Of a stretch of 64,000 nt of DNA, positions 1 to 64,000 are shown piece by piece; the first letter of the stretch is position 1; each line of letters opens with the position of its first letter. A program made the position numbers and the translations under genes. The stretch covers positions 1-64,000 of the forward strand of contig BPHB01000002.1 in the NCBI GenBank assembly GCA_026003335.1, written 5' to 3'. The notes under the pieces were generated by a model, which made no database searches, was not told where the DNA came from, and saw only the letters and a program-made list of their open reading frames with translations. This DNA comes from Chitinophagales bacterium (lineage in GTDB: Bacteria > Bacteroidota > Bacteroidia > Chitinophagales > CAIOSU01).

Positions 1-296
1 CCGGAATAGTAACTACAGGACAAACGGATGATGTGCTGCAGATATACCCAAATCCATTTGAAACGGCTGTAATATTTAGTTACCAACTGAATCGTGCCTG
101 TGCAGTACGCATTAGCATTTATAATTTCATGGGTCAGAAAGTAACTGACCTGCTCCAGGATAATCAGCCTGCCGGGTATTACAAAATCGTATGGGAAACC
201 GAAAATCAGGAGCCTGCAGGAATCTACTTCTATGAGATAGAACTGAAAACGGAGAAAGAAAAAGAGGTATTTACCGGTAAATTGATTAAAAACTAA
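1..296 (+). CDS. T9SS type A sorting domain protein, C-terminal part (5' truncated by window edge)
   Basis: The frame is open from the first bases of the window through to a TAA at 294-296, so this is the 3' end of a larger gene that starts upstream. The visible part, about 97 codons, is a C-terminal sorting domain: it has the hallmark IYPNPF near its start, then a beta-sandwich pattern (VRISIYNFMGQKV), a PAGYY turn, and a PAGIYFYEIEL segment before a short basic tail. Such domains direct secreted proteins through the type IX secretion system and are removed at the cell surface. The rest of the protein, and therefore its function, is outside the window. A strong hairpin terminator follows 40 bases after the stop. 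Confidence 0.85.
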   Translation, partial: GIVTTGQTDDVLQIYPNPFETAVIFSYQLNRACAVRISIYNFMGQKVTDLLQDNQPAGYYKIVWETENQEPAGIYFYEIELKTEKEKEVFTGKLIKN

Positions 297-335
297 ATCT
301 AAATATTGGGGGTTGTCCTTTAGACATAAGAAATA

Positions 336-369
336 AAAAAAACTGCCTGAAGTCAGAGGCAGTTTTTTT
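336..369. terminator. Rho-independent terminator, probably bidirectional
   Basis: An A-tract plus ACTGCCT arm pairs with an AGGCAGT plus T-tract arm around an 8-base loop. The T-run after the stem on the + strand ends the sorting-domain gene that stops at 296. The A-run before it would serve as a T-run for reverse-strand transcripts. Confidence 0.8.
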
Positions 370-483
370 ATTCTCCTTGGCTAAATATAACACACATAAG
401 CGCAACAGACTATGCTGGACAATACAGCCCACATATGTGTATAAGAAATAAGGAAAGGATGAGTACACGCGTATGTGTAAAAC

Positions 484-516
484 AATAAAGCCGCTTTGTC
501 CCAAAGCGGCTTTATT
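484..516 (-). terminator. Hairpin terminator downstream of the SWIB gene
   Basis: A perfect 14-bp stem (AATAAAGCCGCTTT and its complement) with a 5-base loop lies about 25 bases past the stop of the reverse-strand SWIB gene. It is followed on the reverse strand by a T-rich stretch. Together with the hairpin at 336-369 it insulates two convergent genes. Confidence 0.7.
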
Positions 517-541
517 AGTCTGCACTTAGATAACGTAATGC

Positions 542-904
542 TCAGGAAAGATTTTTATTTAGAAACTTGGCCATTTCAAACATGGTAACAGTTTTCTTAC
601 CCCCGAACACTTTCTGCAGTTTTTCGTCTGCATTGATATTGCGTTTTTCATTGGGATCCTGAAGATTATTTTTCTTAATATAATCCCATACTTTTTTCAC
701 TACCTGCGTCCGAGGGAGAGGCTTATTGCCCACTACTTCAGCAAGAGCAGGACTTGGAGTCAGGGCCTTCATGAATGCAGGATTGGGTTTCCGTTTGGTC
801 TTTGCCTTTGCAGGCTTCTTAGAGGCTTTTTTGGGAGCTTTTTTCGCAACCTTTTTAGCAGGCTTTTTTGCTGCCTTTTTTACACTTTTTTTTGTCTTTG
901 CCAT
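542..904 (-). CDS. Histone-H1-like / SWIB (MDM2) domain protein
   Basis: This is a small basic protein of 120 residues from the ATG at 902-904. An upstream in-frame TTG at 926-928 would add eight residues but is less likely. Residues 1 to about 40 are a lysine/alanine/proline-rich tail with KKAAKKPAKKVAKK-type repeats, like the C-terminal tail of eukaryotic linker histone H1 and of bacterial Hc1-like proteins. Residues about 60-120 form a SWIB domain (PLPRTQVVKKVWDYIKKNNLQ, then the VFGGKKTVTMFEMAKFLNKNL end). SWIB domains are eukaryotic chromatin-remodelling folds also found in chlamydiae and Bacteroidota. A nucleoid-associated role is inferred from composition. The gene stands alone with its own terminator. 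Confidence 0.85.
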   Translation of the reverse strand: MAKTKKSVKKAAKKPAKKVAKKAPKKASKKPAKAKTKRKPNPAFMKALTPSPALAEVVGNKPLPRTQVVKKVWDYIKKNNLQDPNEKRNINADEKLQKVFGGKKTVTMFEMAKFLNKNLS

Positions 905-1036
905 GTTTTTAAGGGTTTTATAATACAAAGAATAAAAAGTATTTTGCTATCTCCAAGCATTCCAGTGAAATAATTATGCACATTATCCTTCACATTTGAC
1001 TACATGCGTCAATCAAATAAGGAAGAAGAAGTGCAC

Positions 1037-1069
1037 AAAAAAGCCGGATACTGAATTATCCGGCTTTTT
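1037..1069 (-). terminator. Terminator overlapping the 3' end of the small HTH gene
   Basis: An AAAAAGCCGGAT arm pairs with an ATCCGGCTTTTT arm around an 8-base loop. One arm contains the last codons and the TAA stop (1056-1058) of the reverse-strand gene, so coding sequence and terminator share bases. The T-run follows on the reverse strand. Confidence 0.75.
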
Positions 1070-1310
1070 GCGTTTCTTGTATGATCTGCTTGGCGGCATT
1101 AAAGATGGTTTCATCCTCAATGCGCACAAACCCTCCGTTAGGGCCTTTCTCAAAATGTACCCCTGCCGATTTCCCCCTCCGGTAATCGGAGCCCCCAAAG
1201 TAGTTGCGCACGGTTTGTTCGTCCAAATGCAGAGAGTCTGCAATACGTTTCATACTGCCGGGGGGCAAATTGTCTTTGACTTTTCTGAATTCAGTGAATG
1301 GCAAAACCAT
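1056..1310 (-). CDS. Small helix-turn-helix-like DNA-binding protein (hypothetical)
   Basis: The product has 84 residues. Residues about 15-40 (PPGSMKRIADSLHLDEQTVRNYFGG) read as a helix-turn-helix: a helix, a tight turn, then a recognition helix with TVRNYF. A basic linker (DYRRGKSAG) follows, then a short C-terminal segment (GGFVRIEDETIFNAAKQII). I recognise this as a type of small conserved Bacteroidota protein but cannot name a family with a known role. Whether it binds DNA is inferred. It is a lone gene that points away from the big T9SS cluster. The stop codon lies inside the terminator stem. Confidence 0.65.
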   Translation of the reverse strand: MVLPFTEFRKVKDNLPPGSMKRIADSLHLDEQTVRNYFGGSDYRRGKSAGVHFEKGPNGGFVRIEDETIFNAAKQIIQETQKAG

Positions 1311-1702
1311 AACCAGAAAATTTTAGGTTAACTAAAGGAACGTTTTCACCTTTAAATTAATAAACTTTCTAAAAGCTGCACAAAGCGCAGCGGACATATC
1401 CCCGGGAGAAAGCCACATTTTCTGCCCTCATGCATCAGAAGGAATTCCAGATTCAGGCTTGGTCCGTCAGCACAGAGCTGCTTTATCCGTGTTTAAAAAT
1501 GCTCTGAAGATTCCGATTGATGAGGGGAGAGTTGTTTTTATCAACCCGCTAATTTTAGTTATAGCAACACATTTTATGTTTTACTCAAAAAAATAGTCCT
1601 TAAACAACTTTTACGCTATTGTCATTAACACTTTTTAGCACTACACTAAAATTTCTATCTTTGAGCCAACCATATTTGATTCATTTTCAAACCATCCCGG
1701 TC
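1311..1702. other. Divergent intergenic region upstream of the T9SS cargo gene
   Basis: About 390 bases separate the reverse-strand HTH gene from the start of the type-B cargo gene. It contains a good -7 promoter box at 1656-1663. A plus-strand frame stays open from about 1337 to 1594 without any ATG, GTG or TTG start. Its translation looks protein-like in places (GESHIFCPHASEG, then a stretch ending VFINPLILV) but I could not identify it, so it may be chance or the remnant of a lost gene. No RNA gene was seen. Confidence 0.5.
1656..1663 (+). promoter_or_regulatory. Candidate Bacteroidota -7 box (TATCTTTG)
   Basis: TATCTTTG matches the phylum consensus TAnnTTTG exactly and lies 40 bases before the ATG at 1703. 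The -33 region is T-rich (CTTTTT near 1631) but has no clear TTG. Because it falls inside the longer open frame that begins with TTG at 1619, it favours the ATG at 1703 as the real start. Confidence 0.45.
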
Positions 1703-4700
1703 ATGAAATTTTTTAAGTGGCAAATAAAGATTATTGCTCTAGTATTTGCCAGTATGCTACCTAACAGATCCGATGCCAGTCACGCCATGGGTGCTGATTT
1801 ATCTTATCAATGCCTTGGAAATGACAGTTTTTTAATCACCCTGAATCTTTACAGAGACTGCGCAGGGATAACCGCTCCCTCCAGTGCTTCTGTAGATATT
1901 GGGGCATCAGCATGCGGTATCAGTACTTCCAGTTATTCATTACCTCTCGTTTCCAGCCAGGAAGTATCTGGGGTTTGTCCCTCTCAGCTCCCTAATACCA
2001 CTTGCGGCAGCGGCTCGCTACCGGGAGTAGAGCAATACATTTATCAGACGGTAGTTGTATTAAGCCAGCCATGTACGGACTGGGTTATAAGATATTCTCT
2101 GTGTTGCCGGAATGACCTGATTACCAATTTACAAACGCCGGGCTCCTATGACCTGTATGTAGAAGCACATCTGAACAACACTTTGATTAACTGTAACAAC
2201 TCACCGGCATTTACCACTCTGCCGGTACCCTATGTGTGTGCTGGGCAGCAATTTAACTACAGCCACGGAGCTATTGATGCCGATGGTGATTCCCTGGTAT
2301 ATACCTCCATTAATCCCATGGGAGGACCTACCACCTTGATTCCCTATGTTTCACCCTTTACTTCCGGTAATCCATTAAACACTATAAGTGGCACCGGAGG
2401 TTTTGTATTAAACAGCACCACCGGTCAGATTACATTCACTCCGGCCGGTGGACAGGTAGCGGTTATAACGGTTTTGGTGCGCGAATACAGAAACAATGTA
2501 TTGATAGGCTCTACCATGCGCGATATCCAGGTGGTTATTTTACCCTGCTCCAATAATCAGCCGGTTAGCAGCGGCATCATACAGAATAGCGGAGGCAATC
2601 TAAGGGACAGCACGACCATAGAGGTTTGCCCGGGCGAGAACCTGTCTTTTCAGATTCAAGCAGTAGACCCGGACTCAACCAATATGTTGACTTTGGCTTC
2701 CAACGTGGCCCAGGCAATACCCGGAGCTACTTTTACAGTAACCGGTAGCGGGAACTCCCTTACGGGAATGTTTAACTGGCAGCCCACTGCAGCAGATACC
2801 GGAGTAAATGTGTTAACAGTAACGATTACCGATGGAGCCTGTCCTATTATGGGAACTACCGTTGTCAGTTACCTGATCTATGTGTTGCAGGGTACTACTG
2901 CCGGGCCTGACCAGAAATATTGCGTAGCCGGAGGACCGGTTCGGCTTTCGGCAAACGGAGGGAACAACTTTGTATGGTCTCCATCCTCAGGCCTTTCTGA
3001 TTCTACCTCTCAAGCACCGCTTGCTTCACCACCGGTAACTACCACCTATATAGTAACCAGCGATCTGAGCAGTCTGTGTAAAAATACAGATACGGTAACG
3101 GTTTTTGTGGTTCCCGACTTTGTCATGAATGTATCTGATGATGACACCATATGCCGCTATGGTTCTACGGGGCTATCCGTTACAACAGATAACCAGTATG
3201 CTCCCTACACTTACAGTTGGACACCCACTGAATCGCTCATCAACCCATCTACCCCGAATCCAATAGCTAATCCGCTTGTAACCACTACTTATCATGTTGC
3301 TGTTACTTCAGATACGGGATGTACTATCCGGGATAGTGTGAAAGTAGTGGTTTCGGGGGTTGGTCCTATAGTGGAAATTCAAACCAGCAAAAACAACGTA
3401 TGTCCGGGAGATACGGTAACCCTTACCGGACGGGTGTTCCCGCTGGAATGTGGTCCCACAATTTTAGGGTGTTCGGCACAAAATCTTCCCGTTCCGAAAA
3501 CTTTCACAAGCCCGGGTGCAACCTCAACCACCAATACACCTTTTGCCGGAGCCAACGAAGATGTGCGTTATCAGGTACTGTACCGGGCTACCGATCTTGC
3601 TGCTGCAGGTATTAATGCAGGCACCATTACCCGTATTGAATTTGAAATTGCGTCAAAAGCAAGCACAGGAGTATTTCAAAATCTTACTATTAAACTGGGA
3701 TGTACATCTGCCCAGGCTCTCAGCACCACCGGAGGGTTCCTTCCTGTAAATACCATCGTCTATGGACCTGCAGTGTTTGTCAGCAGCCTGGGAACCGTCA
3801 GCTTTCCGCTGCATACACCTTTTGACTGGGATGGCCGCAGTAACCTGCTCATGGAAATCTGTTTCAATAACGGAGCACTGGCCAGCCCGGGAGGCAACGA
3901 CCAGATCGTGGCATTCAGTACGAGTCCCTCTTATAATGCCGCACTTCGGTTAACGGCCAATAACAACAATGGCTGCTCCATGACCCCGGGTGGTTCAAAT
4001 CCCTTTGCGGTGTACCCGCAGATACCCAAAACTACCTTCCATATCTGTGAACCCAATATCAGCAACTATACCTTCTCCTGGGAGCCATCTGATAAGGTCT
4101 TCAGACCTGATTCCCTGGTTACCCAATCTGTGATTGAGGAATCTCAACTCTTCAGCCTCTTCGTAAATGATGGACAGTGTGAAGGGTCAGGTTTTATTTC
4201 AGTGTTTACGGATGATTCCTATGGCATAAGAGCCATACCGGATACCACCATTTGCGGAAGTGCACCCGTTCAACTTGACGTGCTGATTACAGGTACTCCA
4301 CCATCCAGCGTGCTGCCCTGCGGAGTTAACAGCACCACTTGTTCCACGCCTTCCAATACTTACCAGACCGGCACAGGCTCGGCTTCTACCGGCACAGGCA
4401 CACCCTACGAAGGCTTCTGGGAAGATGGGCGTGTGCAATACCTCTACAGGGCATCCGAGCTGCAGGCTGCCGGATTAACTTCGTCAGGAACAATTACCGC
4501 TATACAGTACTTTGTAACCACAAAAGGCAGCACTGCTCCTTATGACAACTTTACTATCAAAATGGGGTGTACAAATCTGAGCAGCCTGCCGTCTTCCAAT
4601 TTCGTGGCCGGTTTGACTACGGTATATGGTCCGATCAGTTACTCTACCGTAGCCGGATGGAATACACATACTCTAAGCAGTCCTTTTAACTGGGATGGCA

Positions 4701-7249
4701 GCTCCAACATCATCATAGAAATCTGTTTTGACAATCAGGACTGGACGGATGATGATGATGTGGCCTATACTACGGTGGCAGCCAACTCTGTTCTGTATGA
4801 CAACACAGACGGTTCATCAGGATGCACATTAAACGCACCCTCCGCATCGGCTAATCGCCCTAATACACGGTTTACCTTCTGCACTGCACCTATCGGGACC
4901 ACCACAGTACAATGGATGAGTGACCCTACGTTGAGCAATCTGAACATTCCTAACCCAGTGGCCACTCCTACGGCTACCACAACTTATAAGGTAGCCTACA
5001 CTTTCGTAAACGGGTGTACACGCAGAGATTCAGTAACGGTGGAGGTCGTCAGTTTTAATACTACCGCAGGACCTGACACATCCATCTGCCGGGGCGACAC
5101 CGTACAGTTGCTGGCAACCGGAGGCAATGCCTATTCATGGGACTCTATACTAGGACTGAGTTGTTATAATTGCCCTAACCCTCTGGCTTTTCCCGATAGT
5201 ACCACAAAATACTATGTCTCGGTTTCTGACGCTAATGGCAACTGTCTGCAACGAGATTCAGTGACTATAAGCGTATTCCCTTCTCCTGCAATCGGCTTTT
5301 CCAATGATACACTGTATTGTTTCGTTGGCACATTTCAGTTGAATGCCGGAAGCGGCTTCGTCAGTTATTTATGGAACACCGGAGAAACTACGCAAATAAT
5401 CACCGGATCCACAGCTGGAATATATTCGGTGACTGTGGTAGATGGTTTTGGCTGCTCAGCTTCGGATTCTATTCAAATGACCATCAATCCTCCTCCAACA
5501 GTAAACCTAGGGCCCGATATCAGAACCTGTCTGGGTGATACGGTAGTCATCCGGGCCGGTTCGGGCTACAACTCCTACAGATGGACCACAAACTCTACGG
5601 ACTCCTCAATCACAGTGTCTACTTCAGGTTTGTATGCCGTAACGGTGACCGACAACAATAATTGTCCGGCTTCTGACACCATAGAGGTTTCCTTCAGCAG
5701 TCCTGCCGTGGACTTCGGACCCGACTTAACCCTTTGTGCGGGAGAATTTCTTACTCTGATTGCAGGAAGTGCTTCCAACACCTATCAGTGGTCTACGCTG
5801 TCCACGGATAGTTTTATCGTGGTTTCCTCACCCGATACGTATTGGGTGATAGCTGCTGATAGCTTGGGATGCTTGGATTCAGATACCATTATAGTGAATT
5901 ATTATCCGGCCAATCCGGTGGACCTAGGTCCTGATCGCACAACGTGCAACAACCGGGCAGTAAGTTTAAATGCCGGGCCGGGCTATACCTCTTATCAATG
6001 GTCCAATCAGGCAACCACCCAGGCAATCAGTGTCACCGCTGCCGGTACCTATTCGGTTACTGTAATGGATGCCAATAACTGCGTATATACTGATTCCCTA
6101 AACCTCATTGATACTACACCCACGGTGACACTTCCCAATGATACGAGCATCTGTCAGGGAGCATCAGTTACTTTTGATGCGGGTACAGGTTTTGCCAGCT
6201 ACCAGTGGAATCCCGGTAATGCAACTACGCAGAGGATAACCGTTACCACTGCCGGCACCTATTCTGTCACCGTTGCCGATGCCAATAACTGTACTGCCAC
6301 CGATCAAGTGACGCTCACGGTACTTACACTTCCGCAACCCAATCTTGGCCCGGATAACTCCGTTTGCCCGGGTTACATTTTGTTCCCCGGGAGCTTTGCC
6401 GCATACAACTGGAGTGATGGCACCATGGATTCCCTGCTTATTGTCAACAATACAGGGTGCTACAGTGTTACGGTGACGGGAACTAACGGCTGTACGAAAG
6501 CCGATACCGTTTGCCTACAGGTTTATGCAATCGGCTTGTCTCTCTCCGACATCTTGCTTTGCTATCCGGGAGACTCAGGTTTGCTTGCCGCCCCGCCTGA
6601 TATGGTAAGCTATAACTGGTCAAACGGCTCGGTTACAGCGTCCGTCATTGTATCCCAGGCAGGGACTTACAGCGTTACGGTTGTCAATAATGAAGGATGC
6701 GTAGCCAGTGATACCGCAGTAGTAGGTTTTGATTCCCTTGAGGTAGCAGCTACAGCTAATCCGGTAGCTATTGGTCCATCGGGCTTCTCTCAGCTGAATA
6801 CAGTTGTTTCCAACGGCTCAGGTGCATATAGCTACAACTGGATGCCGGATGATGGCAGTCTGAATTTTAACGATATCCCTAATCCGGAGGCAAGACCAGA
6901 AGTAAATACCACCTATACAGTAATAGTAACTGACCTGGAAACCGGCTGTACGGACACAGCCAGCGTAGAGGTGATCGCCCAAAGCAATTTTGTATTCCCC
7001 GATGCCTTTACTCCGAATGGCGATAATCGCAATGATGTGTTTAAGCCTTTTGAAATAGGTACCATTGAAGTGATTGAGTTGCGGATATACAATCGCTGGG
7101 GACAACTTGTAAGTAAAGACCCCACCGGCTGGGACGGAAAATATAAGGGAAAAGATCAGCCTGCCGGTACGTATTCCTACTATGCGGTGATAAGATTGGC
7201 TAATGGTGAAACAAAAACTTCCAAAGGTGCTTTTTCTTTGCTCAGATAA
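1703..7249 (+). CDS. Giant secreted Ig-like-repeat protein with T9SS type B (gliding-motility-associated) sorting domain
   Basis: The protein has 1848 residues from the ATG at 1703. The frame extends to a TTG at 1619, but only the ATG gives a good signal peptide (basic MKFFKWQIK, hydrophobic IIALVFASML). The body is a string of Ig/PKD-like modules of the form GPD...CxGDTVxLxAGxGxxSYxW...YSVTVTDxNxC, densest over residues about 1130-1740. Two related modules of about 190 residues sit at roughly 590-785 and 870-1060; each contains an LYRA(T/S)(D/E)L motif and a W-D-G-x-S-N-x-x-x-E-I-C-F motif. Residues about 1763-1848 are the type B C-terminal domain (FPDAFTPNGDNRNDVFKP, then IYNRWGQLV, GWDGKYKG, PAGTYSYY), the kind carried by SprB-like adhesins. 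It is probably a surface adhesin exported by the T9SS. The PorP/SprF and OmpA genes immediately downstream fit a cargo-partner-anchor operon. Confidence 0.9.
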   Translation: MKFFKWQIKIIALVFASMLPNRSDASHAMGADLSYQCLGNDSFLITLNLYRDCAGITAPSSASVDIGASACGISTSSYSLPLVSSQEVSGVCPSQLPNTTCGSGSLPGVEQYIYQTVVVLSQPCTDWVIRYSLCCRNDLITNLQTPGSYDLYVEAHLNNTLINCNNSPAFTTLPVPYVCAGQQFNYSHGAIDADGDSLVYTSINPMGGPTTLIPYVSPFTSGNPLNTISGTGGFVLNSTTGQITFTPAGGQVAVITVLVREYRNNVLIGSTMRDIQVVILPCSNNQPVSSGIIQNSGGNLRDSTTIEVCPGENLSFQIQAVDPDSTNMLTLASNVAQAIPGATFTVTGSGNSLTGMFNWQPTAADTGVNVLTVTITDGACPIMGTTVVSYLIYVLQGTTAGPDQKYCVAGGPVRLSANGGNNFVWSPSSGLSDSTSQAPLASPPVTTTYIVTSDLSSLCKNTDTVTVFVVPDFVMNVSDDDTICRYGSTGLSVTTDNQYAPYTYSWTPTESLINPSTPNPIANPLVTTTYHVAVTSDTGCTIRDSVKVVVSGVGPIVEIQTSKNNVCPGDTVTLTGRVFPLECGPTILGCSAQNLPVPKTFTSPGATSTTNTPFAGANEDVRYQVLYRATDLAAAGINAGTITRIEFEIASKASTGVFQNLTIKLGCTSAQALSTTGGFLPVNTIVYGPAVFVSSLGTVSFPLHTPFDWDGRSNLLMEICFNNGALASPGGNDQIVAFSTSPSYNAALRLTANNNNGCSMTPGGSNPFAVYPQIPKTTFHICEPNISNYTFSWEPSDKVFRPDSLVTQSVIEESQLFSLFVNDGQCEGSGFISVFTDDSYGIRAIPDTTICGSAPVQLDVLITGTPPSSVLPCGVNSTTCSTPSNTYQTGTGSASTGTGTPYEGFWEDGRVQYLYRASELQAAGLTSSGTITAIQYFVTTKGSTAPYDNFTIKMGCTNLSSLPSSNFVAGLTTVYGPISYSTVAGWNTHTLSSPFNWDGSSNIIIEICFDNQDWTDDDDVAYTTVAANSVLYDNTDGSSGCTLNAPSASANRPNTRFTFCTAPIGTTTVQWMSDPTLSNLNIPNPVATPTATTTYKVAYTFVNGCTRRDSVTVEVVSFNTTAGPDTSICRGDTVQLLATGGNAYSWDSILGLSCYNCPNPLAFPDSTTKYYVSVSDANGNCLQRDSVTISVFPSPAIGFSNDTLYCFVGTFQLNAGSGFVSYLWNTGETTQIITGSTAGIYSVTVVDGFGCSASDSIQMTINPPPTVNLGPDIRTCLGDTVVIRAGSGYNSYRWTTNSTDSSITVSTSGLYAVTVTDNNNCPASDTIEVSFSSPAVDFGPDLTLCAGEFLTLIAGSASNTYQWSTLSTDSFIVVSSPDTYWVIAADSLGCLDSDTIIVNYYPANPVDLGPDRTTCNNRAVSLNAGPGYTSYQWSNQATTQAISVTAAGTYSVTVMDANNCVYTDSLNLIDTTPTVTLPNDTSICQGASVTFDAGTGFASYQWNPGNATTQRITVTTAGTYSVTVADANNCTATDQVTLTVLTLPQPNLGPDNSVCPGYILFPGSFAAYNWSDGTMDSLLIVNNTGCYSVTVTGTNGCTKADTVCLQVYAIGLSLSDILLCYPGDSGLLAAPPDMVSYNWSNGSVTASVIVSQAGTYSVTVVNNEGCVASDTAVVGFDSLEVAATANPVAIGPSGFSQLNTVVSNGSGAYSYNWMPDDGSLNFNDIPNPEARPEVNTTYTVIVTDLETGCTDTASVEVIAQSNFVFPDAFTPNGDNRNDVFKPFEIGTIEVIELRIYNRWGQLVSKDPTGWDGKYKGKDQPAGTYSYYAVIRLANGETKTSKGAFSLLR

Positions 7250-7299
7250 AAATTATTTTTACCCGACTTTTAACCATTGTATCTCATAAAAAATCCATT

Positions 7300-8331
7300 A
7301 TGAATAAAATCTGTGCTTTTGTCATTGCAGCGGTATTGTTATTTGCCGGAAAAGTCTTTTCACAGGACATTCACTTTTCTCAGTTTTATGCCTCCCCCTT
7401 AACGCTCAACCCCGCGTTAACAGGCAAAATGACCGGGGACTATCGTTTAGCTGCAATCTACCGTTCACAGTGGAAAAGCATCACGGGAGGGGCCCCGGCT
7501 TATTCCACTCCCGGAGCTTCATTTGATATCCCCTTTGTATTTGGAAAGAACTTAAATAATGCCGTAGGAGCCGGAGTGCAATTTGTTTACGACATGACCA
7601 ATGATGGCCGCCTCAATACACTCCATCTGCTGGCTTCGGTAGCTTATCATCGCGCCCTGGATAAAAATTTTAACCACCAGATCTCGCTGGGATTTCAGGG
7701 TGGCATCCAGCAACTCAGCATTAAAACAAATGATTTTACTTTTGGCGACCAGTTTGATCAAAACGGCTCTCCCACTCTGACTACACAAGAATCCTTTTCA
7801 GGTGATAGTAAAACCAACCCTGCCTTCAATGCAGGCTTTTTCTACAGTGGCCGGATTGTGAAAAAACTGACCTTGTTTGCCGGATACAGTTTGTTCAACT
7901 TAGGAGAACCGGATGAAGTCATTACGAATAACGGTCTAACCCAATCTCCCCGGTATATGCGACATGTAGTGCATGGAGGATTAGACTGGCGGGCAGGCAA
8001 AACGATTAGCATTCTGCCGGGTGTGATCTTCATGACTCAGGCTAAGGCTCAGGAAGTAAATTTCGGATCCAATATCGGCATAGACGTATCGCAAAAGCCC
8101 GGTGCCGAAGCTACCCTCTTTCTGGGAGCCTGGTATCGCTGGGATGATGCAGTTATTCCTATGGCAGCCCTAGAACTGATGAAGCGACTGAGAGTGGGCT
8201 TCAGCTATGACGTTACCACTTCCTCAGTTGCTGATTTTAACGAAAATCGCGGAGGTTTTGAAATCTCGCTCATATATATCGGCAAAATAGTAAGGGTAAG
8301 AGAGGCCAACCTGTTCTGCCCACGCTTTTAA
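7300..8331 (+). CDS. PorP/SprF family type IX secretion membrane protein
   Basis: The 343-residue product has a signal peptide (MNKICAFVIAAVLLFAGKVFS) and the diagnostic mature start QDIHFSQFYASPLTLNPALTG. Amphipathic beta-strands follow to the C-terminus (GFEISLIYIGKIV), as expected for an outer-membrane barrel of this family. In gliding Bacteroidota, SprF is needed for secretion of the adhesin SprB, and PorP is a core T9SS component. Family members paired with a type-B cargo gene usually act as cargo-specific partners. Here the gene starts 50 bases after the cargo gene and is followed 35 bases later by the OmpA-family gene, so one operon is likely. Which of the family's subroles applies cannot be decided from sequence alone. 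Confidence 0.92.
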   Translation: MNKICAFVIAAVLLFAGKVFSQDIHFSQFYASPLTLNPALTGKMTGDYRLAAIYRSQWKSITGGAPAYSTPGASFDIPFVFGKNLNNAVGAGVQFVYDMTNDGRLNTLHLLASVAYHRALDKNFNHQISLGFQGGIQQLSIKTNDFTFGDQFDQNGSPTLTTQESFSGDSKTNPAFNAGFFYSGRIVKKLTLFAGYSLFNLGEPDEVITNNGLTQSPRYMRHVVHGGLDWRAGKTISILPGVIFMTQAKAQEVNFGSNIGIDVSQKPGAEATLFLGAWYRWDDAVIPMAALELMKRLRVGFSYDVTTSSVADFNENRGGFEISLIYIGKIVRVREANLFCPRF

Positions 8332-8366
8332 AAAAAATTAGTGTTACCTATAAATTTAATTGCAGA

Positions 8367-10415
8367 ATGAAAAAAACAATTCTTGGAATTTGTTTGATTA
8401 TACTTGCTTATTCACCGGGTTTACTGTATGCCCAGTTCGCGCAGGATACTATGCAGGAGCTTAGTCCGGGCAAAACCAAACGCCTGGCGAAAAAGCTGAC
8501 AAAACGGGGCAGTTACTACAATGCCGTGACTTACTGGGAACAGTATCACGGAAAAAAACCCGACAAATTAAAAGCCATTGATGAGATTGCCCGCCTGAAC
8601 TATCTGCTGCGTGACTACAAAATGGCTGAAAAGTGGTACAAAACCCTGCTGGATGCGGATAGTACCGGAGAATTTCCGAAAACACGTTACTGGTATGCCG
8701 TGATGCTGAAGCATAACGGAAAATATGACGAGGCAAAAGAACAGTTCACCATTTTTATTGACCGTTACCTTGCCGATGACAGCAAAGAATACCACGAGCT
8801 TGCTCAAAAACATATCAGCGGATGTGAGCTGGCAAAAAATCAAATGGAAAACCCTGTAAGAGTAGAAATAACCCACCTGGATGAGCACATCAATAATCCC
8901 TTCACAGATTATGCTCCACAACAGGCTGGCGATGCTCTTTACTTCTCCAGTATTCGTTCTGACAGCGTACTGGATGTACTTAAACTAAAAGGAATAGACT
9001 ATTACTCAAAAATCTACCGGTCAAGCCGCAATGGAGACAGCTGGAGTCCGGCAGTGGTTTTGGAAGGACCGGTTAACAGCTCTACCGCTCACACCGGGAA
9101 TGGAGCGTTCTCTCCGGACGGTACACGTTTTTACTTTACACGCTGCACCACAAAAAAGAGGAACCTGATTAGCCGGTGTGACATATACATGAGTAAAAAA
9201 TCAGGTGATAAATGGAGTGAACCTGAAAAATTGGGGCCTGAAATCAACATGAAAAAATACACAAATACCCAACCTTCCATTGGGCTGGCTGAAGGGAAAG
9301 AAGTATTGTATTTTGTTTCCAACCGGGAAGGAGGCGTTGGAGGTATGGACATCTGGTATGCTGAAAGTACCGGCAACGGTATGTTTGGAACTCCTGTGAA
9401 TGCAGGAGCCGTCATCAACACTTCCGGAGACGAAACCACCCCCTTTTATGACAATCAGAACAAAAAGCTGTACTTTTCTTCCAACGGGCATGTAAACATT
9501 GGCGGTTCTGATATTTTTTACTCAAGCGGCAACCGTGGGCAATGGGATGAGCCGGTTAATATCGGTTTCCCTTTGAACTCCAGTGCTGACGATCTTTACT
9601 TTGTCATTGACAAAGAAGAAAAAGAAGGATTTTTTGCATCCAATCGCCCCAGCCATTTCTCTCTTAAAAGCGAAACCTGCTGCGATGACATTTATCAATA
9701 CCGGATGATTAAAGAAATTTACCTGGATGGTTATGTGGCAAAAAAATCGGACCCCGAAACGCCCATAGGTGATGCTGATGTAAGCGTCTTCACTGTTACT
9801 GGTGACAACCTGGCCCTCATTTCCACCTTTAAAACAGATACCGCTGAACATTTTGTACTGCCGCTGGATCCGGAAAAAGTTTATCAGGTAAATGCTACCA
9901 AACCCGGTTTCTGGGGTAGCGAAGAAATTATTGACTTGTCCAAGATTGTAGTGAAGGATACCTTGTTTAAGGTATTTCTGATTGAGGAAATTGTACGCAG
10001 AAAAATCAAGCTGAAACGCATTTACTACGAATTTGACAAGTACGATATCACCAGCCAGTATAAAGTGACGCTGGACTCTCTGTACGATGTTTTACAAGCC
10101 AATGAAAAATTCACATTGGAAATAATCGGGCATTGTGACAGCGTTGGTTCTGAAAAATACAATCAGGAGCTTGGAAGACGCAGGGCTCAGTCAGCAGCTG
10201 ATTATCTTATGAAAAAAGGTATTGCACCGGAAAGACTTACCCTGATCAGCAAAGGCGAATCTGAGCCACTTATGCCTAACTCAAAACCCAATGGCCAGGA
10301 TGACCCGGTAGGAAGAGCCCATAATCGTAGAGTAGAATTTAAGGTGAACACCAACGATCCCAACCTGGAAATTGAAATTGAATATGTGAACGTGAAAAGA
10401 ACCGATACGCGCTGA
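8367..10415 (+). CDS. OmpA family protein with TPR and PD40 (TolB-like) repeats, PorE-like
   Basis: The 682-residue product has a signal peptide ending near LLYAQ. Domain order: TPR-like helices at about 30-150 (YWEQYHGKKPDKLKAIDEIARLN); PD40/WD40-like beta-propeller repeats at about 180-430, with motifs such as AFSPDGTRFYFT, FVSNREGGVGGMDIWYA and YFSSNGHVNIGGSDIFY; a carboxypeptidase-regulatory-like sandwich at about 455-540; and a C-terminal OmpA peptidoglycan-binding domain at about 555-675 (IYYEFDKYDI, GHCDSVGSEKYNQELGRRRA, GRAHNRRVEF). This order is that of PorE-type proteins, which tether the T9SS or its cargo machinery to peptidoglycan. It is the last gene of the 1.7-10.4 kb cluster and has a strong terminator 22 bases after its stop. 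Confidence 0.92.
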   Translation: MKKTILGICLIILAYSPGLLYAQFAQDTMQELSPGKTKRLAKKLTKRGSYYNAVTYWEQYHGKKPDKLKAIDEIARLNYLLRDYKMAEKWYKTLLDADSTGEFPKTRYWYAVMLKHNGKYDEAKEQFTIFIDRYLADDSKEYHELAQKHISGCELAKNQMENPVRVEITHLDEHINNPFTDYAPQQAGDALYFSSIRSDSVLDVLKLKGIDYYSKIYRSSRNGDSWSPAVVLEGPVNSSTAHTGNGAFSPDGTRFYFTRCTTKKRNLISRCDIYMSKKSGDKWSEPEKLGPEINMKKYTNTQPSIGLAEGKEVLYFVSNREGGVGGMDIWYAESTGNGMFGTPVNAGAVINTSGDETTPFYDNQNKKLYFSSNGHVNIGGSDIFYSSGNRGQWDEPVNIGFPLNSSADDLYFVIDKEEKEGFFASNRPSHFSLKSETCCDDIYQYRMIKEIYLDGYVAKKSDPETPIGDADVSVFTVTGDNLALISTFKTDTAEHFVLPLDPEKVYQVNATKPGFWGSEEIIDLSKIVVKDTLFKVFLIEEIVRRKIKLKRIYYEFDKYDITSQYKVTLDSLYDVLQANEKFTLEIIGHCDSVGSEKYNQELGRRRAQSAADYLMKKGIAPERLTLISKGESEPLMPNSKPNGQDDPVGRAHNRRVEFKVNTNDPNLEIEIEYVNVKRTDTR

Positions 10416-10437
10416 GTAAAGCTTTATTTTTCATAGC

Positions 10438-10470
10438 AAAAGGCTGCCCCAACATTTCAGGCAGCCTTTT
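10438..10470 (+). terminator. Rho-independent terminator after the T9SS cluster
   Basis: An 11-bp stem (AAAAGGCTGCC with GGCAGCCTTTT) encloses an 11-base loop and is followed by a T-rich run. It ends the cargo-PorP/SprF-OmpA transcript. Confidence 0.85.
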
Positions 10471-10807
10471 GTTTTTTGTTGAAACAGGATGTAATAGTAA
10501 TAGGATTAAACGGCATAAAAGTTCTTGAAGAAAATATGCATGCATGAATCCCTGATTAGCCAATGCGCCACGTGTGCTTCAGCAATAAATTTCTTTTTTC
10601 TGTCTCATAAATTCTTACACTCACCCCTTTTGCCTGCAAAGTATTCTGAAAAGGCATGCCTTTTATTTTAAACAAGTTTTAACATTCCTCATCTGCAGGG
10701 GCTGCTAAATCTCTGACTCATGACGCATTGTTTACAAACAATTTTAAACAGCACTTTTAACCAGGGCAAAAGCCGCACCCACAAGCAGGCACATGGCTTT
10801 ACAAAAA
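10471..10807. other. Gene-free spacer between convergent operons
   Basis: About 340 bases lie between the terminator of the T9SS cluster and that of the sigma-factor gene. I see no convincing reading frame, RNA gene or repeat in it. Confidence 0.5.
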
Positions 10808-10840
10808 TCAAAGGGCCGGAAAAAATTTCCGGCCCTTTGA
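10808..10840 (-). terminator. Terminator of the sigma-factor gene
   Basis: A perfect 15-bp inverted repeat (TCAAAGGGCCGGAAA with its complement) around a 3-base loop is followed on the reverse strand by TTTTTGT. It lies about 30 bases past the stop of the reverse-strand sigma gene. Confidence 0.85.
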
Positions 10841-10869
10841 TTGCCTAACCCTAAAAACCCTAAAATGTC

Positions 10870-11733
10870 TTATAGATAGGCTTTAAGCCTTTTTGATTTG
10901 GAAGAGTGACGCAGTTTTTTCAGTGCCTTTTCCCTCAGTTGTCTAACCCGTTCTTTACTCATATCTAACTTGAGCCCGATATCTTCCAGCGACATGGGAT
11001 AGTTGCCGTTGAGCCCGAAGGATAACTTCAGAATTTCCGCATCTTTCTCGCCCAGCGAGGCAAGCATGCCCTCAATTTCAATATTCAGCGATTCGCGTTC
11101 CAACGCGTCCGAAGGGCGCGGCACGTTGGGGTCTTCCATAAAATCTTTGATACTGTAATCTTCATCCCCTTCGCCCATGGGAGCATCAATGGAACGAGCT
11201 TTCATGGTCATATCCAGCACTTCCCTCACCTCATTAGGCGTAAGGTCAACCGCCTCTCCGATTTCTTCCTCCGTGGCGGTCCTTTCGTGAAACTGCTCAA
11301 TGCGAAGCGCGGCATCAGCAATCTCTTTGGCAATCTTGGCACGATTTATCGGCAGCCGGATTCTGCGCGACTTTTCAGATATCGCTTTCAGAATAGACTG
11401 TCTGATCCACCACACTGCATAGGAGATAAACTTAAATCCCCTTGTTTCATCAAAACGTTCTGCAGCTTTAATCAGCCCGATATTAGCTTCGCTAATCAAG
11501 TCTTCAAGGGGTAACCCATGGTGTTGGTATTGCTTGGCTACGCTGATAGCAAAGCGCAGATTAGCCCTTACGAGCTTTTCCAGGGCATCAAGATCTCCCT
11601 GTTTAATTCTTTTTGCAAGCTGTACTTCTTCCTCTACCGTAATCATAGGCTGCACAGCCACTTCCCGCAAGTATGCCTCAATGGATCTTCCGGATCTATC
11701 CGTAATCTGCTTTGAAATTTTTAAATTTCTCAT
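10870..11733 (-). CDS. RpoD/SigA-like sigma-70 factor (short Bacteroidota type)
   Basis: The product has 287 residues, the usual length for the phylum's primary-type sigma, which lacks the long non-conserved region of proteobacterial RpoD. The start MRNLKISKQITDRSG matches the conserved start of that family. Region 1.2/2 spans about 18-120 (YLREV, then DLISEANIGLIKAAERFDET and FKFISYAVWWIRQSI), region 3 about 130-200, and region 4 about 225-285 with the -35-reading helix-turn-helix (MSLEDIGLKLDMSKERVRQL). It differs from the classic RpoD in the region 2-3 linker (SEKSRRIRLPINRAKIAKEI in place of the usual LPLNQ segment), so it may be a second RpoD-like paralogue rather than the housekeeping factor. 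For that reason I give no gene symbol. It is monocistronic with a strong terminator. Confidence 0.9.
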   Translation of the reverse strand: MRNLKISKQITDRSGRSIEAYLREVAVQPMITVEEEVQLAKRIKQGDLDALEKLVRANLRFAISVAKQYQHHGLPLEDLISEANIGLIKAAERFDETRGFKFISYAVWWIRQSILKAISEKSRRIRLPINRAKIAKEIADAALRIEQFHERTATEEEIGEAVDLTPNEVREVLDMTMKARSIDAPMGEGDEDYSIKDFMEDPNVPRPSDALERESLNIEIEGMLASLGEKDAEILKLSFGLNGNYPMSLEDIGLKLDMSKERVRQLREKALKKLRHSSKSKRLKAYL

Positions 11734-12140
11734 TGTTGGATTGGGTGATTTTTATTTTAAGTGATTAATTTTCCATTTTATTTCTTCTTGTTCCCGGCTC
11801 TTTGATGAACAATTTAACCTATACAAGTTGAAACAAGTTCACCAAAAAGTCAGATTTTTTACTTAACGCAAAAACAGTATAAAGATTACACCTGAAACTG
11901 ACTTTTTACACTTTCCGGCCCTAAAAATCTCTGTTCGGCTACCCCAATTCAGAATTAACTGAAAATCATCGTGTTGTAAAACCATCAGACCTCAATACAC
12001 TACAGACGAAAATATTTTAGAGAACGTTGTCTGCAAAAGACAAGCGCAAAATTATTTCCGGCAATTGCGTGTTTGCCCGTAAAAGTGTGCACAGCCTGTT
12101 GATTGTGCAATTTTTCAGACAACCTCATTGAGCAAGCTCT
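11734..12140. other. Intergenic region upstream of the sigma gene and downstream of the P450
   Basis: This is about 400 bases of AT-rich DNA. It must carry the sigma-factor promoter, on the reverse strand, but I did not find an exact TAnnTTTG box there. Small inverted repeats near the P450 stop are too weak to call a terminator. No coding frame or RNA gene is apparent. Confidence 0.4.
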
Positions 12141-13487
12141 TTAGTACACCTTGTTGATACGCATAATTATACCTCCCTTGGGTTTGAGAGTGATCTGTGG
12201 GACAGCTTCCACCTGCCTACTAACTAACTCCATCTCAACCCTTTGACTCAGGAGAGCATTAATAAGATGCATCTCCATGAGTGCGAAGTGATTTCCGATG
12301 CAGGTACGGGGGCCGGCTCCGAATGGTATATAGAGAAACCGATAGTCTCTTTTCATATCATAATCGCGGAAATGAACCGGGTTGAACGTCCATGGCTTTT
12401 CCCAGAAACAAGGGTGATGATGAAGCCCGATTATATTGATCAGAATACGGCTATGCGGAAAAACCGCAAACCCTTTTATTTGACCCTCTGCAACAGGTCT
12501 TCTGCCAATGGCATAAACCGGTGGATATAATCGCATCGCTTCAAAGATAACCTCAGAGCCCTTTCGCAAGCACGGGACATGGTCAAAGGTCAGCTCCAAA
12601 CCCAACTGACGACTCTCTTTCCGTAAAGCGTCCTCTTCATCCGCATGTTGTTTGAGAAGATACCATGTCCACGATAAGGCATTCACGGTCGTTTCATGGC
12701 CGGCAAGGAAAATGGTCATTACTTCATCGCGTAGCTGCTGCTCAGACATCCTTTCTCCGGTTTCAGCATCGCGGACTTCCAGAAGCAGTTGCAACAGATC
12801 AGGAGGTCCACCGCTTCTGGCAGATTTTCTTTTTCGGATAATGTCGTAAACAATGCGATCCAGAGTGGCAATGAATTTCCTTCCTTTTATATAGCCGGGC
12901 AGAGGCATCCAAAAAGGAGGCGCCAGAGGATTTCTGATCATACGGATAGCCGTGTGATTCAGATAATTCACGCTATGCCAAACCGTATTTATATCAGCGG
13001 GTGAAATATCTGAAGAAAATAAAGCACGGGCAACCACTTCAATGGCAACGGCTGCCATTTCTTTGGTAAAATTGATCGTTTTACCCTCTAGCTTTTTCCA
13101 TGCATCTATATGCTTGCCTGTCACTTCCACTACATACTTGCTTACGCGCTTTAAACTCTCAGCATGAAAGGCAGGTTGCGCAAGCCTGCGCTGTCTCCTC
13201 CAAAATTCTCCTTCGCTATTTATCAGGCCGTTACCCAGCAGAATACTCAGGGTTTCATAGGCCTCACCTTTGCGGTAGTTTCTATATTTTTCCTGCAAAA
13301 CATACTGCACATATTCGGGATGATTCAGCACATAAACCTCTCTTCCCAGCACACGGAAGCGAAAGGCTTCCGGGTATCTTTCAGGTGAGTAGGCAAGAAA
13401 ATTTACGGTATCCGTCAAGGGTTCCAGAAATTTTCTTGCCTTGTAAACTGGAGGATAAGCCTTACGAGTATCCATCAACCTGAGCAT
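12141..13487 (-). CDS. Cytochrome P450
   Basis: The 448-residue product has the P450 signatures in order: the I-helix oxygen-activation motif AGHETTV, with A-G-x-E-T; the K-helix E-x-x-R in FEAMRLYPP; the PERF-like region FNPVHF; and the heme-binding loop FGAGPRTCIG with the ligand cysteine at about residue 396. There is no N-terminal membrane anchor or fused reductase, so it is a soluble class that needs separate redox partners, none of which lies nearby. The sequence is most like the bacterial CYP102/CYP4-like fatty-acid or terpenoid hydroxylases, but substrate cannot be told. It is transcribed alone, divergent from the TPR gene at 13632. A sterol-reductase homologue lies elsewhere in the window, which makes polycyclic lipid substrates worth considering. 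Confidence 0.93.
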   Translation of the reverse strand: MLRLMDTRKAYPPVYKARKFLEPLTDTVNFLAYSPERYPEAFRFRVLGREVYVLNHPEYVQYVLQEKYRNYRKGEAYETLSILLGNGLINSEGEFWRRQRRLAQPAFHAESLKRVSKYVVEVTGKHIDAWKKLEGKTINFTKEMAAVAIEVVARALFSSDISPADINTVWHSVNYLNHTAIRMIRNPLAPPFWMPLPGYIKGRKFIATLDRIVYDIIRKRKSARSGGPPDLLQLLLEVRDAETGERMSEQQLRDEVMTIFLAGHETTVNALSWTWYLLKQHADEEDALRKESRQLGLELTFDHVPCLRKGSEVIFEAMRLYPPVYAIGRRPVAEGQIKGFAVFPHSRILINIIGLHHHPCFWEKPWTFNPVHFRDYDMKRDYRFLYIPFGAGPRTCIGNHFALMEMHLINALLSQRVEMELVSRQVEAVPQITLKPKGGIIMRINKVY

Positions 13488-13631
13488 ACTTTAAATCAGA
13501 TTATACCTTAAGCTGTAACGAATTTGAAGATAAAAACCTGTTTGTACATAAAAAGCTGTTTTTTTAAAAATATTCCATTTTAATCAGTAGCTTTACCGCA
13601 TACTCTTCAATAATTTAATCAATTTAGTCCC

Positions 13632-14537
13632 ATGCAATTTCATCTGACGATAGTTGGGGTTGTTGCTGCGACTTTTGCTTTTTCCCAAACAGCACAAACA
13701 CTATTCAACAGCGGTGTAAATAAATTTGATGCAAAAAACTATGCGGGCGCCATTGCTGACCTTACAGAGGCGATCAAGCTAGATCCCAATTTTACGGATG
13801 CATATTTTAACAGGGGCCTCGCTCAAAGCTATAAGGGAGATGACGTTGAAGCCATAAAAGATTTTACCTGTGTCATCAAGCTGTATCCACAGGATTATGA
13901 GGCATATTATAATCGGGGATACTGCAAAACCAATCTGGGGCTTTACGATGAAGCAACCGCGGATTTTACCATGGCCATCGGCATCAAGCCCGACTATGCA
14001 TCAGCTTACTTTGAAAGAGGGGTCGCCAAAGGCAAAACAGGCGATTATGAAGGAGGGATTCAGGATTACAACAAGGTTGTACAGTTAAATTCCAATTATC
14101 CTTCCGTATATTTCAACCGTTCCAACCTCAAAAGCAAAATGAATGATTTTTCGGGAGCTATTGCTGACCTTAACCTGGCCATAAAGCAAAAACCTACCGA
14201 TTACGAAGCTTATTTCTATCGCGGGCTTTATAAATCAAAAATCGAAGATACTGAGGGTGCTATAGCAGATTATACCCTGGCCATTGGAATCAAGCCAGAT
14301 TATGCCGATGCATTTTTTAATCGTGGCTACCTGTATTATAACATAGGCTATTATGAAGCTGCACTAGAAAATCACACCCGTGTGATTGCACTGGAACCCA
14401 ACGCCTACGATGCTTATTATGAGCGCGGACTGTGTAAGATAGCTATCGGAGACGTAACAGCCTGTTCTGATTTTAAAAAGGCGTTGGAACTCGGATCAAA
14501 GATTGCGGCATCTGAGATTGACAAATATTGCCAGTAA
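13632..14537 (+). CDS. Exported TPR repeat protein
   Basis: The 301-residue product has a short signal peptide (MQFHLTIVGVVAATFAFSQ) followed by eight consecutive 34-residue tetratricopeptide repeats that fill the rest of the protein (units such as YADAFFNRGYLYYNIG and AIADLTEAIKLDP). TPR arrays are protein-protein interaction scaffolds. Nothing in the sequence shows a catalytic role, so the partner is unknown. It is the first gene of a closely spaced plus-strand run that continues with a coiled-coil protein, an MgtC-like membrane protein, two universal stress proteins and a Crp/Fnr regulator. The spacing to the next gene is 33 bases. Confidence 0.88.
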   Translation: MQFHLTIVGVVAATFAFSQTAQTLFNSGVNKFDAKNYAGAIADLTEAIKLDPNFTDAYFNRGLAQSYKGDDVEAIKDFTCVIKLYPQDYEAYYNRGYCKTNLGLYDEATADFTMAIGIKPDYASAYFERGVAKGKTGDYEGGIQDYNKVVQLNSNYPSVYFNRSNLKSKMNDFSGAIADLNLAIKQKPTDYEAYFYRGLYKSKIEDTEGAIADYTLAIGIKPDYADAFFNRGYLYYNIGYYEAALENHTRVIALEPNAYDAYYERGLCKIAIGDVTACSDFKKALELGSKIAASEIDKYCQ

Positions 14538-14570
14538 ACAGTAAAATGCTTTACACTAAAAAATTTCAAT

Positions 14571-14969
14571 ATGAAGGTTGAAGAGAAGGCAGAGTCCGTA
14601 CACTTGAGCGATCTGCATTTTGAGCACAGGCTCTGGCTGAATGAATTAAAGTTTTTTAATGATGAGATTAAAATTTTTGAACATCGTCTGGATGAGCTTG
14701 TAACCCGCACCACCAACAAAGCTGTTTTGGCCAGACTGGAACAGTTTCAAAATAAGTTCATTCATCAAAAAGAAGTGATTCACGAATTAAAACACAAAAT
14801 AAAAGCCCACGAGAAACAATTGGCTGCCGAAGCTAAAAACAACCCGATTGCTGCAGACCACAGGTATTTTCACGATCACGCTGAATTGCGTTCAGAAATG
14901 CAGCATTATCGAGCTCTTTTCGCTGATCTGAAGGAATCCTTTTTAAGATACCTGGCAGAATGGATGTAG
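14571..14969 (+). CDS. Hypothetical coiled-coil protein
   Basis: This product has 132 residues, no signal peptide and no recognised domain. Composition and heptad spacing (LNELKFFNDEIKIFEHRLDEL, and a second stretch around HELKHKIKAHEKQLAAEAK) indicate long charged coiled coils. It is rich in His, Lys and Glu. Its position, 33 bases after the TPR gene and 22 bases before the MgtC-like gene, makes it part of the same transcription unit. Function is unknown. Confidence 0.75.
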   Translation: MKVEEKAESVHLSDLHFEHRLWLNELKFFNDEIKIFEHRLDELVTRTTNKAVLARLEQFQNKFIHQKEVIHELKHKIKAHEKQLAAEAKNNPIAADHRYFHDHAELRSEMQHYRALFADLKESFLRYLAEWM

Positions 14970-14991
14970 CTGTACAAATCCCTCTTAAATT

Positions 14992-16302
14992 GTGTTGGAT
15001 GAAGTTCTTATCAGCTCGGGTTCAGGGGCGCTCAGTGTAAAAGATTTCTTTCTTCGTTTGCTGGTTTCCCTCGGTATTGGCATGCTCATCGGTTTTGAAC
15101 GTGAACACAATGCCCTCCAAAGTCGTTCCCCTCTTTTTGCCGGTGCAAGAACTTTCACACTGGTTACATTATTGGGCTTCCTCTCCGGGCTGCTTTCCTG
15201 GTTTACAGGTTCAGCTATAGTTTACCTGAGCCTGGGTGGGGTGCTAATTGTAGTCATGATATCTTATTATGTTTCCTCTTCGTCCGGGGAGTTAGGCAGT
15301 ACCACCGAGTTTACACTGATGCTGAGCTTTTTCCTCGGGCTGCTCACTTTTTTCGGACATATTCAGGTAAGTCTTATTTTAACCGTCATCATTGTCACCC
15401 TGTTGTCCCTGAAAATGCAGATGCAAACCGTAGTCGGGCGTATCAGGCAGGAAGAGATTTTTGCCGTAATAAAGTTCGTAGTTCTTACTACACTGGTCCT
15501 GCCATTTTTGCCCAACAGAACGATAGATCCTTTCCATGTCTTTAATCCAAGAGATGTTGCGTGGGTTATCATTCTTACTTCGGGGCTCAACTTTGGAGGC
15601 TACGTATTAACCATAGCACTGGGGGCCCGACAAGGCATATTACTGACCGGACTCTTGGGAGGGCTGGTTTCCAGTACAGCGGTTACCTGGGTATTCTCTC
15701 AAAGAAGCAAGGAGATACCCTCATTGTCCCGCAACTATGCCTCCGCGATACTAGTTGCTTCCACGATTATGCCCCTCCGCGTTATTCTGCTTGTTTATAT
15801 TTTCAATAATCATCTTCTTCCGGCATTGGTTGTACCCCTTTTATTTATATCAGTTACAGGCCTTGCAGTTGCCTTTTTAATAACCAGAAAAAGTACAGAA
15901 TCCACAGCTGGTCCGGATATTCATACAGAAAACCCTCTTGACTTCCTTGAAGCACTGAAATTCGGGGCATTGTTTACGGGCATTCTTTTTCTTGTTCATT
16001 TTTCTATGAAATATGCAGGCACGAAAGGCGTGCTCCTGGCCAGTGCCGTATCTGCAATTACAGATGTGGATGCCATCACGATTTCCGTTTCAAAACTACA
16101 GGCTTCTGATTTGACTCCGTTTCTTGCACAAAATGCTATTTTGCTTGCCGCGCTGACCAATAATATTGTAAAGATCTTTATTACCCTGCTGTTTGGAAGC
16201 AAGCAACTGAAAAAACTTTGCGCTGCAGGATTCGGTTTGATCACAGCAGCAGGAACAACCGGTTTTATATGGCTGTATTTTTACAATAAAATTTTAAACT
16301 AG
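14992..16302 (+). CDS. MgtC/SapB-DUF4010 family integral membrane protein
   Basis: The 436-residue protein is very hydrophobic, with about a dozen predicted transmembrane segments. Residues about 22-150 match the MgtC/SapB N-terminal domain (LVSLGIGMLIGFEREH, the conserved GIGxLIGxERE, then AGARTFTLVTLLG). Residues about 180-400 match DUF4010 (LNFGGYVLTIALGARQG, GLLGGLVSSTAVTW, AVSAITDVDAITISV). MgtC proteins are linked to magnesium limitation and stress survival, but the DUF4010 fusions have no settled substrate. The GTG at 14992 is taken as start; the TTG directly after it is an alternative. It precedes the first universal stress protein by 16 bases. Confidence 0.85.
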   Translation: MLDEVLISSGSGALSVKDFFLRLLVSLGIGMLIGFEREHNALQSRSPLFAGARTFTLVTLLGFLSGLLSWFTGSAIVYLSLGGVLIVVMISYYVSSSSGELGSTTEFTLMLSFFLGLLTFFGHIQVSLILTVIIVTLLSLKMQMQTVVGRIRQEEIFAVIKFVVLTTLVLPFLPNRTIDPFHVFNPRDVAWVIILTSGLNFGGYVLTIALGARQGILLTGLLGGLVSSTAVTWVFSQRSKEIPSLSRNYASAILVASTIMPLRVILLVYIFNNHLLPALVVPLLFISVTGLAVAFLITRKSTESTAGPDIHTENPLDFLEALKFGALFTGILFLVHFSMKYAGTKGVLLASAVSAITDVDAITISVSKLQASDLTPFLAQNAILLAALTNNIVKIFITLLFGSKQLKKLCAAGFGLITAAGTTGFIWLYFYNKILN

Positions 16303-16318
16303 CAAAACCTCCTTTAAG

Positions 16319-17236
16319 ATGGCATTATCCATTAATCGCATCCTGGTTGGATTGGATTTTTCAGATGCGGATATCCCGCTGTTAAAGTACACAAGCTTTC
16401 TTTGCAGCCTTGTAAATCCAGTTCGCGTTTACTTTGTGCATATTCACCGCAGTCTGGACATACCCGAGGAGATAAGAAAAAAAATTCCTCAGCTAAGGCA
16501 ACCCCTTGATGAGCACCTGGAAGAACAAATGAAAGAAACTGTTGAAAACATTTTCGGTGACAATATATCCTTTAAGACTGAATTTATAGTGCATGAAGGC
16601 TCTCCGCTGAAAGAAATACTCCGATGGGCACACATCAAGAATATTGACCTGCTGCTTGCCGGCAGAAAAAAAACCTCTCAGGGGAGTGGCATTTTGCCTC
16701 AGGAACTCTCAAGAAAAATTTCATGCCCGGTGCTTTTGGTGCCTGTAATGGCACGGCCGGTGATGAAGAAGATCTTTCTGCCTCTGGATTTCTCTTCTTA
16801 CTCTGACATTGCATTTCAATACGCCCTAAAGCTTGCCGAAGCAAGCCATGCGGAAATATGCTGTTATCATGTAACAAGTCTGCCATCCGGATATTACACT
16901 ACAGGAAAAAGCGAAGAAGAGTTTTTCTCAATTCTCAAGGAGCATGCCTTGAGCAAATATCAAAAACTGCTGAGGAAATTCCGTGCTGACCAAAAGACCA
17001 TCAGCATACTCATTGAACCGGGGAAAAAATCCATAGCCTATATGGTAAATACCCGGGCGCATGCCGAAAAAGCTGACCTTATTCTGATAGGCGCCCGCGG
17101 ACATACAAATGCCTCAGCCTTACTGCTGGGAAGCCTTACCGAAAAAGTGATCAGGGATGATTATGATATTCCCGTGCTCGTAGTTAAGCAGAAAAACAAG
17201 AAACTCAGTTTCTGGGAAATGATAAAAGAAATCTGA
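16319..17236 (+). CDS. Tandem-domain universal stress protein (UspA family)
   Basis: The 305-residue product contains two UspA folds. Domain 1 (about 5-145) starts with INRILVGLDFSDADI and has a degenerate nucleotide loop. Domain 2 (about 150-295) starts KKIFLPLDFSSYSDIAF and ends LILIGARGHTNASALLLGS, which fits the ATP-binding G-x2-G-x9-G-S motif exactly. So one half probably binds ATP and the other may be structural, a common arrangement in tandem Usp proteins. Usp proteins act in cytoplasmic stress, starvation and redox responses. The adjacent second Usp gene and a Crp/Fnr regulator support a stress-response cluster. Confidence 0.92.
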   Translation: MALSINRILVGLDFSDADIPLLKYTSFLCSLVNPVRVYFVHIHRSLDIPEEIRKKIPQLRQPLDEHLEEQMKETVENIFGDNISFKTEFIVHEGSPLKEILRWAHIKNIDLLLAGRKKTSQGSGILPQELSRKISCPVLLVPVMARPVMKKIFLPLDFSSYSDIAFQYALKLAEASHAEICCYHVTSLPSGYYTTGKSEEEFFSILKEHALSKYQKLLRKFRADQKTISILIEPGKKSIAYMVNTRAHAEKADLILIGARGHTNASALLLGSLTEKVIRDDYDIPVLVVKQKNKKLSFWEMIKEI

Positions 17237-17311
17237 CAAAAGTCATCTGCCAACAACCGTCAATTTGTTAACTTTCTTGCCGCTACAGGTCAAATTTAAA
17301 TCCTGCAACGT

Positions 17312-18163
17312 ATGAAACATTTTCTGGTGCCGGTTGATTTTTCGGACTATGCTATAAATGCAGCCCGCTATGCCGTAAGGATAGCCTCCTGCTTCAGCGC
17401 AAAAATTACACTTTTCCATACTTATCATATCCCAATTATTGACCCCCTTATGCCATCGGATTATATCAGCGAACTGGCCGAAAGCGCTGAAAAAGATGTT
17501 GCCTCCCACATGCAACAACTTGTTGAAAAACTGAATCAATTCGCATCGCAATACCAAGTGAATCCCGTAGAAATCCATTCTTCCGTTACCATGGGCTTTG
17601 CAGTTGACGAAATTCTGCTAGCCATTGAAAAGCTCACGCCTGACATGGTGATTATGGGTAGACGGTACACCGAGGGTATGACCAAAATATTGCTGGGAAG
17701 CATCACTTCTTCCATTATTGAAAAATCTTCCGTACCTGTACTGGTAGTTCCGGAAAATACCTCGCCCGAAGACGCCTTCAAGGATATTCTCTATGCTACC
17801 GAATTTGATGAGGCAGATTCCAGAGCCATTACACGCCTGCTGACATTTACCGAAGCTTTACATGTAAAAGTACACTGTATACACATTGTAACAGGAGAAG
17901 ACCCCTTTGTTCAGGACAAGTTAAAAGCTCTGGAAAAGCAATTTGACTCTTACCAAAGCAAAGGGCTGATTGAATTTCGTAACATCAGCTCTGAAACAGT
18001 ACTCAGTGGCCTGCTGGATTATGCCGCCAGAAATAACATTGGTATGGTGGCTATGCTGACGCACAAAAGGAGCTTTTTTCAGAAACTGTTTGATCGCAGC
18101 CTCACCAAAGAGGCTGCGTTTAAATCTAATCTACCCTTGCTCGCTTTTCATGATGAAGCCTGA
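17312..18163 (+). CDS. Tandem-domain universal stress protein (UspA family), second copy
   Basis: The 283-residue product again has two Usp-like halves: MKHFLVPVDFSDYAINAARYA to about residue 150, then a more diverged half beginning FKDILYATEFDEADS. In the first half the nucleotide loop reads MGRRYTEGMTKILLGS, keeping the terminal G-S but lacking the second glycine of G-x2-G. The second half lacks the loop, so ATP binding is doubtful. It lies 75 bases after the first Usp gene and 45 bases before the Crp/Fnr gene. It is a paralogue, not a recent copy, since similarity to its neighbour is low. Confidence 0.9.
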   Translation: MKHFLVPVDFSDYAINAARYAVRIASCFSAKITLFHTYHIPIIDPLMPSDYISELAESAEKDVASHMQQLVEKLNQFASQYQVNPVEIHSSVTMGFAVDEILLAIEKLTPDMVIMGRRYTEGMTKILLGSITSSIIEKSSVPVLVVPENTSPEDAFKDILYATEFDEADSRAITRLLTFTEALHVKVHCIHIVTGEDPFVQDKLKALEKQFDSYQSKGLIEFRNISSETVLSGLLDYAARNNIGMVAMLTHKRSFFQKLFDRSLTKEAAFKSNLPLLAFHDEA

Positions 18164-18208
18164 AAAAAACCATAGACCGCGGTTACTTACCATTAAACCC
18201 AACTGCCT

Positions 18209-18910
18209 GTGAAGATTGAACAACCTGCATGTGAACAGTGCAAAAGCCGTAAGAACTCCCTTTTTCATTTCTGTCATCTGCAAGAAATACGCGACATTGA
18301 CCAAGCCAAGACATTTACACTGTACAAAAAAGGACAGTTTATTTTTCACGAAGGTGCTAATCCGGTTGGGTTATATTGCATCAATTCAGGCAGGGTTAAA
18401 ATATTCAGACATGCCCCGGACGGAAAAGAACAAATCACCCGACTTGCCAGGGCGGGAGATTTTGTGGGCTACTGCTCCCTTTTATCTAATCACCCTTACC
18501 CGGTTTCTGCTGCTGCGCTGGAAGAGGCCATGATATGCTTGGTGCCCAAAACAAAGATTATTGAGCTAATCAGAAACAATTTCAGCTTTTCAGACGGTCT
18601 GCTCAAATTGCTCTCACGAACTGTGGAATATTCTTTTGAAAAAATGACAGACCTGGCTTACAAGCCGGTTCGTGGCAGGCTTGCCGAAGCTCTTCTTTTT
18701 CTGCATAACTTTTATCGTGATGAGCAAAACCCCTCCGGCCTGATTGCTCTAACGCGCGAAGACCTTGCTGCCTTTACCGGAACCGTAAAAGAAACCGCCA
18801 TTCGTATGCTGAATGAATTCAAACAGGAAAACCTTATTGAAATTCACCGAAACGGAATTTCGGTAAAAAACATGAGCGGCCTTATTCGCATTTCTAACCT
18901 CTATGACTGA
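18209..18910 (+). CDS. Crp/Fnr family transcriptional regulator
   Basis: The 233-residue product starts at a GTG. Residues about 28-145 form a cyclic-nucleotide-binding-like beta-roll (LYKKGQFIFHEGANPVGLYCI, GRVKIFRHAPDGKEQITRL, GDFVGYCSLL). A dimerisation helix follows, then a Crp-type winged helix at about 155-225 with recognition helix TREDLAAFTGTVKETAIRML. The beta-roll lacks an obvious phosphate-binding cassette, so cAMP is not assured as ligand. Near the N-terminus are Cys8, Cys11 and Cys22, which loosely recall the N-terminal Fe-S ligands of FNR. Given the preceding two Usp genes, a redox- or oxygen-responsive role in controlling the cluster is plausible but inferred. A hairpin terminator follows. 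Confidence 0.92.
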   Translation: MKIEQPACEQCKSRKNSLFHFCHLQEIRDIDQAKTFTLYKKGQFIFHEGANPVGLYCINSGRVKIFRHAPDGKEQITRLARAGDFVGYCSLLSNHPYPVSAAALEEAMICLVPKTKIIELIRNNFSFSDGLLKLLSRTVEYSFEKMTDLAYKPVRGRLAEALLFLHNFYRDEQNPSGLIALTREDLAAFTGTVKETAIRMLNEFKQENLIEIHRNGISVKNMSGLIRISNLYD

Positions 18911-18931
18911 AACGATTGCCTTTGCACAAAT

Positions 18932-18967
18932 AAGTAAGGCTGAACCGACATGCGTCCAGCCTTATTT
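18932..18967. terminator. Terminator between the Crp/Fnr gene and the convergent secreted-protein gene
   Basis: An 11-bp stem with one G-T pair (AAGTAAGGCTG with CAGCCTTATTT) and a 14-base loop lies 22 bases after the Crp/Fnr stop and 31 bases from the convergent stop at 18999. Confidence 0.65.
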
Positions 18968-18998
18968 ACCTCCTGGTATAACGTGGTTAGTCGGGAAA

Positions 18999-19604
18999 TT
19001 ACTTCTTCACACTTTTGGCGATAAACCTTGCAAGGTCTTTTGCTCCTTTTCCATAGCACTCAGATATGCGGGTGCCTGTATCAAAATCAAAGCCTCCAAA
19101 TTGTGAACCAGGTACATTCAGCATAATTATTTCAGCAAGAGGGTTACCTCTGTCATTAGCTTTGAAAAATTCTACTTTAAAGTTGGCATAAGCCGGTTTT
19201 TTGGATACTCCAACGTTGTAACCTGGGTCAATGTAAGTAGTTTTTACTACCATCACATACTCTGCAGAGCCTCCCTTTTCAGCTTTCAATCCATCAGAAT
19301 TTTCATTGAACAATTCCAAAAACTTAGGCTCAAAGCGGGAAGGACGGTCGTTATACCAGCTTTCCTTCCATTTATCGCCTCGCCCAGGCTCCTTTTTGTT
19401 ATACTCTTCTGTTTTTTTCTTGATATAATCTTCCTCGGCCTTAAATTTTCCCACTGCTACATTGGAGTAATCAAACTCCACAGAAATGTTTTTTTGACCT
19501 TTTAAAAAGGCTAAGTTACCCTTGGTTAATTTAGGTCCGGCATAAACACTGCCGACCCCCATTATTATAAAGACGCTAAATAGAAAATAACCTATTGTTT
19601 TCAT
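18999..19604 (-). CDS. Hypothetical exported protein
   Basis: The 201-residue product has a clear signal peptide (MKTIGYFLFSVFIIMGVGSVYA). The mature part alternates beta-like and charged stretches (NISVEFDYSNVAVGKF, a lysine/glutamate-rich segment around 57-80, EYVMVVKTTYIDPGYNVGV, YANFKVEFFKA, and GKGAKDLARFIAKSVKK at the end). It resembles small periplasmic or lipocalin-sized Bacteroidota proteins of unknown function. It has no lipobox and no sorting domain. It is a single gene, convergent with the Crp/Fnr gene and downstream of the thr operon on the same strand. I do not recognise its family. Confidence 0.75.
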   Translation of the reverse strand: MKTIGYFLFSVFIIMGVGSVYAGPKLTKGNLAFLKGQKNISVEFDYSNVAVGKFKAEEDYIKKKTEEYNKKEPGRGDKWKESWYNDRPSRFEPKFLELFNENSDGLKAEKGGSAEYVMVVKTTYIDPGYNVGVSKKPAYANFKVEFFKANDRGNPLAEIIMLNVPGSQFGGFDFDTGTRISECYGKGAKDLARFIAKSVKK

Positions 19605-19707
19605 AACTCTGATTTTTAAAGAAAATTTTTTAATAAATGACGAGGGCGAAAATACTCTTTTCCCTCTTTACTTATAATACGTTTTCTAAAAAGAAATTAT
19701 GCACATA

Positions 19708-21000
19708 CTAACTTTTCAGTATTGCACGCAAATCTTCATAGGAGTTGCGCATCCGCAGCGACTGCTTTTCTTTTTTTAGGCAGCTTCTTAACCTTTCCGG
19801 AATAGCTACGGTTATTCCTACAGTGGCCTGTACAATGTCGGCAAATTTTGCCGGATGGGCTGTTTCCAGAAATATACCCTGAGCCGGGTGCCTTTGCAGA
19901 TATCTTGCCAGAGCCGCATATCCCACTGCACCGTGAGTGTCCAGCAGATAATTCCAGTTTCGGTATACAGTGCGCATCATATCTCGGGTATCATCGTCAC
20001 TGATGCTATATCCCGCAATATCGGCATGCATAGCTTCCCGGTTATGATGATAAAGGTCAAGCATACGGGCGAAATTGCTGGGATTGCCCACATCCATCGC
20101 GTTGGAAATTGTAGCCAACGAGGGTTGAGGGGTAAAAACCCCGGTAACCAGGTACCGCGGCACAATGTCATTGACATTGGTTGCCGCGATAAAGCGGTTT
20201 ACCGGCAAACCCATCTTTTTTGCCATTAGCCCGGCCGTCAGGTTACCAAAGTTGCCACTGGGAACTGCTACAACTACAGGCGTTTTTTTCTCCGGCAACT
20301 GAGCCCATGCGAGAAAATAATAAAACATCTGCGGAAGCAGCCTTGCTATGTTAATGGAGTTAGCCGAAGTGAGCGTTACGGAGGCCGCAAGTTCTTTATC
20401 CAGGAAGGCCTTTTTCACCAGGGACTGGCAGTCGTCAAAAGTGCCTTCTACTTCTATTGCTGTAATATTTTGCCCCAGGGTAGTAAGCTGTTTTTCCTGT
20501 ATCTCGCTCACTTTGCCGGATGGATAAAGTATGACAACACGAATGCCTTTTACTCCCAGAAAACCATTTGCCACGGCACTGCCCGTATCTCCGGAGGTGG
20601 CTACCAACACAGTTACCTCCCTGTCAGCATCTTCCAGCAGATAAGCCAGCACCCTTGCCATAAAGCGCGCACCTACATCCTTAAATGCCAGTGTTGGCCC
20701 ATGAAACAGTTCAAGAGCATATAGAGCATCGTGTACCGGTACTAAGGGTATCGGGAAATTCACCGAATCCTTTACAATCTGCCGTAAACGCGTATCCGGA
20801 ATATCCTCACGCAAAAAAACGCGGGCAACCTGAAACATGATTTCTTCCGGTTCCTGCCGGCACAACCCCTCAACATAATCAGGTTTCCATGCCGGAATAC
20901 CCAGTGGCATGAAAAGACCATTGTCGTCTGCGAGGCCTTTTAACACGGCTTCCCGAAAGGGAACCCGTATTGCTTTATTGTTGGTGCTGTAAAAAAGCAT
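19708..21000 (-). CDS. thrC: Threonine synthase
   Basis: The 430-residue product converts O-phospho-L-homoserine to L-threonine with pyridoxal phosphate, the last step of threonine synthesis. It has the class-defining N-terminus (MLFYSTNNKAIRVPFREAVLKGLADDNGLFMP), the PLP-lysine motif HGPTLAFKDVGARF, the phosphate-binding region ATSGDTGSAVANGF, and the VPSGNFGNLTAGLMAKKMGLP segment. Its length is typical of the E. coli-type enzyme. It is the third gene of the operon, 7 bases after thrB. Confidence 0.97.
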   Translation of the reverse strand: MLFYSTNNKAIRVPFREAVLKGLADDNGLFMPLGIPAWKPDYVEGLCRQEPEEIMFQVARVFLREDIPDTRLRQIVKDSVNFPIPLVPVHDALYALELFHGPTLAFKDVGARFMARVLAYLLEDADREVTVLVATSGDTGSAVANGFLGVKGIRVVILYPSGKVSEIQEKQLTTLGQNITAIEVEGTFDDCQSLVKKAFLDKELAASVTLTSANSINIARLLPQMFYYFLAWAQLPEKKTPVVVAVPSGNFGNLTAGLMAKKMGLPVNRFIAATNVNDIVPRYLVTGVFTPQPSLATISNAMDVGNPSNFARMLDLYHHNREAMHADIAGYSISDDDTRDMMRTVYRNWNYLLDTHGAVGYAALARYLQRHPAQGIFLETAHPAKFADIVQATVGITVAIPERLRSCLKKEKQSLRMRNSYEDLRAILKS

Positions 21001-21007
21001 GATAATT

Positions 21008-21937
21008 CTATCCCGTTATGCGTACTCCTTGATTACTTACTGGTGAAACAACCGTATCACAGTCTATGCCTTGGTTGAAAAAGGCATGCTCCATTGCCTG
21101 AGCAACGCGTTGTGCATTCCGCTCAGTGCTTGCCAGGGCAAAGATGGAAGGCCCCGAACCTGAAATACTGCTCCCCAGAGCCCCTGCTGTTAATGCAGCC
21201 CTCTTCACAGCATCAAAGCCGGGAATAAGCATTGCCCGCACAGGTTCTACAATCACGTCCTGAAGAGAGCGACTTATTAAATCCAAATCTTTTTTAAATA
21301 GACCGGTAATTAAACCGGCAACATTGCCCCATTGCTTTACTGCATCCCGCAGTGGCACCTTATCCTGCAAAATTTTACGGGCATCTTCGGTTTTTACTTC
21401 AATATGGGGGTGAACCACTGCGCACCATAGTTCTAACTCAAAGTTCAGCTTAATAATGTCAAGTGGGTTATAGCTTCTTATCAGTACAAATCCTCCCAGG
21501 AGTGCGGGCCCTACATTATCAGCATGCGGTACTCCGCTGGCCAGGCGTTCGCCTTGGGCAGCAAAACCCACCAGTTCAGTCAGTGAAAAAGGACGACTCA
21601 TCAGCTCGTTGGCCCCAAACACTGTGGCCGCAGCACTCGCTGCACTGGAGCCCATACCGCTACCGGGCATAATTTTTTTTAATACCTGAATTTCAAAGCC
21701 CTGATTGCTGTTTAAATGTTTCAGCATTGCCTGTAAAACCACCCCACACACATTAGCTGCTGGATCTGAAGGAAGCAGGTAGGGAGACCTGTTGATTATG
21801 GTGATACCCGGCTTGCCGGTCATTTTGATTAAAATTTCATCTCCCGGATTTTTCAGGGCAAGCCCAAGTATATCAAACCCGGGGCCTACATTGGCTATGG
21901 TGGCCGGGGCGAAAACCTTAATCTGCCTGGTCATCAT
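21008..21937 (-). CDS. thrB: Homoserine kinase
   Basis: The 309-residue GHMP-family kinase phosphorylates L-homoserine to feed threonine synthase. The N-terminus IKVFAPATIANVGPGFDILG and the glycine-rich ATP loop PGSGMGSSAASAAATVFGAN are diagnostic, and a third GHMP motif (GALGSSISGSGPSIFAL) lies near the C-terminus. The start is the first of two adjacent ATG codons, two bases after the thrA stop, so translation is probably coupled. Confidence 0.97.
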   Translation of the reverse strand: MMTRQIKVFAPATIANVGPGFDILGLALKNPGDEILIKMTGKPGITIINRSPYLLPSDPAANVCGVVLQAMLKHLNSNQGFEIQVLKKIMPGSGMGSSAASAAATVFGANELMSRPFSLTELVGFAAQGERLASGVPHADNVGPALLGGFVLIRSYNPLDIIKLNFELELWCAVVHPHIEVKTEDARKILQDKVPLRDAVKQWGNVAGLITGLFKKDLDLISRSLQDVIVEPVRAMLIPGFDAVKRAALTAGALGSSISGSGPSIFALASTERNAQRVAQAMEHAFFNQGIDCDTVVSPVSNQGVRITG

Positions 21938-21939
21938 TA

Positions 21940-24384
21940 TTATAAATTGGCTACCCGTATGATATCGGCAAACACACCGGCAGCAGTGACTTCAGCTCCG
22001 GCACCTGCCCCCCTGATTACCAGAGGCTGTTCAGCGTATCGCTCCGTGTAGTACAATACGATGTTGTCTTTACCTTCAATCCAGTAAAAGGGATGGCTCG
22101 CATCATAAGCATGCAAGCCGGTAGTGGCTTTCCCTTTTTCGAAGGTTGCCACATACCGAAGTTTTTGATTGGCTTGTTGCAGCTTTACCCGTTGTTCTTC
22201 AAAAGCTTTATCCAGTTGTTCCAGTTCTTTGAGAAATGCAGAAACGGATTTTGCCTGCATGCACCTGCGCGGAAGAAAGCCTTTTGATTGCACTTCACTA
22301 AGCTCCAATTTCGCTCCAACTTCTCGGGCAAGGATTAATATCTTTCTGGCTACATCTTTACCGCTTAAATCTATTCTTGGATCAGGCTCCGACAGCCCTT
22401 TTTCCATGGCTTGCCTTACAGCTTGACTGAAGGGAATCTCCGAACTGTAGGTATTAAAAATGTAATTAAGTGTACCAGAAAGGATGGCCTCAATCTTCAA
22501 TACGCGGTCACCGCTTTTCAGCAGGTCTTGTAGGGTGCTGATAACAGGCAATCCCGCACCCACATTGGTTTCATATAAAAACTTTACCCCCTTTTTATGA
22601 GCAAGCTCCTTAAGCTGGCTATAAGTAGTAAACTTACCTGAACAGGCAATTTTATTGGGTGTAACGATAGATATACTTGCACCTAGCACCTTGCTGTAAA
22701 ATGCAGCTACCTTCTCGTCAGCTGTGCAGTCTACAAATACACTGTTTGGCAGATTCAACGCAATCATTTTCTCCATAAATCTCTTTAAGTCGGCTTTAGC
22801 TCCATGGTGTTGCAACATATCACTCCAACTATTCAGCGGAACACCATTCTCCAGCAGCAGCATTTTCCGGCTGTTGGCTAAACCGATGAGCTTAATGTGG
22901 ATAGCATGTTCTCTGGTCAGTTGAGCCGCCTGTGTATGTAGCTGTGATAAAAGTGCACCCCCTATTGTTCCGGTTCCTATGAGGAAGATATGCAGATCGC
23001 GTGTTTCGGAAAGAAAAAACGCATCATGAATGGCCCCCAGAGCTTTTCTGAGTTCGAGGTTTTCAATCACTATAGAAATATTCAACTCAGAAGAGCCCTG
23101 GGCAATAGCTGCTACATTGATGCCGTTACGGCCCAGGGTGCTGAAGAGCTTACCAGCTATGCCGCGTGTTTGTTTCATGTTTTCTCCAACCACCGCAACG
23201 ATAGACTTATTGTTTTCCAGCTCCACTTCTTCAATATGTTTGTGACGGATTTCATAAGCAAACTCCCTCTCCACAGCAGTACGGGCTTTTTCGGCATCGG
23301 ACGGGGCAATGGCGAAAGTAATGGAATGCTCGGAGGAAGCCTGGGAGATGAGAATAACATTAATACCCTGGTTGGCCAGAGCGGTAAACAATCGTTTGGA
23401 TATGCCCGTTACGCCTATCATGCCGCTGCCATGCAGCGTACATAATGCAATTTGATCAATAGAGGAAATGCCCTTTATCAGCGTGCCGGTGTCTGCAGAT
23501 TTGCGCGTTATCAGTGTGCCCTCAGCCTCCGGATTGAAGGTGTTTTTTATCCGAACAGGTATGTTTTTGCTGAATACAGGCTGTATAGTGGGCGGATAAA
23601 TCACCTTGGCTCCGAAATGTGACATCTCCATAGCTTCGGCATAGGAAAGTCTTTTTATTGGGAAGGCCTTGGCTACTTTCCTTGGATCAATGGTCATCAC
23701 GCCATCTACATCAGTCCAGATTTGCAACTCTGAAGCCCCCAGGGCAGCAGCAAGGAGAGAAGCCGTGTAATCCGATCCGCCCCTGCCCAGAGTAGTAATT
23801 TCATCCTGGCTGGTGCTGCCGATAAATCCCGGATACAGAACGATTCCTTCCGCATTCCGGTAATGTTCACGAATTAACCTGTAGGTTACATCCAGCACTT
23901 CTGCCCCCCCAAACTTGTTATCGGTTTTAATAACAGATGTAGCATCAGCCAGCATAACGGGCAGCCTAGCATTCCTGAAAGCCTCGGCAACAATAAATGC
24001 CGAAATGCGTTCACCAAAGCTCATCACAAAATCCAGCGTTTTCAGCGATAGTTCTTTAACCAGAAAAACTCCATGCAAAATATCTCCCAGCTCGTTAAAA
24101 AATAGCTTTACCCGGGCTATTACTGAACTCTGCCCCTTTATATCAATGAGTTCCCGCACCGTGTCCAGGTGCCGTTTCTCCAGTGCCGCTAAGATTTCCT
24201 TATACTTTTCATCTCTCCTGGCAGCCAGACGGCCTGCTTCAATCAGCTGATCTGTTACTCCGCCAAAAGCCGATACCACTACCACAATACGATCATCCAG
24301 GGCGGCCTTCCGGACAATATCCATAACGCTGCGGATACTTTTCGGTGAGCCTACAGAAGTACCTCCGAACTTTAAGACTTTCAT
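21940..24384 (-). CDS. thrA: Bifunctional aspartokinase / homoserine dehydrogenase
   Basis: The 814-residue fusion catalyses the first and third steps of the aspartate pathway. The aspartokinase part (1 to about 295) starts MKVLKFGGTSVGSPKSI and includes FGERISAF and TLGRGGSDYTASLLAAAL. Two ACT-like regulatory domains follow at about 310-455 (ISSIDQIALCTLHGSGMIGV; SIVAVVGENMKQTRGIAGKL). The homoserine dehydrogenase part (about 460-814) has the NAD(P) loop LIGTGTIGGALLSQL and the catalytic region ETNVGAGLPVI and SGTLNYIFNTY. Feedback control by threonine is expected from the ACT domains. It is the first gene of thrABC. I did not find a threonine-rich leader peptide upstream, so classical attenuation is not evident. 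Confidence 0.97.
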   Translation of the reverse strand: MKVLKFGGTSVGSPKSIRSVMDIVRKAALDDRIVVVVSAFGGVTDQLIEAGRLAARRDEKYKEILAALEKRHLDTVRELIDIKGQSSVIARVKLFFNELGDILHGVFLVKELSLKTLDFVMSFGERISAFIVAEAFRNARLPVMLADATSVIKTDNKFGGAEVLDVTYRLIREHYRNAEGIVLYPGFIGSTSQDEITTLGRGGSDYTASLLAAALGASELQIWTDVDGVMTIDPRKVAKAFPIKRLSYAEAMEMSHFGAKVIYPPTIQPVFSKNIPVRIKNTFNPEAEGTLITRKSADTGTLIKGISSIDQIALCTLHGSGMIGVTGISKRLFTALANQGINVILISQASSEHSITFAIAPSDAEKARTAVEREFAYEIRHKHIEEVELENNKSIVAVVGENMKQTRGIAGKLFSTLGRNGINVAAIAQGSSELNISIVIENLELRKALGAIHDAFFLSETRDLHIFLIGTGTIGGALLSQLHTQAAQLTREHAIHIKLIGLANSRKMLLLENGVPLNSWSDMLQHHGAKADLKRFMEKMIALNLPNSVFVDCTADEKVAAFYSKVLGASISIVTPNKIACSGKFTTYSQLKELAHKKGVKFLYETNVGAGLPVISTLQDLLKSGDRVLKIEAILSGTLNYIFNTYSSEIPFSQAVRQAMEKGLSEPDPRIDLSGKDVARKILILAREVGAKLELSEVQSKGFLPRRCMQAKSVSAFLKELEQLDKAFEEQRVKLQQANQKLRYVATFEKGKATTGLHAYDASHPFYWIEGKDNIVLYYTERYAEQPLVIRGAGAGAEVTAAGVFADIIRVANL

Positions 24385-24615
24385 AAATGATTTTATAAAT
24401 AGCCGCCTAAAATTAGCTGTTTACTTCACTTACCCCGTGCGGGTTACAAGATCTCGTATGTGGATAATCCCGAAGCCAACAATAGTTTCAGTTCTTCCTG
24501 ATTTAAGGAATATACGTTTCCCTAAAAGGGTATGAATGACGAAATTTGCATGAGGCTTAATGTGATTTTTTTTTGCGTTTACCATTTCTTGTTTATCAAA
24601 AAATGAAAATAGCTG

Positions 24616-26058
24616 ATGTTTCCAAAACATCAACTGGTAAAGGTCAGTGACTTTCTATGGGAAATTCCTTTAGGTACACGCCCGGATATGCGTGTGCCAG
24701 CCCATATATATGCACTGGAAGAAATGATTGATAGTCTTACTGCTGACCGGTCGCTGCAACAACTCCTGAACATAACTACCTTGCCAGGCATCAGAAAAGC
24801 CGCTCTGGTGATGCCTGATGCTCATGAAGGGTATGGTTTTCCTATTGGTGGCATTGCCGCCACATCCTACCCTCAGGGAGTGATCTCCCCCGGTGGTATC
24901 GGATATGACATTAATTGTGGTGTAAGACTGCTTGTATCAGATTTGTTTTATGAAGATGCAAAAGATCATCTTGAGGACCTATCTAAAGAGCTGTATCGGT
25001 GTGTTCCCTCGGGCGTTGGACGCGGTGGTAATATAAAGCTAAGTGCAGAGGAGTTAGATAAGGTTCTCAAACAGGGTGCATCCTGGGCTGTATCCAGAGG
25101 CATGGGCTCACCGGAAGATCTGCAGTTTACAGAATCAGGCGGCTGTCTTCAGGAAGCTGATCCGGCTTGTGTTTCCGCCAATGCCAAAAAACGCGGACAT
25201 GACCAACTGGGCACCATCGGGGCCGGAAATCATTTTGTTGAAGTGGAGCGCGTGGATAAAATCTTTGATGAAGATATCGCTGCGGCTTTTGGTCTTAAAA
25301 AAAATCAGCTTACTGTATTGATTCATACCGGTTCGCGGGGGCTTGGACACCAGGTGGCTACTGACTATTTGCGTATAATGGCCACTTCCATGCCTGGTTA
25401 CCACATAAAATTGCCGGATCGGGAACTTGCCTGTGTGCCTTTCAATTCGCCTGAAGGGCAAAACTATTTCCACGCCATGTGCGCAGCAGCAAATTTTGCA
25501 TGGTGCAATCGTCAGGTGATCAGTGATGAAATAAGAACTGCTTGGAGGAGCATTTTGGGAAAGTCAGCACGATTGCGCATCCTGTATGATGTGGCACACA
25601 ATATAGCCAAGGTGGAGGAGCACCCGGTGAACGGACACAAGGAAAAACTCATTGTTCACCGCAAAGGAGCTACCAGGGCATTCGGACCTTATCATCCGGA
25701 ATTACCAGAGCCCTATCAGTCGGTAGGGCAGCCTGTGCTTATTCCCGGCAGCATGGGCACAGCCTCTTATGTGTTGGCGGGTACTGCAGCAAGTATGCAG
25801 TTATCATTTGGCTCTACCTGCCATGGAGCGGGCAGGCGGCTATCCCGCACTACGGCCAGAAAAACGGTTCATCCGGGAGAGCTTATTCAACAATTAAAAG
25901 AAAAAGGTATCCATCTGCAGGCAGGTTCAAAAAAAGGAGTAGCCGAAGAAGCACCGGCAGCCTATAAAGATGTGGACCTGGTTGTTGAAACCGTTCATCG
26001 GGCAGGTATAGCCCAAAAAGTAGCCCGACTTATACCTGTGGCTGTCATCAAGGGATAA
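24616..26058 (+). CDS. rtcB: RtcB family RNA-splicing ligase
   Basis: The 480-residue RtcB ligase joins RNA 3'-phosphate or 2',3'-cyclic phosphate ends to 5'-OH ends using GTP and manganese. Visible signatures: MPDAHEGYGFPIGGIAA, GGIGYDINCGVRLL with the metal cysteine at residue 101, GAGNHFVEVERV, IHTGSRGLGHQVATDY, VHRKGATRAF, and STCHGAGRRLSR with the histidine that is guanylylated. All catalytic motifs are present and the length is normal. No archease gene lies next to it. It is transcribed alone, divergent from the thr operon (231-base gap) and convergent with the giant repeat gene. Roles in tRNA or rRNA repair after damage are known for bacterial members. Confidence 0.96.
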   Translation: MFPKHQLVKVSDFLWEIPLGTRPDMRVPAHIYALEEMIDSLTADRSLQQLLNITTLPGIRKAALVMPDAHEGYGFPIGGIAATSYPQGVISPGGIGYDINCGVRLLVSDLFYEDAKDHLEDLSKELYRCVPSGVGRGGNIKLSAEELDKVLKQGASWAVSRGMGSPEDLQFTESGGCLQEADPACVSANAKKRGHDQLGTIGAGNHFVEVERVDKIFDEDIAAAFGLKKNQLTVLIHTGSRGLGHQVATDYLRIMATSMPGYHIKLPDRELACVPFNSPEGQNYFHAMCAAANFAWCNRQVISDEIRTAWRSILGKSARLRILYDVAHNIAKVEEHPVNGHKEKLIVHRKGATRAFGPYHPELPEPYQSVGQPVLIPGSMGTASYVLAGTAASMQLSFGSTCHGAGRRLSRTTARKTVHPGELIQQLKEKGIHLQAGSKKGVAEEAPAAYKDVDLVVETVHRAGIAQKVARLIPVAVIKG

Positions 26059-26117
26059 TGGCTGCATCTGCCTGTATATTGCAATCCGAAGCTGTCACCT
26101 GGCCACATAAACAGACC

Positions 26118-26394
26118 TCAATATTTCACTAAGCGGAATACTTTTTCAGAAAAGGTATTGCTAAGTTTCAGCGAGTAGGTGCCGGATGGTAGGTGCGAAA
26201 GCGACTTCAGAGCAATTTGATTTTCTCCGGGCTGCAGGTGCATTTGCTCCTCTGCAATAATCCGGCCCAATACGTCATACAGCGTCAGAACAAACTTATC
26301 TTCCTGCAACACCTGTAATTTGAGCGAAATTTCAGAGCTGAAAGGGTTCGGGTAAATATGTAATCCCTCAGATGGTAAATCTGAAATACCCGAG
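26118..26394 (-). other. T9SS type A sorting domain of the giant protein
   Basis: The last 90 or so residues run from LHIYPNPFSSEISLKL through VLTLYDVLGRIIAEEQM and LPSGTYSLKL to the final basic VFRLVKY. This is the standard order of a type A C-terminal domain and shows the 3522-residue protein is complete at its C-terminus. Confidence 0.85.
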
Positions 26395-29300
26395 CACAGC
26401 TCTACGGCAAAGGTTTCCATCACACTGTTGCTGCAGTTATTGGAGTCAGTATACAGATACCAGATACTGTGCTGTCCGTAGCCAGCTAAAGCGGGGTAGA
26501 AAACATTATCCCGGATACCGGGACCACTAAATTTACCGCCCGGAGGATGAGCCGTTATTTCTAATGGCGTGTCGTGCAGGCAAAATCCATAATCTACTTT
26601 TTCCATGCTAATCTCCGGCAGGGGATTCACTCGTACCCATTGCGTATCGGCAGAAACACAGCCCTGTCCGTCATTCAGGGAATATACAATCGGGAAAGGA
26701 CCTCCTGCCCCCGCAACACCGGCATCAAAAATGTTAATTACCACTCCCCTGCCAGAAAACTTTCCACCTGCAGGCACGGCTGAAAGTACTACAGGTTGTG
26801 CGTCTTCGCAATACATACTATCCAAACCGATAATAGAAACACTATTTACACCAAAGACTTGTGTCTGAGAAGTAGCAGTTGCCTCACAATTAAAGGAATC
26901 CCTGTAAGTGTAGTTTAACTGGTGAACCCCTGTTCCGGCTTGAGCGGGGCTGAAAATGTTTCCATCAATGCCTGGTCCGCTAAAAAAACCTCCGGCCGGT
27001 ATGCCGGTAAGGAATACGGCATCTTGCTGCACACAATACGAAGCCGACAGACCTGAGATAGATACTGAAGGTAAAGCGCTTACGGTCAGATTAATGGACG
27101 TAGCCGCTCCACAGCCCCAAGCATTTTCATAATAATAATTTACCGGATAAATGCCCGCATGATTCGGATAAAACAATGAGTCAGTTACACCTGAGCCGCT
27201 GAATACTCCTCCGGGCGGATTGGCCTGAAGCACAACCGGGAGGCTGCCGGAACAAAAAATGCTATCAGACATGCCAAATGCCACAACGGGATTAGCTATA
27301 ACAACCGTAGTTTTCCATGCCGTGTCAGAGCAGCCCTGATTATTGGTGTAGCTGTAGCTGATGAAGTGTGTATCAGCCCCCACCAGCTGAGGCTCAAAAT
27401 AATTGCCGTTTATTCCCGGGCCATTGAAAACACCTCCGGCAGGCATCCCCCATAAGGAGTCAGCACTGTCATCTGCGCAGTATAAACTATCAAGCCCGCT
27501 GAATGAAACCTGTGGCACGGGCAGCACTGCCACAGGATAACTGCGTGAAGCAGAGCATCCCTGCGCATTGGTATAGGTAACCTGAACGCTATAGTTACCG
27601 GGCGGCAAAGACGAGGGACTGAATATGTTTCCTGCAATGGCAGGACCTGCAAGGGTTGCCCCTGCAGGCAACGCCTGTAAAACCACGTCTGCATTATTAC
27701 CGCAATATGCAGTATGCAATCCGTTTATGCTCACTATGGGAACCGGATTAACAATAACAATCACCGTATCACGGGCTAAACAGCCATGTTGATTATACCC
27801 TGTCACCAGATACGATGTGCTAACCTGAGGACTCACGACTATGGATGAGGATGTGGCTCCCGTGCTCCACAAATAACTATCTGCTCCCGATGCACTTAGA
27901 ACAGCACTCTCTCCTGCGCAAATCGCTTTATCCGGGCCCAGGGAAACAGTCGGCAACGGGTGTACTATCAAGGAAGTTATCACCACACTATCACAGCCTG
28001 ACGCAGACGGAACCCGCTCGGAATAGGTGCCGGCAGCACTTCGCAGGGCACCTGCAATGAAAGCCGTTTGCCCCTGACAGATGCTTATTGTTACATAAGA
28101 GGTATCCACCGGAATTACTGTAAGATAAAATACTTCGGTGCTATCACATCCATTATGCGCAATACGGGTTTCCGTATAGATTCCACTGGTTTTTCTGGGC
28201 TGTCCGGCCACCATTATACTATCACCCTGACAAATGGTAATATAATGATTATTCAGATAGGTGGGCTTAATATGCAGTGTGGTGGTTATTATGCTATCAC
28301 ATCCGGCAAACGTTTTAAGCGTATCTGCATAGACCCCTGCCATGTACCGATAAGCACCCTGGAGAAAAACGCTGTCTCCATTGCAGATAGAGATGGTGCG
28401 GCTGCTAAACCGCCTGGGTAAAACGGTAAGCACAGTTGTTACCACACTATCGCAGCCACTGGAGGATATCAATGTGTCGTGATAAACTCCACTACGATTT
28501 TGCATGCTACCCCCCGCATAGTATGTTTCTCCGTCACAAATACTAACAGACAGCGAAGAGGATAAGACCGGCATTACGGTAAGGTCGGTGATAAGTACAC
28601 TATCACAACCTCTGGTAGAAGAAAGAGTGTCGTAGTATCGACCGGAGGCAAAGCGATAAGCCCCTTGTGCCCATATACTATCTCCCGAACAGATGGAAAC
28701 ATTGCGATAAGATTGTTGCACAGGCATAACGGTAACATGGGTTGTAAGAATACTGTCACACCCATTCAGGGCAGATAAGGTATCGGTGTAGTAGCCGGAT
28801 TCTGTTTGCCAGGCACCACCGACAAACACCTGCTCCCCTTCACAAATAAATATTTCCGTGAACGAGCCTTGCACCGGTAACACAGCCAGCAAGGTTAAGA
28901 CCACGCTATCACAGCCATTATGGGAGATAAAAGTGTCATAGTAGGTGCCGGCTTCCGTTTGGTATTGCCCGGCAGCAAAATATGTTTCCCCCGCACATAT
29001 AGCAACACTATACTGGAAAACGGAAGATTGCAGCACAGTAAGGTGAGTTGTGATAATGCTGTCACAGCCATTGTAAGCCGTCAAAGTGTCGTAGTACACC
29101 CCAGATGTAGTTTGCCAGTTGCCTCCGGCATAATAGGATTCCCCTTCACATATAGAAACCGATTGATATACCTGTACTGGCAAAAGAAATGTAAGCCGGG
29201 TAACCACAATGCTGTCACAACCGTTAATTGCAGCAAAAGTATCTCTGTATTCACCAGGCTGACTTTGATACCCTCCCTGCGCAAAGTATGTCTGTCCTTG

Positions 29301-32300
29301 ACAAAGGGAAACATCTATCGTATCCACCGTAGCAGACACTACTGACAGGCGTACAATTACAATGCTGTCACAGCCTGTAGCCGATAAAAACGAATCTCTA
29401 TACACACCTGAAAAGAACCGCCACTGGTTTTCAGTAAAAAATGAATCACCTGCACAAATAGTTACGTCATTAAAAACTATCTGGTCATGCTGCACTTGTA
29501 GGCTAGTCACCACAATGCTATCACACCCATTGATTACCTGGAAGGTATCATAATATGTTCCGGCATGTATTTGCCAGGCCCCACCGGCAAAGAAGCTGTC
29601 CCCCTCGCAAATAAAAGCAGATACATAAGTTGTATCTCCGGAAAAAACATTGAGTTCGGTTATAACAATACTGTCACAACCGCTAAAGGAGGTCAGAGTG
29701 TCTGTGTACACACCAGGCAAAAACCGTTCAGAGCCTCCGACATAGTAGCTCTGTCCCTGGCAAATGACCACAACCTGATAATATGAAGAAACGGGCAGCA
29801 CCTCAAGCTGTGTGATGATCACACTATCGCATCCTGCGGCTGTAAATAATGTGTCATAATAAATACCCGACTCAGAGCGGTAAGTGCCGCCAGCCCAAAT
29901 TTCTTCATCCGCGCAAATTTGCACTGTCCGGCTTTGCACATAGGAGGGTAAAATCGTCAAATCTGTAATAATTATACTATCACAACCATTTATGTCCATA
30001 AGCGTGTCATAATAAATTCCGGAAGCGGTTTGCCAGTTTCCTCCCGCATAAAAAGAATCTCCGTTGCAAATCCACATCTCACGGACGTTGAGATGCCGCG
30101 GCATGAACATTAGTTCCGTTATCAGAATGCTATCACATCCGTAAACAGAATGAAGTGTATCGTAATAATACCCTGAAATGGTTTGCCACCCGCCTCCGGC
30201 AAAGAAGCTGTCCCCTTCACAAACAGTCACCGGAAACATTACACTATACGAATCAGCAACAGTAAGTGCGGTGGTTACAATACTGTCGCAGCCGTCCGCA
30301 GTTATAAAGGTATCCGGATAAAAGCCGCCTGCTCTTTGCCATGCTCCGGCCGCGTAAAAAGAATCTCCACTACAAATCGTTATCCTTTGTGTGTCGTGAT
30401 AAACCGGAAGCACGGTAAGTGCAGTTCTTAAAATACTATCACAACCATAAGCATTTAAAAGCGTATCATAATAGACGCCCGAAGTATTTCTCCACGCACC
30501 TCCGGCAAAAAAAGTTTCATCGCTGCATATAGTAACAGCTCTGGAAAAAGCAGTGGCAGACAATACATCAAGATAGGTAATTACAATACTATCGCAGCCA
30601 TTAGAGGAGATAAACGTATCCGCATACACTCCGGATTGCGACTGCCAGGCACCTGCAGCATAATAGCTCTCTCCTTCACAAATAGCCACCGGATTATTGA
30701 GCTGATACATCTGATAGACGGTGAGGGTAGTTGTCACCACACTGTCACAACCGTTAGCCGCTAACAACGTATCATAGTAAACTCCGCTGTTTGTCTGCCA
30801 GCCTCCCCCGGCATAATAGCTCTCACCGTCACATAAAACGACCTGAACAGAAGAGGCACGATGATTTTTAACAGCAAGCTGTGTAATCACCACGCTGTCG
30901 CACCCAAATTGGTTTGTAAGCGTATCATAGTAAGTGCCTGCACTACCTCTCATGGAGCCCCCCAAAAACACACTATCTCCCCGGCATATTGACAACTGAC
31001 GATTGATAAGCGAGGTGGGACTGACAGTCAATATGGTAGTAATCACACTATCGCAACCATTCTCGGCAGTAAGTGTATCATGGTAGATGCCTGGCTGATT
31101 GCGATATGAGCCGCCAGCGTAATAGTATGCATTGTCACAAATGGAGGCATACACGGTTTTGGTTTTTACAGGCAGCACGTTTAATATAGTAAGCACAATG
31201 CTGTCGCATCCATGCTCGGTCGTAAAGGTATCCAGATAAATACCTGTTTGACCACGTTGTTGTCCGCCCGCAAAAACCGTTTCACCCTGACATATAGTAA
31301 GCGGACGATAAGTTGTGCGCTTCGGATAAACAGTAAGATGGATAGTAATGATGCTGTCGCACCCGTTTAAGGCGCTCAGGGTATCACGATAAGTGCCGGA
31401 AACAGTTCTGTAAGCCCCACCGGCATAATATTCTTCACCCTGGCAAATGGATACATTTAAAACTGTGTGGTAATTCTGATTGACCGTGAGTTCCGTTACC
31501 ACGATACTATCGCAGCCGGAAACTGCCCTAAGTGTGTCGTAATAGATACCGGAGGTATTCTGATAATCCCCACCTGCATAATAAGCCTGACCTGCACAAA
31601 TAAAGATCTCTCTGTAATTTGTCTGAGGAGGAGTTACTTGCAACTGCGTTACTATAACACTATCACATCCGTTGTGCAAAAGGGTATCGTAATATGTGCC
31701 AGATGACATCTGGAACCCTCCGCCTGCATAGAAGCTGTCGCCCTCGCATATACTCACGGTATGGTTTATCACCACATTTCTCCCAACCGTGAGCAAGGTA
31801 GTTACAACACTATCACACCCGGCAAACGCAGAAAATGTGTCATTATAACTACCAGTTATCGTTTGATATGCTCCTCCGGCATAAAAACTATCCCCGTAAC
31901 AGATTTGAACTGATTGACTGACGCGGATAGCCGGCTCAACGATTAAGGTAGTCTGCACCACACTATCACAGCCAAACTGATTGTGCAGCGTGTCGTAATA
32001 TATTCCGGGCGTTGTCTGATAAGCTCCTCCGGCATAAAAACTATCCCCGTAACAAATCTGCGCTTCAAAGGCATGAAGATGTACCGGATTAACTGATAAT
32101 GTAGTGACTACAATGCTGTCGCAATGATTATTTGCAAGAAGGGTATCGTAGTATATTCCTGGTTGCGTACGATACATACCACCGGTAAACACACTATCTC
32201 CACTGCAAATGGAAAAGTTTAAAGTGGTCACCGGTGATGGCAACACAGTGAGCAAAGTAAAGATGGCACTGTCGCACCCATGCCGTGTAATGAAGGAATC

Positions 32301-35300
32301 CGTATAAAGCCCGGATTGATTACGCCATGCTCCCCCGGCAAAATAACTTTCATTATCGCATATAGAAACCAGCACAGTATCCTTGTAGGCCGGATACACG
32401 ATAAGTTCAGTAACAATTACACTATCACAGCCGGTAAAAGCCGAAAGGGTATCGTAGTAAATTCCGCTGCTGGTGCGCCAGGCTCCAGCGGCATAATAAC
32501 TTTGTCCTTCGCATAATGCTATATTTGCCGTATCGCTGTAAACAGGAAGAACAGTCAGCATGGTAATCAGGATGCTGTCGCAGCCCCGCGCGGACGCGAG
32601 TGTATCGTAGTAAATCCCGGAAACGAACCGTTCTGCGCCCGCAGCAAAATAGCTTTCTCCGCTGCATACGGTAACCGGAAGTATGGTAACATCCGTTTCA
32701 AGTACCTCAAGCGAAGTAATTACTACGCTGTCGCAACGCCAACCCTGCAGCGTATCATAATATATTCCGCTTTGGGTTTGCCAGTTTCCGGCAGCAAAGA
32801 AGCTATCACCGGCACAGATTTGCACGGTTTGAATTTCAACTGCATTGCTTTCCGTATGGAGTGTGGTAAGGATAATGCTATCACAACCATTAAGAGCAGT
32901 TAGGGTATCTCTGTATAGACCGGAAACTTTTCTAAAGGCGCCCTGCAGATACACACTATCCCCCGCACAGATAAAAATATTACGAAATGTCTGTACGCTT
33001 TCAGACACCGTCAGATGTGTAATCATAATGCTGTCGCAGCCATAATAAGATGAGAAAGTATCTGTGTATATGCCGGACTCTGTACGAGCTGCTCCCCCCG
33101 CCCAATAACTTTCTCCCTCGCAAATACCTACTGCCTGCGTGACAACTATGGTATTCAGCACTGAAAGATGTGTTACTACGATACTGTCACACCCGGTTTC
33201 TGCGGTAAGCGTGTCATAATAAGTTCCGGATACAGAACGAGACGCACCTCCGGCAAAATAACTTTCACCCTCACAGATTTGTACAAACAATTCCGTTACA
33301 ACATCAGGCAACACTGTTATTTGCGTGACAACCGGAATATGACACCCATTCGGAGTATATAAAGTATCCTGGTATGTACCTGGAGCAGTCTGCCAGTTAC
33401 CTCCGGCAAAGTATTGCTCTCCTTCACACATTATCACTTTCACAAATTGATTTCTCGGACAAGGGGAGGGAATAACAGAATCCTCCACAATTGGCCTGTT
33501 CAAATCATTTTTATCAGGACTAGCATGTACCGCAAGAACATGAAAGTATCCGAACCCGGAACTACCGAATGCATTCAGACTTACCGTTGCCTTGTACCAC
33601 ACATCATAAATCCAACCAGGATAAAGGGGATTAGGCGTGTAGTTAGAATCTGTGGCTGGAGATGTTGAGTACAATATATAGCCAAGCTGGTTGAAATTAT
33701 AGTCAATAGAGGTTTCGGTTTTTACTATGTCACTCGAATCACCCAGGTAAAGATATCCATCACCGCCCCTGACGCCTAAAGTCCGGAAACCGGAAGGAGT
33801 ATTCTGATCATATTCAAAATAATCCACACGGAAATCCAGACGCTTTTGACCACCGGCGTCATGCAGGGTCCAACGGATATGATCAGAGCGAATCAGGCTA
33901 TCCAGCGTACGCGTTACCCTCCAACCCACCGCATTAGGCCCATAGGTATTATCTGCATACCTTTTATCCAGCAGGCTTTGAATGGTAAGTGTACTATCCA
34001 CAAGATTGATGGTAACTTCCGATTCAATATGCTGAACGGAAAGATTGGTAATGACAATGCTGTCACACTGATACTGGTTTTTCAAAGTATCATAGTAAAC
34101 TCCGGACTCGCCCTGCTCTGCACCCCCGGCAAAGTAGGTGTCGCCCTCGTAAATAAGAATGTCCTGCCAGAACGTATCAGGGTTCTGGAAAGTCAGGTGG
34201 GTAACCACAACGCTATCACAGCCCGCAAATGTAGCAAGGGTATCATAGTAAATGCCGTTGACAGTCCGGAATTGTCCGCCAGCCCACACACTATCGCCCT
34301 TACAGGCAGAAACGTTCAGGGAAACAGCAGCTACAGGGTTAACTGTAAGATGCGTCATGATAATGCTGTCACAACCGTATGCTGAGTTTAAAGTGTCATG
34401 ATATACACCGGCCATGTGGCGATATTGCCCTCCGGCAAAAAAACTGTCGCCTTCGCAGATTGCAGAATATATTTCTGTTACAGATACATCCCATACCTGC
34501 AGACGGGTTTCTATCACGCTGTCGCAGCCATCAAAACTCACCAATGTGTCATAATATATCCCTGAAGTAGTTTGTCCACCTCCACCCGCATAATACACTT
34601 CTCCTGCACAGATAGCTGTATCCACTGTATTCCGTTTCACAGGATACACCACTAAGTTAACCGACTGACTTACACTGCAGCCTCTATCATCCGTCACGGT
34701 AACAGTATAACTGGCTGATAATTGAGGAGCTACTTCAATCATATACGTTGTAGCCCCATTGCTCCATGCATATCCTGTGCCTCCATTGGCTGTTAGCTGA
34801 ATCGTATCCCCTTGACAAATCTCTACTGAGGAAGGTGTAACTGACGCAGGGGGTAGAGGTCTTACCCGCACGGTTACGCTGGCCGTATCCACACATACTC
34901 CGCCATCACTTACCGTCACTGAATAAGTGGTTTCCGTGAGCGGACTCACCAGAATGCTTGCCGTTGTGGCTCCTCCACTCCAGCTGTATTGCGATCCTCC
35001 GGAAGCAGTTAATAATACCTGATCACCCTGGCATATCTCCGGATTTGAGGGGGAAACTGACGCATGCAAACTCGCACGCACCTCCACAGTGGAAGACGCT
35101 GTTGCAGAGCAGTTTCTGGAATCTATAACGGTAACTGTATAGGTCGTGTTTACAACAGGACTTACCGTTATCACTGCACCTATGGCACCCGAATTCCATT
35201 GATAGTTGACACCTCCGGTAGCCGTCAAAGTAACTTCAGAACCATTGCAAATAGATGCGGATGGCGGAAACACATGAGCCGCCGGAAGAGGATTTACCTC

Positions 35301-36686
35301 CACCAACCGAGATGCAGAAGCGCTGCAGCCGTAATTATTGGTAACTGTAACTGAAAATGTTGTTGTGGCAGCAGGACTCACAGTGATATTCTGACTTGAG
35401 TGCCCTGTATTCCATTGGTAACTCACACCCCCACCGGCGGTTAATATCGTGCTGCTCCCCTCGCAGATAGATACCATTGATGGAAAAATTGTGGCCACCG
35501 GCTGACTATGCACAACAACAGTAACTCCGGTTGATGCTGTACATCCATGTGAGTTGACAGCTGTAACCGAATAAAATGTATTTGCTGCCGGAGTAACCAC
35601 CACCGAAGAGCCTGTCTGGCCTGTACTCCAGGTGTAGTAACTGCCCCCATTAGCCGTCAGAGTAACCGATGAACCGATGCAAATAGCAGGTGTGTACGGA
35701 GTAACAGAAACCGCGGGTGCCGGATGCACCTGAAGTATGGTTGTAAGCACAGAATCACAGCCCTGTGCGGAAACAAAAGTGTCATAATATGTACCCGATA
35801 CGGTTTGCCATGCACCTGCTGCATAGAAACTATCACCCGGGCAAATAGCAACACTTCTTACCGTAGAAACTGTAGGTATGACGCTCAATGCTGTTTGTAT
35901 TACACTATCGCATCCGAATTGTGTAGTAAGGGTGTCATAATATAAACCCGCATCCGTCTGCCACGCACCGCCCGTATAGTAGCTTTCTCCGGAACAGATG
36001 GACACTGACACGGATGAAAAGAAAGCAGGAAGCACCGTCAGATGTGTTGTGACCACACTATCACAGCCGCTGGCATTCTGAAGCGTATCGTAGTAAATGC
36101 CGGACGTCTTCCGATAAGCTCCGGCAGCGAAAAAGCTATCCCCCTGGCAAATGATTTGCTGAGCTTCATGTACGGTGTAATAAGCATGCTGGTAAATCAT
36201 TCCGGTGCGGGGTAAGCCATTCAGAGAAACAAAGTAGCTTCCGTTTATTTGACTTGTAAATGTATCCGTTGCTATTTCCAGCCAGCCCTGCAAGCCAGTT
36301 ACAGGAATTTTTAGCAGCAAAACAGCAGAGTTACTTACCCAGTTGCTTCCTAAGCCGGCCATGGAAACAAGTCCGGTCCCTGCGAAAACCTGATAGGTGT
36401 AATCCCCATTGTTACGCAGAGGACCTGATTTCATCATGGGAATATAATCTGATAGCGGAGCAAACTGTATGACGTTGCCAATCTGGTTGCTGCACGCGGT
36501 TTTCCATTTAAGCGTAAACACCACGTTGGAAACCACTCCGTTGAAGTTTCCTTTGGGCAAGAGCCGCACTTCAAGTGTGTCATCATTAACTTTGAACAAA
36601 CCGATATCCACCAGAGGTTGTGCCTCCAGTTGCCATCCCTGCAGCAAAAAATAGAGAATCCCTGCTATGTAACTAATTCTCCTCAT
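26118..36686 (-). CDS. Giant (3522 aa) secreted repeat protein with about 43 two-cysteine GCDS units and T9SS type A sorting domain
   Basis: A signal peptide (residues 1-22, ending LEAQ) is followed by a cohesin-like beta-sandwich at about 23-172 (VDIGLFKVNDDTLEVRLL, VLLLKIPVTG). The bulk is a repeat of about 51 residues, with consensus C-x-G-[DE]-S-[FY]-[FY]-A-G-G ... S-G-x-Y-Y-D-T-L-x4-G-C-D-S-[IV]-[VI]-x-T-x-L-T-V. I count about 43 copies: 3 at about 176-320, 4 at about 683-889 and 36 at about 1083-2908. Between the first blocks lie six Ig-like modules (about 321-683), and an unidentified domain sits at about 889-1081. After the repeats come one Ig-like module, six GGxFSGPG modules (about 2978-3429) and a type A sorting domain (YPNPF, then LYDVLGRII). 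The repeats diverge at DNA level. It is probably a long cell-surface adhesin or scaffold. The start overlaps the stop of the upstream gene by 4 bp (ATGA). Confidence 0.92.
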   Translation of the reverse strand: MRRISYIAGILYFLLQGWQLEAQPLVDIGLFKVNDDTLEVRLLPKGNFNGVVSNVVFTLKWKTACSNQIGNVIQFAPLSDYIPMMKSGPLRNNGDYTYQVFAGTGLVSMAGLGSNWVSNSAVLLLKIPVTGLQGWLEIATDTFTSQINGSYFVSLNGLPRTGMIYQHAYYTVHEAQQIICQGDSFFAAGAYRKTSGIYYDTLQNASGCDSVVTTHLTVLPAFFSSVSVSICSGESYYTGGAWQTDAGLYYDTLTTQFGCDSVIQTALSVIPTVSTVRSVAICPGDSFYAAGAWQTVSGTYYDTFVSAQGCDSVLTTILQVHPAPAVSVTPYTPAICIGSSVTLTANGGSYYTWSTGQTGSSVVVTPAANTFYSVTAVNSHGCTASTGVTVVVHSQPVATIFPSMVSICEGSSTILTAGGGVSYQWNTGHSSQNITVSPAATTTFSVTVTNNYGCSASASRLVEVNPLPAAHVFPPSASICNGSEVTLTATGGVNYQWNSGAIGAVITVSPVVNTTYTVTVIDSRNCSATASSTVEVRASLHASVSPSNPEICQGDQVLLTASGGSQYSWSGGATTASILVSPLTETTYSVTVSDGGVCVDTASVTVRVRPLPPASVTPSSVEICQGDTIQLTANGGTGYAWSNGATTYMIEVAPQLSASYTVTVTDDRGCSVSQSVNLVVYPVKRNTVDTAICAGEVYYAGGGGQTTSGIYYDTLVSFDGCDSVIETRLQVWDVSVTEIYSAICEGDSFFAGGQYRHMAGVYHDTLNSAYGCDSIIMTHLTVNPVAAVSLNVSACKGDSVWAGGQFRTVNGIYYDTLATFAGCDSVVVTHLTFQNPDTFWQDILIYEGDTYFAGGAEQGESGVYYDTLKNQYQCDSIVITNLSVQHIESEVTINLVDSTLTIQSLLDKRYADNTYGPNAVGWRVTRTLDSLIRSDHIRWTLHDAGGQKRLDFRVDYFEYDQNTPSGFRTLGVRGGDGYLYLGDSSDIVKTETSIDYNFNQLGYILYSTSPATDSNYTPNPLYPGWIYDVWYKATVSLNAFGSSGFGYFHVLAVHASPDKNDLNRPIVEDSVIPSPCPRNQFVKVIMCEGEQYFAGGNWQTAPGTYQDTLYTPNGCHIPVVTQITVLPDVVTELFVQICEGESYFAGGASRSVSGTYYDTLTAETGCDSIVVTHLSVLNTIVVTQAVGICEGESYWAGGAARTESGIYTDTFSSYYGCDSIMITHLTVSESVQTFRNIFICAGDSVYLQGAFRKVSGLYRDTLTALNGCDSIILTTLHTESNAVEIQTVQICAGDSFFAAGNWQTQSGIYYDTLQGWRCDSVVITSLEVLETDVTILPVTVCSGESYFAAGAERFVSGIYYDTLASARGCDSILITMLTVLPVYSDTANIALCEGQSYYAAGAWRTSSGIYYDTLSAFTGCDSVIVTELIVYPAYKDTVLVSICDNESYFAGGAWRNQSGLYTDSFITRHGCDSAIFTLLTVLPSPVTTLNFSICSGDSVFTGGMYRTQPGIYYDTLLANNHCDSIVVTTLSVNPVHLHAFEAQICYGDSFYAGGAYQTTPGIYYDTLHNQFGCDSVVQTTLIVEPAIRVSQSVQICYGDSFYAGGAYQTITGSYNDTFSAFAGCDSVVTTLLTVGRNVVINHTVSICEGDSFYAGGGFQMSSGTYYDTLLHNGCDSVIVTQLQVTPPQTNYREIFICAGQAYYAGGDYQNTSGIYYDTLRAVSGCDSIVVTELTVNQNYHTVLNVSICQGEEYYAGGAYRTVSGTYRDTLSALNGCDSIITIHLTVYPKRTTYRPLTICQGETVFAGGQQRGQTGIYLDTFTTEHGCDSIVLTILNVLPVKTKTVYASICDNAYYYAGGSYRNQPGIYHDTLTAENGCDSVITTILTVSPTSLINRQLSICRGDSVFLGGSMRGSAGTYYDTLTNQFGCDSVVITQLAVKNHRASSVQVVLCDGESYYAGGGWQTNSGVYYDTLLAANGCDSVVTTTLTVYQMYQLNNPVAICEGESYYAAGAWQSQSGVYADTFISSNGCDSIVITYLDVLSATAFSRAVTICSDETFFAGGAWRNTSGVYYDTLLNAYGCDSILRTALTVLPVYHDTQRITICSGDSFYAAGAWQRAGGFYPDTFITADGCDSIVTTALTVADSYSVMFPVTVCEGDSFFAGGGWQTISGYYYDTLHSVYGCDSILITELMFMPRHLNVREMWICNGDSFYAGGNWQTASGIYYDTLMDINGCDSIIITDLTILPSYVQSRTVQICADEEIWAGGTYRSESGIYYDTLFTAAGCDSVIITQLEVLPVSSYYQVVVICQGQSYYVGGSERFLPGVYTDTLTSFSGCDSIVITELNVFSGDTTYVSAFICEGDSFFAGGAWQIHAGTYYDTFQVINGCDSIVVTSLQVQHDQIVFNDVTICAGDSFFTENQWRFFSGVYRDSFLSATGCDSIVIVRLSVVSATVDTIDVSLCQGQTYFAQGGYQSQPGEYRDTFAAINGCDSIVVTRLTFLLPVQVYQSVSICEGESYYAGGNWQTTSGVYYDTLTAYNGCDSIITTHLTVLQSSVFQYSVAICAGETYFAAGQYQTEAGTYYDTFISHNGCDSVVLTLLAVLPVQGSFTEIFICEGEQVFVGGAWQTESGYYTDTLSALNGCDSILTTHVTVMPVQQSYRNVSICSGDSIWAQGAYRFASGRYYDTLSSTRGCDSVLITDLTVMPVLSSSLSVSICDGETYYAGGSMQNRSGVYHDTLISSSGCDSVVTTVLTVLPRRFSSRTISICNGDSVFLQGAYRYMAGVYADTLKTFAGCDSIITTTLHIKPTYLNNHYITICQGDSIMVAGQPRKTSGIYTETRIAHNGCDSTEVFYLTVIPVDTSYVTISICQGQTAFIAGALRSAAGTYSERVPSASGCDSVVITSLIVHPLPTVSLGPDKAICAGESAVLSASGADSYLWSTGATSSSIVVSPQVSTSYLVTGYNQHGCLARDTVIVIVNPVPIVSINGLHTAYCGNNADVVLQALPAGATLAGPAIAGNIFSPSSLPPGNYSVQVTYTNAQGCSASRSYPVAVLPVPQVSFSGLDSLYCADDSADSLWGMPAGGVFNGPGINGNYFEPQLVGADTHFISYSYTNNQGCSDTAWKTTVVIANPVVAFGMSDSIFCSGSLPVVLQANPPGGVFSGSGVTDSLFYPNHAGIYPVNYYYENAWGCGAATSINLTVSALPSVSISGLSASYCVQQDAVFLTGIPAGGFFSGPGIDGNIFSPAQAGTGVHQLNYTYRDSFNCEATATSQTQVFGVNSVSIIGLDSMYCEDAQPVVLSAVPAGGKFSGRGVVINIFDAGVAGAGGPFPIVYSLNDGQGCVSADTQWVRVNPLPEISMEKVDYGFCLHDTPLEITAHPPGGKFSGPGIRDNVFYPALAGYGQHSIWYLYTDSNNCSNSVMETFAVELCSGISDLPSEGLHIYPNPFSSEISLKLQVLQEDKFVLTLYDVLGRIIAEEQMHLQPGENQIALKSLSHLPSGTYSLKLSNTFSEKVFRLVKY
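27965..33440 (-). repeat. Array of about 36 in-frame copies of a 51-codon GCDS repeat
   Basis: The longest block of the repeat runs without interruption for about 5.5 kb, each unit close to 153 bases. Every unit keeps one cysteine in [IV]-C-x-G-[DE]-S and one in G-C-D-S, an A-G-G turn, and the Y-x-D-[TS]-[LF] strand. Nearly all differences between units are substitutions; spacing hardly changes. On the + strand the unit is recognisable as a recurrent CTATCACAGCC-like word opposite the GCDS codons. Seven further copies lie in two shorter blocks at about 34020-34640 and 35725-36160. Confidence 0.9.
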
Positions 36687-39469
36687 GGTGACGGCAATTG
36701 TTCATTTCTTACGGCAGCAGGATTACTGCCTCCTATATTGATCAAAATGATATCCCGGTCATTTCCGACTCCCATATATTTAACCACTCCATCCAGATTG
36801 ATATCTTCATTGAAATACCCGGGTACTACAGCAGTAGGTTCAGCCACTCCTGCTCTGGCTAGAATCAGATCGCGGTCGTTATCATTACCAATGTATTTCA
36901 ACCGTTTATCCTGATTGCAGTTACCAGCCCACATCACCCTTTTGGTGCCAATCTGTTTTTGGGGATTTGTACCATACAAAGGGACGGAGGTGTTGGAAAA
37001 ATCCAAAGAGAATATGGAATTCAGGGAAAACGGATTTTTAGACATGAATCCCAGATGATTGCGGTGGCGTATGGCAATGAAATAGTCATCACACGCTACT
37101 CCGTGAAAGATCACAGGTTGCATGCCGTTGGTATCCACAATATCACCGTCCCGCTGGAGCAGTGCAGACCGAGAGGCAACAACCGCGGAGCTGTCATTTT
37201 TATCTCTGAGCTCCACAAAAATCCAGTCCACTATGGCATTGCTGCCCGTCACATTTAAAACCGCAGAGGATGTAAATTCTCCTCCGCCAGGTCCATAATG
37301 GACAAACCCCATAGAGGAAAATGGCTCTGAGAGTGGAATGAGCCCGGCTGCGCGCAGATCATCGCGCATCAGCCCGCTGGCAGGATCATAAGGTCCTTCG
37401 AGAAAAACCTTCAGGTTGAGGGCTACCAAACCGGTTTGCAGCACTTCAGCACTGTCTACCAAAACACATCCGGTATTATCGGTAATGGTCACCGTGTATA
37501 CTCCCGGTGCCAAGTCGGTAATAATGGAAGAAGTTTCCCCGTCAGACCATAGATAGGAGTAAGGGGGTGTTCCTCCGGAAGGCGTAACACTTATTGCACC
37601 TCCCTGTGCATTGCAGCCGGTGTGTGTAATATCAAAAGCAGCCTGATAGTTGCTGGTTATAAGAATAGCCCAGTCATTGTTGGCATAAGGCCTGGACCCC
37701 AGATAAACAGTTCCGCCACCCTGTACTGTTATGAATCCGCCATTCTGCAGGATGTAACTGTTGTTGGTGGGATCATACCATTTCACTGTGTAAGTACCAC
37801 AAGGCAATGTAATAGAAGGATTGGAATTACCGAAACGGTCATAAATAGCGTACACCCTTCCAGGATACTCTAAAACAAAATCGCTGGAATAGGCGGTGAG
37901 TGCATCATTGGGAGTCATCTTCCAGAAAGGCAGATAATTTTTGAAAAAATATTGCGCCTTACGGGTATAGTCCCAGATAATGCTTCTGGTGCGGAAGTCC
38001 TCAGCGGTTAGATCATCATTTCCGAAATACCACTCTACTCCTCCACCTCCGGCCATGTAGTGTGCCCAAAGTGCCAATTCGCGCAGCATACCCTGGTTGT
38101 TGCCGCCACCATCAGGGTCAACCCCACCTACTACCTCATCAAAACTTACAACCCAGTTTTTACCATTCGCTGCAGAACTGTCTCTCCATTTAATGGTGAA
38201 AAGATGAGCATCATTGACATTCATTTGCAGAGAAACCCCGTCATAATCTGCATTTCCGAGTAATGGCAGATAAATAAGGTCGTGATCATTAGTGGCTGTA
38301 TGAATGACCACCTGGTGCTTATAAGGATCATTCGCCTTAAAGTAGGCTGCCATATCTCTACGCTGCTGATCGGTTTGCGTGCCACGCCCCTGATAGTCCC
38401 AGCCGTTTTCTTCACCCATATTCCAGGTCACTGCCAGATGGTGACTGAAACGGGCTATCAGCTCGCGATAGTAAAGCTTACGCAAAGGCCCAACATCACC
38501 GTTATCCAGAAGCATCTGGTTTTCGCGCTCTTGAGTTACGAAGTGCAATAGGATGCCCAGTGAATCAGCATGGGAAAAAACAATTTCCCACTGATCCAGT
38601 TTGGAAACATCAAATCGGTTAAAGTCACTTGCATTGGGAGAGATATAAGGCCACACATCGTCTCCATCACCCATGATGTTGAGGGTGATGAAATAGATTG
38701 CATTAACACCCTGGCTTGCCAGGTAATTCAGAGCTCCTATGATTGCTTTTCCTTTACTGCCCTGCCAGAGCGGATCACCGGCATTCCAGTCAGGAACATG
38801 AGTAGGAAAATGGTGCAGGCCCGTAGGCGTGGCAGGCGAAAGGCCACCATTGTCAAAGGTACCGTCAAACTCATAATAGGCAAGCAGGTTTTCCGGGCTG
38901 TTGCATCCGGCTTTCAGAAAATACTCTCCGGTTTCTGCAAAACGCAGATGATGCTCGCCCACATATTGCAGTCTGCCCCGGGCCCTGAAGTCATAACCGG
39001 TTTTATTGGTGGGGAGGATATTCAAGTTTCCGGATAACCCATCCACAGGCGCGACAGCCTGCCCTGCAGCGGGATTATCATCTACGGCTATGCCCGGTGC
39101 GGTGCGAAAAGAAACCTGATACGTCCACAGCCCTTCTTCATCTGGAGCAAAATGCACTCTCCACTTATTACCTGAGGTAGCTCCTGTATTTGCCGCATTA
39201 CCATCAGCGGCAAAATATCCTGGCACACGATAGGTTTTGTCACCCTTCGTAAAAGTAACCAGCAGTCTGAAATCGGTAAACGGGTTGGGAGTTCCGTTTT
39301 CGCTGTAGGTGCTGTCACTGCTGAATGTGAGGGTAACTTTATGCCATTTGCGAAGCTCTCCGGAAATTACCTGTCCCTGTCCTGTTGCCGGACAATAGAG
39401 CAACATCCACCAGGTTAAGGGTGATACAAGAGAAAACTTCAGGATTTTGAAAATCTTTATTCCGGGCAC
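36683..39469 (-). CDS. DUF5060 / apiosidase-like glycoside hydrolase relative with SprB repeat and dockerin-like C-terminus
   Basis: The 928-residue product starts at GTG with a basic-hydrophobic signal peptide; a later ATG at codon 22 is a weaker alternative. A DUF5060 beta-sandwich (about 35-130, ISGELRKWHKVTLTF) precedes a TIM-barrel domain of the DUF4038/apiosidase type (about 155-530), with candidate catalytic acids in WNMGEENG (Glu353/354) and SFDEV (Glu445). A collagen-binding-2-like sandwich follows (YAIYDRFGNSNPS, WYDPTNNSY), then one SprB-like repeat at about 611-675 (SGGTPPYSYLWSDGETS). The C-terminus has no T9SS domain; instead it carries two copies of a calcium-loop-like motif, LKYIGNDNDRDLIL and DINLDGVVKYMGVGNDRDIIL, before RNEQLPSP. 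Sugar substrate is unknown. Its stop overlaps the start of the giant repeat gene (ATGA), so the two are one translationally coupled operon. Confidence 0.87.
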   Translation of the reverse strand: MPGIKIFKILKFSLVSPLTWWMLLYCPATGQGQVISGELRKWHKVTLTFSSDSTYSENGTPNPFTDFRLLVTFTKGDKTYRVPGYFAADGNAANTGATSGNKWRVHFAPDEEGLWTYQVSFRTAPGIAVDDNPAAGQAVAPVDGLSGNLNILPTNKTGYDFRARGRLQYVGEHHLRFAETGEYFLKAGCNSPENLLAYYEFDGTFDNGGLSPATPTGLHHFPTHVPDWNAGDPLWQGSKGKAIIGALNYLASQGVNAIYFITLNIMGDGDDVWPYISPNASDFNRFDVSKLDQWEIVFSHADSLGILLHFVTQERENQMLLDNGDVGPLRKLYYRELIARFSHHLAVTWNMGEENGWDYQGRGTQTDQQRRDMAAYFKANDPYKHQVVIHTATNDHDLIYLPLLGNADYDGVSLQMNVNDAHLFTIKWRDSSAANGKNWVVSFDEVVGGVDPDGGGNNQGMLRELALWAHYMAGGGGVEWYFGNDDLTAEDFRTRSIIWDYTRKAQYFFKNYLPFWKMTPNDALTAYSSDFVLEYPGRVYAIYDRFGNSNPSITLPCGTYTVKWYDPTNNSYILQNGGFITVQGGGTVYLGSRPYANNDWAILITSNYQAAFDITHTGCNAQGGAISVTPSGGTPPYSYLWSDGETSSIITDLAPGVYTVTITDNTGCVLVDSAEVLQTGLVALNLKVFLEGPYDPASGLMRDDLRAAGLIPLSEPFSSMGFVHYGPGGGEFTSSAVLNVTGSNAIVDWIFVELRDKNDSSAVVASRSALLQRDGDIVDTNGMQPVIFHGVACDDYFIAIRHRNHLGFMSKNPFSLNSIFSLDFSNTSVPLYGTNPQKQIGTKRVMWAGNCNQDKRLKYIGNDNDRDLILARAGVAEPTAVVPGYFNEDINLDGVVKYMGVGNDRDIILINIGGSNPAAVRNEQLPSP

Positions 39470-39826
39470 TTCGCTTGCTTTGCTAAAAAGACATCAGGTT
39501 AAGGTAAGGGTATATGCATCCCTACCCCTGCAATTAGCGCTACAATTCACAATAAATCAACCTTTTATTACCTGATCGCCTTTCATTATGGGCCTCGATA
39601 TGTATCAGGATAAAGGGGCGCAAATCGTCATGTATTTCCACATATTATCCACATCTCTGAAAAAAAATGAAGTGGAAAGTTAAGGCACACACAAGGAGGA
39701 GTTGCGCAATACCGCGAAATTTATAAATGCCTGAATTTCCAATAATTGCTAAGAAAACCAGCGGGTCAAACAGTCTTTTTACCGGCAGAGATACAGGACA
39801 AACCGCCCTTTGTGGATGCAGGACTG
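39470..39826. other. Intergenic region upstream of the hydrolase-scaffold operon
   Basis: About 360 bases separate two reverse-strand surface-protein genes. It holds an imperfect inverted repeat near 39500-39526 (GGTAAGGG with TCCCTACC), which could be a leader hairpin of the 928-residue gene. I found no exact TAnnTTTG promoter and no coding frame. Confidence 0.4.
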
Positions 39827-42800
39827 TTAATTTCCTGTGAATATCAATTTTCGGATTTCAGTATGTTTCCCGTTGGTGATACATATAAAACCCACTGCAG
39901 GCGGCAAGGGTACCTCAAGGGTGTGTAAGGAAGTGCCGGCAAGCTCACCAGTCATCAATCGGTCACCCAGCAGGTTAAACAAACTAAAAACGGCATGCTG
40001 CCAACCGCTTTTGGTCATATCAATATACACGCGGCTGCCTTGAGTAAAAACGAGCACATTCTTATTCGTATAGTTTACTGAGGGTAAGGCGGTAGCTTTT
40101 TCACGCACTTCAATAAATATGGTCAAGGTATCGGCACACTCATCATTAGCTGCTACGAGCACTACACGGTAACTGCCAGGGCTCACATACACGTATGTCG
40201 GGTCTTTTAACGTACTGCTGTTACCATCTCCGAAATCCCAATGGTAAAACAATGCTCCTGCTGACAGATTGGTAAAAACAACCGGATCACCTACCTGCAC
40301 GGTATAAGCCGAAGAGGTAAAAGCTGCCGATACGACCGGCTTACCTTCCAGCAATAATTCCTTTATTACCGTATAACCTTCTGTATCTATCAACTCCAGG
40401 CGGTAAAGTCCAGGCTCCAGCCTGCTCAACAGGTGTTGTCCCTGGAAGCCACTGGCTATACGATAAATAAAGCCCGAATGGGCATCACTGAAGACATAAT
40501 TCCATGTTTTACTGCCGGCCTGATAAATTGCTATCTCCCCATCATTTCCCCGGCAGGATGCTGCTCTTAGTTCAGTAAGCAGCGGAGGAGTAAAGTGGAG
40601 CATAAACCTCTGGGGATGGGTGCCTTGACTTACTGAAAAACTATAGTGAGGATGGATCCGAAGATTCTGTATGGTGCCGGTATAAGTATCTTCCAGATAT
40701 AAGCACACGGTTTCATCAAAATTTTCAATTGTTTTAAGAGAGATAGTAAAGATGCCGTCCATACCGGCATCTAATCCTATAACCACCGAGCGGTCGTCAG
40801 TCAGAGGTGGAAGTGCCTGAATGGCATAAGCTACCGACTGAATGTTTGAATAAAAAGCGATGTGTTCATTTCCTTTTATCTTTTTAGCATCATACATAGG
40901 GTCTTCACCTTCTGTAGCATCGGGCACAAAGGCAATCAGGGTTTCATTGTATACGGAATCAGGGCTCAGGGCACTCAGCCAAAGACGCGGCAGGGCTTGG
41001 GTTTTAAAGAAATGCTCATTGTTTCCGTTGCGCATACTGTTGCTGAACTGCACGAAAGTTGTATCCACATTAAGCATTTCCACAAAAAAGGCCTGGCACG
41101 AGGCGATATGTCCGTTGAAAGATGTTCCATTCCCTCCTACCATACCAATGCCATTCCACACAGCATAATCCTGATTGCTCCAGCCGATACCGTTAGTACC
41201 ATCATCATCCCAGAAATAAAGAGAGCCGTAAATCACTCCGGAATTAGCTGCTATGAATGCATTTGCATCTATAGCAGAAGGATAGGGATTGCCTATGAGG
41301 TTGTAGCCGATATTATTACCGGCCGCTTTCATCACCGGAACTGTGATAGTGCCATTATGAGCCGGCCCGTCAAATTCCACGACTGCTTTTCCACGGCCAA
41401 TGTAGCCTTTACCTTTGGTCATATTACCGGAAGCCGCAACCCAACCTGCCCGTAGGCCCTGCACGCTGTTATCTATGGCATTGCCAGGCTCGTAGTAGTA
41501 GAGGTCATTGCCCAGTACCGTAACGGGGGCATTAGCAACAGGAGCTGCCCAAAAGCTGTAAGCAAGAGGGTTTGTTTTACCATTTCTCTTAACTTTTACC
41601 GGGCCGATTACGGTGCCCCCTCCACCCGGAGTACCGCTTCCATGCAACAGGCTGCCGCCATTTTCCAGGGTTAAGTTGCCATTAGTCACCAAGGTGGTTC
41701 CACTTTTTATCTGAAGTTTTCCGGAAAAGGCAAAGGGTGTGGTGAGCGAATAGGACAATCCGCTCAAACTGAGTTTGCCTGTACCCAAAATCTGACCCTC
41801 GCAGGAAAAATTGCCCGTTACATTCAGCTCTATATCGGTGGAACCGGAAATGGTAATTTGCCCTCCAGGCTGCACTTCAAGTCCATTAATTTCAACCAGC
41901 AGGCCCGATGCACCTTGTAAAAGGGGAAACCAGTTGGGTGTCACATCCGGTATAACAACTTCTGAGGATGCTGTGGGCACTCCATTGGTCCAGTTGGCTG
42001 CATTAAACCAGTCATCACTCACATTACCGGTCCATACAGTTACCGTGGTAGCAACGGTGCCATTGCCCAGAAAATGTATCTCATAACTACTTTCGTTGTT
42101 GTCATTATTAACAATGGTTGTCATTCCGGTTCTGCTACCAGCAGCAGTGGGTGCAAAACGTACAACAAACGCAGTGCTCGTGCCTGCAGCCAAAGGGGAT
42201 ATGGGCTGACTTACCACAGAAAAATCACCGGAGGCCGATATCGGCAAAGTAATGATAAGATCTGTGGTGCCTGTGTTGGCAATAGTGAAAGTTACATCCG
42301 TGTAGCTGCCTATTTGCGTAGGCGCAAAGGTATAGCTGCCGCCATCAGCAATGTGATTGGAGCCCTGCCGGATATCTATTTCGGGAGCGGGTGCTACCGA
42401 ACCAACCCTGCGCACCAGCACTACCCAGTCATTGTTGTCAGAAGCAGGATTTTTCCCGACACTAATCATTCCGTTCACAGCGATGATTGTATCGGGGGTG
42501 CCCGGAATTAGTGCGCCTCCTGTTCGGGGGTTGTACCAGTGAACCGCATACATATCAGTGCCGGCAATGTTAAAACTGACATTATTGTTGTTAGCTCCAT
42601 TTTTCAGATAAGCGGCATAGACCTCCCCTGCCTTATAAAACCCATAGGCATAGTCGGTGGATGTGTTGCCCGGATAAGTGACAATGCTGTTATCGGGGGT
42701 CATTTCCGCAAAGGGCAGATAATTGCGAAAAAAGTCCAGCGCATACCGGGTTTGCTGCCAGAGAGGATATGCAACAGAAAAATCTTCAGACTGCAGGTCG

Positions 42801-44239
42801 CCAAAGGTACCCTGATAACCGAAGTACCACTCCACTCCACCACCACCTCCCATGAGGTTTCCCCATAATACGTTTTTGCGCAACACATCCAAATTGCTCA
42901 TGTCTGAGGCGACAGCAGGCTCTTGCTCATCAGAGCAGATTACCCATTTCCGGCCGGCAGCAGCAGACTGATTGCGATAGTTTATTGCCAGGTCGTTGTA
43001 CAGATTTAATGAACTTCCCGACTGAAGAGAAGTTACTTCAAAATACTGCAGCCAGGTAGGATTGGAAAGTATGCCATCATAGGCTGAGTTGACCTGGGCC
43101 TGCCAGTTATGATAGCCTATGGGATTATTGTAGGGATCCAGATTGCGGATATACTGGGCAAAGTCAGCTCTTCGCTGGTCGGTATTGTCGTTTTCTTCTC
43201 CCAGATTCCAGAATACTCCCAAATGATGGGCAAAGCGCGAAACCAGTTCCCGGTAGTAAAGCTTGCGCTGGGTGCCCAGGTTACCTCCGTCCAGCGCATG
43301 ATCATTTTCGGTTTCCTGAGTTACCACGTGTAGCATGATGCCAAGCCTGTCCATGTGAGAAAACACAATTTCCCATTGGTCTAACTTGGATACATCAAAG
43401 CGATAGCGCTCTGTGGGGCTGGTCCACATCCAGGTATCCTGACCATCCCCGCCATCCAGATTATAGGTAAGAAAATACACACTGTTGACGCCCTGAGAGG
43501 CAAGGTAATTCAGTGCCCCGATGATGCCTTTGCCCTTGTTCCCCTGCCAGACAGGATCACCGGAATTCCAGTCGGCTACGTGAGCGGCATATTGGTGTAA
43601 GCCATTCACCAGCCCGGGAGTGGAAACGCCCCCTTGATCACTGGTCTGATCAAATTCAAAATAGCCCAGGAAATTTTCCGGACTATCGGCCCCTCCTTTG
43701 ATAAAGAATTCTCCGGTTTCGGAAAACTGCAGGTAGTGTTCACCCACATACGTCAACCGGCCCTTGGCTCTGAAGTCATTGCCGGTTTTGTCAGTAGGTG
43801 CAATGGTAAAGCTACCGGTTTCCCCATCAGGGCCATTGGGAGGACCAACGGGTGTACCTGCTCCAGGGGCCGTGCTCAGGGCAATGTCTGTTCCGGTGCG
43901 GAACGAAACCGTGTAGTTCCAGGTGCCGGTAGCATCCGGAGTGAAGTATACCCTCCATTTGTTTCCGGCAGAGGCACTGGTATTGGCGGCATCTCCATCG
44001 GCTGCATAATGACCATGTACCACACGGCTAAGGCTGCCATTGGTAAAAGTAACGATCAGTCTATAATCGCGGAAAGGATTGGGTGTGGCAGCTTCACTCG
44101 TATTAGGTCCGTCAAAAAGCAGAGTAACGCGGTGCCATTTTTTTAGCTCCCCGCTGATAACGGCACCCTGAACCCGATACAAGGGGTAAGCTGCAAAAAG
44201 AAATATAAAAAACACTACTTTGAAGATAAATTTTTGCAT
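39827..44239 (-). CDS. Multi-domain DUF5060/apiosidase-like surface protein with PKD and T9SS type A domains
   Basis: The 1470-residue product has a signal peptide (1-25) and a DUF5060 domain (about 27-120, VISGELKKWHRVTLLF). The TIM-barrel apiosidase-like domain (about 150-540) has candidate acids in WNLGEEN (Glu348/349) and CSDEQEP (Glu438). A choice-of-anchor-D (ASPM/SPD-2/Hydin-like) sandwich covers about 614-724, then a long beta-rich region starts at WTGNVSDDWFNAANW (about 731) and includes LHGSGTPGGGG and NLIGNPYPSAIDANAF. A PKD domain at about 1311-1382 contains FYHWDFGDGNSS, and a type A sorting domain starts near 1394. Its first half is a paralogue of the 928-residue neighbour; its second half is a paralogue of the frameshifted gene just upstream. 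It is presumably an exported polysaccharide-binding or -degrading protein. Confidence 0.88.
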   Translation of the reverse strand: MQKFIFKVVFFIFLFAAYPLYRVQGAVISGELKKWHRVTLLFDGPNTSEAATPNPFRDYRLIVTFTNGSLSRVVHGHYAADGDAANTSASAGNKWRVYFTPDATGTWNYTVSFRTGTDIALSTAPGAGTPVGPPNGPDGETGSFTIAPTDKTGNDFRAKGRLTYVGEHYLQFSETGEFFIKGGADSPENFLGYFEFDQTSDQGGVSTPGLVNGLHQYAAHVADWNSGDPVWQGNKGKGIIGALNYLASQGVNSVYFLTYNLDGGDGQDTWMWTSPTERYRFDVSKLDQWEIVFSHMDRLGIMLHVVTQETENDHALDGGNLGTQRKLYYRELVSRFAHHLGVFWNLGEENDNTDQRRADFAQYIRNLDPYNNPIGYHNWQAQVNSAYDGILSNPTWLQYFEVTSLQSGSSLNLYNDLAINYRNQSAAAGRKWVICSDEQEPAVASDMSNLDVLRKNVLWGNLMGGGGGVEWYFGYQGTFGDLQSEDFSVAYPLWQQTRYALDFFRNYLPFAEMTPDNSIVTYPGNTSTDYAYGFYKAGEVYAAYLKNGANNNNVSFNIAGTDMYAVHWYNPRTGGALIPGTPDTIIAVNGMISVGKNPASDNNDWVVLVRRVGSVAPAPEIDIRQGSNHIADGGSYTFAPTQIGSYTDVTFTIANTGTTDLIITLPISASGDFSVVSQPISPLAAGTSTAFVVRFAPTAAGSRTGMTTIVNNDNNESSYEIHFLGNGTVATTVTVWTGNVSDDWFNAANWTNGVPTASSEVVIPDVTPNWFPLLQGASGLLVEINGLEVQPGGQITISGSTDIELNVTGNFSCEGQILGTGKLSLSGLSYSLTTPFAFSGKLQIKSGTTLVTNGNLTLENGGSLLHGSGTPGGGGTVIGPVKVKRNGKTNPLAYSFWAAPVANAPVTVLGNDLYYYEPGNAIDNSVQGLRAGWVAASGNMTKGKGYIGRGKAVVEFDGPAHNGTITVPVMKAAGNNIGYNLIGNPYPSAIDANAFIAANSGVIYGSLYFWDDDGTNGIGWSNQDYAVWNGIGMVGGNGTSFNGHIASCQAFFVEMLNVDTTFVQFSNSMRNGNNEHFFKTQALPRLWLSALSPDSVYNETLIAFVPDATEGEDPMYDAKKIKGNEHIAFYSNIQSVAYAIQALPPLTDDRSVVIGLDAGMDGIFTISLKTIENFDETVCLYLEDTYTGTIQNLRIHPHYSFSVSQGTHPQRFMLHFTPPLLTELRAASCRGNDGEIAIYQAGSKTWNYVFSDAHSGFIYRIASGFQGQHLLSRLEPGLYRLELIDTEGYTVIKELLLEGKPVVSAAFTSSAYTVQVGDPVVFTNLSAGALFYHWDFGDGNSSTLKDPTYVYVSPGSYRVVLVAANDECADTLTIFIEVREKATALPSVNYTNKNVLVFTQGSRVYIDMTKSGWQHAVFSLFNLLGDRLMTGELAGTSLHTLEVPLPPAVGFICITNGKHTEIRKLIFTGN

Positions 44240-44389
44240 GGTGCAGGAAATGTTTAGGTGATGAGAAAACTTTTATAATATAAAGAGTATGGCCGCAAAA
44301 AGTTAGTCTCATTCTGATCAGATAACAACGTAATACTCAGAAAGGAAATACAGGCTAAATTAGATAACCACTTTTATCCAGTGCATGCT

Positions 44390-46252
44390 TTAGCGGGTGA
44401 TTAAAAGTTTTTGGGTTTGGACGGTCCCGTCTTGCATAGTTGTTACAAAGTAAATCTTGTTTTCTGCTTCTTGCAGTGTAACGACTGAAACCTCACTGTC
44501 TGTTTTAAAATCATAACACTTTTGCCCCAGCAGGTTGGTAATCACAATACGCATAATACCGGAATCGGGGCCTTTGTTGACAAAAATCCGGTTTCCCGAA
44601 TGAAAGACCCTGACTCCGCCTATCCCCGGCTCAAGGATTCCTACCACAGCTTTATGTACTCGTATCTCTGCCTGTGCCATATCCTGGCAATCCTGAGTGG
44701 ATGCAAACAATTGTACACGATAGATTCCTTCTTCGGTAAAGATATGTTGCGGATGCACTACGCCCTCTGCAATAGAACCATCACCGAAATCCCATCTGTA
44801 TACAGCCTCACCGGTGGACAGGTTTGCGAAATATACCGGCTCGTTTATAAAAACTTCAGTGGCCGAAGGCTGAAAGACGGCTTTAACCAACTGTTTTGAG
44901 CCAAGAATAAAATCTTTCAAAACACGATAGCCCCCAGCGTCCACCAGTTCGGCATGGTATGTTCCTGGCGCAAGATTATTCAGAACAATGGAACCCGAAA
45001 GAGTGCCACTACTTACAATCGTGCCGCCCTCTGAAGTGATTGTATAACTCCACGTTTTGCTGCCGGGCTGAACAAGCTCCAATACTCCATCGTTACCTGC
45101 ACAGGTTTCATCGGTAAGGATGAACTCCGCTTCCGGATTTAGATGCAGGAAAAACCGTTGCAGATTTTGGCCGGCAGTTGTGGTAAATACGTATTCAGGA
45201 TTCTGCCTGAGATTTTGGAAAACTCCGTTAGTACGGTCTTCCAGCATGATGACTACGGTTTCATCCAGGCCTTCGGCTAATTTCAGCCTGAGAACATGCT
45301 GACCCGGAGTAGCTGCATCCAAACCTAAAGCAATTGTACGGTCAGTTTCCAAAAGTGGCAGTGCCTGAATGGCATAATCTTCATTACCGATTTTTGAGTA
45401 GAGGGCAATGAACGGGTTACCTTTCAGTTTTTTCGCATCATAAAGCACATCAGGTCCATCTGAGGCGTCATCCAAAAAGGCAAGAAGGGTTTCGTTGTAG
45501 GCTCCATCGGGATTGGTTACGCTGATCCAAAACCTCTGCAATGCCTGCTGCCGGAAAAACACATCATTATTTGTCGTGCGCATGCTATTTGTAAACTGAA
45601 CCGAAGCCACTCCGTTTGCCAGCTTTTCAACAAAAAATCCCTGTCCGGAGGCAATATGGCCGGTAAAGGTTTTTCCGCTATTTGGGCCAACAGCGCCTGC
45701 TCCGGTCCATACGGCATAATCTTGCCCCATGCCCCAGTTAGAGCCAGTACCTCCTGTTCCGTCATCATCCCAGAAGTACAGGGCTCCTGCTATAACACCG
45801 CTGTTGGCGGCAACGAAATCACTGGCACTGACTGCCGAAGGGAACGGATTTCCTATGAGGTTAAAGCCTACGTTATTGGCAACACCATCGTTTTTCTCCA
45901 CAGCTATAGTTATGGGCGATCCTGGCGGAGCATTGTTGACCGCTCCGGAAAAAGATACTATTCCGCCCCCGGTGGAGGCATAGCCTTTACCGATCTGCAT
46001 AGTTCCGCTGGCAGGTATCCACCCCTGCAGCCAGCCGTTCAATGTCAGGTCTAATGCTGAGGAAGGATCATAATAGTACAGATTACCCCCAAGAATACTA
46101 ACATTGGCCCCGCTCACCGGAGAGCCCCAATAGTTATAGCGGATGTTGCTGGAATATCCCTCCTGCCTGACGGTTACCGAGCCTGTTACGTTGCCGCCTC
46201 CGTTGGGCGTGCCGCTGCCATGCATCAAAACAGCTCCCGGCTGTAAAACCAA
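44390..46252 (-). CDS. C-terminal fragment of the frameshifted surface protein with PKD and T9SS type A domains
   Basis: This 620-codon frame is intact from the fourth frameshift to the stop. It follows the second half of the 39827-44239 protein closely: LMHGSGTPNGGGNV, YYYDPSSALD, FNLIGNPFPSAVSASDF, YFWDDDGTGG, then YRWDFGDGSIAEG (PKD) and a type A sorting domain with VITNLLGQKCYDF. The apparent TTG start at 46252 is only where the frame opens, so it is unlikely to be a real initiation site. Confidence 0.7.
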   Translation of the reverse strand: MVLQPGAVLMHGSGTPNGGGNVTGSVTVRQEGYSSNIRYNYWGSPVSGANVSILGGNLYYYDPSSALDLTLNGWLQGWIPASGTMQIGKGYASTGGGIVSFSGAVNNAPPGSPITIAVEKNDGVANNVGFNLIGNPFPSAVSASDFVAANSGVIAGALYFWDDDGTGGTGSNWGMGQDYAVWTGAGAVGPNSGKTFTGHIASGQGFFVEKLANGVASVQFTNSMRTTNNDVFFRQQALQRFWISVTNPDGAYNETLLAFLDDASDGPDVLYDAKKLKGNPFIALYSKIGNEDYAIQALPLLETDRTIALGLDAATPGQHVLRLKLAEGLDETVVIMLEDRTNGVFQNLRQNPEYVFTTTAGQNLQRFFLHLNPEAEFILTDETCAGNDGVLELVQPGSKTWSYTITSEGGTIVSSGTLSGSIVLNNLAPGTYHAELVDAGGYRVLKDFILGSKQLVKAVFQPSATEVFINEPVYFANLSTGEAVYRWDFGDGSIAEGVVHPQHIFTEEGIYRVQLFASTQDCQDMAQAEIRVHKAVVGILEPGIGGVRVFHSGNRIFVNKGPDSGIMRIVITNLLGQKCYDFKTDSEVSVVTLQEAENKIYFVTTMQDGTVQTQKLLITR

Positions 46253-46386
46253 ATTGCCCCCAGCAAGCCAATGTATTGTTGGTTTTTACGAATAGCTTAC
46301 CCCGCACTTCCTTATTGCCTGAAAGGGTAATGGTTTTTGTACCGTTTTCAACAGTGATGGTTGCCGGCCCGGTGGAGGATCCGACA

Positions 46387-47172
46387 TTAGGCCATTCCGC
46401 ACTTGCCGTGAGGGAAGAGGTAGCCGTTGTAAAGCAGCGCACTATTGGCCCCATAGACCATTCCCCCGCCTCCAATCACCGAAACGGTTCCGCTTTTGCG
46501 CGCCACAGTACCCTCAACCTGCACTGACGCTCCGGCTATACTCACGTCACCAGCAAATTCCAGCGTGGAGTTGCTACCGAAGATAATCGTTCCGCTTCCG
46601 GCAATGGTGCCATTGGAGCCGGTAAACCGGAACAAAGAAGCGGCAGAGGTAGTGCTGGGGCTATAATTAAAGGTAGCTCCACTGGCTACGCTCAAAGTAC
46701 CGGTGATATCAAAATTTTGTGGAGTGTTATTGGCATTCATCGGAAAGTTCAGCGTGCCACTGGTAACCGTAAAATTTTCTACTGAGCACCCTGCAGCTGA
46801 GCCGGTTGAAATATTCAATGAGCCCGAAATATTCAGTTCAAAATTGCCATAGCTTCTGCCTGCAAAAGAAGGGAAACCTGATTTATGCTGATAGGTGCTG
46901 CCGCTTTGAAAGACTACCTTACTCTCCGGCTGATTCAGGCCGAAGGGCACATTCCCTGCATCTTTAACATAGAGGGAGCCGCTGGTGAAAATGAATGTGT
47001 TGCGCGGACCACTGGTGCCAAACGGATCACCGTTGAAATCTTTTGCATGAAAAACTGCACCACTGTTAAACACCACAAACGAACTGTCGGAGCCACTCTT
47101 ATCGGTGAGCAGCCGGTGATCGGCCTGATTGCCCGATGTTTTATCAAAGGTGATATTTCCGCTGACCGACAC
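46387..47172 (-). CDS. Internal fragment of the frameshifted surface protein
   Basis: This frame starts only at a GTG that is internal to the repaired gene. It encodes a glycine/serine-rich beta-helix-like stretch (VSVSGNITFDKTSGNQ, TVARKSGTVSVIGGGGMVYG) and stops at GKCGMA after a frameshift. The coding frame then continues in the next register as TSSLTASAEWPNVG up to about 46262. Confidence 0.6.
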   Translation of the reverse strand: MSVSGNITFDKTSGNQADHRLLTDKSGSDSSFVVFNSGAVFHAKDFNGDPFGTSGPRNTFIFTSGSLYVKDAGNVPFGLNQPESKVVFQSGSTYQHKSGFPSFAGRSYGNFELNISGSLNISTGSAAGCSVENFTVTSGTLNFPMNANNTPQNFDITGTLSVASGATFNYSPSTTSAASLFRFTGSNGTIAGSGTIIFGSNSTLEFAGDVSIAGASVQVEGTVARKSGTVSVIGGGGMVYGANSALLYNGYLFPHGKCGMA

Positions 47173-47246
47173 CTGTGGCTTTAGGACCCAGTGTGATCAC
47201 TACCGGAAAACCGGTGCCGGTGCCGGGGTGGCTGTCAAATATCAGT

Positions 47247-49268
47247 TTAGACCCGGCTCTCCACCACAAAATCATCTCCCGGAGCACCGCTGATAGTTAA
47301 GGAAGCTCCCGAAATGCCCGCAGCCCGCAAACTCACTTGTGTATTATTGCTGATATGTATCTGCCGCACTGTTTCGGATGTGGGAATGTTACTGGCTACC
47401 GATGCTCCCCCCCGATTAAACAGGAGTATATCGCTATTTGCAGGAGACGTGCGCGGGGGCGACCAGTTAGACGCATTTGTCCAGTCGGCAACTCCGCTCA
47501 CGGGTAGCCATACATAAGCGCGCTCAAATGCACACAGATGGTCAAAGTATATCCTTTTATCTGTACCTGGATTATTGAAGCGCTGGAAAACGCCAAAGTA
47601 GGTGCTGGTGCTGTGTGTGGCATCCGTAAGCTTACCGGCTGAAACAGTGGGTACCGCCCCATATAAAAATCCGCTGCTGTAAAAAACTTCAAATTCTCCG
47701 GTAGATGGATCTCTGGTGATGCGCAGGTTTAATCCTCCGCTCAAAGCCGAGGCGCTGAAGCTGGGAGAGGCAGGAAACTCCCCGATAAGGGTAGAAGTCA
47801 TTCCGGTTCTGCGGTAGAGTTTCATTTTATCGGTACCGGGGGCATTATCTCCGATTCTAAGGTAATAGCCGTTCCAGGAAGTGGCCGTTATATCTCCTGT
47901 AAGTGCAACATCAGACATAAGAATTACCCCGAAATAATTATTGTCTGACGGGGAAAAGGATGGTGTAGCCAGTGAAAACCGCCATTCACTGGTGATGGCG
48001 CTTGATGTAGTAAGCGCAGCATTACCTGCCGAAGCATTGGATGCCAGATAGGCTCCATCAGTAGTAGCGCTGCCATTGGGAATGGTTGCGGAGGATATGA
48101 CGGCAAAGTCAGTTGTATTGCCTGTCCAGGAAGGAGCCGAGGTAAAATTGTTGTCTGTAAAGTCATCACTGATGGTGCATACAGGAGCCACCACACCGGT
48201 GCCGCTGACTGCAACATCTTCCTGGCTGGCACCGGCAGAGGTATGCGTGATGACACCGGAAATATTTCCCGCTGCAGACGGACTCATCCTGACATAAATG
48301 GTCGTGCCGCTCACTGTGCCGCTGGTTGGTGTGAGTGTCAGCGAGCTGCTAAAGCCCGCACCACTGGTAGTGCTGATTTGAAAATGAGTTGGTGCCGTGA
48401 TGGTTATATTTCCCGACAGACCAGTGCCGCTGACCGAGTAGGTTTGTTCAGCTGATACCTTTCCGATTTCAATATTACCGAAGCTCAGCGGCCCACCGGT
48501 AATGATGATATCCGGAGAGGAAGCAGTAAAATATATCTGATCCAGTTCAACAGCCTGCCGCGCATCCAGACCGGTAGTGTGGCTAGCAACTACGCCTACA
48601 TAGCCTGTGCCGGAAGGAGTGTAGAGCGTGTTGTTTGCAGTTCCCTGCGAAATGTTGGCGTTGGTGGCATTCGGGATAGCTGTTGATACGGCTCCGGTTC
48701 CGTTGGACGTAGGAAGCGTTGAAGTAAAAAGCTCAAAGTTGCCAGAAATGCTACGGGTAACCCTTATCAGAAATCCGAAGTCCGTTAGCCCGTTGGGTAT
48801 TGCTTGTGCAGAAGTCAGAATAGCCGAGGGAGCACCATCCGTCACTGCCTGCAACGCGATTTCATCATCCCCTGAATTGTCGCCAATGACCAGCCTGTAA
48901 CCATCCACGGTGGGAGATTTCAAATTAGCTTCATTGGCATACAGCCAGATATGCATTTGATTGGAGGCCGTAAAAGCCTGATTGCGCCTACCCACCCAGA
49001 AGCCCCACTCCTGATTGGAGCCCCAGGAGGTGATAGCTGCACTTAGGTACTGTGTTCCACTGACAGAAGTGCCTACATTAAGCCGCAACGTATTAGAACC
49101 AACAGCTCCGGCAGCAGCATCACTGTTGGCCACAATGGTCCAGTTGGCGTCATCACCGCTCCATGCCGGAGCAGAGCTAAAGTTGCCGTCATCAAAGGAA
49201 TCAAATAAAGTTTGAGCGTCAGCCATCAGGGCTGCAGTCAAAATAAAAAGCATTGTGAGTGCTTTCAT
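47247..49268 (-). CDS. N-terminal fragment of the frameshifted surface protein
   Basis: The start is best placed at the ATG at 49268, which gives MKALTMLFILTAALMADAQ as signal peptide; a GTG six codons upstream is possible. Two related beta-sandwich modules of about 200 residues begin FDSFDDGNFSSAPAW and SDDFTDNNFTSAPSW. Each has a GYRLVIGDN or GYYLRIGDN core and an LIRVTR or LRITRDPS strand followed by NFELF or EFEVF, typical of laminin-G-like folds. Between them lies an Ig-like module (FGNIEIGKVSAEQTYSV). A further segment, LPVSGVADWTNASNW, resembles the W-x-N-x-x-N-W start of the beta-rich region in the paralogue. The frame ends at a TAA created by the first frameshift. Confidence 0.7.
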   Translation of the reverse strand: MKALTMLFILTAALMADAQTLFDSFDDGNFSSAPAWSGDDANWTIVANSDAAAGAVGSNTLRLNVGTSVSGTQYLSAAITSWGSNQEWGFWVGRRNQAFTASNQMHIWLYANEANLKSPTVDGYRLVIGDNSGDDEIALQAVTDGAPSAILTSAQAIPNGLTDFGFLIRVTRSISGNFELFTSTLPTSNGTGAVSTAIPNATNANISQGTANNTLYTPSGTGYVGVVASHTTGLDARQAVELDQIYFTASSPDIIITGGPLSFGNIEIGKVSAEQTYSVSGTGLSGNITITAPTHFQISTTSGAGFSSSLTLTPTSGTVSGTTIYVRMSPSAAGNISGVITHTSAGASQEDVAVSGTGVVAPVCTISDDFTDNNFTSAPSWTGNTTDFAVISSATIPNGSATTDGAYLASNASAGNAALTTSSAITSEWRFSLATPSFSPSDNNYFGVILMSDVALTGDITATSWNGYYLRIGDNAPGTDKMKLYRRTGMTSTLIGEFPASPSFSASALSGGLNLRITRDPSTGEFEVFYSSGFLYGAVPTVSAGKLTDATHSTSTYFGVFQRFNNPGTDKRIYFDHLCAFERAYVWLPVSGVADWTNASNWSPPRTSPANSDILLFNRGGASVASNIPTSETVRQIHISNNTQVSLRAAGISGASLTISGAPGDDFVVESRV

Positions 49269-49642
49269 ACAAAAAAGATTAAACACAAGAAATGAATGAA
49301 GGCATCAACTATCCCTCAAAATAATGAAATCTGACCTTAAAAGAAAGAATGTGCCGTTTTAATCTTTTGTAAAGATTTTAAAGTGTGAATAATTTGTGTA
49401 TTTCCTCCTTTTCATTCGCGAAATCTTTTTATTCACTGATCCTTAAGGCATATCTACAGATATACGAGGAAGGGCTTTCCATTGGCCTGTTTCTGCTTAG
49501 CGCCATGCACATTCATTTCAGCAGCCCTTCTTATGTTCTGAAAACAAGCTACCCTGCGGGTGCTTTATTAAAGCGTACTTTAATTCCTTTTATGAGTGAA
49601 TAGGTTTGTGAGGCAAATTTTTTATCTTGTTGTATCCCCTAC
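49269..49642. other. Divergent intergenic region between two surface-protein genes
   Basis: About 370 bases separate the frameshifted reverse-strand gene and the subtilase gene. A -7 box at 49601-49608 is the only regulatory signal I can support. A 72-codon plus-strand frame in this interval (GTG start at 49385) has low-complexity composition and no features of a real protein. Confidence 0.45.
49601..49608 (+). promoter_or_regulatory. Candidate -7 box (TAGGTTTG) of the subtilase gene
   Basis: TAGGTTTG matches TAnnTTTG and lies 35 bases before the ATG at 49643, leaving a short leader. The matching -33 region is T-rich (ACTTTAATT) without a clean TTG, so this is a moderate candidate. Confidence 0.4.
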
Positions 49643-52600
49643 ATGAAGCCCGCATACTTCCTGCATAAGCCGATGATGATTATACTTTCTGTACTGTGCA
49701 TATTTCTTATGTCAGTTTGGGAAATGCGGGCCCAACCCAGCCGGGCTGCAGAAAAAGTAATTCAATACACACGCAAAGAGGTTCTCTTGCAGTTGGCCGA
49801 TTCACTCAGGCGTAAAAGCGCAGAAGAAAAAGAACGAGCTCTAAAAAAAGCTGCTGAAAAAGGCTGGCAGCCTCGTATTGAACTTGGAGACGGGCGCGTG
49901 GCAGAGTTAATCCGGCTGGATGCTCAGGGCAATCCGGTTTACTACCTTGCCGATAATGCCATAGCTGCCATTACAACCAATACCAGTGCAGTACATGTGG
50001 GCGGTTCACTGGGCTACTCCCTTGAAGGGCAAGGCATGTATGGCGGTATCTGGGATGCCGGAGCAGTGCGATATACACATGAGCAGCTGGAGGGACGTGT
50101 GTTTCTGATGGATGGAGCTCCGTTTTTTGACAGCCACTCCACCCATGTTGCCGGCACCATGATTGCCGATGGTACGCCTCTGCCTCAGGCAAAAGGAATG
50201 GCTCCCCAGGCTACACTCCGCTCCTATGACTGGAATTTGGACAACAGCGAGATGGCTCTTGCCGGAGCCAACGGGATGCTTGTATCCAATCATTCTTATG
50301 GCATTATTGCCGGCTGGTTTAACGATGGTAACTGGCACTGGTATGGCAACCCTGCTATCAGCCCCGATGAGTCTTACCTGCTTGGCTGGTATGACACCGA
50401 GGCCCACATCTGGGACAACATTGCCTACAATGCCCCCTATTATCTGATCATAAAGTCAGCCGGCAATGACCGGGATGACAATCCTCCGCCACCTGGCACC
50501 GCGCATACGCATTTTGGAGCGGGTAGCTTTACAGACTATCATCCTCAGGATGGCAATGGCGGCACGGGATATGACTGCCTCCCTACCAAGTCTAATGCAA
50601 AAAATATCCTTACCGTGGGAGCTGTTGGAGACATTCCGGGAGGATACTCCTCCCCTTCTGATGTGGTGATGAGCTCATTCAGTGGATGGGGTCCTACGGA
50701 TGACGGGCGAATAAAACCTGACATTTGTGGTAATGGCATCGGGTTGTTTTCCTGCACAGCCGGCAGCAACAGTCAGTATGCCTCTTACAGCGGTACGTCC
50801 ATGGCAAGCCCCAATATTGCCGGCTCCTGCCTTTTGTTGCAGCAGCAATACCTGCAGGTACATGGCACTTACATGCTGGCGTCCACGCTTAAGGGGCTCA
50901 TCATTCATACAGCTGACGAGGCTGGGAATTGGGAAGGGCCTGACTATGCCTTTGGCTGGGGTCTCATGAATACAGGCAGAGCTGCTGCCCTGATTGCCAA
51001 AGACAGCCTGCTGCAGTCGCATATTCAGGAAAATGTGCTTCACAACGGTTCTGTTTTTACTCATAACGTTATCAGCAGTGGTACTGAGCCTCTCATTGCC
51101 ACTCTCTGCTGGACAGATGTGCCTGCCACACCGGAATCACCGGGAGTGGATATAACCACCCTCAAGCTGGTCAATGATCTGGATATACGTATAACACACG
51201 ATGACTCCGTTTTCTTCCCCTACATACTGGACCCGGCAAATCCCACCGCTGCAGCAGGCCGGGGAGATAATTTCAGAGATAACGTGGAAAAGATTTATAT
51301 CCCAAATCCGGATGCCGGACCTTACTCGGTAACTATCACCCATAAAGGCAACCTTACAGGCGGCAGCCAGTCGTTTTCGCTGATCATTTCCGGCATGCAA
51401 TCTTCTCCTTGCTCTGACCCACATCATCTTGCTTTCCGACAACAGAACGGCTCATCCGGCATAGTAAGCTGGTCAAAGGGTAACACGAGTACGAGCTGGC
51501 TACTGGAGTATGGGCTTGCAGGTTTCTCTCCCGGAAACGGAATCATACTTTCGGGCAACTATCCCGGCCCATCAGAGGTGATGCTCACGGGACTGCAAAC
51601 CGGTATTTCTTATGAAGCTTATTTGACAGAACATTGTGATTCAGGACGTATATCCAATCGCATTGGTCCGTATCGCTTTACGCTTGTGCAGGTTTACAGC
51701 GGAAGCTATTGTGAAGATTTTGATGATTTCAACACCTGCGGCAATCAATTGTTTGAATGCTTGCAAAATGGCGCCTGCAGGGGAGCATTTACCGTGCCGG
51801 GTTGGGAAAATGCCTTCACCGATCAGATTGACTGGAGCGTGGGGGATGGCCCCACACCCTCTCTGAATACCGGGCCACAAACCGACCATACCACCGGCAA
51901 CGGTAAGTATCTTTTTACAGAGGCCTCATTGTGTTTTAACAACCAGGCTATTTTGTTAACTCCTGCTTTTGACCTGGGCAGTCTGCCTTCCCCCTCTCTG
52001 GATTTCTGGTATCACATGCTGGGCTCTACCATGGGCAACCTGCAGGTTGATATAGAATATCCGCTGGGATCGGGCAACTGGATTACTCTGTGGACCCTAT
52101 CAGGTAATCAGGGACAGAACTGGAAAAATACGCATCTCCCGCTTTCAGCTTATGGGGGTAGCATAGTAAGATTTCGCTTTGTAGCACATACCGGCCCCAA
52201 CTACGAAAGCGATATTGCCCTGGATGATGTTTGCGTCAGCTCCTCCTGTGCTCAGGCATCCGATTGTGAAGACAACAACCCCTGTACAGATGACTACTGC
52301 AACAATGGCCTATGTGCACACACCCCGCTTTGTCCTGATGGAAATTCCTGTACGATTGACGTGTGCATAAATGGTATTTGTTACCACGATACCATTGCGC
52401 AGTGTACGTCCTGTACAAATATGCTTTCAACATCCTTTAACGGCAACACCGGACAGCACGGCAACATGTTTGACATTACGGCTGTCAGAACCATAAAAAT
52501 TCTTTCATTTGACGGGCACTTCAGTACTCCGGCAGATGTGGAGATTTACTACAAGCCGGGTTCCCATCGCGGATATGAAAATACATCGCAGGCATGGAAC

Positions 52601-55600
52601 CGCATAGGCAGCGCTTCTCAGGTTGCGTCTGCAGGAGCCGGTCAGCCCTCTCCCATTCCCATTCCGGTTAACCTCACTATTCCTGCAGGAGAAACCTATG
52701 CCTTTTATATCACCACCACAGGCAATCAATACCTGCGTTTCAGGTTGGGAACCACGTGGGGGACCCCCTATGTACAGGATTCAAATCTTCTGGTCAAGGA
52801 AGGAACTGCCATTGACTATCCCTTTGGCACTTATTCAGATCCCTGGCAATGGAACGGAGTGATACATTACATCTGCGAAGATTATAACCCCTGCTCGGTG
52901 AATCAATGCACAAACGGGGTATGCTCTTATGTGGAGACCAGTTGCCCTGATGACAATGACCCCTGCACCGTCAATCTGGGCTGCATAAACGGGCAGTGTG
53001 TAATTGTTCCTCTTGATTGTAATGATAACAATCCCTGTACGGAAGATGCGTGCGATCCTGTGCTGTTGTGTACCCATAGCCCCATTGCAGGGTGCAATGC
53101 CTGTACCAGCATTACATGCGATGACAACAATGCCTGTACGGCAGATTATTGCGACTCTCTCACCGGGTGCTTTTACATTTCGCTGGTCTGCTCTGATAGC
53201 AATCCCTGCACCATAGACAGCTGTCTGCCGGTTTTAGGATGTTTCTTCCCTCTACAAAACTGTAATGACGGAAACTTCTGCACGGAAGATTATTGCGAAA
53301 ACGGTAAATGCCAGCATAGTCCGGTTAACTGCGATGACAATAATCCCTGCACGATAGATACCTGTGATTTTTATCTGGGATGTTTACATCTGCCTGTTGA
53401 CTGTGATGATGGCAACCTATGCACCGTAGATAGCTGCGTCACCGGCACATGTATTCATCTACCACTAAACTGCAACGACAATAACCTATGTACTACCGAC
53501 AGTTGCAGCACGACCAGCGGATGCATTTACTCGCCTTTGGTTTGCAATGACAATGATCCCTGTACGAACGATACCTGCATAGAAGGCATGTGCATATATA
53601 CATATTGTTCTGATAATAATCCCTGCACATTAGACACCTGTATCAACGGGGAATGTGTCTTTTCTCCCATCATCTGCAACGACTTTGACCCATGCACGCT
53701 TGATTCCTGTGTGAATGGCATTTGCATGTTTACTTCTGTAGATTGTGATGATCAGGATGCCTGTACCCAAGATAACTGCATAAATGGCATCTGCATACAT
53801 ACCCCACTGTTTTGCGATGACGGTGATAATTGCACGCAGGATTTTTGTCAGGGTGGACAATGTCTGCATTCCTGCAGCAACATGTCATATCTGCACTGGC
53901 AGCGCACACTGGGTGGAAGCAGCAACGATCAAATTAACAGTATTCGGCCGACTCCTGACGAGGGCTTTATCGCTGCCGGATTTACCTTATCAGCAGATGG
54001 CGATATAACGGGTCATCATGGAGCAGAGGATTTCTGGATAATACGTCTGGATGCCAATGGAGATGTGGTGTGGCAAAAAGTATATGGTGGCAGCAGCACG
54101 GATATAGCCAATGCCATTCGCCCCACAAAGGATAACGGCTACATTGTTGCAGGATATACCACGTCCACTAACGGAGATATTACCGGAAATCACGGTTCGC
54201 AGGATTTCTGGATAGTAAAGCTGGATGCAGCCGGTAATTTGCTATGGAGTAAAACCCTTGGCGGTACGGGAGCCGATGCCGCTTATGCTATCACGCAAAC
54301 AAGCGATGATGGCTACATCGTTGCCGGATATACCGCTTCTTCCAATGGCGATGTAACAGGCTATCACGGAGGCAGAGATTTCTGGGTCGTTAAACTGGAT
54401 AACACCGGCAACATCATCTGGCAAAGAGCACTGGGAGGAAGTAATCTGGATGACGCCCGGGATGTGCTGCAAACTTTAGATGGCAACTATGTTGTTGCAG
54501 GATATACATTATCCTCCGATGGTGACGTCTCTGTGAACAAGGGAGTATTTGATTACTGGGTTGTGAAGCTGGATACTTCCGGCAACATCATCTGGCTACG
54601 TACCTTCGGAGGATCTTCATCAGATAAAGCCACTGCTGTTGAACAAACGTCAGATGGCGGCTATCTTGTTGCTGGCTCCACAGCTTCTTTCAATGGCGAT
54701 GTATCAGGCAATCACGGTCTGCTGGATTTCTGGGTGATAAAACTAGATTCTGCCGGCCTGTTGCAATGGCAAAAAACCTTTGGCGGCTCCGCCAATGATG
54801 AAGCTCTCGCTGTTGTTGCCCATATTGACAACACCATCACTGTGGCCGGTTATTCTGCATCGTCCAACGGAAATGTTGCCGCTAACAATGGCGGTGATGA
54901 CTTCTGGATAATCAGACTGACTTCCGCAGGCAATATGGTATGGAGCAAAAATCTTGGCGGCTCTTCTGCTGACCGGGCTCATTCATTATGTATAACTGCG
55001 CAAGGGTATGTTGCCCTCGCAGGTTACTCCGCCTCCGCCAACGGAGATCTTTCCATCAATAAAGGTGGAAATGACGCATGGATTACCCACCTGGCTCTCT
55101 GCTCACCCACCGTCACCGTGGATTCTACGGTATGCACGCCACCGCCCGCAGAAGTAGTCTTAGATACCTTTATCCGTGCCAATGGCTGCGACAGCATCGT
55201 TGCCATTCGTTTCATCTATCAACCCTGCAATGATAGCCTGGCATGCACGATAGATACCTGTATCCAAAATCATTGTGTGTACACTTTCACGATTGCGGAC
55301 TGCGATGACCAGAACTGCCTTACCATAGACCGCTTTGATACGCTCACCTGTGCATGTGTGCATGACACCCTTCCGGCTCCTGACTGCAATGATTTCAATT
55401 GCTTTACACGTGATGTTTTTGACAGTCTAAACTGTATGTGTATATATGATACTGTTCCGGGCGGGCTCTGTAACGACAACAATCCCTGTACTTCCGATAC
55501 CTGCATACAGGGAACCTGTATTTTTCAGCACACTGCTGCCGTAACAGTGGAAGAAATTCAACCCGACTACTTCTGCCAGGATTCCCTGTTAAAACTTATC

Positions 55601-56506
55601 GCTTACGCTTCCAATCCTGTATCCTTTCAATGGTCAACCGGTGACACGGTCAATTTTATATCCGCATCCGCGATGACCACTTACGGCCTTACTACTACGG
55701 ATGGAAATAATTGTACCCATACTACAGCATTCCAGACTTCACCTCCGTATGCGTTGTTATCTCATTACGTGATGCTGGCAAGGCAAAAGATTGAGCTTTT
55801 TAACAATATTATATTTGAGGGCGGAGCTGGAGTAACAGATTCTTCCGGAGTAATACATCTGCATTCGGGCAGCATAGCCACTGCCCCTTCTGTTTTTGTT
55901 GCGGCAAATGCTATCCTTGATTCCGGAGGCAGTCAGATTGCCCGGCCTGTTTATGCACCGGCACAGGCTGTGTTTCCTCCGTTTGACAGTACCGCATTCA
56001 GAAGCGGCACCGGTGTGAGGGTTACGGATCATACTTCCATCATATTGTCCGATACCGTTTATAACTTTATCTCGGTAGGTAAAAATTGTACGGTAGAATT
56101 TACCGCACCCCGTTTGTATGTAAAGAATCTGATTGTTAATGAAAATGCAGTGGTAAGGTTTGCCGGCTGCACGCGGTTATTCATTGAAACCTATATGGTA
56201 CTGAACAACGAAGTTCTTTTTAACCCTGACACCAATGAAGTAGTTGTCTTTATCGGAACTCATGCCTCAGTAGGACGAGGTGTTCGCCTCTTTGCAGACC
56301 TCTATGCTCCCGAAGGCAGTATCACCACTTCAAAGTCAGAGTTTTCAAATCCAACAATAATGTATGGAATGTTTATAGCAGATAAAATCCGTGCGCTGGA
56401 TCATACCCATTGGTATGTCAATCCGTTTTGCGATGCCTTATGCCCTGAAAATGTCGCATCTCATTTTCTGCTTCCAGACGGTTCTTCTATCCGACTCCAG
56501 CATTAA
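49643..56506 (+). CDS. Giant KP-43-like S8 subtilase with MAM, EGF-like cysteine-rich repeats and propeller repeats
   Basis: The 2287-residue product has a signal peptide of about 30 residues and a basic coiled stretch. An S8 peptidase (about 95-440) has a complete triad: Asp138 in GGIWDAG, His168 in SHSTHVAGT and Ser386 in YSGTSMASP. A KP-43-type jelly-roll (about 450-590) follows, then a fibronectin-III-like domain, a MAM-like domain (about 686-865), and cysteine-rich C-x-D-x-N-x-C-T-x-D-x-C repeats, two at about 866-928 and fourteen at about 1076-1412, split by a beta-sandwich. Seven propeller-like repeats (WQKTFGGSANDEA type, each with GYIVAGYT and DFWI[IV][KR]L) span about 1415-1816, then a single degenerate GCDS unit, more cysteine repeats (about 1862-1963), an Ig-like module and a beta-helix-like C-terminus. 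There is no recognisable T9SS domain, so the export route is unclear. It is probably an exported protease with adhesive modules. Confidence 0.9.
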   Translation: MKPAYFLHKPMMIILSVLCIFLMSVWEMRAQPSRAAEKVIQYTRKEVLLQLADSLRRKSAEEKERALKKAAEKGWQPRIELGDGRVAELIRLDAQGNPVYYLADNAIAAITTNTSAVHVGGSLGYSLEGQGMYGGIWDAGAVRYTHEQLEGRVFLMDGAPFFDSHSTHVAGTMIADGTPLPQAKGMAPQATLRSYDWNLDNSEMALAGANGMLVSNHSYGIIAGWFNDGNWHWYGNPAISPDESYLLGWYDTEAHIWDNIAYNAPYYLIIKSAGNDRDDNPPPPGTAHTHFGAGSFTDYHPQDGNGGTGYDCLPTKSNAKNILTVGAVGDIPGGYSSPSDVVMSSFSGWGPTDDGRIKPDICGNGIGLFSCTAGSNSQYASYSGTSMASPNIAGSCLLLQQQYLQVHGTYMLASTLKGLIIHTADEAGNWEGPDYAFGWGLMNTGRAAALIAKDSLLQSHIQENVLHNGSVFTHNVISSGTEPLIATLCWTDVPATPESPGVDITTLKLVNDLDIRITHDDSVFFPYILDPANPTAAAGRGDNFRDNVEKIYIPNPDAGPYSVTITHKGNLTGGSQSFSLIISGMQSSPCSDPHHLAFRQQNGSSGIVSWSKGNTSTSWLLEYGLAGFSPGNGIILSGNYPGPSEVMLTGLQTGISYEAYLTEHCDSGRISNRIGPYRFTLVQVYSGSYCEDFDDFNTCGNQLFECLQNGACRGAFTVPGWENAFTDQIDWSVGDGPTPSLNTGPQTDHTTGNGKYLFTEASLCFNNQAILLTPAFDLGSLPSPSLDFWYHMLGSTMGNLQVDIEYPLGSGNWITLWTLSGNQGQNWKNTHLPLSAYGGSIVRFRFVAHTGPNYESDIALDDVCVSSSCAQASDCEDNNPCTDDYCNNGLCAHTPLCPDGNSCTIDVCINGICYHDTIAQCTSCTNMLSTSFNGNTGQHGNMFDITAVRTIKILSFDGHFSTPADVEIYYKPGSHRGYENTSQAWNRIGSASQVASAGAGQPSPIPIPVNLTIPAGETYAFYITTTGNQYLRFRLGTTWGTPYVQDSNLLVKEGTAIDYPFGTYSDPWQWNGVIHYICEDYNPCSVNQCTNGVCSYVETSCPDDNDPCTVNLGCINGQCVIVPLDCNDNNPCTEDACDPVLLCTHSPIAGCNACTSITCDDNNACTADYCDSLTGCFYISLVCSDSNPCTIDSCLPVLGCFFPLQNCNDGNFCTEDYCENGKCQHSPVNCDDNNPCTIDTCDFYLGCLHLPVDCDDGNLCTVDSCVTGTCIHLPLNCNDNNLCTTDSCSTTSGCIYSPLVCNDNDPCTNDTCIEGMCIYTYCSDNNPCTLDTCINGECVFSPIICNDFDPCTLDSCVNGICMFTSVDCDDQDACTQDNCINGICIHTPLFCDDGDNCTQDFCQGGQCLHSCSNMSYLHWQRTLGGSSNDQINSIRPTPDEGFIAAGFTLSADGDITGHHGAEDFWIIRLDANGDVVWQKVYGGSSTDIANAIRPTKDNGYIVAGYTTSTNGDITGNHGSQDFWIVKLDAAGNLLWSKTLGGTGADAAYAITQTSDDGYIVAGYTASSNGDVTGYHGGRDFWVVKLDNTGNIIWQRALGGSNLDDARDVLQTLDGNYVVAGYTLSSDGDVSVNKGVFDYWVVKLDTSGNIIWLRTFGGSSSDKATAVEQTSDGGYLVAGSTASFNGDVSGNHGLLDFWVIKLDSAGLLQWQKTFGGSANDEALAVVAHIDNTITVAGYSASSNGNVAANNGGDDFWIIRLTSAGNMVWSKNLGGSSADRAHSLCITAQGYVALAGYSASANGDLSINKGGNDAWITHLALCSPTVTVDSTVCTPPPAEVVLDTFIRANGCDSIVAIRFIYQPCNDSLACTIDTCIQNHCVYTFTIADCDDQNCLTIDRFDTLTCACVHDTLPAPDCNDFNCFTRDVFDSLNCMCIYDTVPGGLCNDNNPCTSDTCIQGTCIFQHTAAVTVEEIQPDYFCQDSLLKLIAYASNPVSFQWSTGDTVNFISASAMTTYGLTTTDGNNCTHTTAFQTSPPYALLSHYVMLARQKIELFNNIIFEGGAGVTDSSGVIHLHSGSIATAPSVFVAANAILDSGGSQIARPVYAPAQAVFPPFDSTAFRSGTGVRVTDHTSIILSDTVYNFISVGKNCTVEFTAPRLYVKNLIVNENAVVRFAGCTRLFIETYMVLNNEVLFNPDTNEVVVFIGTHASVGRGVRLFADLYAPEGSITTSKSEFSNPTIMYGMFIADKIRALDHTHWYVNPFCDALCPENVASHFLLPDGSSIRLQH
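52870..53880 (+). repeat. Fourteen in-frame cysteine-rich repeats in the subtilase
   Basis: Units of about 24 codons follow C-[ND]-D-x-[ND]-x-C-T-x-D-[ST]-C-x-x-G-x-C-x-[HY]-x-P. Two related units lie earlier (52255-52420) and several more at about 55225-55530. Six cysteines per unit suggest small disulfide-bonded knots. Similar units occur in exported proteins of Bacteroidota and myxobacteria. Confidence 0.8.
53890..55090 (+). repeat. Seven propeller-like repeats in the subtilase
   Basis: Seven units of about 57 codons each begin with W-x-[KR]-x-[LFY]-G-G-[ST] and contain G-[YF]-[IV]-x-A-G-x-[ST], N-G-[DN]-[IV] and D-[FY]-W-[IV]-[IV]-[KR]-L. Seven copies fit one closed seven-bladed beta-propeller. 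Confidence 0.8.
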
Positions 56507-56513
56507 AGTGCAT

Positions 56514-57833
56514 TTATATGACTCCCGGAATAATGCGATAAGGAACTAATCTGCAGTATTCCTCCCAGCGGGTTCCATATTTCAGGCGACATTTGTGGTC
56601 GTCACGAAATGCACGATGCGTCAATAGTATAGTCAGAAACGATACATAGAAATAAGGCATAAAATAACGAAACCCTGCCGGGCAGCTCCACAGAAAGGCA
56701 GCAAGAATTTCGGGCACATAGTGAAAATGGCGACTAATGCCCCAGAATCCGGAAGCTAACAAGAGATTTGTTTTGACCTCGCCCCGGGCAGTAGTATATT
56801 GTGCTTCAATCAACATGGGTGATCGGCCCCAAATAAGAGTATTGCCGTTAGTTGCACGCACAATCTGCCTCTGGCGATCAGCCCAGTAATTGATCCCTAT
56901 GGCAGCCATACCTGCCAGGAAAAGGATTCCGGCTACCGGTAAACTTAGCCCTGCCGGGTGATTTACCATAAACAGAACCGGTGAAGTATAAACAGCAGGC
57001 ACCCACACCAGGCATCCCCAGCATATGTAAAAACCAGCCCGATCAACCTGTATATCCATGGAGCGCATGTAACCGGGTTCCCAGATGAAAAACTTGAACA
57101 GGTAAGTACAAATAATTGATGCAGAAACAATAATTCCCCAATCGGCTGCACCATGGATCTCTTTCTGAGCAAAGGCGAATGACACTACACACAAAGCCCA
57201 TCCGGTCATTCCAAATCGGCAGTTGGTAAATTGTTTTACATCCCATCCCAAAATGCGGGGATATAACTCCGTGCCCCAGTAAAAATCAAAAACAAAGTTT
57301 CCGGTGGAAGAATGATCACTTGTGGAGGGAACATAGCGTCCTTTGAAGTATAACAACACACACAACAATAAGGCAAGTATGTTTAAGGCGCCAAGCAATT
57401 CCCCGAAATGATGATAAATGATGCCGGGTGAAAACCACTTCAAATGCAAAGAGCAAAACAGAAATAATGCAAAAGTGATTAGATAAGATGCCAGACCATT
57501 GTCACGATATTCCGGAATGTTGCCGTTTGCGGTGACGGGTCCTTGGTATTTCTTTCCCGGCAGCAGCCTCATCAGGGCTAGTTGCAGTGCCGCAAAAACG
57601 GCAATCATCTTCCATGCTACTGCACTTCCCCAAAAAACAGGTGCCCATGCTTCATAAAGGAAACTGAATGGGCCCTTTGTCCATAGTTCCTCTCCCAGAC
57701 GTAAAAAGGAGCCGTCCAGATACACATTGGTGTACCACATTACAATTGCAAAGGGCGGGCATACCAGAACCAGAAAAAGGGGCACCAGCGTACGGGTGAA
57801 GAAATTGCTTTTCGTTGTAGCCCAATCCTGCAT
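56514..57833 (-). CDS. Sterol delta-7-reductase-like protein (DHCR7, ERG4/ERG24 family)
   Basis: The 439-residue polytopic membrane protein looks like 7-dehydrocholesterol reductase over its whole length. Shared landmarks are LKWFSPGIIYHHFGELLGALNI, TGNFVFDFYWGTELYPRI, GWDVKQFTNCRFGM, WGCLVWVPAVYTSP, NTLIWGRSPMLIEAQYT, the signature LLLASGFWGISRHFHYV, ILLTHRAFRDDHKC, KYGTRWEEYC and the terminal VPYRIIPG. The VPYRxxPG ending fits the delta-7 rather than the delta-14 branch. The enzyme family reduces a sterol nucleus double bond with NADPH. Homologues are rare in bacteria. It stands alone between surface-protein genes with no sterol pathway partner in view, so whether it acts on self-made, acquired or non-sterol lipids is open. 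Horizontal acquisition is plausible. Confidence 0.9.
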   Translation of the reverse strand: MQDWATTKSNFFTRTLVPLFLVLVCPPFAIVMWYTNVYLDGSFLRLGEELWTKGPFSFLYEAWAPVFWGSAVAWKMIAVFAALQLALMRLLPGKKYQGPVTANGNIPEYRDNGLASYLITFALFLFCSLHLKWFSPGIIYHHFGELLGALNILALLLCVLLYFKGRYVPSTSDHSSTGNFVFDFYWGTELYPRILGWDVKQFTNCRFGMTGWALCVVSFAFAQKEIHGAADWGIIVSASIICTYLFKFFIWEPGYMRSMDIQVDRAGFYICWGCLVWVPAVYTSPVLFMVNHPAGLSLPVAGILFLAGMAAIGINYWADRQRQIVRATNGNTLIWGRSPMLIEAQYTTARGEVKTNLLLASGFWGISRHFHYVPEILAAFLWSCPAGFRYFMPYFYVSFLTILLTHRAFRDDHKCRLKYGTRWEEYCRLVPYRIIPGVI

Positions 57834-57946
57834 ATGGCAACCGAAAGGAAGAAAGTTTAAAAAAAACGAACTATTACTTTAATACCGGAGACAAGTCCTC
57901 TGTCTGCAGATGCAAAATGAAGTATTATGGATATTGCATACCGCTT

Positions 57947-60235
57947 TTACTGAACCACAATTTTTCTTACCACGGTACTTCTATCGGACTTCACCAGCTG
58001 CAGATAATACACACCTTTTTCGGCAGATGAAAGATCTAAAGTTAGCAGTCCGGAAGCCGGCTCACTCACTTCGACCGGTATTTGCTGCCCGAACAGATTA
58101 AACAAAGCTAATGTATGCAGTCGGTCATTACCCGTATGGATGGTTAACTTTCCGGAGGTGGGATTAGGATATATCCAAATGTGAGGCTCACCCATATTTT
58201 GAACGTTCACAGGGCAATGGTTAACCCGTACAAAAGTTTGCAGAGCGGCAGTGCATCCGGGGTCGGAATAAATGTAAACGATTAAATGCGTTCCTACCCC
58301 CGCAGCTGCCGGAGTGAAGATATTACCTGCAATACCGCTCCCGGAGAGCTGCCCTCCGGGTGGATCAGGAGTAATCAGCACAGGCGAAGCATCTACACAA
58401 TAGACAGAGTCGAGCCCCTGAAGTGTCAGCTGAGGAATATCTGTAACTGAAACCTGTAGCGTATCGGAACTGCGGCACCCGTTATTGTCTATGTAAGTGT
58501 ATATGATGAGATACGGTCCTCCCACTCCGGCCAGGGCAGGATTAAAAGCGTTGGCTACAAGCCCGGGTCCACTAAAAGTGCCTCCTTGCGGGTTGCCGCT
58601 CATCGGCACTGCCGGTGCATCTACACAGTAGGAGGCGTTCAGGCCGGTCACGGATACATTCGGCAGCGCATGCACGGTGGTGGACACTGTGTGATCATCC
58701 TTGCATCCGCTGGAATCTGTATAGGTATATGTGATGGCGTGTGTTCCCGGGCCCGCCAATGCCGGAGAGAACTGATTACCCGATACTCCCGGACCGCTGA
58801 AAACGCCACCCGGGGGAGAACCTGCCAGTGTAACCGAAGGGGCATCCACACAGTATTTTGTACCCAGATTGGAGAACGTTGCCGTGGGAGCAGGACGCAC
58901 AAATACCGACTGACTGGCTGAAGAAGTGTTCTGGCATCCTATGGTATCGGTGAATGTATAGGTTATGGTATAGGGGCCCCCTACCCCGGCCACAGCCGGA
59001 TAAAATGCATTGTCAACCACCCCGGTGCCACTGAATGTTCCTCCCGCAGGCGTGGCCTGGAGCAGCACAGAGTCAGAACTGAGACATACCACCGGCAAAG
59101 GCGTAAAATTGATTACCGGAATGTCGTTAACCACGGTGGTAAGACTATCGGCAGCATCACAGCCGTTAGGTGCTGTGTAATGGTACACCACTGTATGCAC
59201 GCCCACTCCGGCATGATAAGGCACAAAAACTCCTGCTCCCACACCCGGACCGCTGAAGGTACCCCCTACAGGAGTTCCACTGAGAACAGACCCGGGATCA
59301 TTGATGCAATAATCCGGATTCAGGCCCGTAAGCGTAACGATAGGATTAGCCAGCTTAGTCAATGTAACCGGAGCAGATAAAGTGGAGCAGCCGTTTGAAT
59401 TTTCTACCTCTACGGTGTAGGTACTGTCCAGGTTAGTACGGATAACCGGGGTATCGGTGCCAAAATCTATTCCGTTGCGTTGCCAGCGATAGCTGGTAAT
59501 GATTCCGCTTCCGGCTATAGCATTTGCTGCAAGCTCAACTGTATCGTCCTCACAGAATGAAGAGCCAGAGGCATTCAAAATAGTTACTATAGGATTTTTG
59601 TTCACCTGAATATTCTGTGTGGCTGCACATTGACCATTAGAATAGGTGATTGTTACTGTGCCATTGATATCCGGAGCTGTAAATACTCCGCTCACCACTC
59701 CGTTGCCTGAAAATACACCCCCCGCAGGCAGCCCGCTTAGAGCTCGTGTTTCACCAGCACACATTGCCGAATCAGATGAGGTAATCTGCAGGTTCTGCCG
59801 ATAATGCAACACAGCCGAAGTGAGTGTGAAAGGAGCACAGGGAAAAGAATCTACCAGAAGACGAATGGTTCCGGTGAAGTTAGCCGTCCAGGTTACCGAG
59901 GCCCGATCTGTAGAGCATTCCGGACCGTTGTCATCATTGAAAAATATCAGATTACCGTTGGCATCATAGCCGGTAAGCGTTGTGTTAAAAGGAGAACCAC
60001 AGGTGCTGAACGTATAAGACCTTCCGATATCCACCGTAAATGTGGCATACGTACCGCCTCCAATAAGCACCGAATCAAAATTGACACAGGGTGGACGTTG
60101 CCCGTCAAATTCAAACACATTATCATTTGGGCATTGCCCGGCAGTAAAAAAAGGCAGCACGAGAAGCACCGGAAGTGTTGGCCAGTACGCAAAAAAGCTT
60201 TTCAATGATAGGTTGCAGTAGGTTTGCCGTTTCAC
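57947..60235 (-). CDS. Secreted protein with GGTFSGPG modules and T9SS type A domain
   Basis: The 762-residue product starts at a GTG 9 bases after the stop of the upstream paralogue, so the two are probably cotranscribed. After the signal peptide (ending FFTAGQ), residues about 33-145 form a beta-rich domain with a GxSYTFSTCGSPFNTTLTGYD core, like prepeptidase-C-terminal (PPC) folds. One short module and one Ig-like module are followed by five modules of about 72 residues (about 310-670). Their pattern is G-L-[ND]-x-x-Y-C-[IV]-[ND]-x-P ... P-x-G-G-[TV]-F-S-G-P-G-V ... A-G-[VP]-G-x-H. The C-terminus is a type A sorting domain (WIYPNPTSGKLTIH, LALFNLFGQQIPV, EKGVYYLQLV). Confidence 0.88.
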   Translation of the reverse strand: MKRQTYCNLSLKSFFAYWPTLPVLLVLPFFTAGQCPNDNVFEFDGQRPPCVNFDSVLIGGGTYATFTVDIGRSYTFSTCGSPFNTTLTGYDANGNLIFFNDDNGPECSTDRASVTWTANFTGTIRLLVDSFPCAPFTLTSAVLHYRQNLQITSSDSAMCAGETRALSGLPAGGVFSGNGVVSGVFTAPDINGTVTITYSNGQCAATQNIQVNKNPIVTILNASGSSFCEDDTVELAANAIAGSGIITSYRWQRNGIDFGTDTPVIRTNLDSTYTVEVENSNGCSTLSAPVTLTKLANPIVTLTGLNPDYCINDPGSVLSGTPVGGTFSGPGVGAGVFVPYHAGVGVHTVVYHYTAPNGCDAADSLTTVVNDIPVINFTPLPVVCLSSDSVLLQATPAGGTFSGTGVVDNAFYPAVAGVGGPYTITYTFTDTIGCQNTSSASQSVFVRPAPTATFSNLGTKYCVDAPSVTLAGSPPGGVFSGPGVSGNQFSPALAGPGTHAITYTYTDSSGCKDDHTVSTTVHALPNVSVTGLNASYCVDAPAVPMSGNPQGGTFSGPGLVANAFNPALAGVGGPYLIIYTYIDNNGCRSSDTLQVSVTDIPQLTLQGLDSVYCVDASPVLITPDPPGGQLSGSGIAGNIFTPAAAGVGTHLIVYIYSDPGCTAALQTFVRVNHCPVNVQNMGEPHIWIYPNPTSGKLTIHTGNDRLHTLALFNLFGQQIPVEVSEPASGLLTLDLSSAEKGVYYLQLVKSDRSTVVRKIVVQ

Positions 60236-60244
60236 TACTTATTT

Positions 60245-63200
60245 TTATTGTAAGATAATTTTCTCAACAACAACCTCCTTATCGGTCTGCAGGCGAAGAT
60301 AATACATACCCTTGGCGTGCGAAGTAAAATCTAAGGTTTCTTCGTGTTGCTGCCATTGGCGAATTTTGGTTCGGTAGATACATTGTCCTTGCATATTGTA
60401 AATAGCCAATACACTGCCAGGAAGGGTAGCTCCTGTTAGTTTAACATGCAGACGGCCGTTGCTCGGATTGGGATATATGTTCACTTCCGGAACGTCAGGC
60501 AAGTTCACTCCGGTACACTGCGCTACTCTGACACTTACCTGCATGCTATTGGTGCAGCCGGCATTATCGGAATAAATATACACTAATGTATGGTTGCCTA
60601 CTCCGGCTTGGGAGGGATTAAATGTATTCCCCGCCACTCCGGGACCCACCAGCTGGCCACCAGCGGGTATCAACGCCAGAGATACCGGCCCTACCCATGA
60701 ACAATATTCCGCATCCAGACCAATGATCTGAAGCTGCGGAATATCGTTGACTATAACAAGAGATGTATCCGAGCCTTTACAACCATTTTGATCAGTATAG
60801 GAATACACAATGCGGTGCGGGCCACCGGCACCGGCTAATGAAGGATTAAAAGAATTAGCAATCAATCCCGGACCACTGAAGGTTCCACCCGGAGGAGAAC
60901 CCGTCATCTGTGCCGGAAGTGCATCTATACAATAAACAGGACTGAGCCCCGAAAGAGTAACCTGAGGCAACGGATGCACAGTAGTGCTTACTGTCTGGAA
61001 GTTGGTACAGCCTCCGGCAGATGTATAGGTGTATTGAATCTGATGTGTACCGGGACCAGCCGTTAGAGGATCAAATTGATTGCCTACTACCCCGTTGCCC
61101 AAAAAAGTACCTCCAGACGGAAAACCATTCAACGTTGCCGGGGGATCATTAAGGCAATATTTGGGATTGACCCCTGAAATAGAAACCACCGGCACATTGG
61201 TTACAACAACCGACTGAGATTTTGATGCGGTGTTGCGGCACCCTATGGTATCGGTAAAAGTGTATGTAATCACATATGGCCCTCCTACTCCGGCAGCGGC
61301 CGGGTCAAACTGATTGCCCGTAACCCCGGGTCCAGAAAAGGTGCCGCCAAAGGGCGATGCTAAGAGAGTATACACAGGATCATTCACACAAAACGTATTG
61401 GGAGATATGACAAAGGTTATTACCGGTTGATCATTCACTATGGTAGTTTGTGAAGCCGTAGCATCGCACCCGTTAGGTGCAACATAATGATAGGACACTA
61501 CGTGTGTACCTACCCCGGCAAGGAAGGGGACAAAGGTGTTACCGCCCACTCCGGGACCGCTAAAGGTGCCGCCTGCCGGTAATCCGGTAAGAGCTGATCC
61601 CGGCTGGGTGATGCAATAATCCGGATTCAGGCCCGTAAAGCTCACAGCAGGAGGCTGTAACACAGTTACCGTTGCGGTATCCGAGCGCCCACACCCAATC
61701 GGAGTGGCATAGCTATAAATGATTTGGTGTACGCCCACACCGGCATTTTGGGGATCAAAAACATTTCCCGACACGACCGGCCCGGTAAAGGTGCCACCCG
61801 AAGGATTTCCGACAAGGGTTACCGGAGCGTCATCCAGACAATAAGAGCTACTAAGTCCTGACAGGGTCACCGCAGGATAAGGCTGCACATCTACGGAAGC
61901 ATACACCGGTATTGACCATCCGCAGCACTCGGTTCTCACCCGGAAGCGCACAGTGTATACTCCCGTTGAAGGAGGAACATAGCTTCCGGGATTTTGTGCT
62001 CCGAAGGTTTGAAGCCGCACGCCATTTTGATTATAGATTTCCCATTCATAAATAATACCTTGCTCAGGCGTTCCCAGCTGTATGGCATCTCCTACGCAAA
62101 TAGCTGCCGGCAGGCTATTGATCACCGGCATCTGGCGATCACGGGTAAGGGTAATAAAGCTCTCATAAGGAATACCGTTAAGCTTTATTGTTTTGCCTCC
62201 CCTGGAAGTAAAGTAGATGAGAGCATTATTTGATTGATTATTGTAGGATGAGCCCGTTGCCGAGAGGTCATTGACAAAGGATGCACCGGAGCCTGTGAGA
62301 TCCCATGCCCCCGAAGTTTTTGTGATATTAATTTCAGAGTACGGACAAGCAGCAATGTTTTTATAATCCACTGCCAACAAGGGCGGGTTTACCGGATAAG
62401 TACCTGACTGACTTACCAGCGCGCCTCCAAACTGAGCTATGGCCATACTTGGGCCATTGGCTCCGTCACGTCCACGACCTCCGCTACCTCCACTGCCTCC
62501 CGCACCACCGTTGCCGCCGTAAAAACCATCACAACGGCTGTGGTATCCTCCGAAGGAGCCTAATGCTCCCGCACTGCCCGGCTGGCCCGCGGCACCCTGT
62601 CCGCCAATGCCTCCGCTGCCTGGTTGCAGGGAACAATCCTTTACAAGCCCGCTACCTCCGCCATAAGCATAAATAGCAATAGAAGCACCTCCGCCATATC
62701 CTCCTTCTCCTCCCAGGCCGCCATCACCGCCCCGCCCACCATTGCCACCACTGGCATTGCCGCTTCCGCAACTGCACAAACAGCATGTGCCGATAGCCGC
62801 CCCACTGCCACCACCGCCACCACCGCCACCAAAGCCATTACCTCCATTGGTTTTATCATTAGGTACGTAATACACATTGGCAACAAGGTTGGCTGAGGGT
62901 CTGTCTCCCGGAGCGTAGCCCGTGCCGTTAGCACCAGGGGCACCATTACCGCCAGACCTACCCCAGTTGCCGCTGGCATCACATCCGAAAATATTGCAAC
63001 TGCCATTACCTACGCCACTACCGCCCGGTCCGCCTGCTGCTCCGCCATTACCCGGTGAGCCCGGTGAGCCGGGAGATGAAGCCCCTCCGCAACCCGAAGT
63101 GTAACCGCTGCCCAAACCGCCGGCTCCCCCTCCTCCTGCTCCACCGGTTCCGCTGATGGCACTACCAGAACTTCCGTTGGTACCACTGGCCGTGGTGATG

Positions 63201-63715
63201 ATGCACCGAATCAGGCTGTAATTCGCGCAGTTTAGTATGTGCAAGCCATACACCGAGTGCCCCCGACCGCTGGTAGTCCCAGGTGTGGAAGAAACATTTA
63301 TTGTCAGGTCCTGAAGCGTCCAGCCGTTGATGTTACTTGCCTTGATACCGATGGTGTGTCCTACCGTTACACCACCTACTACATCGGTTTGAAAGCCACC
63401 CAGATTGATTACCGTAAGCGCATCACTTCTTTTTACCCAGTTACCCGAACCATCAATTCGATAGCCGCCATCAATTTTTACACTGTCAGCAGGCAGAGTT
63501 AAACTGCCGTTTATATTGTAAGTACCTTCCAGCACGCGAATGGTTCTTCTTGTGCCTGAAACCAGATTCATCGCATATTGCAGGCTTGTTGGGCTGGTGG
63601 CCGTGCCTGTAATGCTGTTGCCTGAAGGCGAAACGTAAATGATATCGCAGGGTTGCTGGGCAAGAGCCAAACTGCAGCACAGGACGCACACAAATGTAAA
63701 AAGCCCATTTCTCAT
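60245..63715 (-). CDS. Secreted beta-helix protein with glycine-rich insertion, GGTFSGPG modules and T9SS type A domain
   Basis: The 1156-residue product has a signal peptide of about 19 residues. Residues about 24-175 look like the start of a parallel beta-helix of the DUF1565 type (DIIYVSPSGNSITGTATSPT, IRVLEGTYNINGSL, YGLHILNC). Where further coils would be expected, residues about 175-440 are a glycine-rich stretch (GGAGGGGAGG, PGSPGSPGNGGAAGGPGGSG) with a cysteine cluster, GTCCLCSCGSG. A beta-sandwich follows (about 440-620), then six GGTFSGPG modules (about 620-1060) and a type A sorting domain (NIYPNPSNGRLHVKL, AIYNMQGQCIY, KGMYYLRLQ). Modules 2-6 align one-to-one with the five modules of the downstream gene, so the pair arose by tandem duplication. 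Confidence 0.9.
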   Translation of the reverse strand: MRNGLFTFVCVLCCSLALAQQPCDIIYVSPSGNSITGTATSPTSLQYAMNLVSGTRRTIRVLEGTYNINGSLTLPADSVKIDGGYRIDGSGNWVKRSDALTVINLGGFQTDVVGGVTVGHTIGIKASNINGWTLQDLTINVSSTPGTTSGRGHSVYGLHILNCANYSLIRCIITTASGTNGSSGSAISGTGGAGGGGAGGLGSGYTSGCGGASSPGSPGSPGNGGAAGGPGGSGVGNGSCNIFGCDASGNWGRSGGNGAPGANGTGYAPGDRPSANLVANVYYVPNDKTNGGNGFGGGGGGGGSGAAIGTCCLCSCGSGNASGGNGGRGGDGGLGGEGGYGGGASIAIYAYGGGSGLVKDCSLQPGSGGIGGQGAAGQPGSAGALGSFGGYHSRCDGFYGGNGGAGGSGGSGGRGRDGANGPSMAIAQFGGALVSQSGTYPVNPPLLAVDYKNIAACPYSEINITKTSGAWDLTGSGASFVNDLSATGSSYNNQSNNALIYFTSRGGKTIKLNGIPYESFITLTRDRQMPVINSLPAAICVGDAIQLGTPEQGIIYEWEIYNQNGVRLQTFGAQNPGSYVPPSTGVYTVRFRVRTECCGWSIPVYASVDVQPYPAVTLSGLSSSYCLDDAPVTLVGNPSGGTFTGPVVSGNVFDPQNAGVGVHQIIYSYATPIGCGRSDTATVTVLQPPAVSFTGLNPDYCITQPGSALTGLPAGGTFSGPGVGGNTFVPFLAGVGTHVVSYHYVAPNGCDATASQTTIVNDQPVITFVISPNTFCVNDPVYTLLASPFGGTFSGPGVTGNQFDPAAAGVGGPYVITYTFTDTIGCRNTASKSQSVVVTNVPVVSISGVNPKYCLNDPPATLNGFPSGGTFLGNGVVGNQFDPLTAGPGTHQIQYTYTSAGGCTNFQTVSTTVHPLPQVTLSGLSPVYCIDALPAQMTGSPPGGTFSGPGLIANSFNPSLAGAGGPHRIVYSYTDQNGCKGSDTSLVIVNDIPQLQIIGLDAEYCSWVGPVSLALIPAGGQLVGPGVAGNTFNPSQAGVGNHTLVYIYSDNAGCTNSMQVSVRVAQCTGVNLPDVPEVNIYPNPSNGRLHVKLTGATLPGSVLAIYNMQGQCIYRTKIRQWQQHEETLDFTSHAKGMYYLRLQTDKEVVVEKIILQ
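62450..63190 (-). repeat. Glycine-rich low-complexity coding region
   Basis: About 740 bases encode a segment dominated by glycine with serine, alanine and proline, including GGGGGGGGSG and PGSPGSPGN runs and the CCLCSC cluster. On the + strand it shows as CCGCC/CCACC-rich DNA that creates proline/threonine-rich shadow frames. It is one of the most compositionally biased stretches in the window. Confidence 0.85.
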
Positions 63716-63733
63716 AAGAGGATTACTTTAACC

Positions 63734-63765
63734 CAAATTTAAAGATTACATGGATAAAATAGCAA
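63734..63765 (-). promoter_or_regulatory. Candidate Bacteroidota promoter (TTG-N21-TAAATTTG)
   Basis: On the reverse strand a TTG (63763-63765) is followed 21 bases later by TAAATTTG (63734-63741), a full match to TAnnTTTG with a plausible -33 element. It sits 19 bases before the ATG at 63715, so the leader would be short. It would drive the two-gene unit of GGTFSGPG proteins. Confidence 0.5.
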
Positions 63766-63786
63766 TCTATCGTCTCCCAGGCCGTA

Positions 63787-64000
63787 TCATTGCACGATTA
63801 TCTTAGCCGTAATGTTTCCGGAAGAGGTTATTAACTGAATAAAGTAAGACCCCGCAGGGAATCCGGTTAAATCTACATCCACGGATACATCTGGTAATAG
63901 CAACCTTTTCTGCACCATCAGGCGACCGGTTATATCATAAACTTTTAATGTAACATCGGGTCTCTTCATAGCAGAAATTTCCATCCTGAACCATCCGGAA
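63787..64000 (-). CDS. T9SS type A sorting domain protein, C-terminal part (5' truncated by window edge)
   Basis: The reverse-strand frame is open to the window end and encodes the last 70 or so residues of a larger protein. The visible part has the usual sorting-domain order: FRMEISAMKRPDVTLKVYD, ITGRLMVQKRL, a short acidic turn, FPAGSYFIQLITSSGNITA and the end KIIVQ. The body of the protein lies beyond the window. It is followed on the same strand by the glycine-rich surface protein, about 70 bases away. Confidence 0.85.
   Translation of the reverse strand, partial: SGWFRMEISAMKRPDVTLKVYDITGRLMVQKRLLLPDVSVDVDLTGFPAGSYFIQLITSSGNITAKIIVQ

Follow-up and report, generated by a model that had tools for sequence, protein, structure and literature searches.

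Two overlapping genes occupy the minus strand of the 64,000-nucleotide stretch of DNA analysed here (the window), and all features described below lie on that strand. Gene 1 (P0001, 928 aa; 36683..39469) begins with a GTG start and encodes a secreted, DUF5060-type hydrolase-like protein. Gene 2 (P0002, 3522 aa; 26118..36686) encodes a protein with a signal peptide, a cohesin-like domain, long repeat arrays, and a T9SS type A sorting domain. The TGA stop codon of gene 1 (36685-36683) overlaps the ATG of gene 2 (36686-36684), and the sequence ATGA at 36683..36686 is therefore common to both genes. These coordinates bear out the overlap reported by the first-pass annotation, and the arrangement suggests that translation of the two genes is coupled.

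P0001 carries a DUF5060 domain (residues 39-122; 39104..39355; Pfam PF16586, E 3e-21), a hydrolase-like region (about residues 160-600; 37670..38992), and an SprB repeat (residues 619-646; 37532..37615; Pfam PF13573, E 6e-9). The hydrolase-like region, which contains the motif WNMGEEN, was assigned by reading of the sequence together with a weak PDB match to 4n0r, a ‘putative glycoside hydrolase’ (E 0.0097), and P0001 is a putative hydrolase. As stated earlier, the protein lacks a T9SS C-terminal sorting domain: searches of Pfam and NCBIfam gave no match of either type A or type B. P0001 ends in a putative docking module (residues 682-928; 36686..37426), and it is the one protein of the source genome to carry this module.

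The first-pass annotation had drawn attention to two acidic loop motifs at this C-terminus, and both were located in P0001. The first calcium-loop-like repeat, NCNQDKRLKYIGNDNDRD (about residues 850-867; 36869..36922), has N instead of D at the first ligand position, while the second, DINLDGVVKYMGVGNDRD (residues 889-906, DINLDG...NDRD; 36752..36805), has a four-residue insert ahead of the last acidic ligand. Two strict DxNxDG-type loops occur within the last 110 residues of 44 of 108 homologous modules, compared to 0.06 expected from shuffling, and 19 sequences all share D208, N210, N222, and D223 (module numbering); the motifs are thus not due to chance. They do not, however, constitute the whole feature, but just the final third of a conserved unit of ~245 residues. 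No family in Pfam or NCBIfam covers this unit. The Dockerin_1 profile did not match the module of the window (it matches 7 of 69 module proteins, with one displayed above the cut-off and within the module), and a PDB sequence search with queries A1 and A2 returned no cohesin or dockerin. Searches by sequence alone thus did not reveal the fold of the module.

Structure prediction of the enzyme C-terminus yielded an AF2 model with a pLDDT of 93.8 and a pTM of 0.91, in which an X-module-like sandwich is packed on a dockerin-like pair of calcium loops, each followed by one helix (model residues 185-192 and 223-230). By both Foldseek and VIA-align, each of the eight best PDB matches is a type II X-dockerin chain or includes one, with Z scores of 8.6-10.0 and alignments of 143-150 residues that span model residues 1-247; the next chain outside this group is unrelated and reaches a Z of 4.6. 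The predicted model therefore upholds the proposed dockerin-like loop pair, but places it behind the sandwich and supports an X-dockerin-like dyad rather than the bare dockerin originally suggested.

The partner, P0002, combines an alpha-type cohesin-like domain (residues 23-172; 36171..36620; profile A7) with repeat arrays (27837..36170), in which a GCDS[IV] repeat of ~51 residues occurs at least 38 times. The sorting domain noted previously at its C-terminus (residues 3444-3521; 26124..26357) is confirmed by TIGR04183 (38.5 bits against a cut-off of 23) and by Pfam Por_Secre_tail (E 3.6e-9). Assignment of the N-terminal domain is less direct. Residues 23-172 share 30-44% identity with the corresponding domain of Flavobacteriales anchors, defined here as proteins with a signal peptide, an alpha-type domain, and a T9SS tail, and had no match in a Pfam search. 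When compared by hhalign, the profile of the alpha subtype, to which the window belongs, scored 0.3-1.4% against cohesins and weakly, up to 27%, against the eps subtype. The beta and gamma partner subtypes reached 86.5% (E 4.6e-6) against Pfam cohesins, compared to no more than 1% for unrelated control domains. A single-sequence model of residues 23-172 has nine strands at low confidence (pLDDT 47, pTM 0.46), and its Foldseek matches, a mixture of cohesins, CBM3, and unrelated sandwiches, carry little weight. The claim that residues 23-172 are of cohesin type is consequently supported by position, architecture, and sister subtypes, but not by the domain's own profile or model, and we infer that it may adopt a cohesin fold.

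Sequence searches of a genome collection detected the module in 52 of 395 Bacteroidota genomes. The T9SS translocon (SprA) is encoded by all 52 of these genomes and by 251 of the 343 others (Fisher 3e-7, with genomes counted as independent). Module genes have a signal-peptide-like start in 98 of 104 cases, and none of 109 complete genes includes a C-terminal sorting domain. Such a domain is found on 48 of 63 direct downstream neighbours versus 12 of 65 upstream neighbours; likewise, Pfam assigns 34 Por_Secre_tail and 11 CHU_C matches to 72 downstream neighbours versus 7 and 4 to 61 upstream neighbours. The alpha domain was present in six of 285 sampled genomes, all of which bear the module. 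A single-sequence search of the 395 genomes with the domain of the window gave two G020 matches (E < 1e-6), both encoded immediately after a module gene, and the six short anchors found among 98 genomes all follow a module gene. The two modules therefore co-occur in other genomes, which the first-pass annotation had proposed to check, and are usually adjacent. In the viral collection, module proteins are present, and no alpha domain was found.

Adjacency is not the only arrangement. Each of the ten Flavobacteriales genomes with NDR-type modules encodes 8-27 module proteins and 1-4 anchors, and most module genes in Flavobacteriales do not adjoin an anchor. A first phmmer search with one partner-domain sequence had returned no match in the local stretches of L002-L015, which does not indicate absence from the genomes, as it covered those stretches only and used a single query; a family profile recovered the partner domain in all ten Flavobacteriales genomes. 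Glycan hydrolases do not make up the bulk of the module proteins, which also include LRR, beta-propeller, metallopeptidase, nuclease-like, and other proteins, and partners of the same kind accompany this varied set. Loop type co-varies with partner type when loci are typed by a regular expression and counted as independent, with a few canonical loops miscalled as inserts (e.g. L094 and L120).

The most likely mechanism, and one we consider probable, is that a client with an X-dockerin-like module attaches to a cohesin-like partner that is anchored through the T9SS. Gene 1 would provide a secreted hydrolase in which the ~245 C-terminal residues form an X-dockerin-like module replacing the T9SS sorting domain, and gene 2 its dedicated partner, a very long repeat protein with a cohesin-like domain at the N-terminus. 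The two would be co-translated through the overlap, and the type A T9SS tail of P0002 would direct the export of that protein and attach it to the cell surface. The module, its two loops probably loaded with calcium, would bind the cohesin-like domain and so keep the enzyme on the surface.

A different role for the module, as a novel type of T9SS sorting domain next to a gene that merely encodes another T9SS cargo of the operon, appears unlikely to us. In favour of this role, the module is always C-terminal, closes with a short conserved sequence (EQLP, xxVP), is confined to SprA-positive genomes, and stands where a sorting domain would. Its predicted fold nevertheless matches an X-dockerin, and the solved T9SS CTD of mirolase (8qb1) scores far lower (Z 3.9). 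Moreover, a sorting domain would explain neither the cohesin-like neighbour with its T9SS tail, nor the restriction of the alpha domain to module genomes, nor the loop type tracking the partner type.

It is also unlikely that the N-terminal domain of the partner is a CBM3-like polysaccharide binder and that the two gene products share a substrate without contact. CBM3 chains are among the best Foldseek matches of the low-confidence model and gene 1 encodes a putative glycan hydrolase, but Pfam detects no CBM in any of 26 partners, the sister subtypes match cohesins, and the same kind of partner accompanies module proteins that are, for the most part, not glycan hydrolases. EF-hand-like loops are also common in surface proteins, and the module could in principle be a calcium-stabilised C-terminal cap within a coincidental surface operon. 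We regard this as very improbable, given the downstream-specific conservation of sorting domains, the confinement of the alpha domain to module genomes in the 285-genome sample, and the presence of many clients and few anchors in the ten Flavobacteriales genomes.

Docking of client on anchor also has implications for secretion. We tentatively propose, as a possibility we do not yet favour, that clients without a T9SS tail bind their partner while still in the periplasm, and that SprA then moves the two across the outer membrane as a folded complex, by way of the partner's single sorting domain. If true, type IX secretion would include an adaptor-based hitchhiking route that serves up to about two dozen proteins per genome and employs a docking fold shared with cellulosomes; such hitchhiking on the type IX translocon is directly testable. 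The module may explain how proteins that have a signal peptide and lack a T9SS tail stay on the cell surface in T9SS bacteria. It would also identify numerous secreted proteins of unknown function, 8-27 per genome in the ten Flavobacteriales genomes, as clients of a few short anchors. It could also offer orthogonal plug-and-socket pairs for surface display.

The closest structural counterpart of the module is the type II X-module-dockerin of clostridial scaffoldins (PDB 2b59, 3kcp, 4u3s, and 5k39), with which its model shares the same two-part fold across its whole length. In both cases, the unit is C-terminal on its client and the partner is surface-anchored, and some module relatives resemble scaffoldin CipA, which has several cohesins plus an X-dockerin; L100, for example, combines the module with several cohesins, two of them matched by Pfam (8e-15 and 4e-13). 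Identity to the clostridial counterpart is 14-19%; the module differs from it in having a longer first part with extra segments, and loops of the window subtype carry the four-residue insert. Anchoring relies on a T9SS tail rather than SLH domains, the partner is encoded by an adjacent, overlapping gene, and the clients are mostly not cellulases. The earlier suggestion of a minimal cellulosome is not sustained: the locus comprises one enzyme and one cohesin-like domain, the window has neither tandem cohesins nor a cellulose-binding module, and the system is therefore not a cellulosome, in which a scaffoldin brings several enzymes together on several cohesins and usually also has a cellulose-binding module. 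Docking modules outside cellulosomes have precedent in the non-cellulosomal cohesin- and dockerin-like modules of Peer et al. (2009), as cited in PMC8542988; our proposal would likewise take the X-dockerin fold beyond cellulosomes and into the setting of Gram-negative secretion. Compared to T9SS type A cargo (TIGR04183), of which P0002 is an example, P0001 has the docking module in place of the sorting domain. For Ca. Stygibacter of the Cloacimonadota, dockerin-bearing secreted enzymes and a cohesin protein that carries a T9SS C-terminal domain have been proposed in silico (PMC8542988), and a T9SS-anchored cohesin scaffold is therefore not new in kind. However, that system involves a tandem cohesin/CBM scaffold recognised by known domain models, whereas the present one pairs a one-domain anchor with an X-dockerin-like module in a gene arrangement found across Bacteroidota. 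What appears to be new here is this widespread Bacteroidota variant and its module, which is uncatalogued in Pfam and NCBIfam.

On the minus strand of the window, gene 1 (36683-39469) encodes the 928-residue P0001, composed of DUF5060, a hydrolase-like region, and a SprB repeat. The stop of this gene contains the start of gene 2 (minus strand, 26118-36686) in an ATGA overlap at 36683-36686. The gene 2 product, the 3522-residue P0002, combines a signal-peptide-like start, an N-terminal domain of ~150 residues, long repeat arrays in which a ~51-residue unit recurs at least 38 times, and a type A tail of the type 9 secretion system (T9SS; TIGR04183, 38.5 bits), while Pfam and NCBIfam searches revealed no T9SS tail in P0001. 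This arrangement, a tail-less enzyme overlapping a tailed partner with its own N-terminal domain, agrees with the first-pass annotation, whose observation of overlapping genes, two acidic motifs, and tail distribution is confirmed. P0003 (39827-44239, minus), a second DUF5060 protein beside gene 1, lacks the docking module; its residues 799-1220 resemble in sequence the T9SS cargo proteins RemA and RemZ, for which structures have been solved. Three successive ORFs on the same strand (44390-49286; P0010, P0012, and P0005 with 679, 261, and 620 residues) look like a single large surface protein broken by frameshifts, and P0005 is similar to the second half of P0003. The plus strand (49643-56506) encodes a 2287-residue subtilisin-like protein with many CDDNNPCTxDxC-type repeats rich in cysteine and aspartate.

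The two acidic loops of P0001 are part of a conserved unit (residues 682-928) that is covered by no Pfam or NCBIfam model; likewise, no Pfam model spans the unit in 19 aligned module sequences. Homologues found among 84,980 scanned genomes align end to end with this unit, following the pattern LxGPY...AIVDWVxVELR...LLQRDGDVV...HRNHLG...GDxNxDG...NDRD...DxNxDG...NDRD...EQLP, and nearly all end at a common C-terminal motif. Each of the eight best Foldseek matches in the PDB to an AlphaFold2 model of the module (19-sequence input; pLDDT 93.8, pTM 0.91) either is a type II X-dockerin chain or contains one within a longer cellulosomal chain. In VIA-align these eight entries score Z 8.6-10.0, their alignments of 143-150 residues span the entire module, and the next chain reaches 4.6. 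More distant members carry textbook loops, e.g. DVNGDGSVDIGDR and DTDGSGVIDVTDR, and among 69 module proteins 7 match Pfam Dockerin_1, with one of these matches shown to exceed the cut-off inside the module. Aligned by eye to canonical loops, the window loops contain a four-residue insert ahead of the last acidic ligand (DINLDGVVKY-MGVG-NDRD), and N replaces the first D in loop 1. The acidic loops and the matches of the predicted model support the dockerin-type plug proposed initially, which we redefine as an X-dockerin-like dyad.

A profile search located the module in 52 of 395 Bacteroidota genomes (42/171 genera). SprA, a component of the T9SS translocon, is present in all 52 module genomes vs 251/343 others (Fisher 3e-7, phylogeny ignored). 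In none of 109 complete module genes, called by a simple script in the fetched loci, is the module followed by a T9SS tail, and 98/104 have a signal-peptide-like start. The module proteins are highly diverse (LRR, beta-propeller, polysaccharide deacetylase, M14 peptidase, endo/exonuclease-like, and others) and include 'choice-of-anchor' families, members of which bear other surface anchors elsewhere. Proteins ending in the module are also encoded on four IMG/VR contigs classed as viral (L053, L054, L055, and L056; e.g. L053:4338-8702), with tail-fibre-like genes near those of L053 and L054; an alpha-type anchor (see below) was not found in this collection. Phages could use the host docking site, or these contigs could be host DNA. 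One record titled Bacillus sp. (L015) encodes Bacteroidota-type proteins with the module and is probably a mislabelled assembly.

The immediate downstream neighbour of a module gene, often joined by an ATGA-type overlap, typically encodes a protein of 340-470 residues with a signal peptide, an N-terminal domain of ~150-180 residues, and a T9SS tail. Using a home-made tail profile and ignoring phylogeny, we detected this tail in 48/63 downstream vs 12/65 upstream neighbours (28/63 vs 7/65 when the profile was built solely on independent sequences). Pfam points in the same direction, with 34 Por_Secre_tail and 11 CHU_C matches among 72 downstream, and 7 and 4 among 61 upstream neighbours. The partner N-terminal domains split into subtypes, of which beta and gamma are related at 96%, and delta and beta at 95%. 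A joint beta and gamma profile matched 25 Pfam-recognised Bacteroidota cohesins (86.5% probability, E 4.6e-6, 107 columns); for the control domains (fn3-like, T9SS tail, X-module), no pairing exceeded 1%. One strongly conserved pair, usually present once per genome, consists of a ~700-residue module protein and a ~440-residue delta-type partner with a variant terminal tail (...ELSRAxIKLQLLR); it occurs in genome families f24, f26, f29, f34, f50, and f56 (loci L094, L098, L101, L108, L110, L113, L118, L119, L126, L127, L135, L141, L145, L146, L150, L151, L156, and L159).

The window's own partner domain (P0002 residues 23-172) defines a further subtype, alpha. Its reading as a cohesin sandwich is tentative: a single-sequence model has nine strands but low confidence (pLDDT 47) and mixed jelly-roll matches, and profile comparison gave no link between alpha and cohesins. 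Among 395 genomes, a single-sequence search recovered the window itself, two good matches in G020 (both ~380-residue proteins with T9SS tails, immediately downstream of a module gene), and two weaker, probably chance, matches (E 0.004 and 0.009). One order, sampled with 98 genomes, yielded six short alpha anchors; every one follows a module gene, and three come from genomes that had not been selected for the module. Co-occurrence of both modules, anticipated by the first-pass annotation, was borne out: alpha (E < 1e-4) was found in six of 285 genomes sampled across the phylum, all six module-bearing. Ten Flavobacteriales genomes (source of L002-L014) encode 8-27 module proteins and 1-4 alpha proteins each; the latter, mostly 256-310 residues long, consist of a signal peptide, an alpha domain 30-44% identical to that of the window, and a T9SS tail. 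The eleventh genome (L015), with loops of a different type, has no alpha protein. Insert (NDx) loops accompany 6/6 adjacent alpha and 3/4 eps partners, and canonical loops 37/42 beta/gamma/delta partners, the exceptions being largely miscalls of the loop pattern. Adjacency, co-occurrence, and loop/partner agreement are marks of a matched interaction, with counts that include shared ancestry. A further Pfam Cohesin domain (26.1 bits, barely over the cut-off) lies on a different contig of the window's genome, inside a 1058-residue frame (G000:C1:51973-52311; L087, L163).

Sequence and modelling best support an explanation in which the P0001 module docks on the cohesin-like domain of P0002, a surface-fixed partner that would be exported by the T9SS; of the docked enzyme/anchor system suggested earlier, we retain the docking and drop the 'cellulosome' label. 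With a single module and a single alpha domain in the window's genome, the pair would be dedicated, one to one; BLAST with the 98-residue dockerin part found no match in six other genomes of the family (0/6). The repeats of the unusually long P0002 would keep the enzyme at a distance from the cell, and the many clients in Flavobacteriales would share a few short anchors. Given that clients have a signal peptide and no tail, they would either take a different route to the surface and dock once outside, or, as we suggest tentatively, bind their partner in the periplasm and leave the cell on its tail.

In the literature on dockerins, cohesins, and the T9SS, with coverage that excludes most subscription papers and a 2009 survey of non-cellulosomal modules, we found no description of the module or the gene pair; what comes closest is a cohesin scaffold, anchored through the T9SS, that has been proposed for Cloacimonadota (PMC8542988). 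A 787-residue protein of G084 (L100) combines several cohesin-type domains, two of them recognised by Pfam (8e-15 and 4e-13), with the module at its end, and the next gene encodes a partner that has a T9SS tail. Similarly, an alpha anchor in G020 is preceded by cohesin-plus-module proteins. These proteins place the module in a scaffoldin context, which is typical of X-dockerins.
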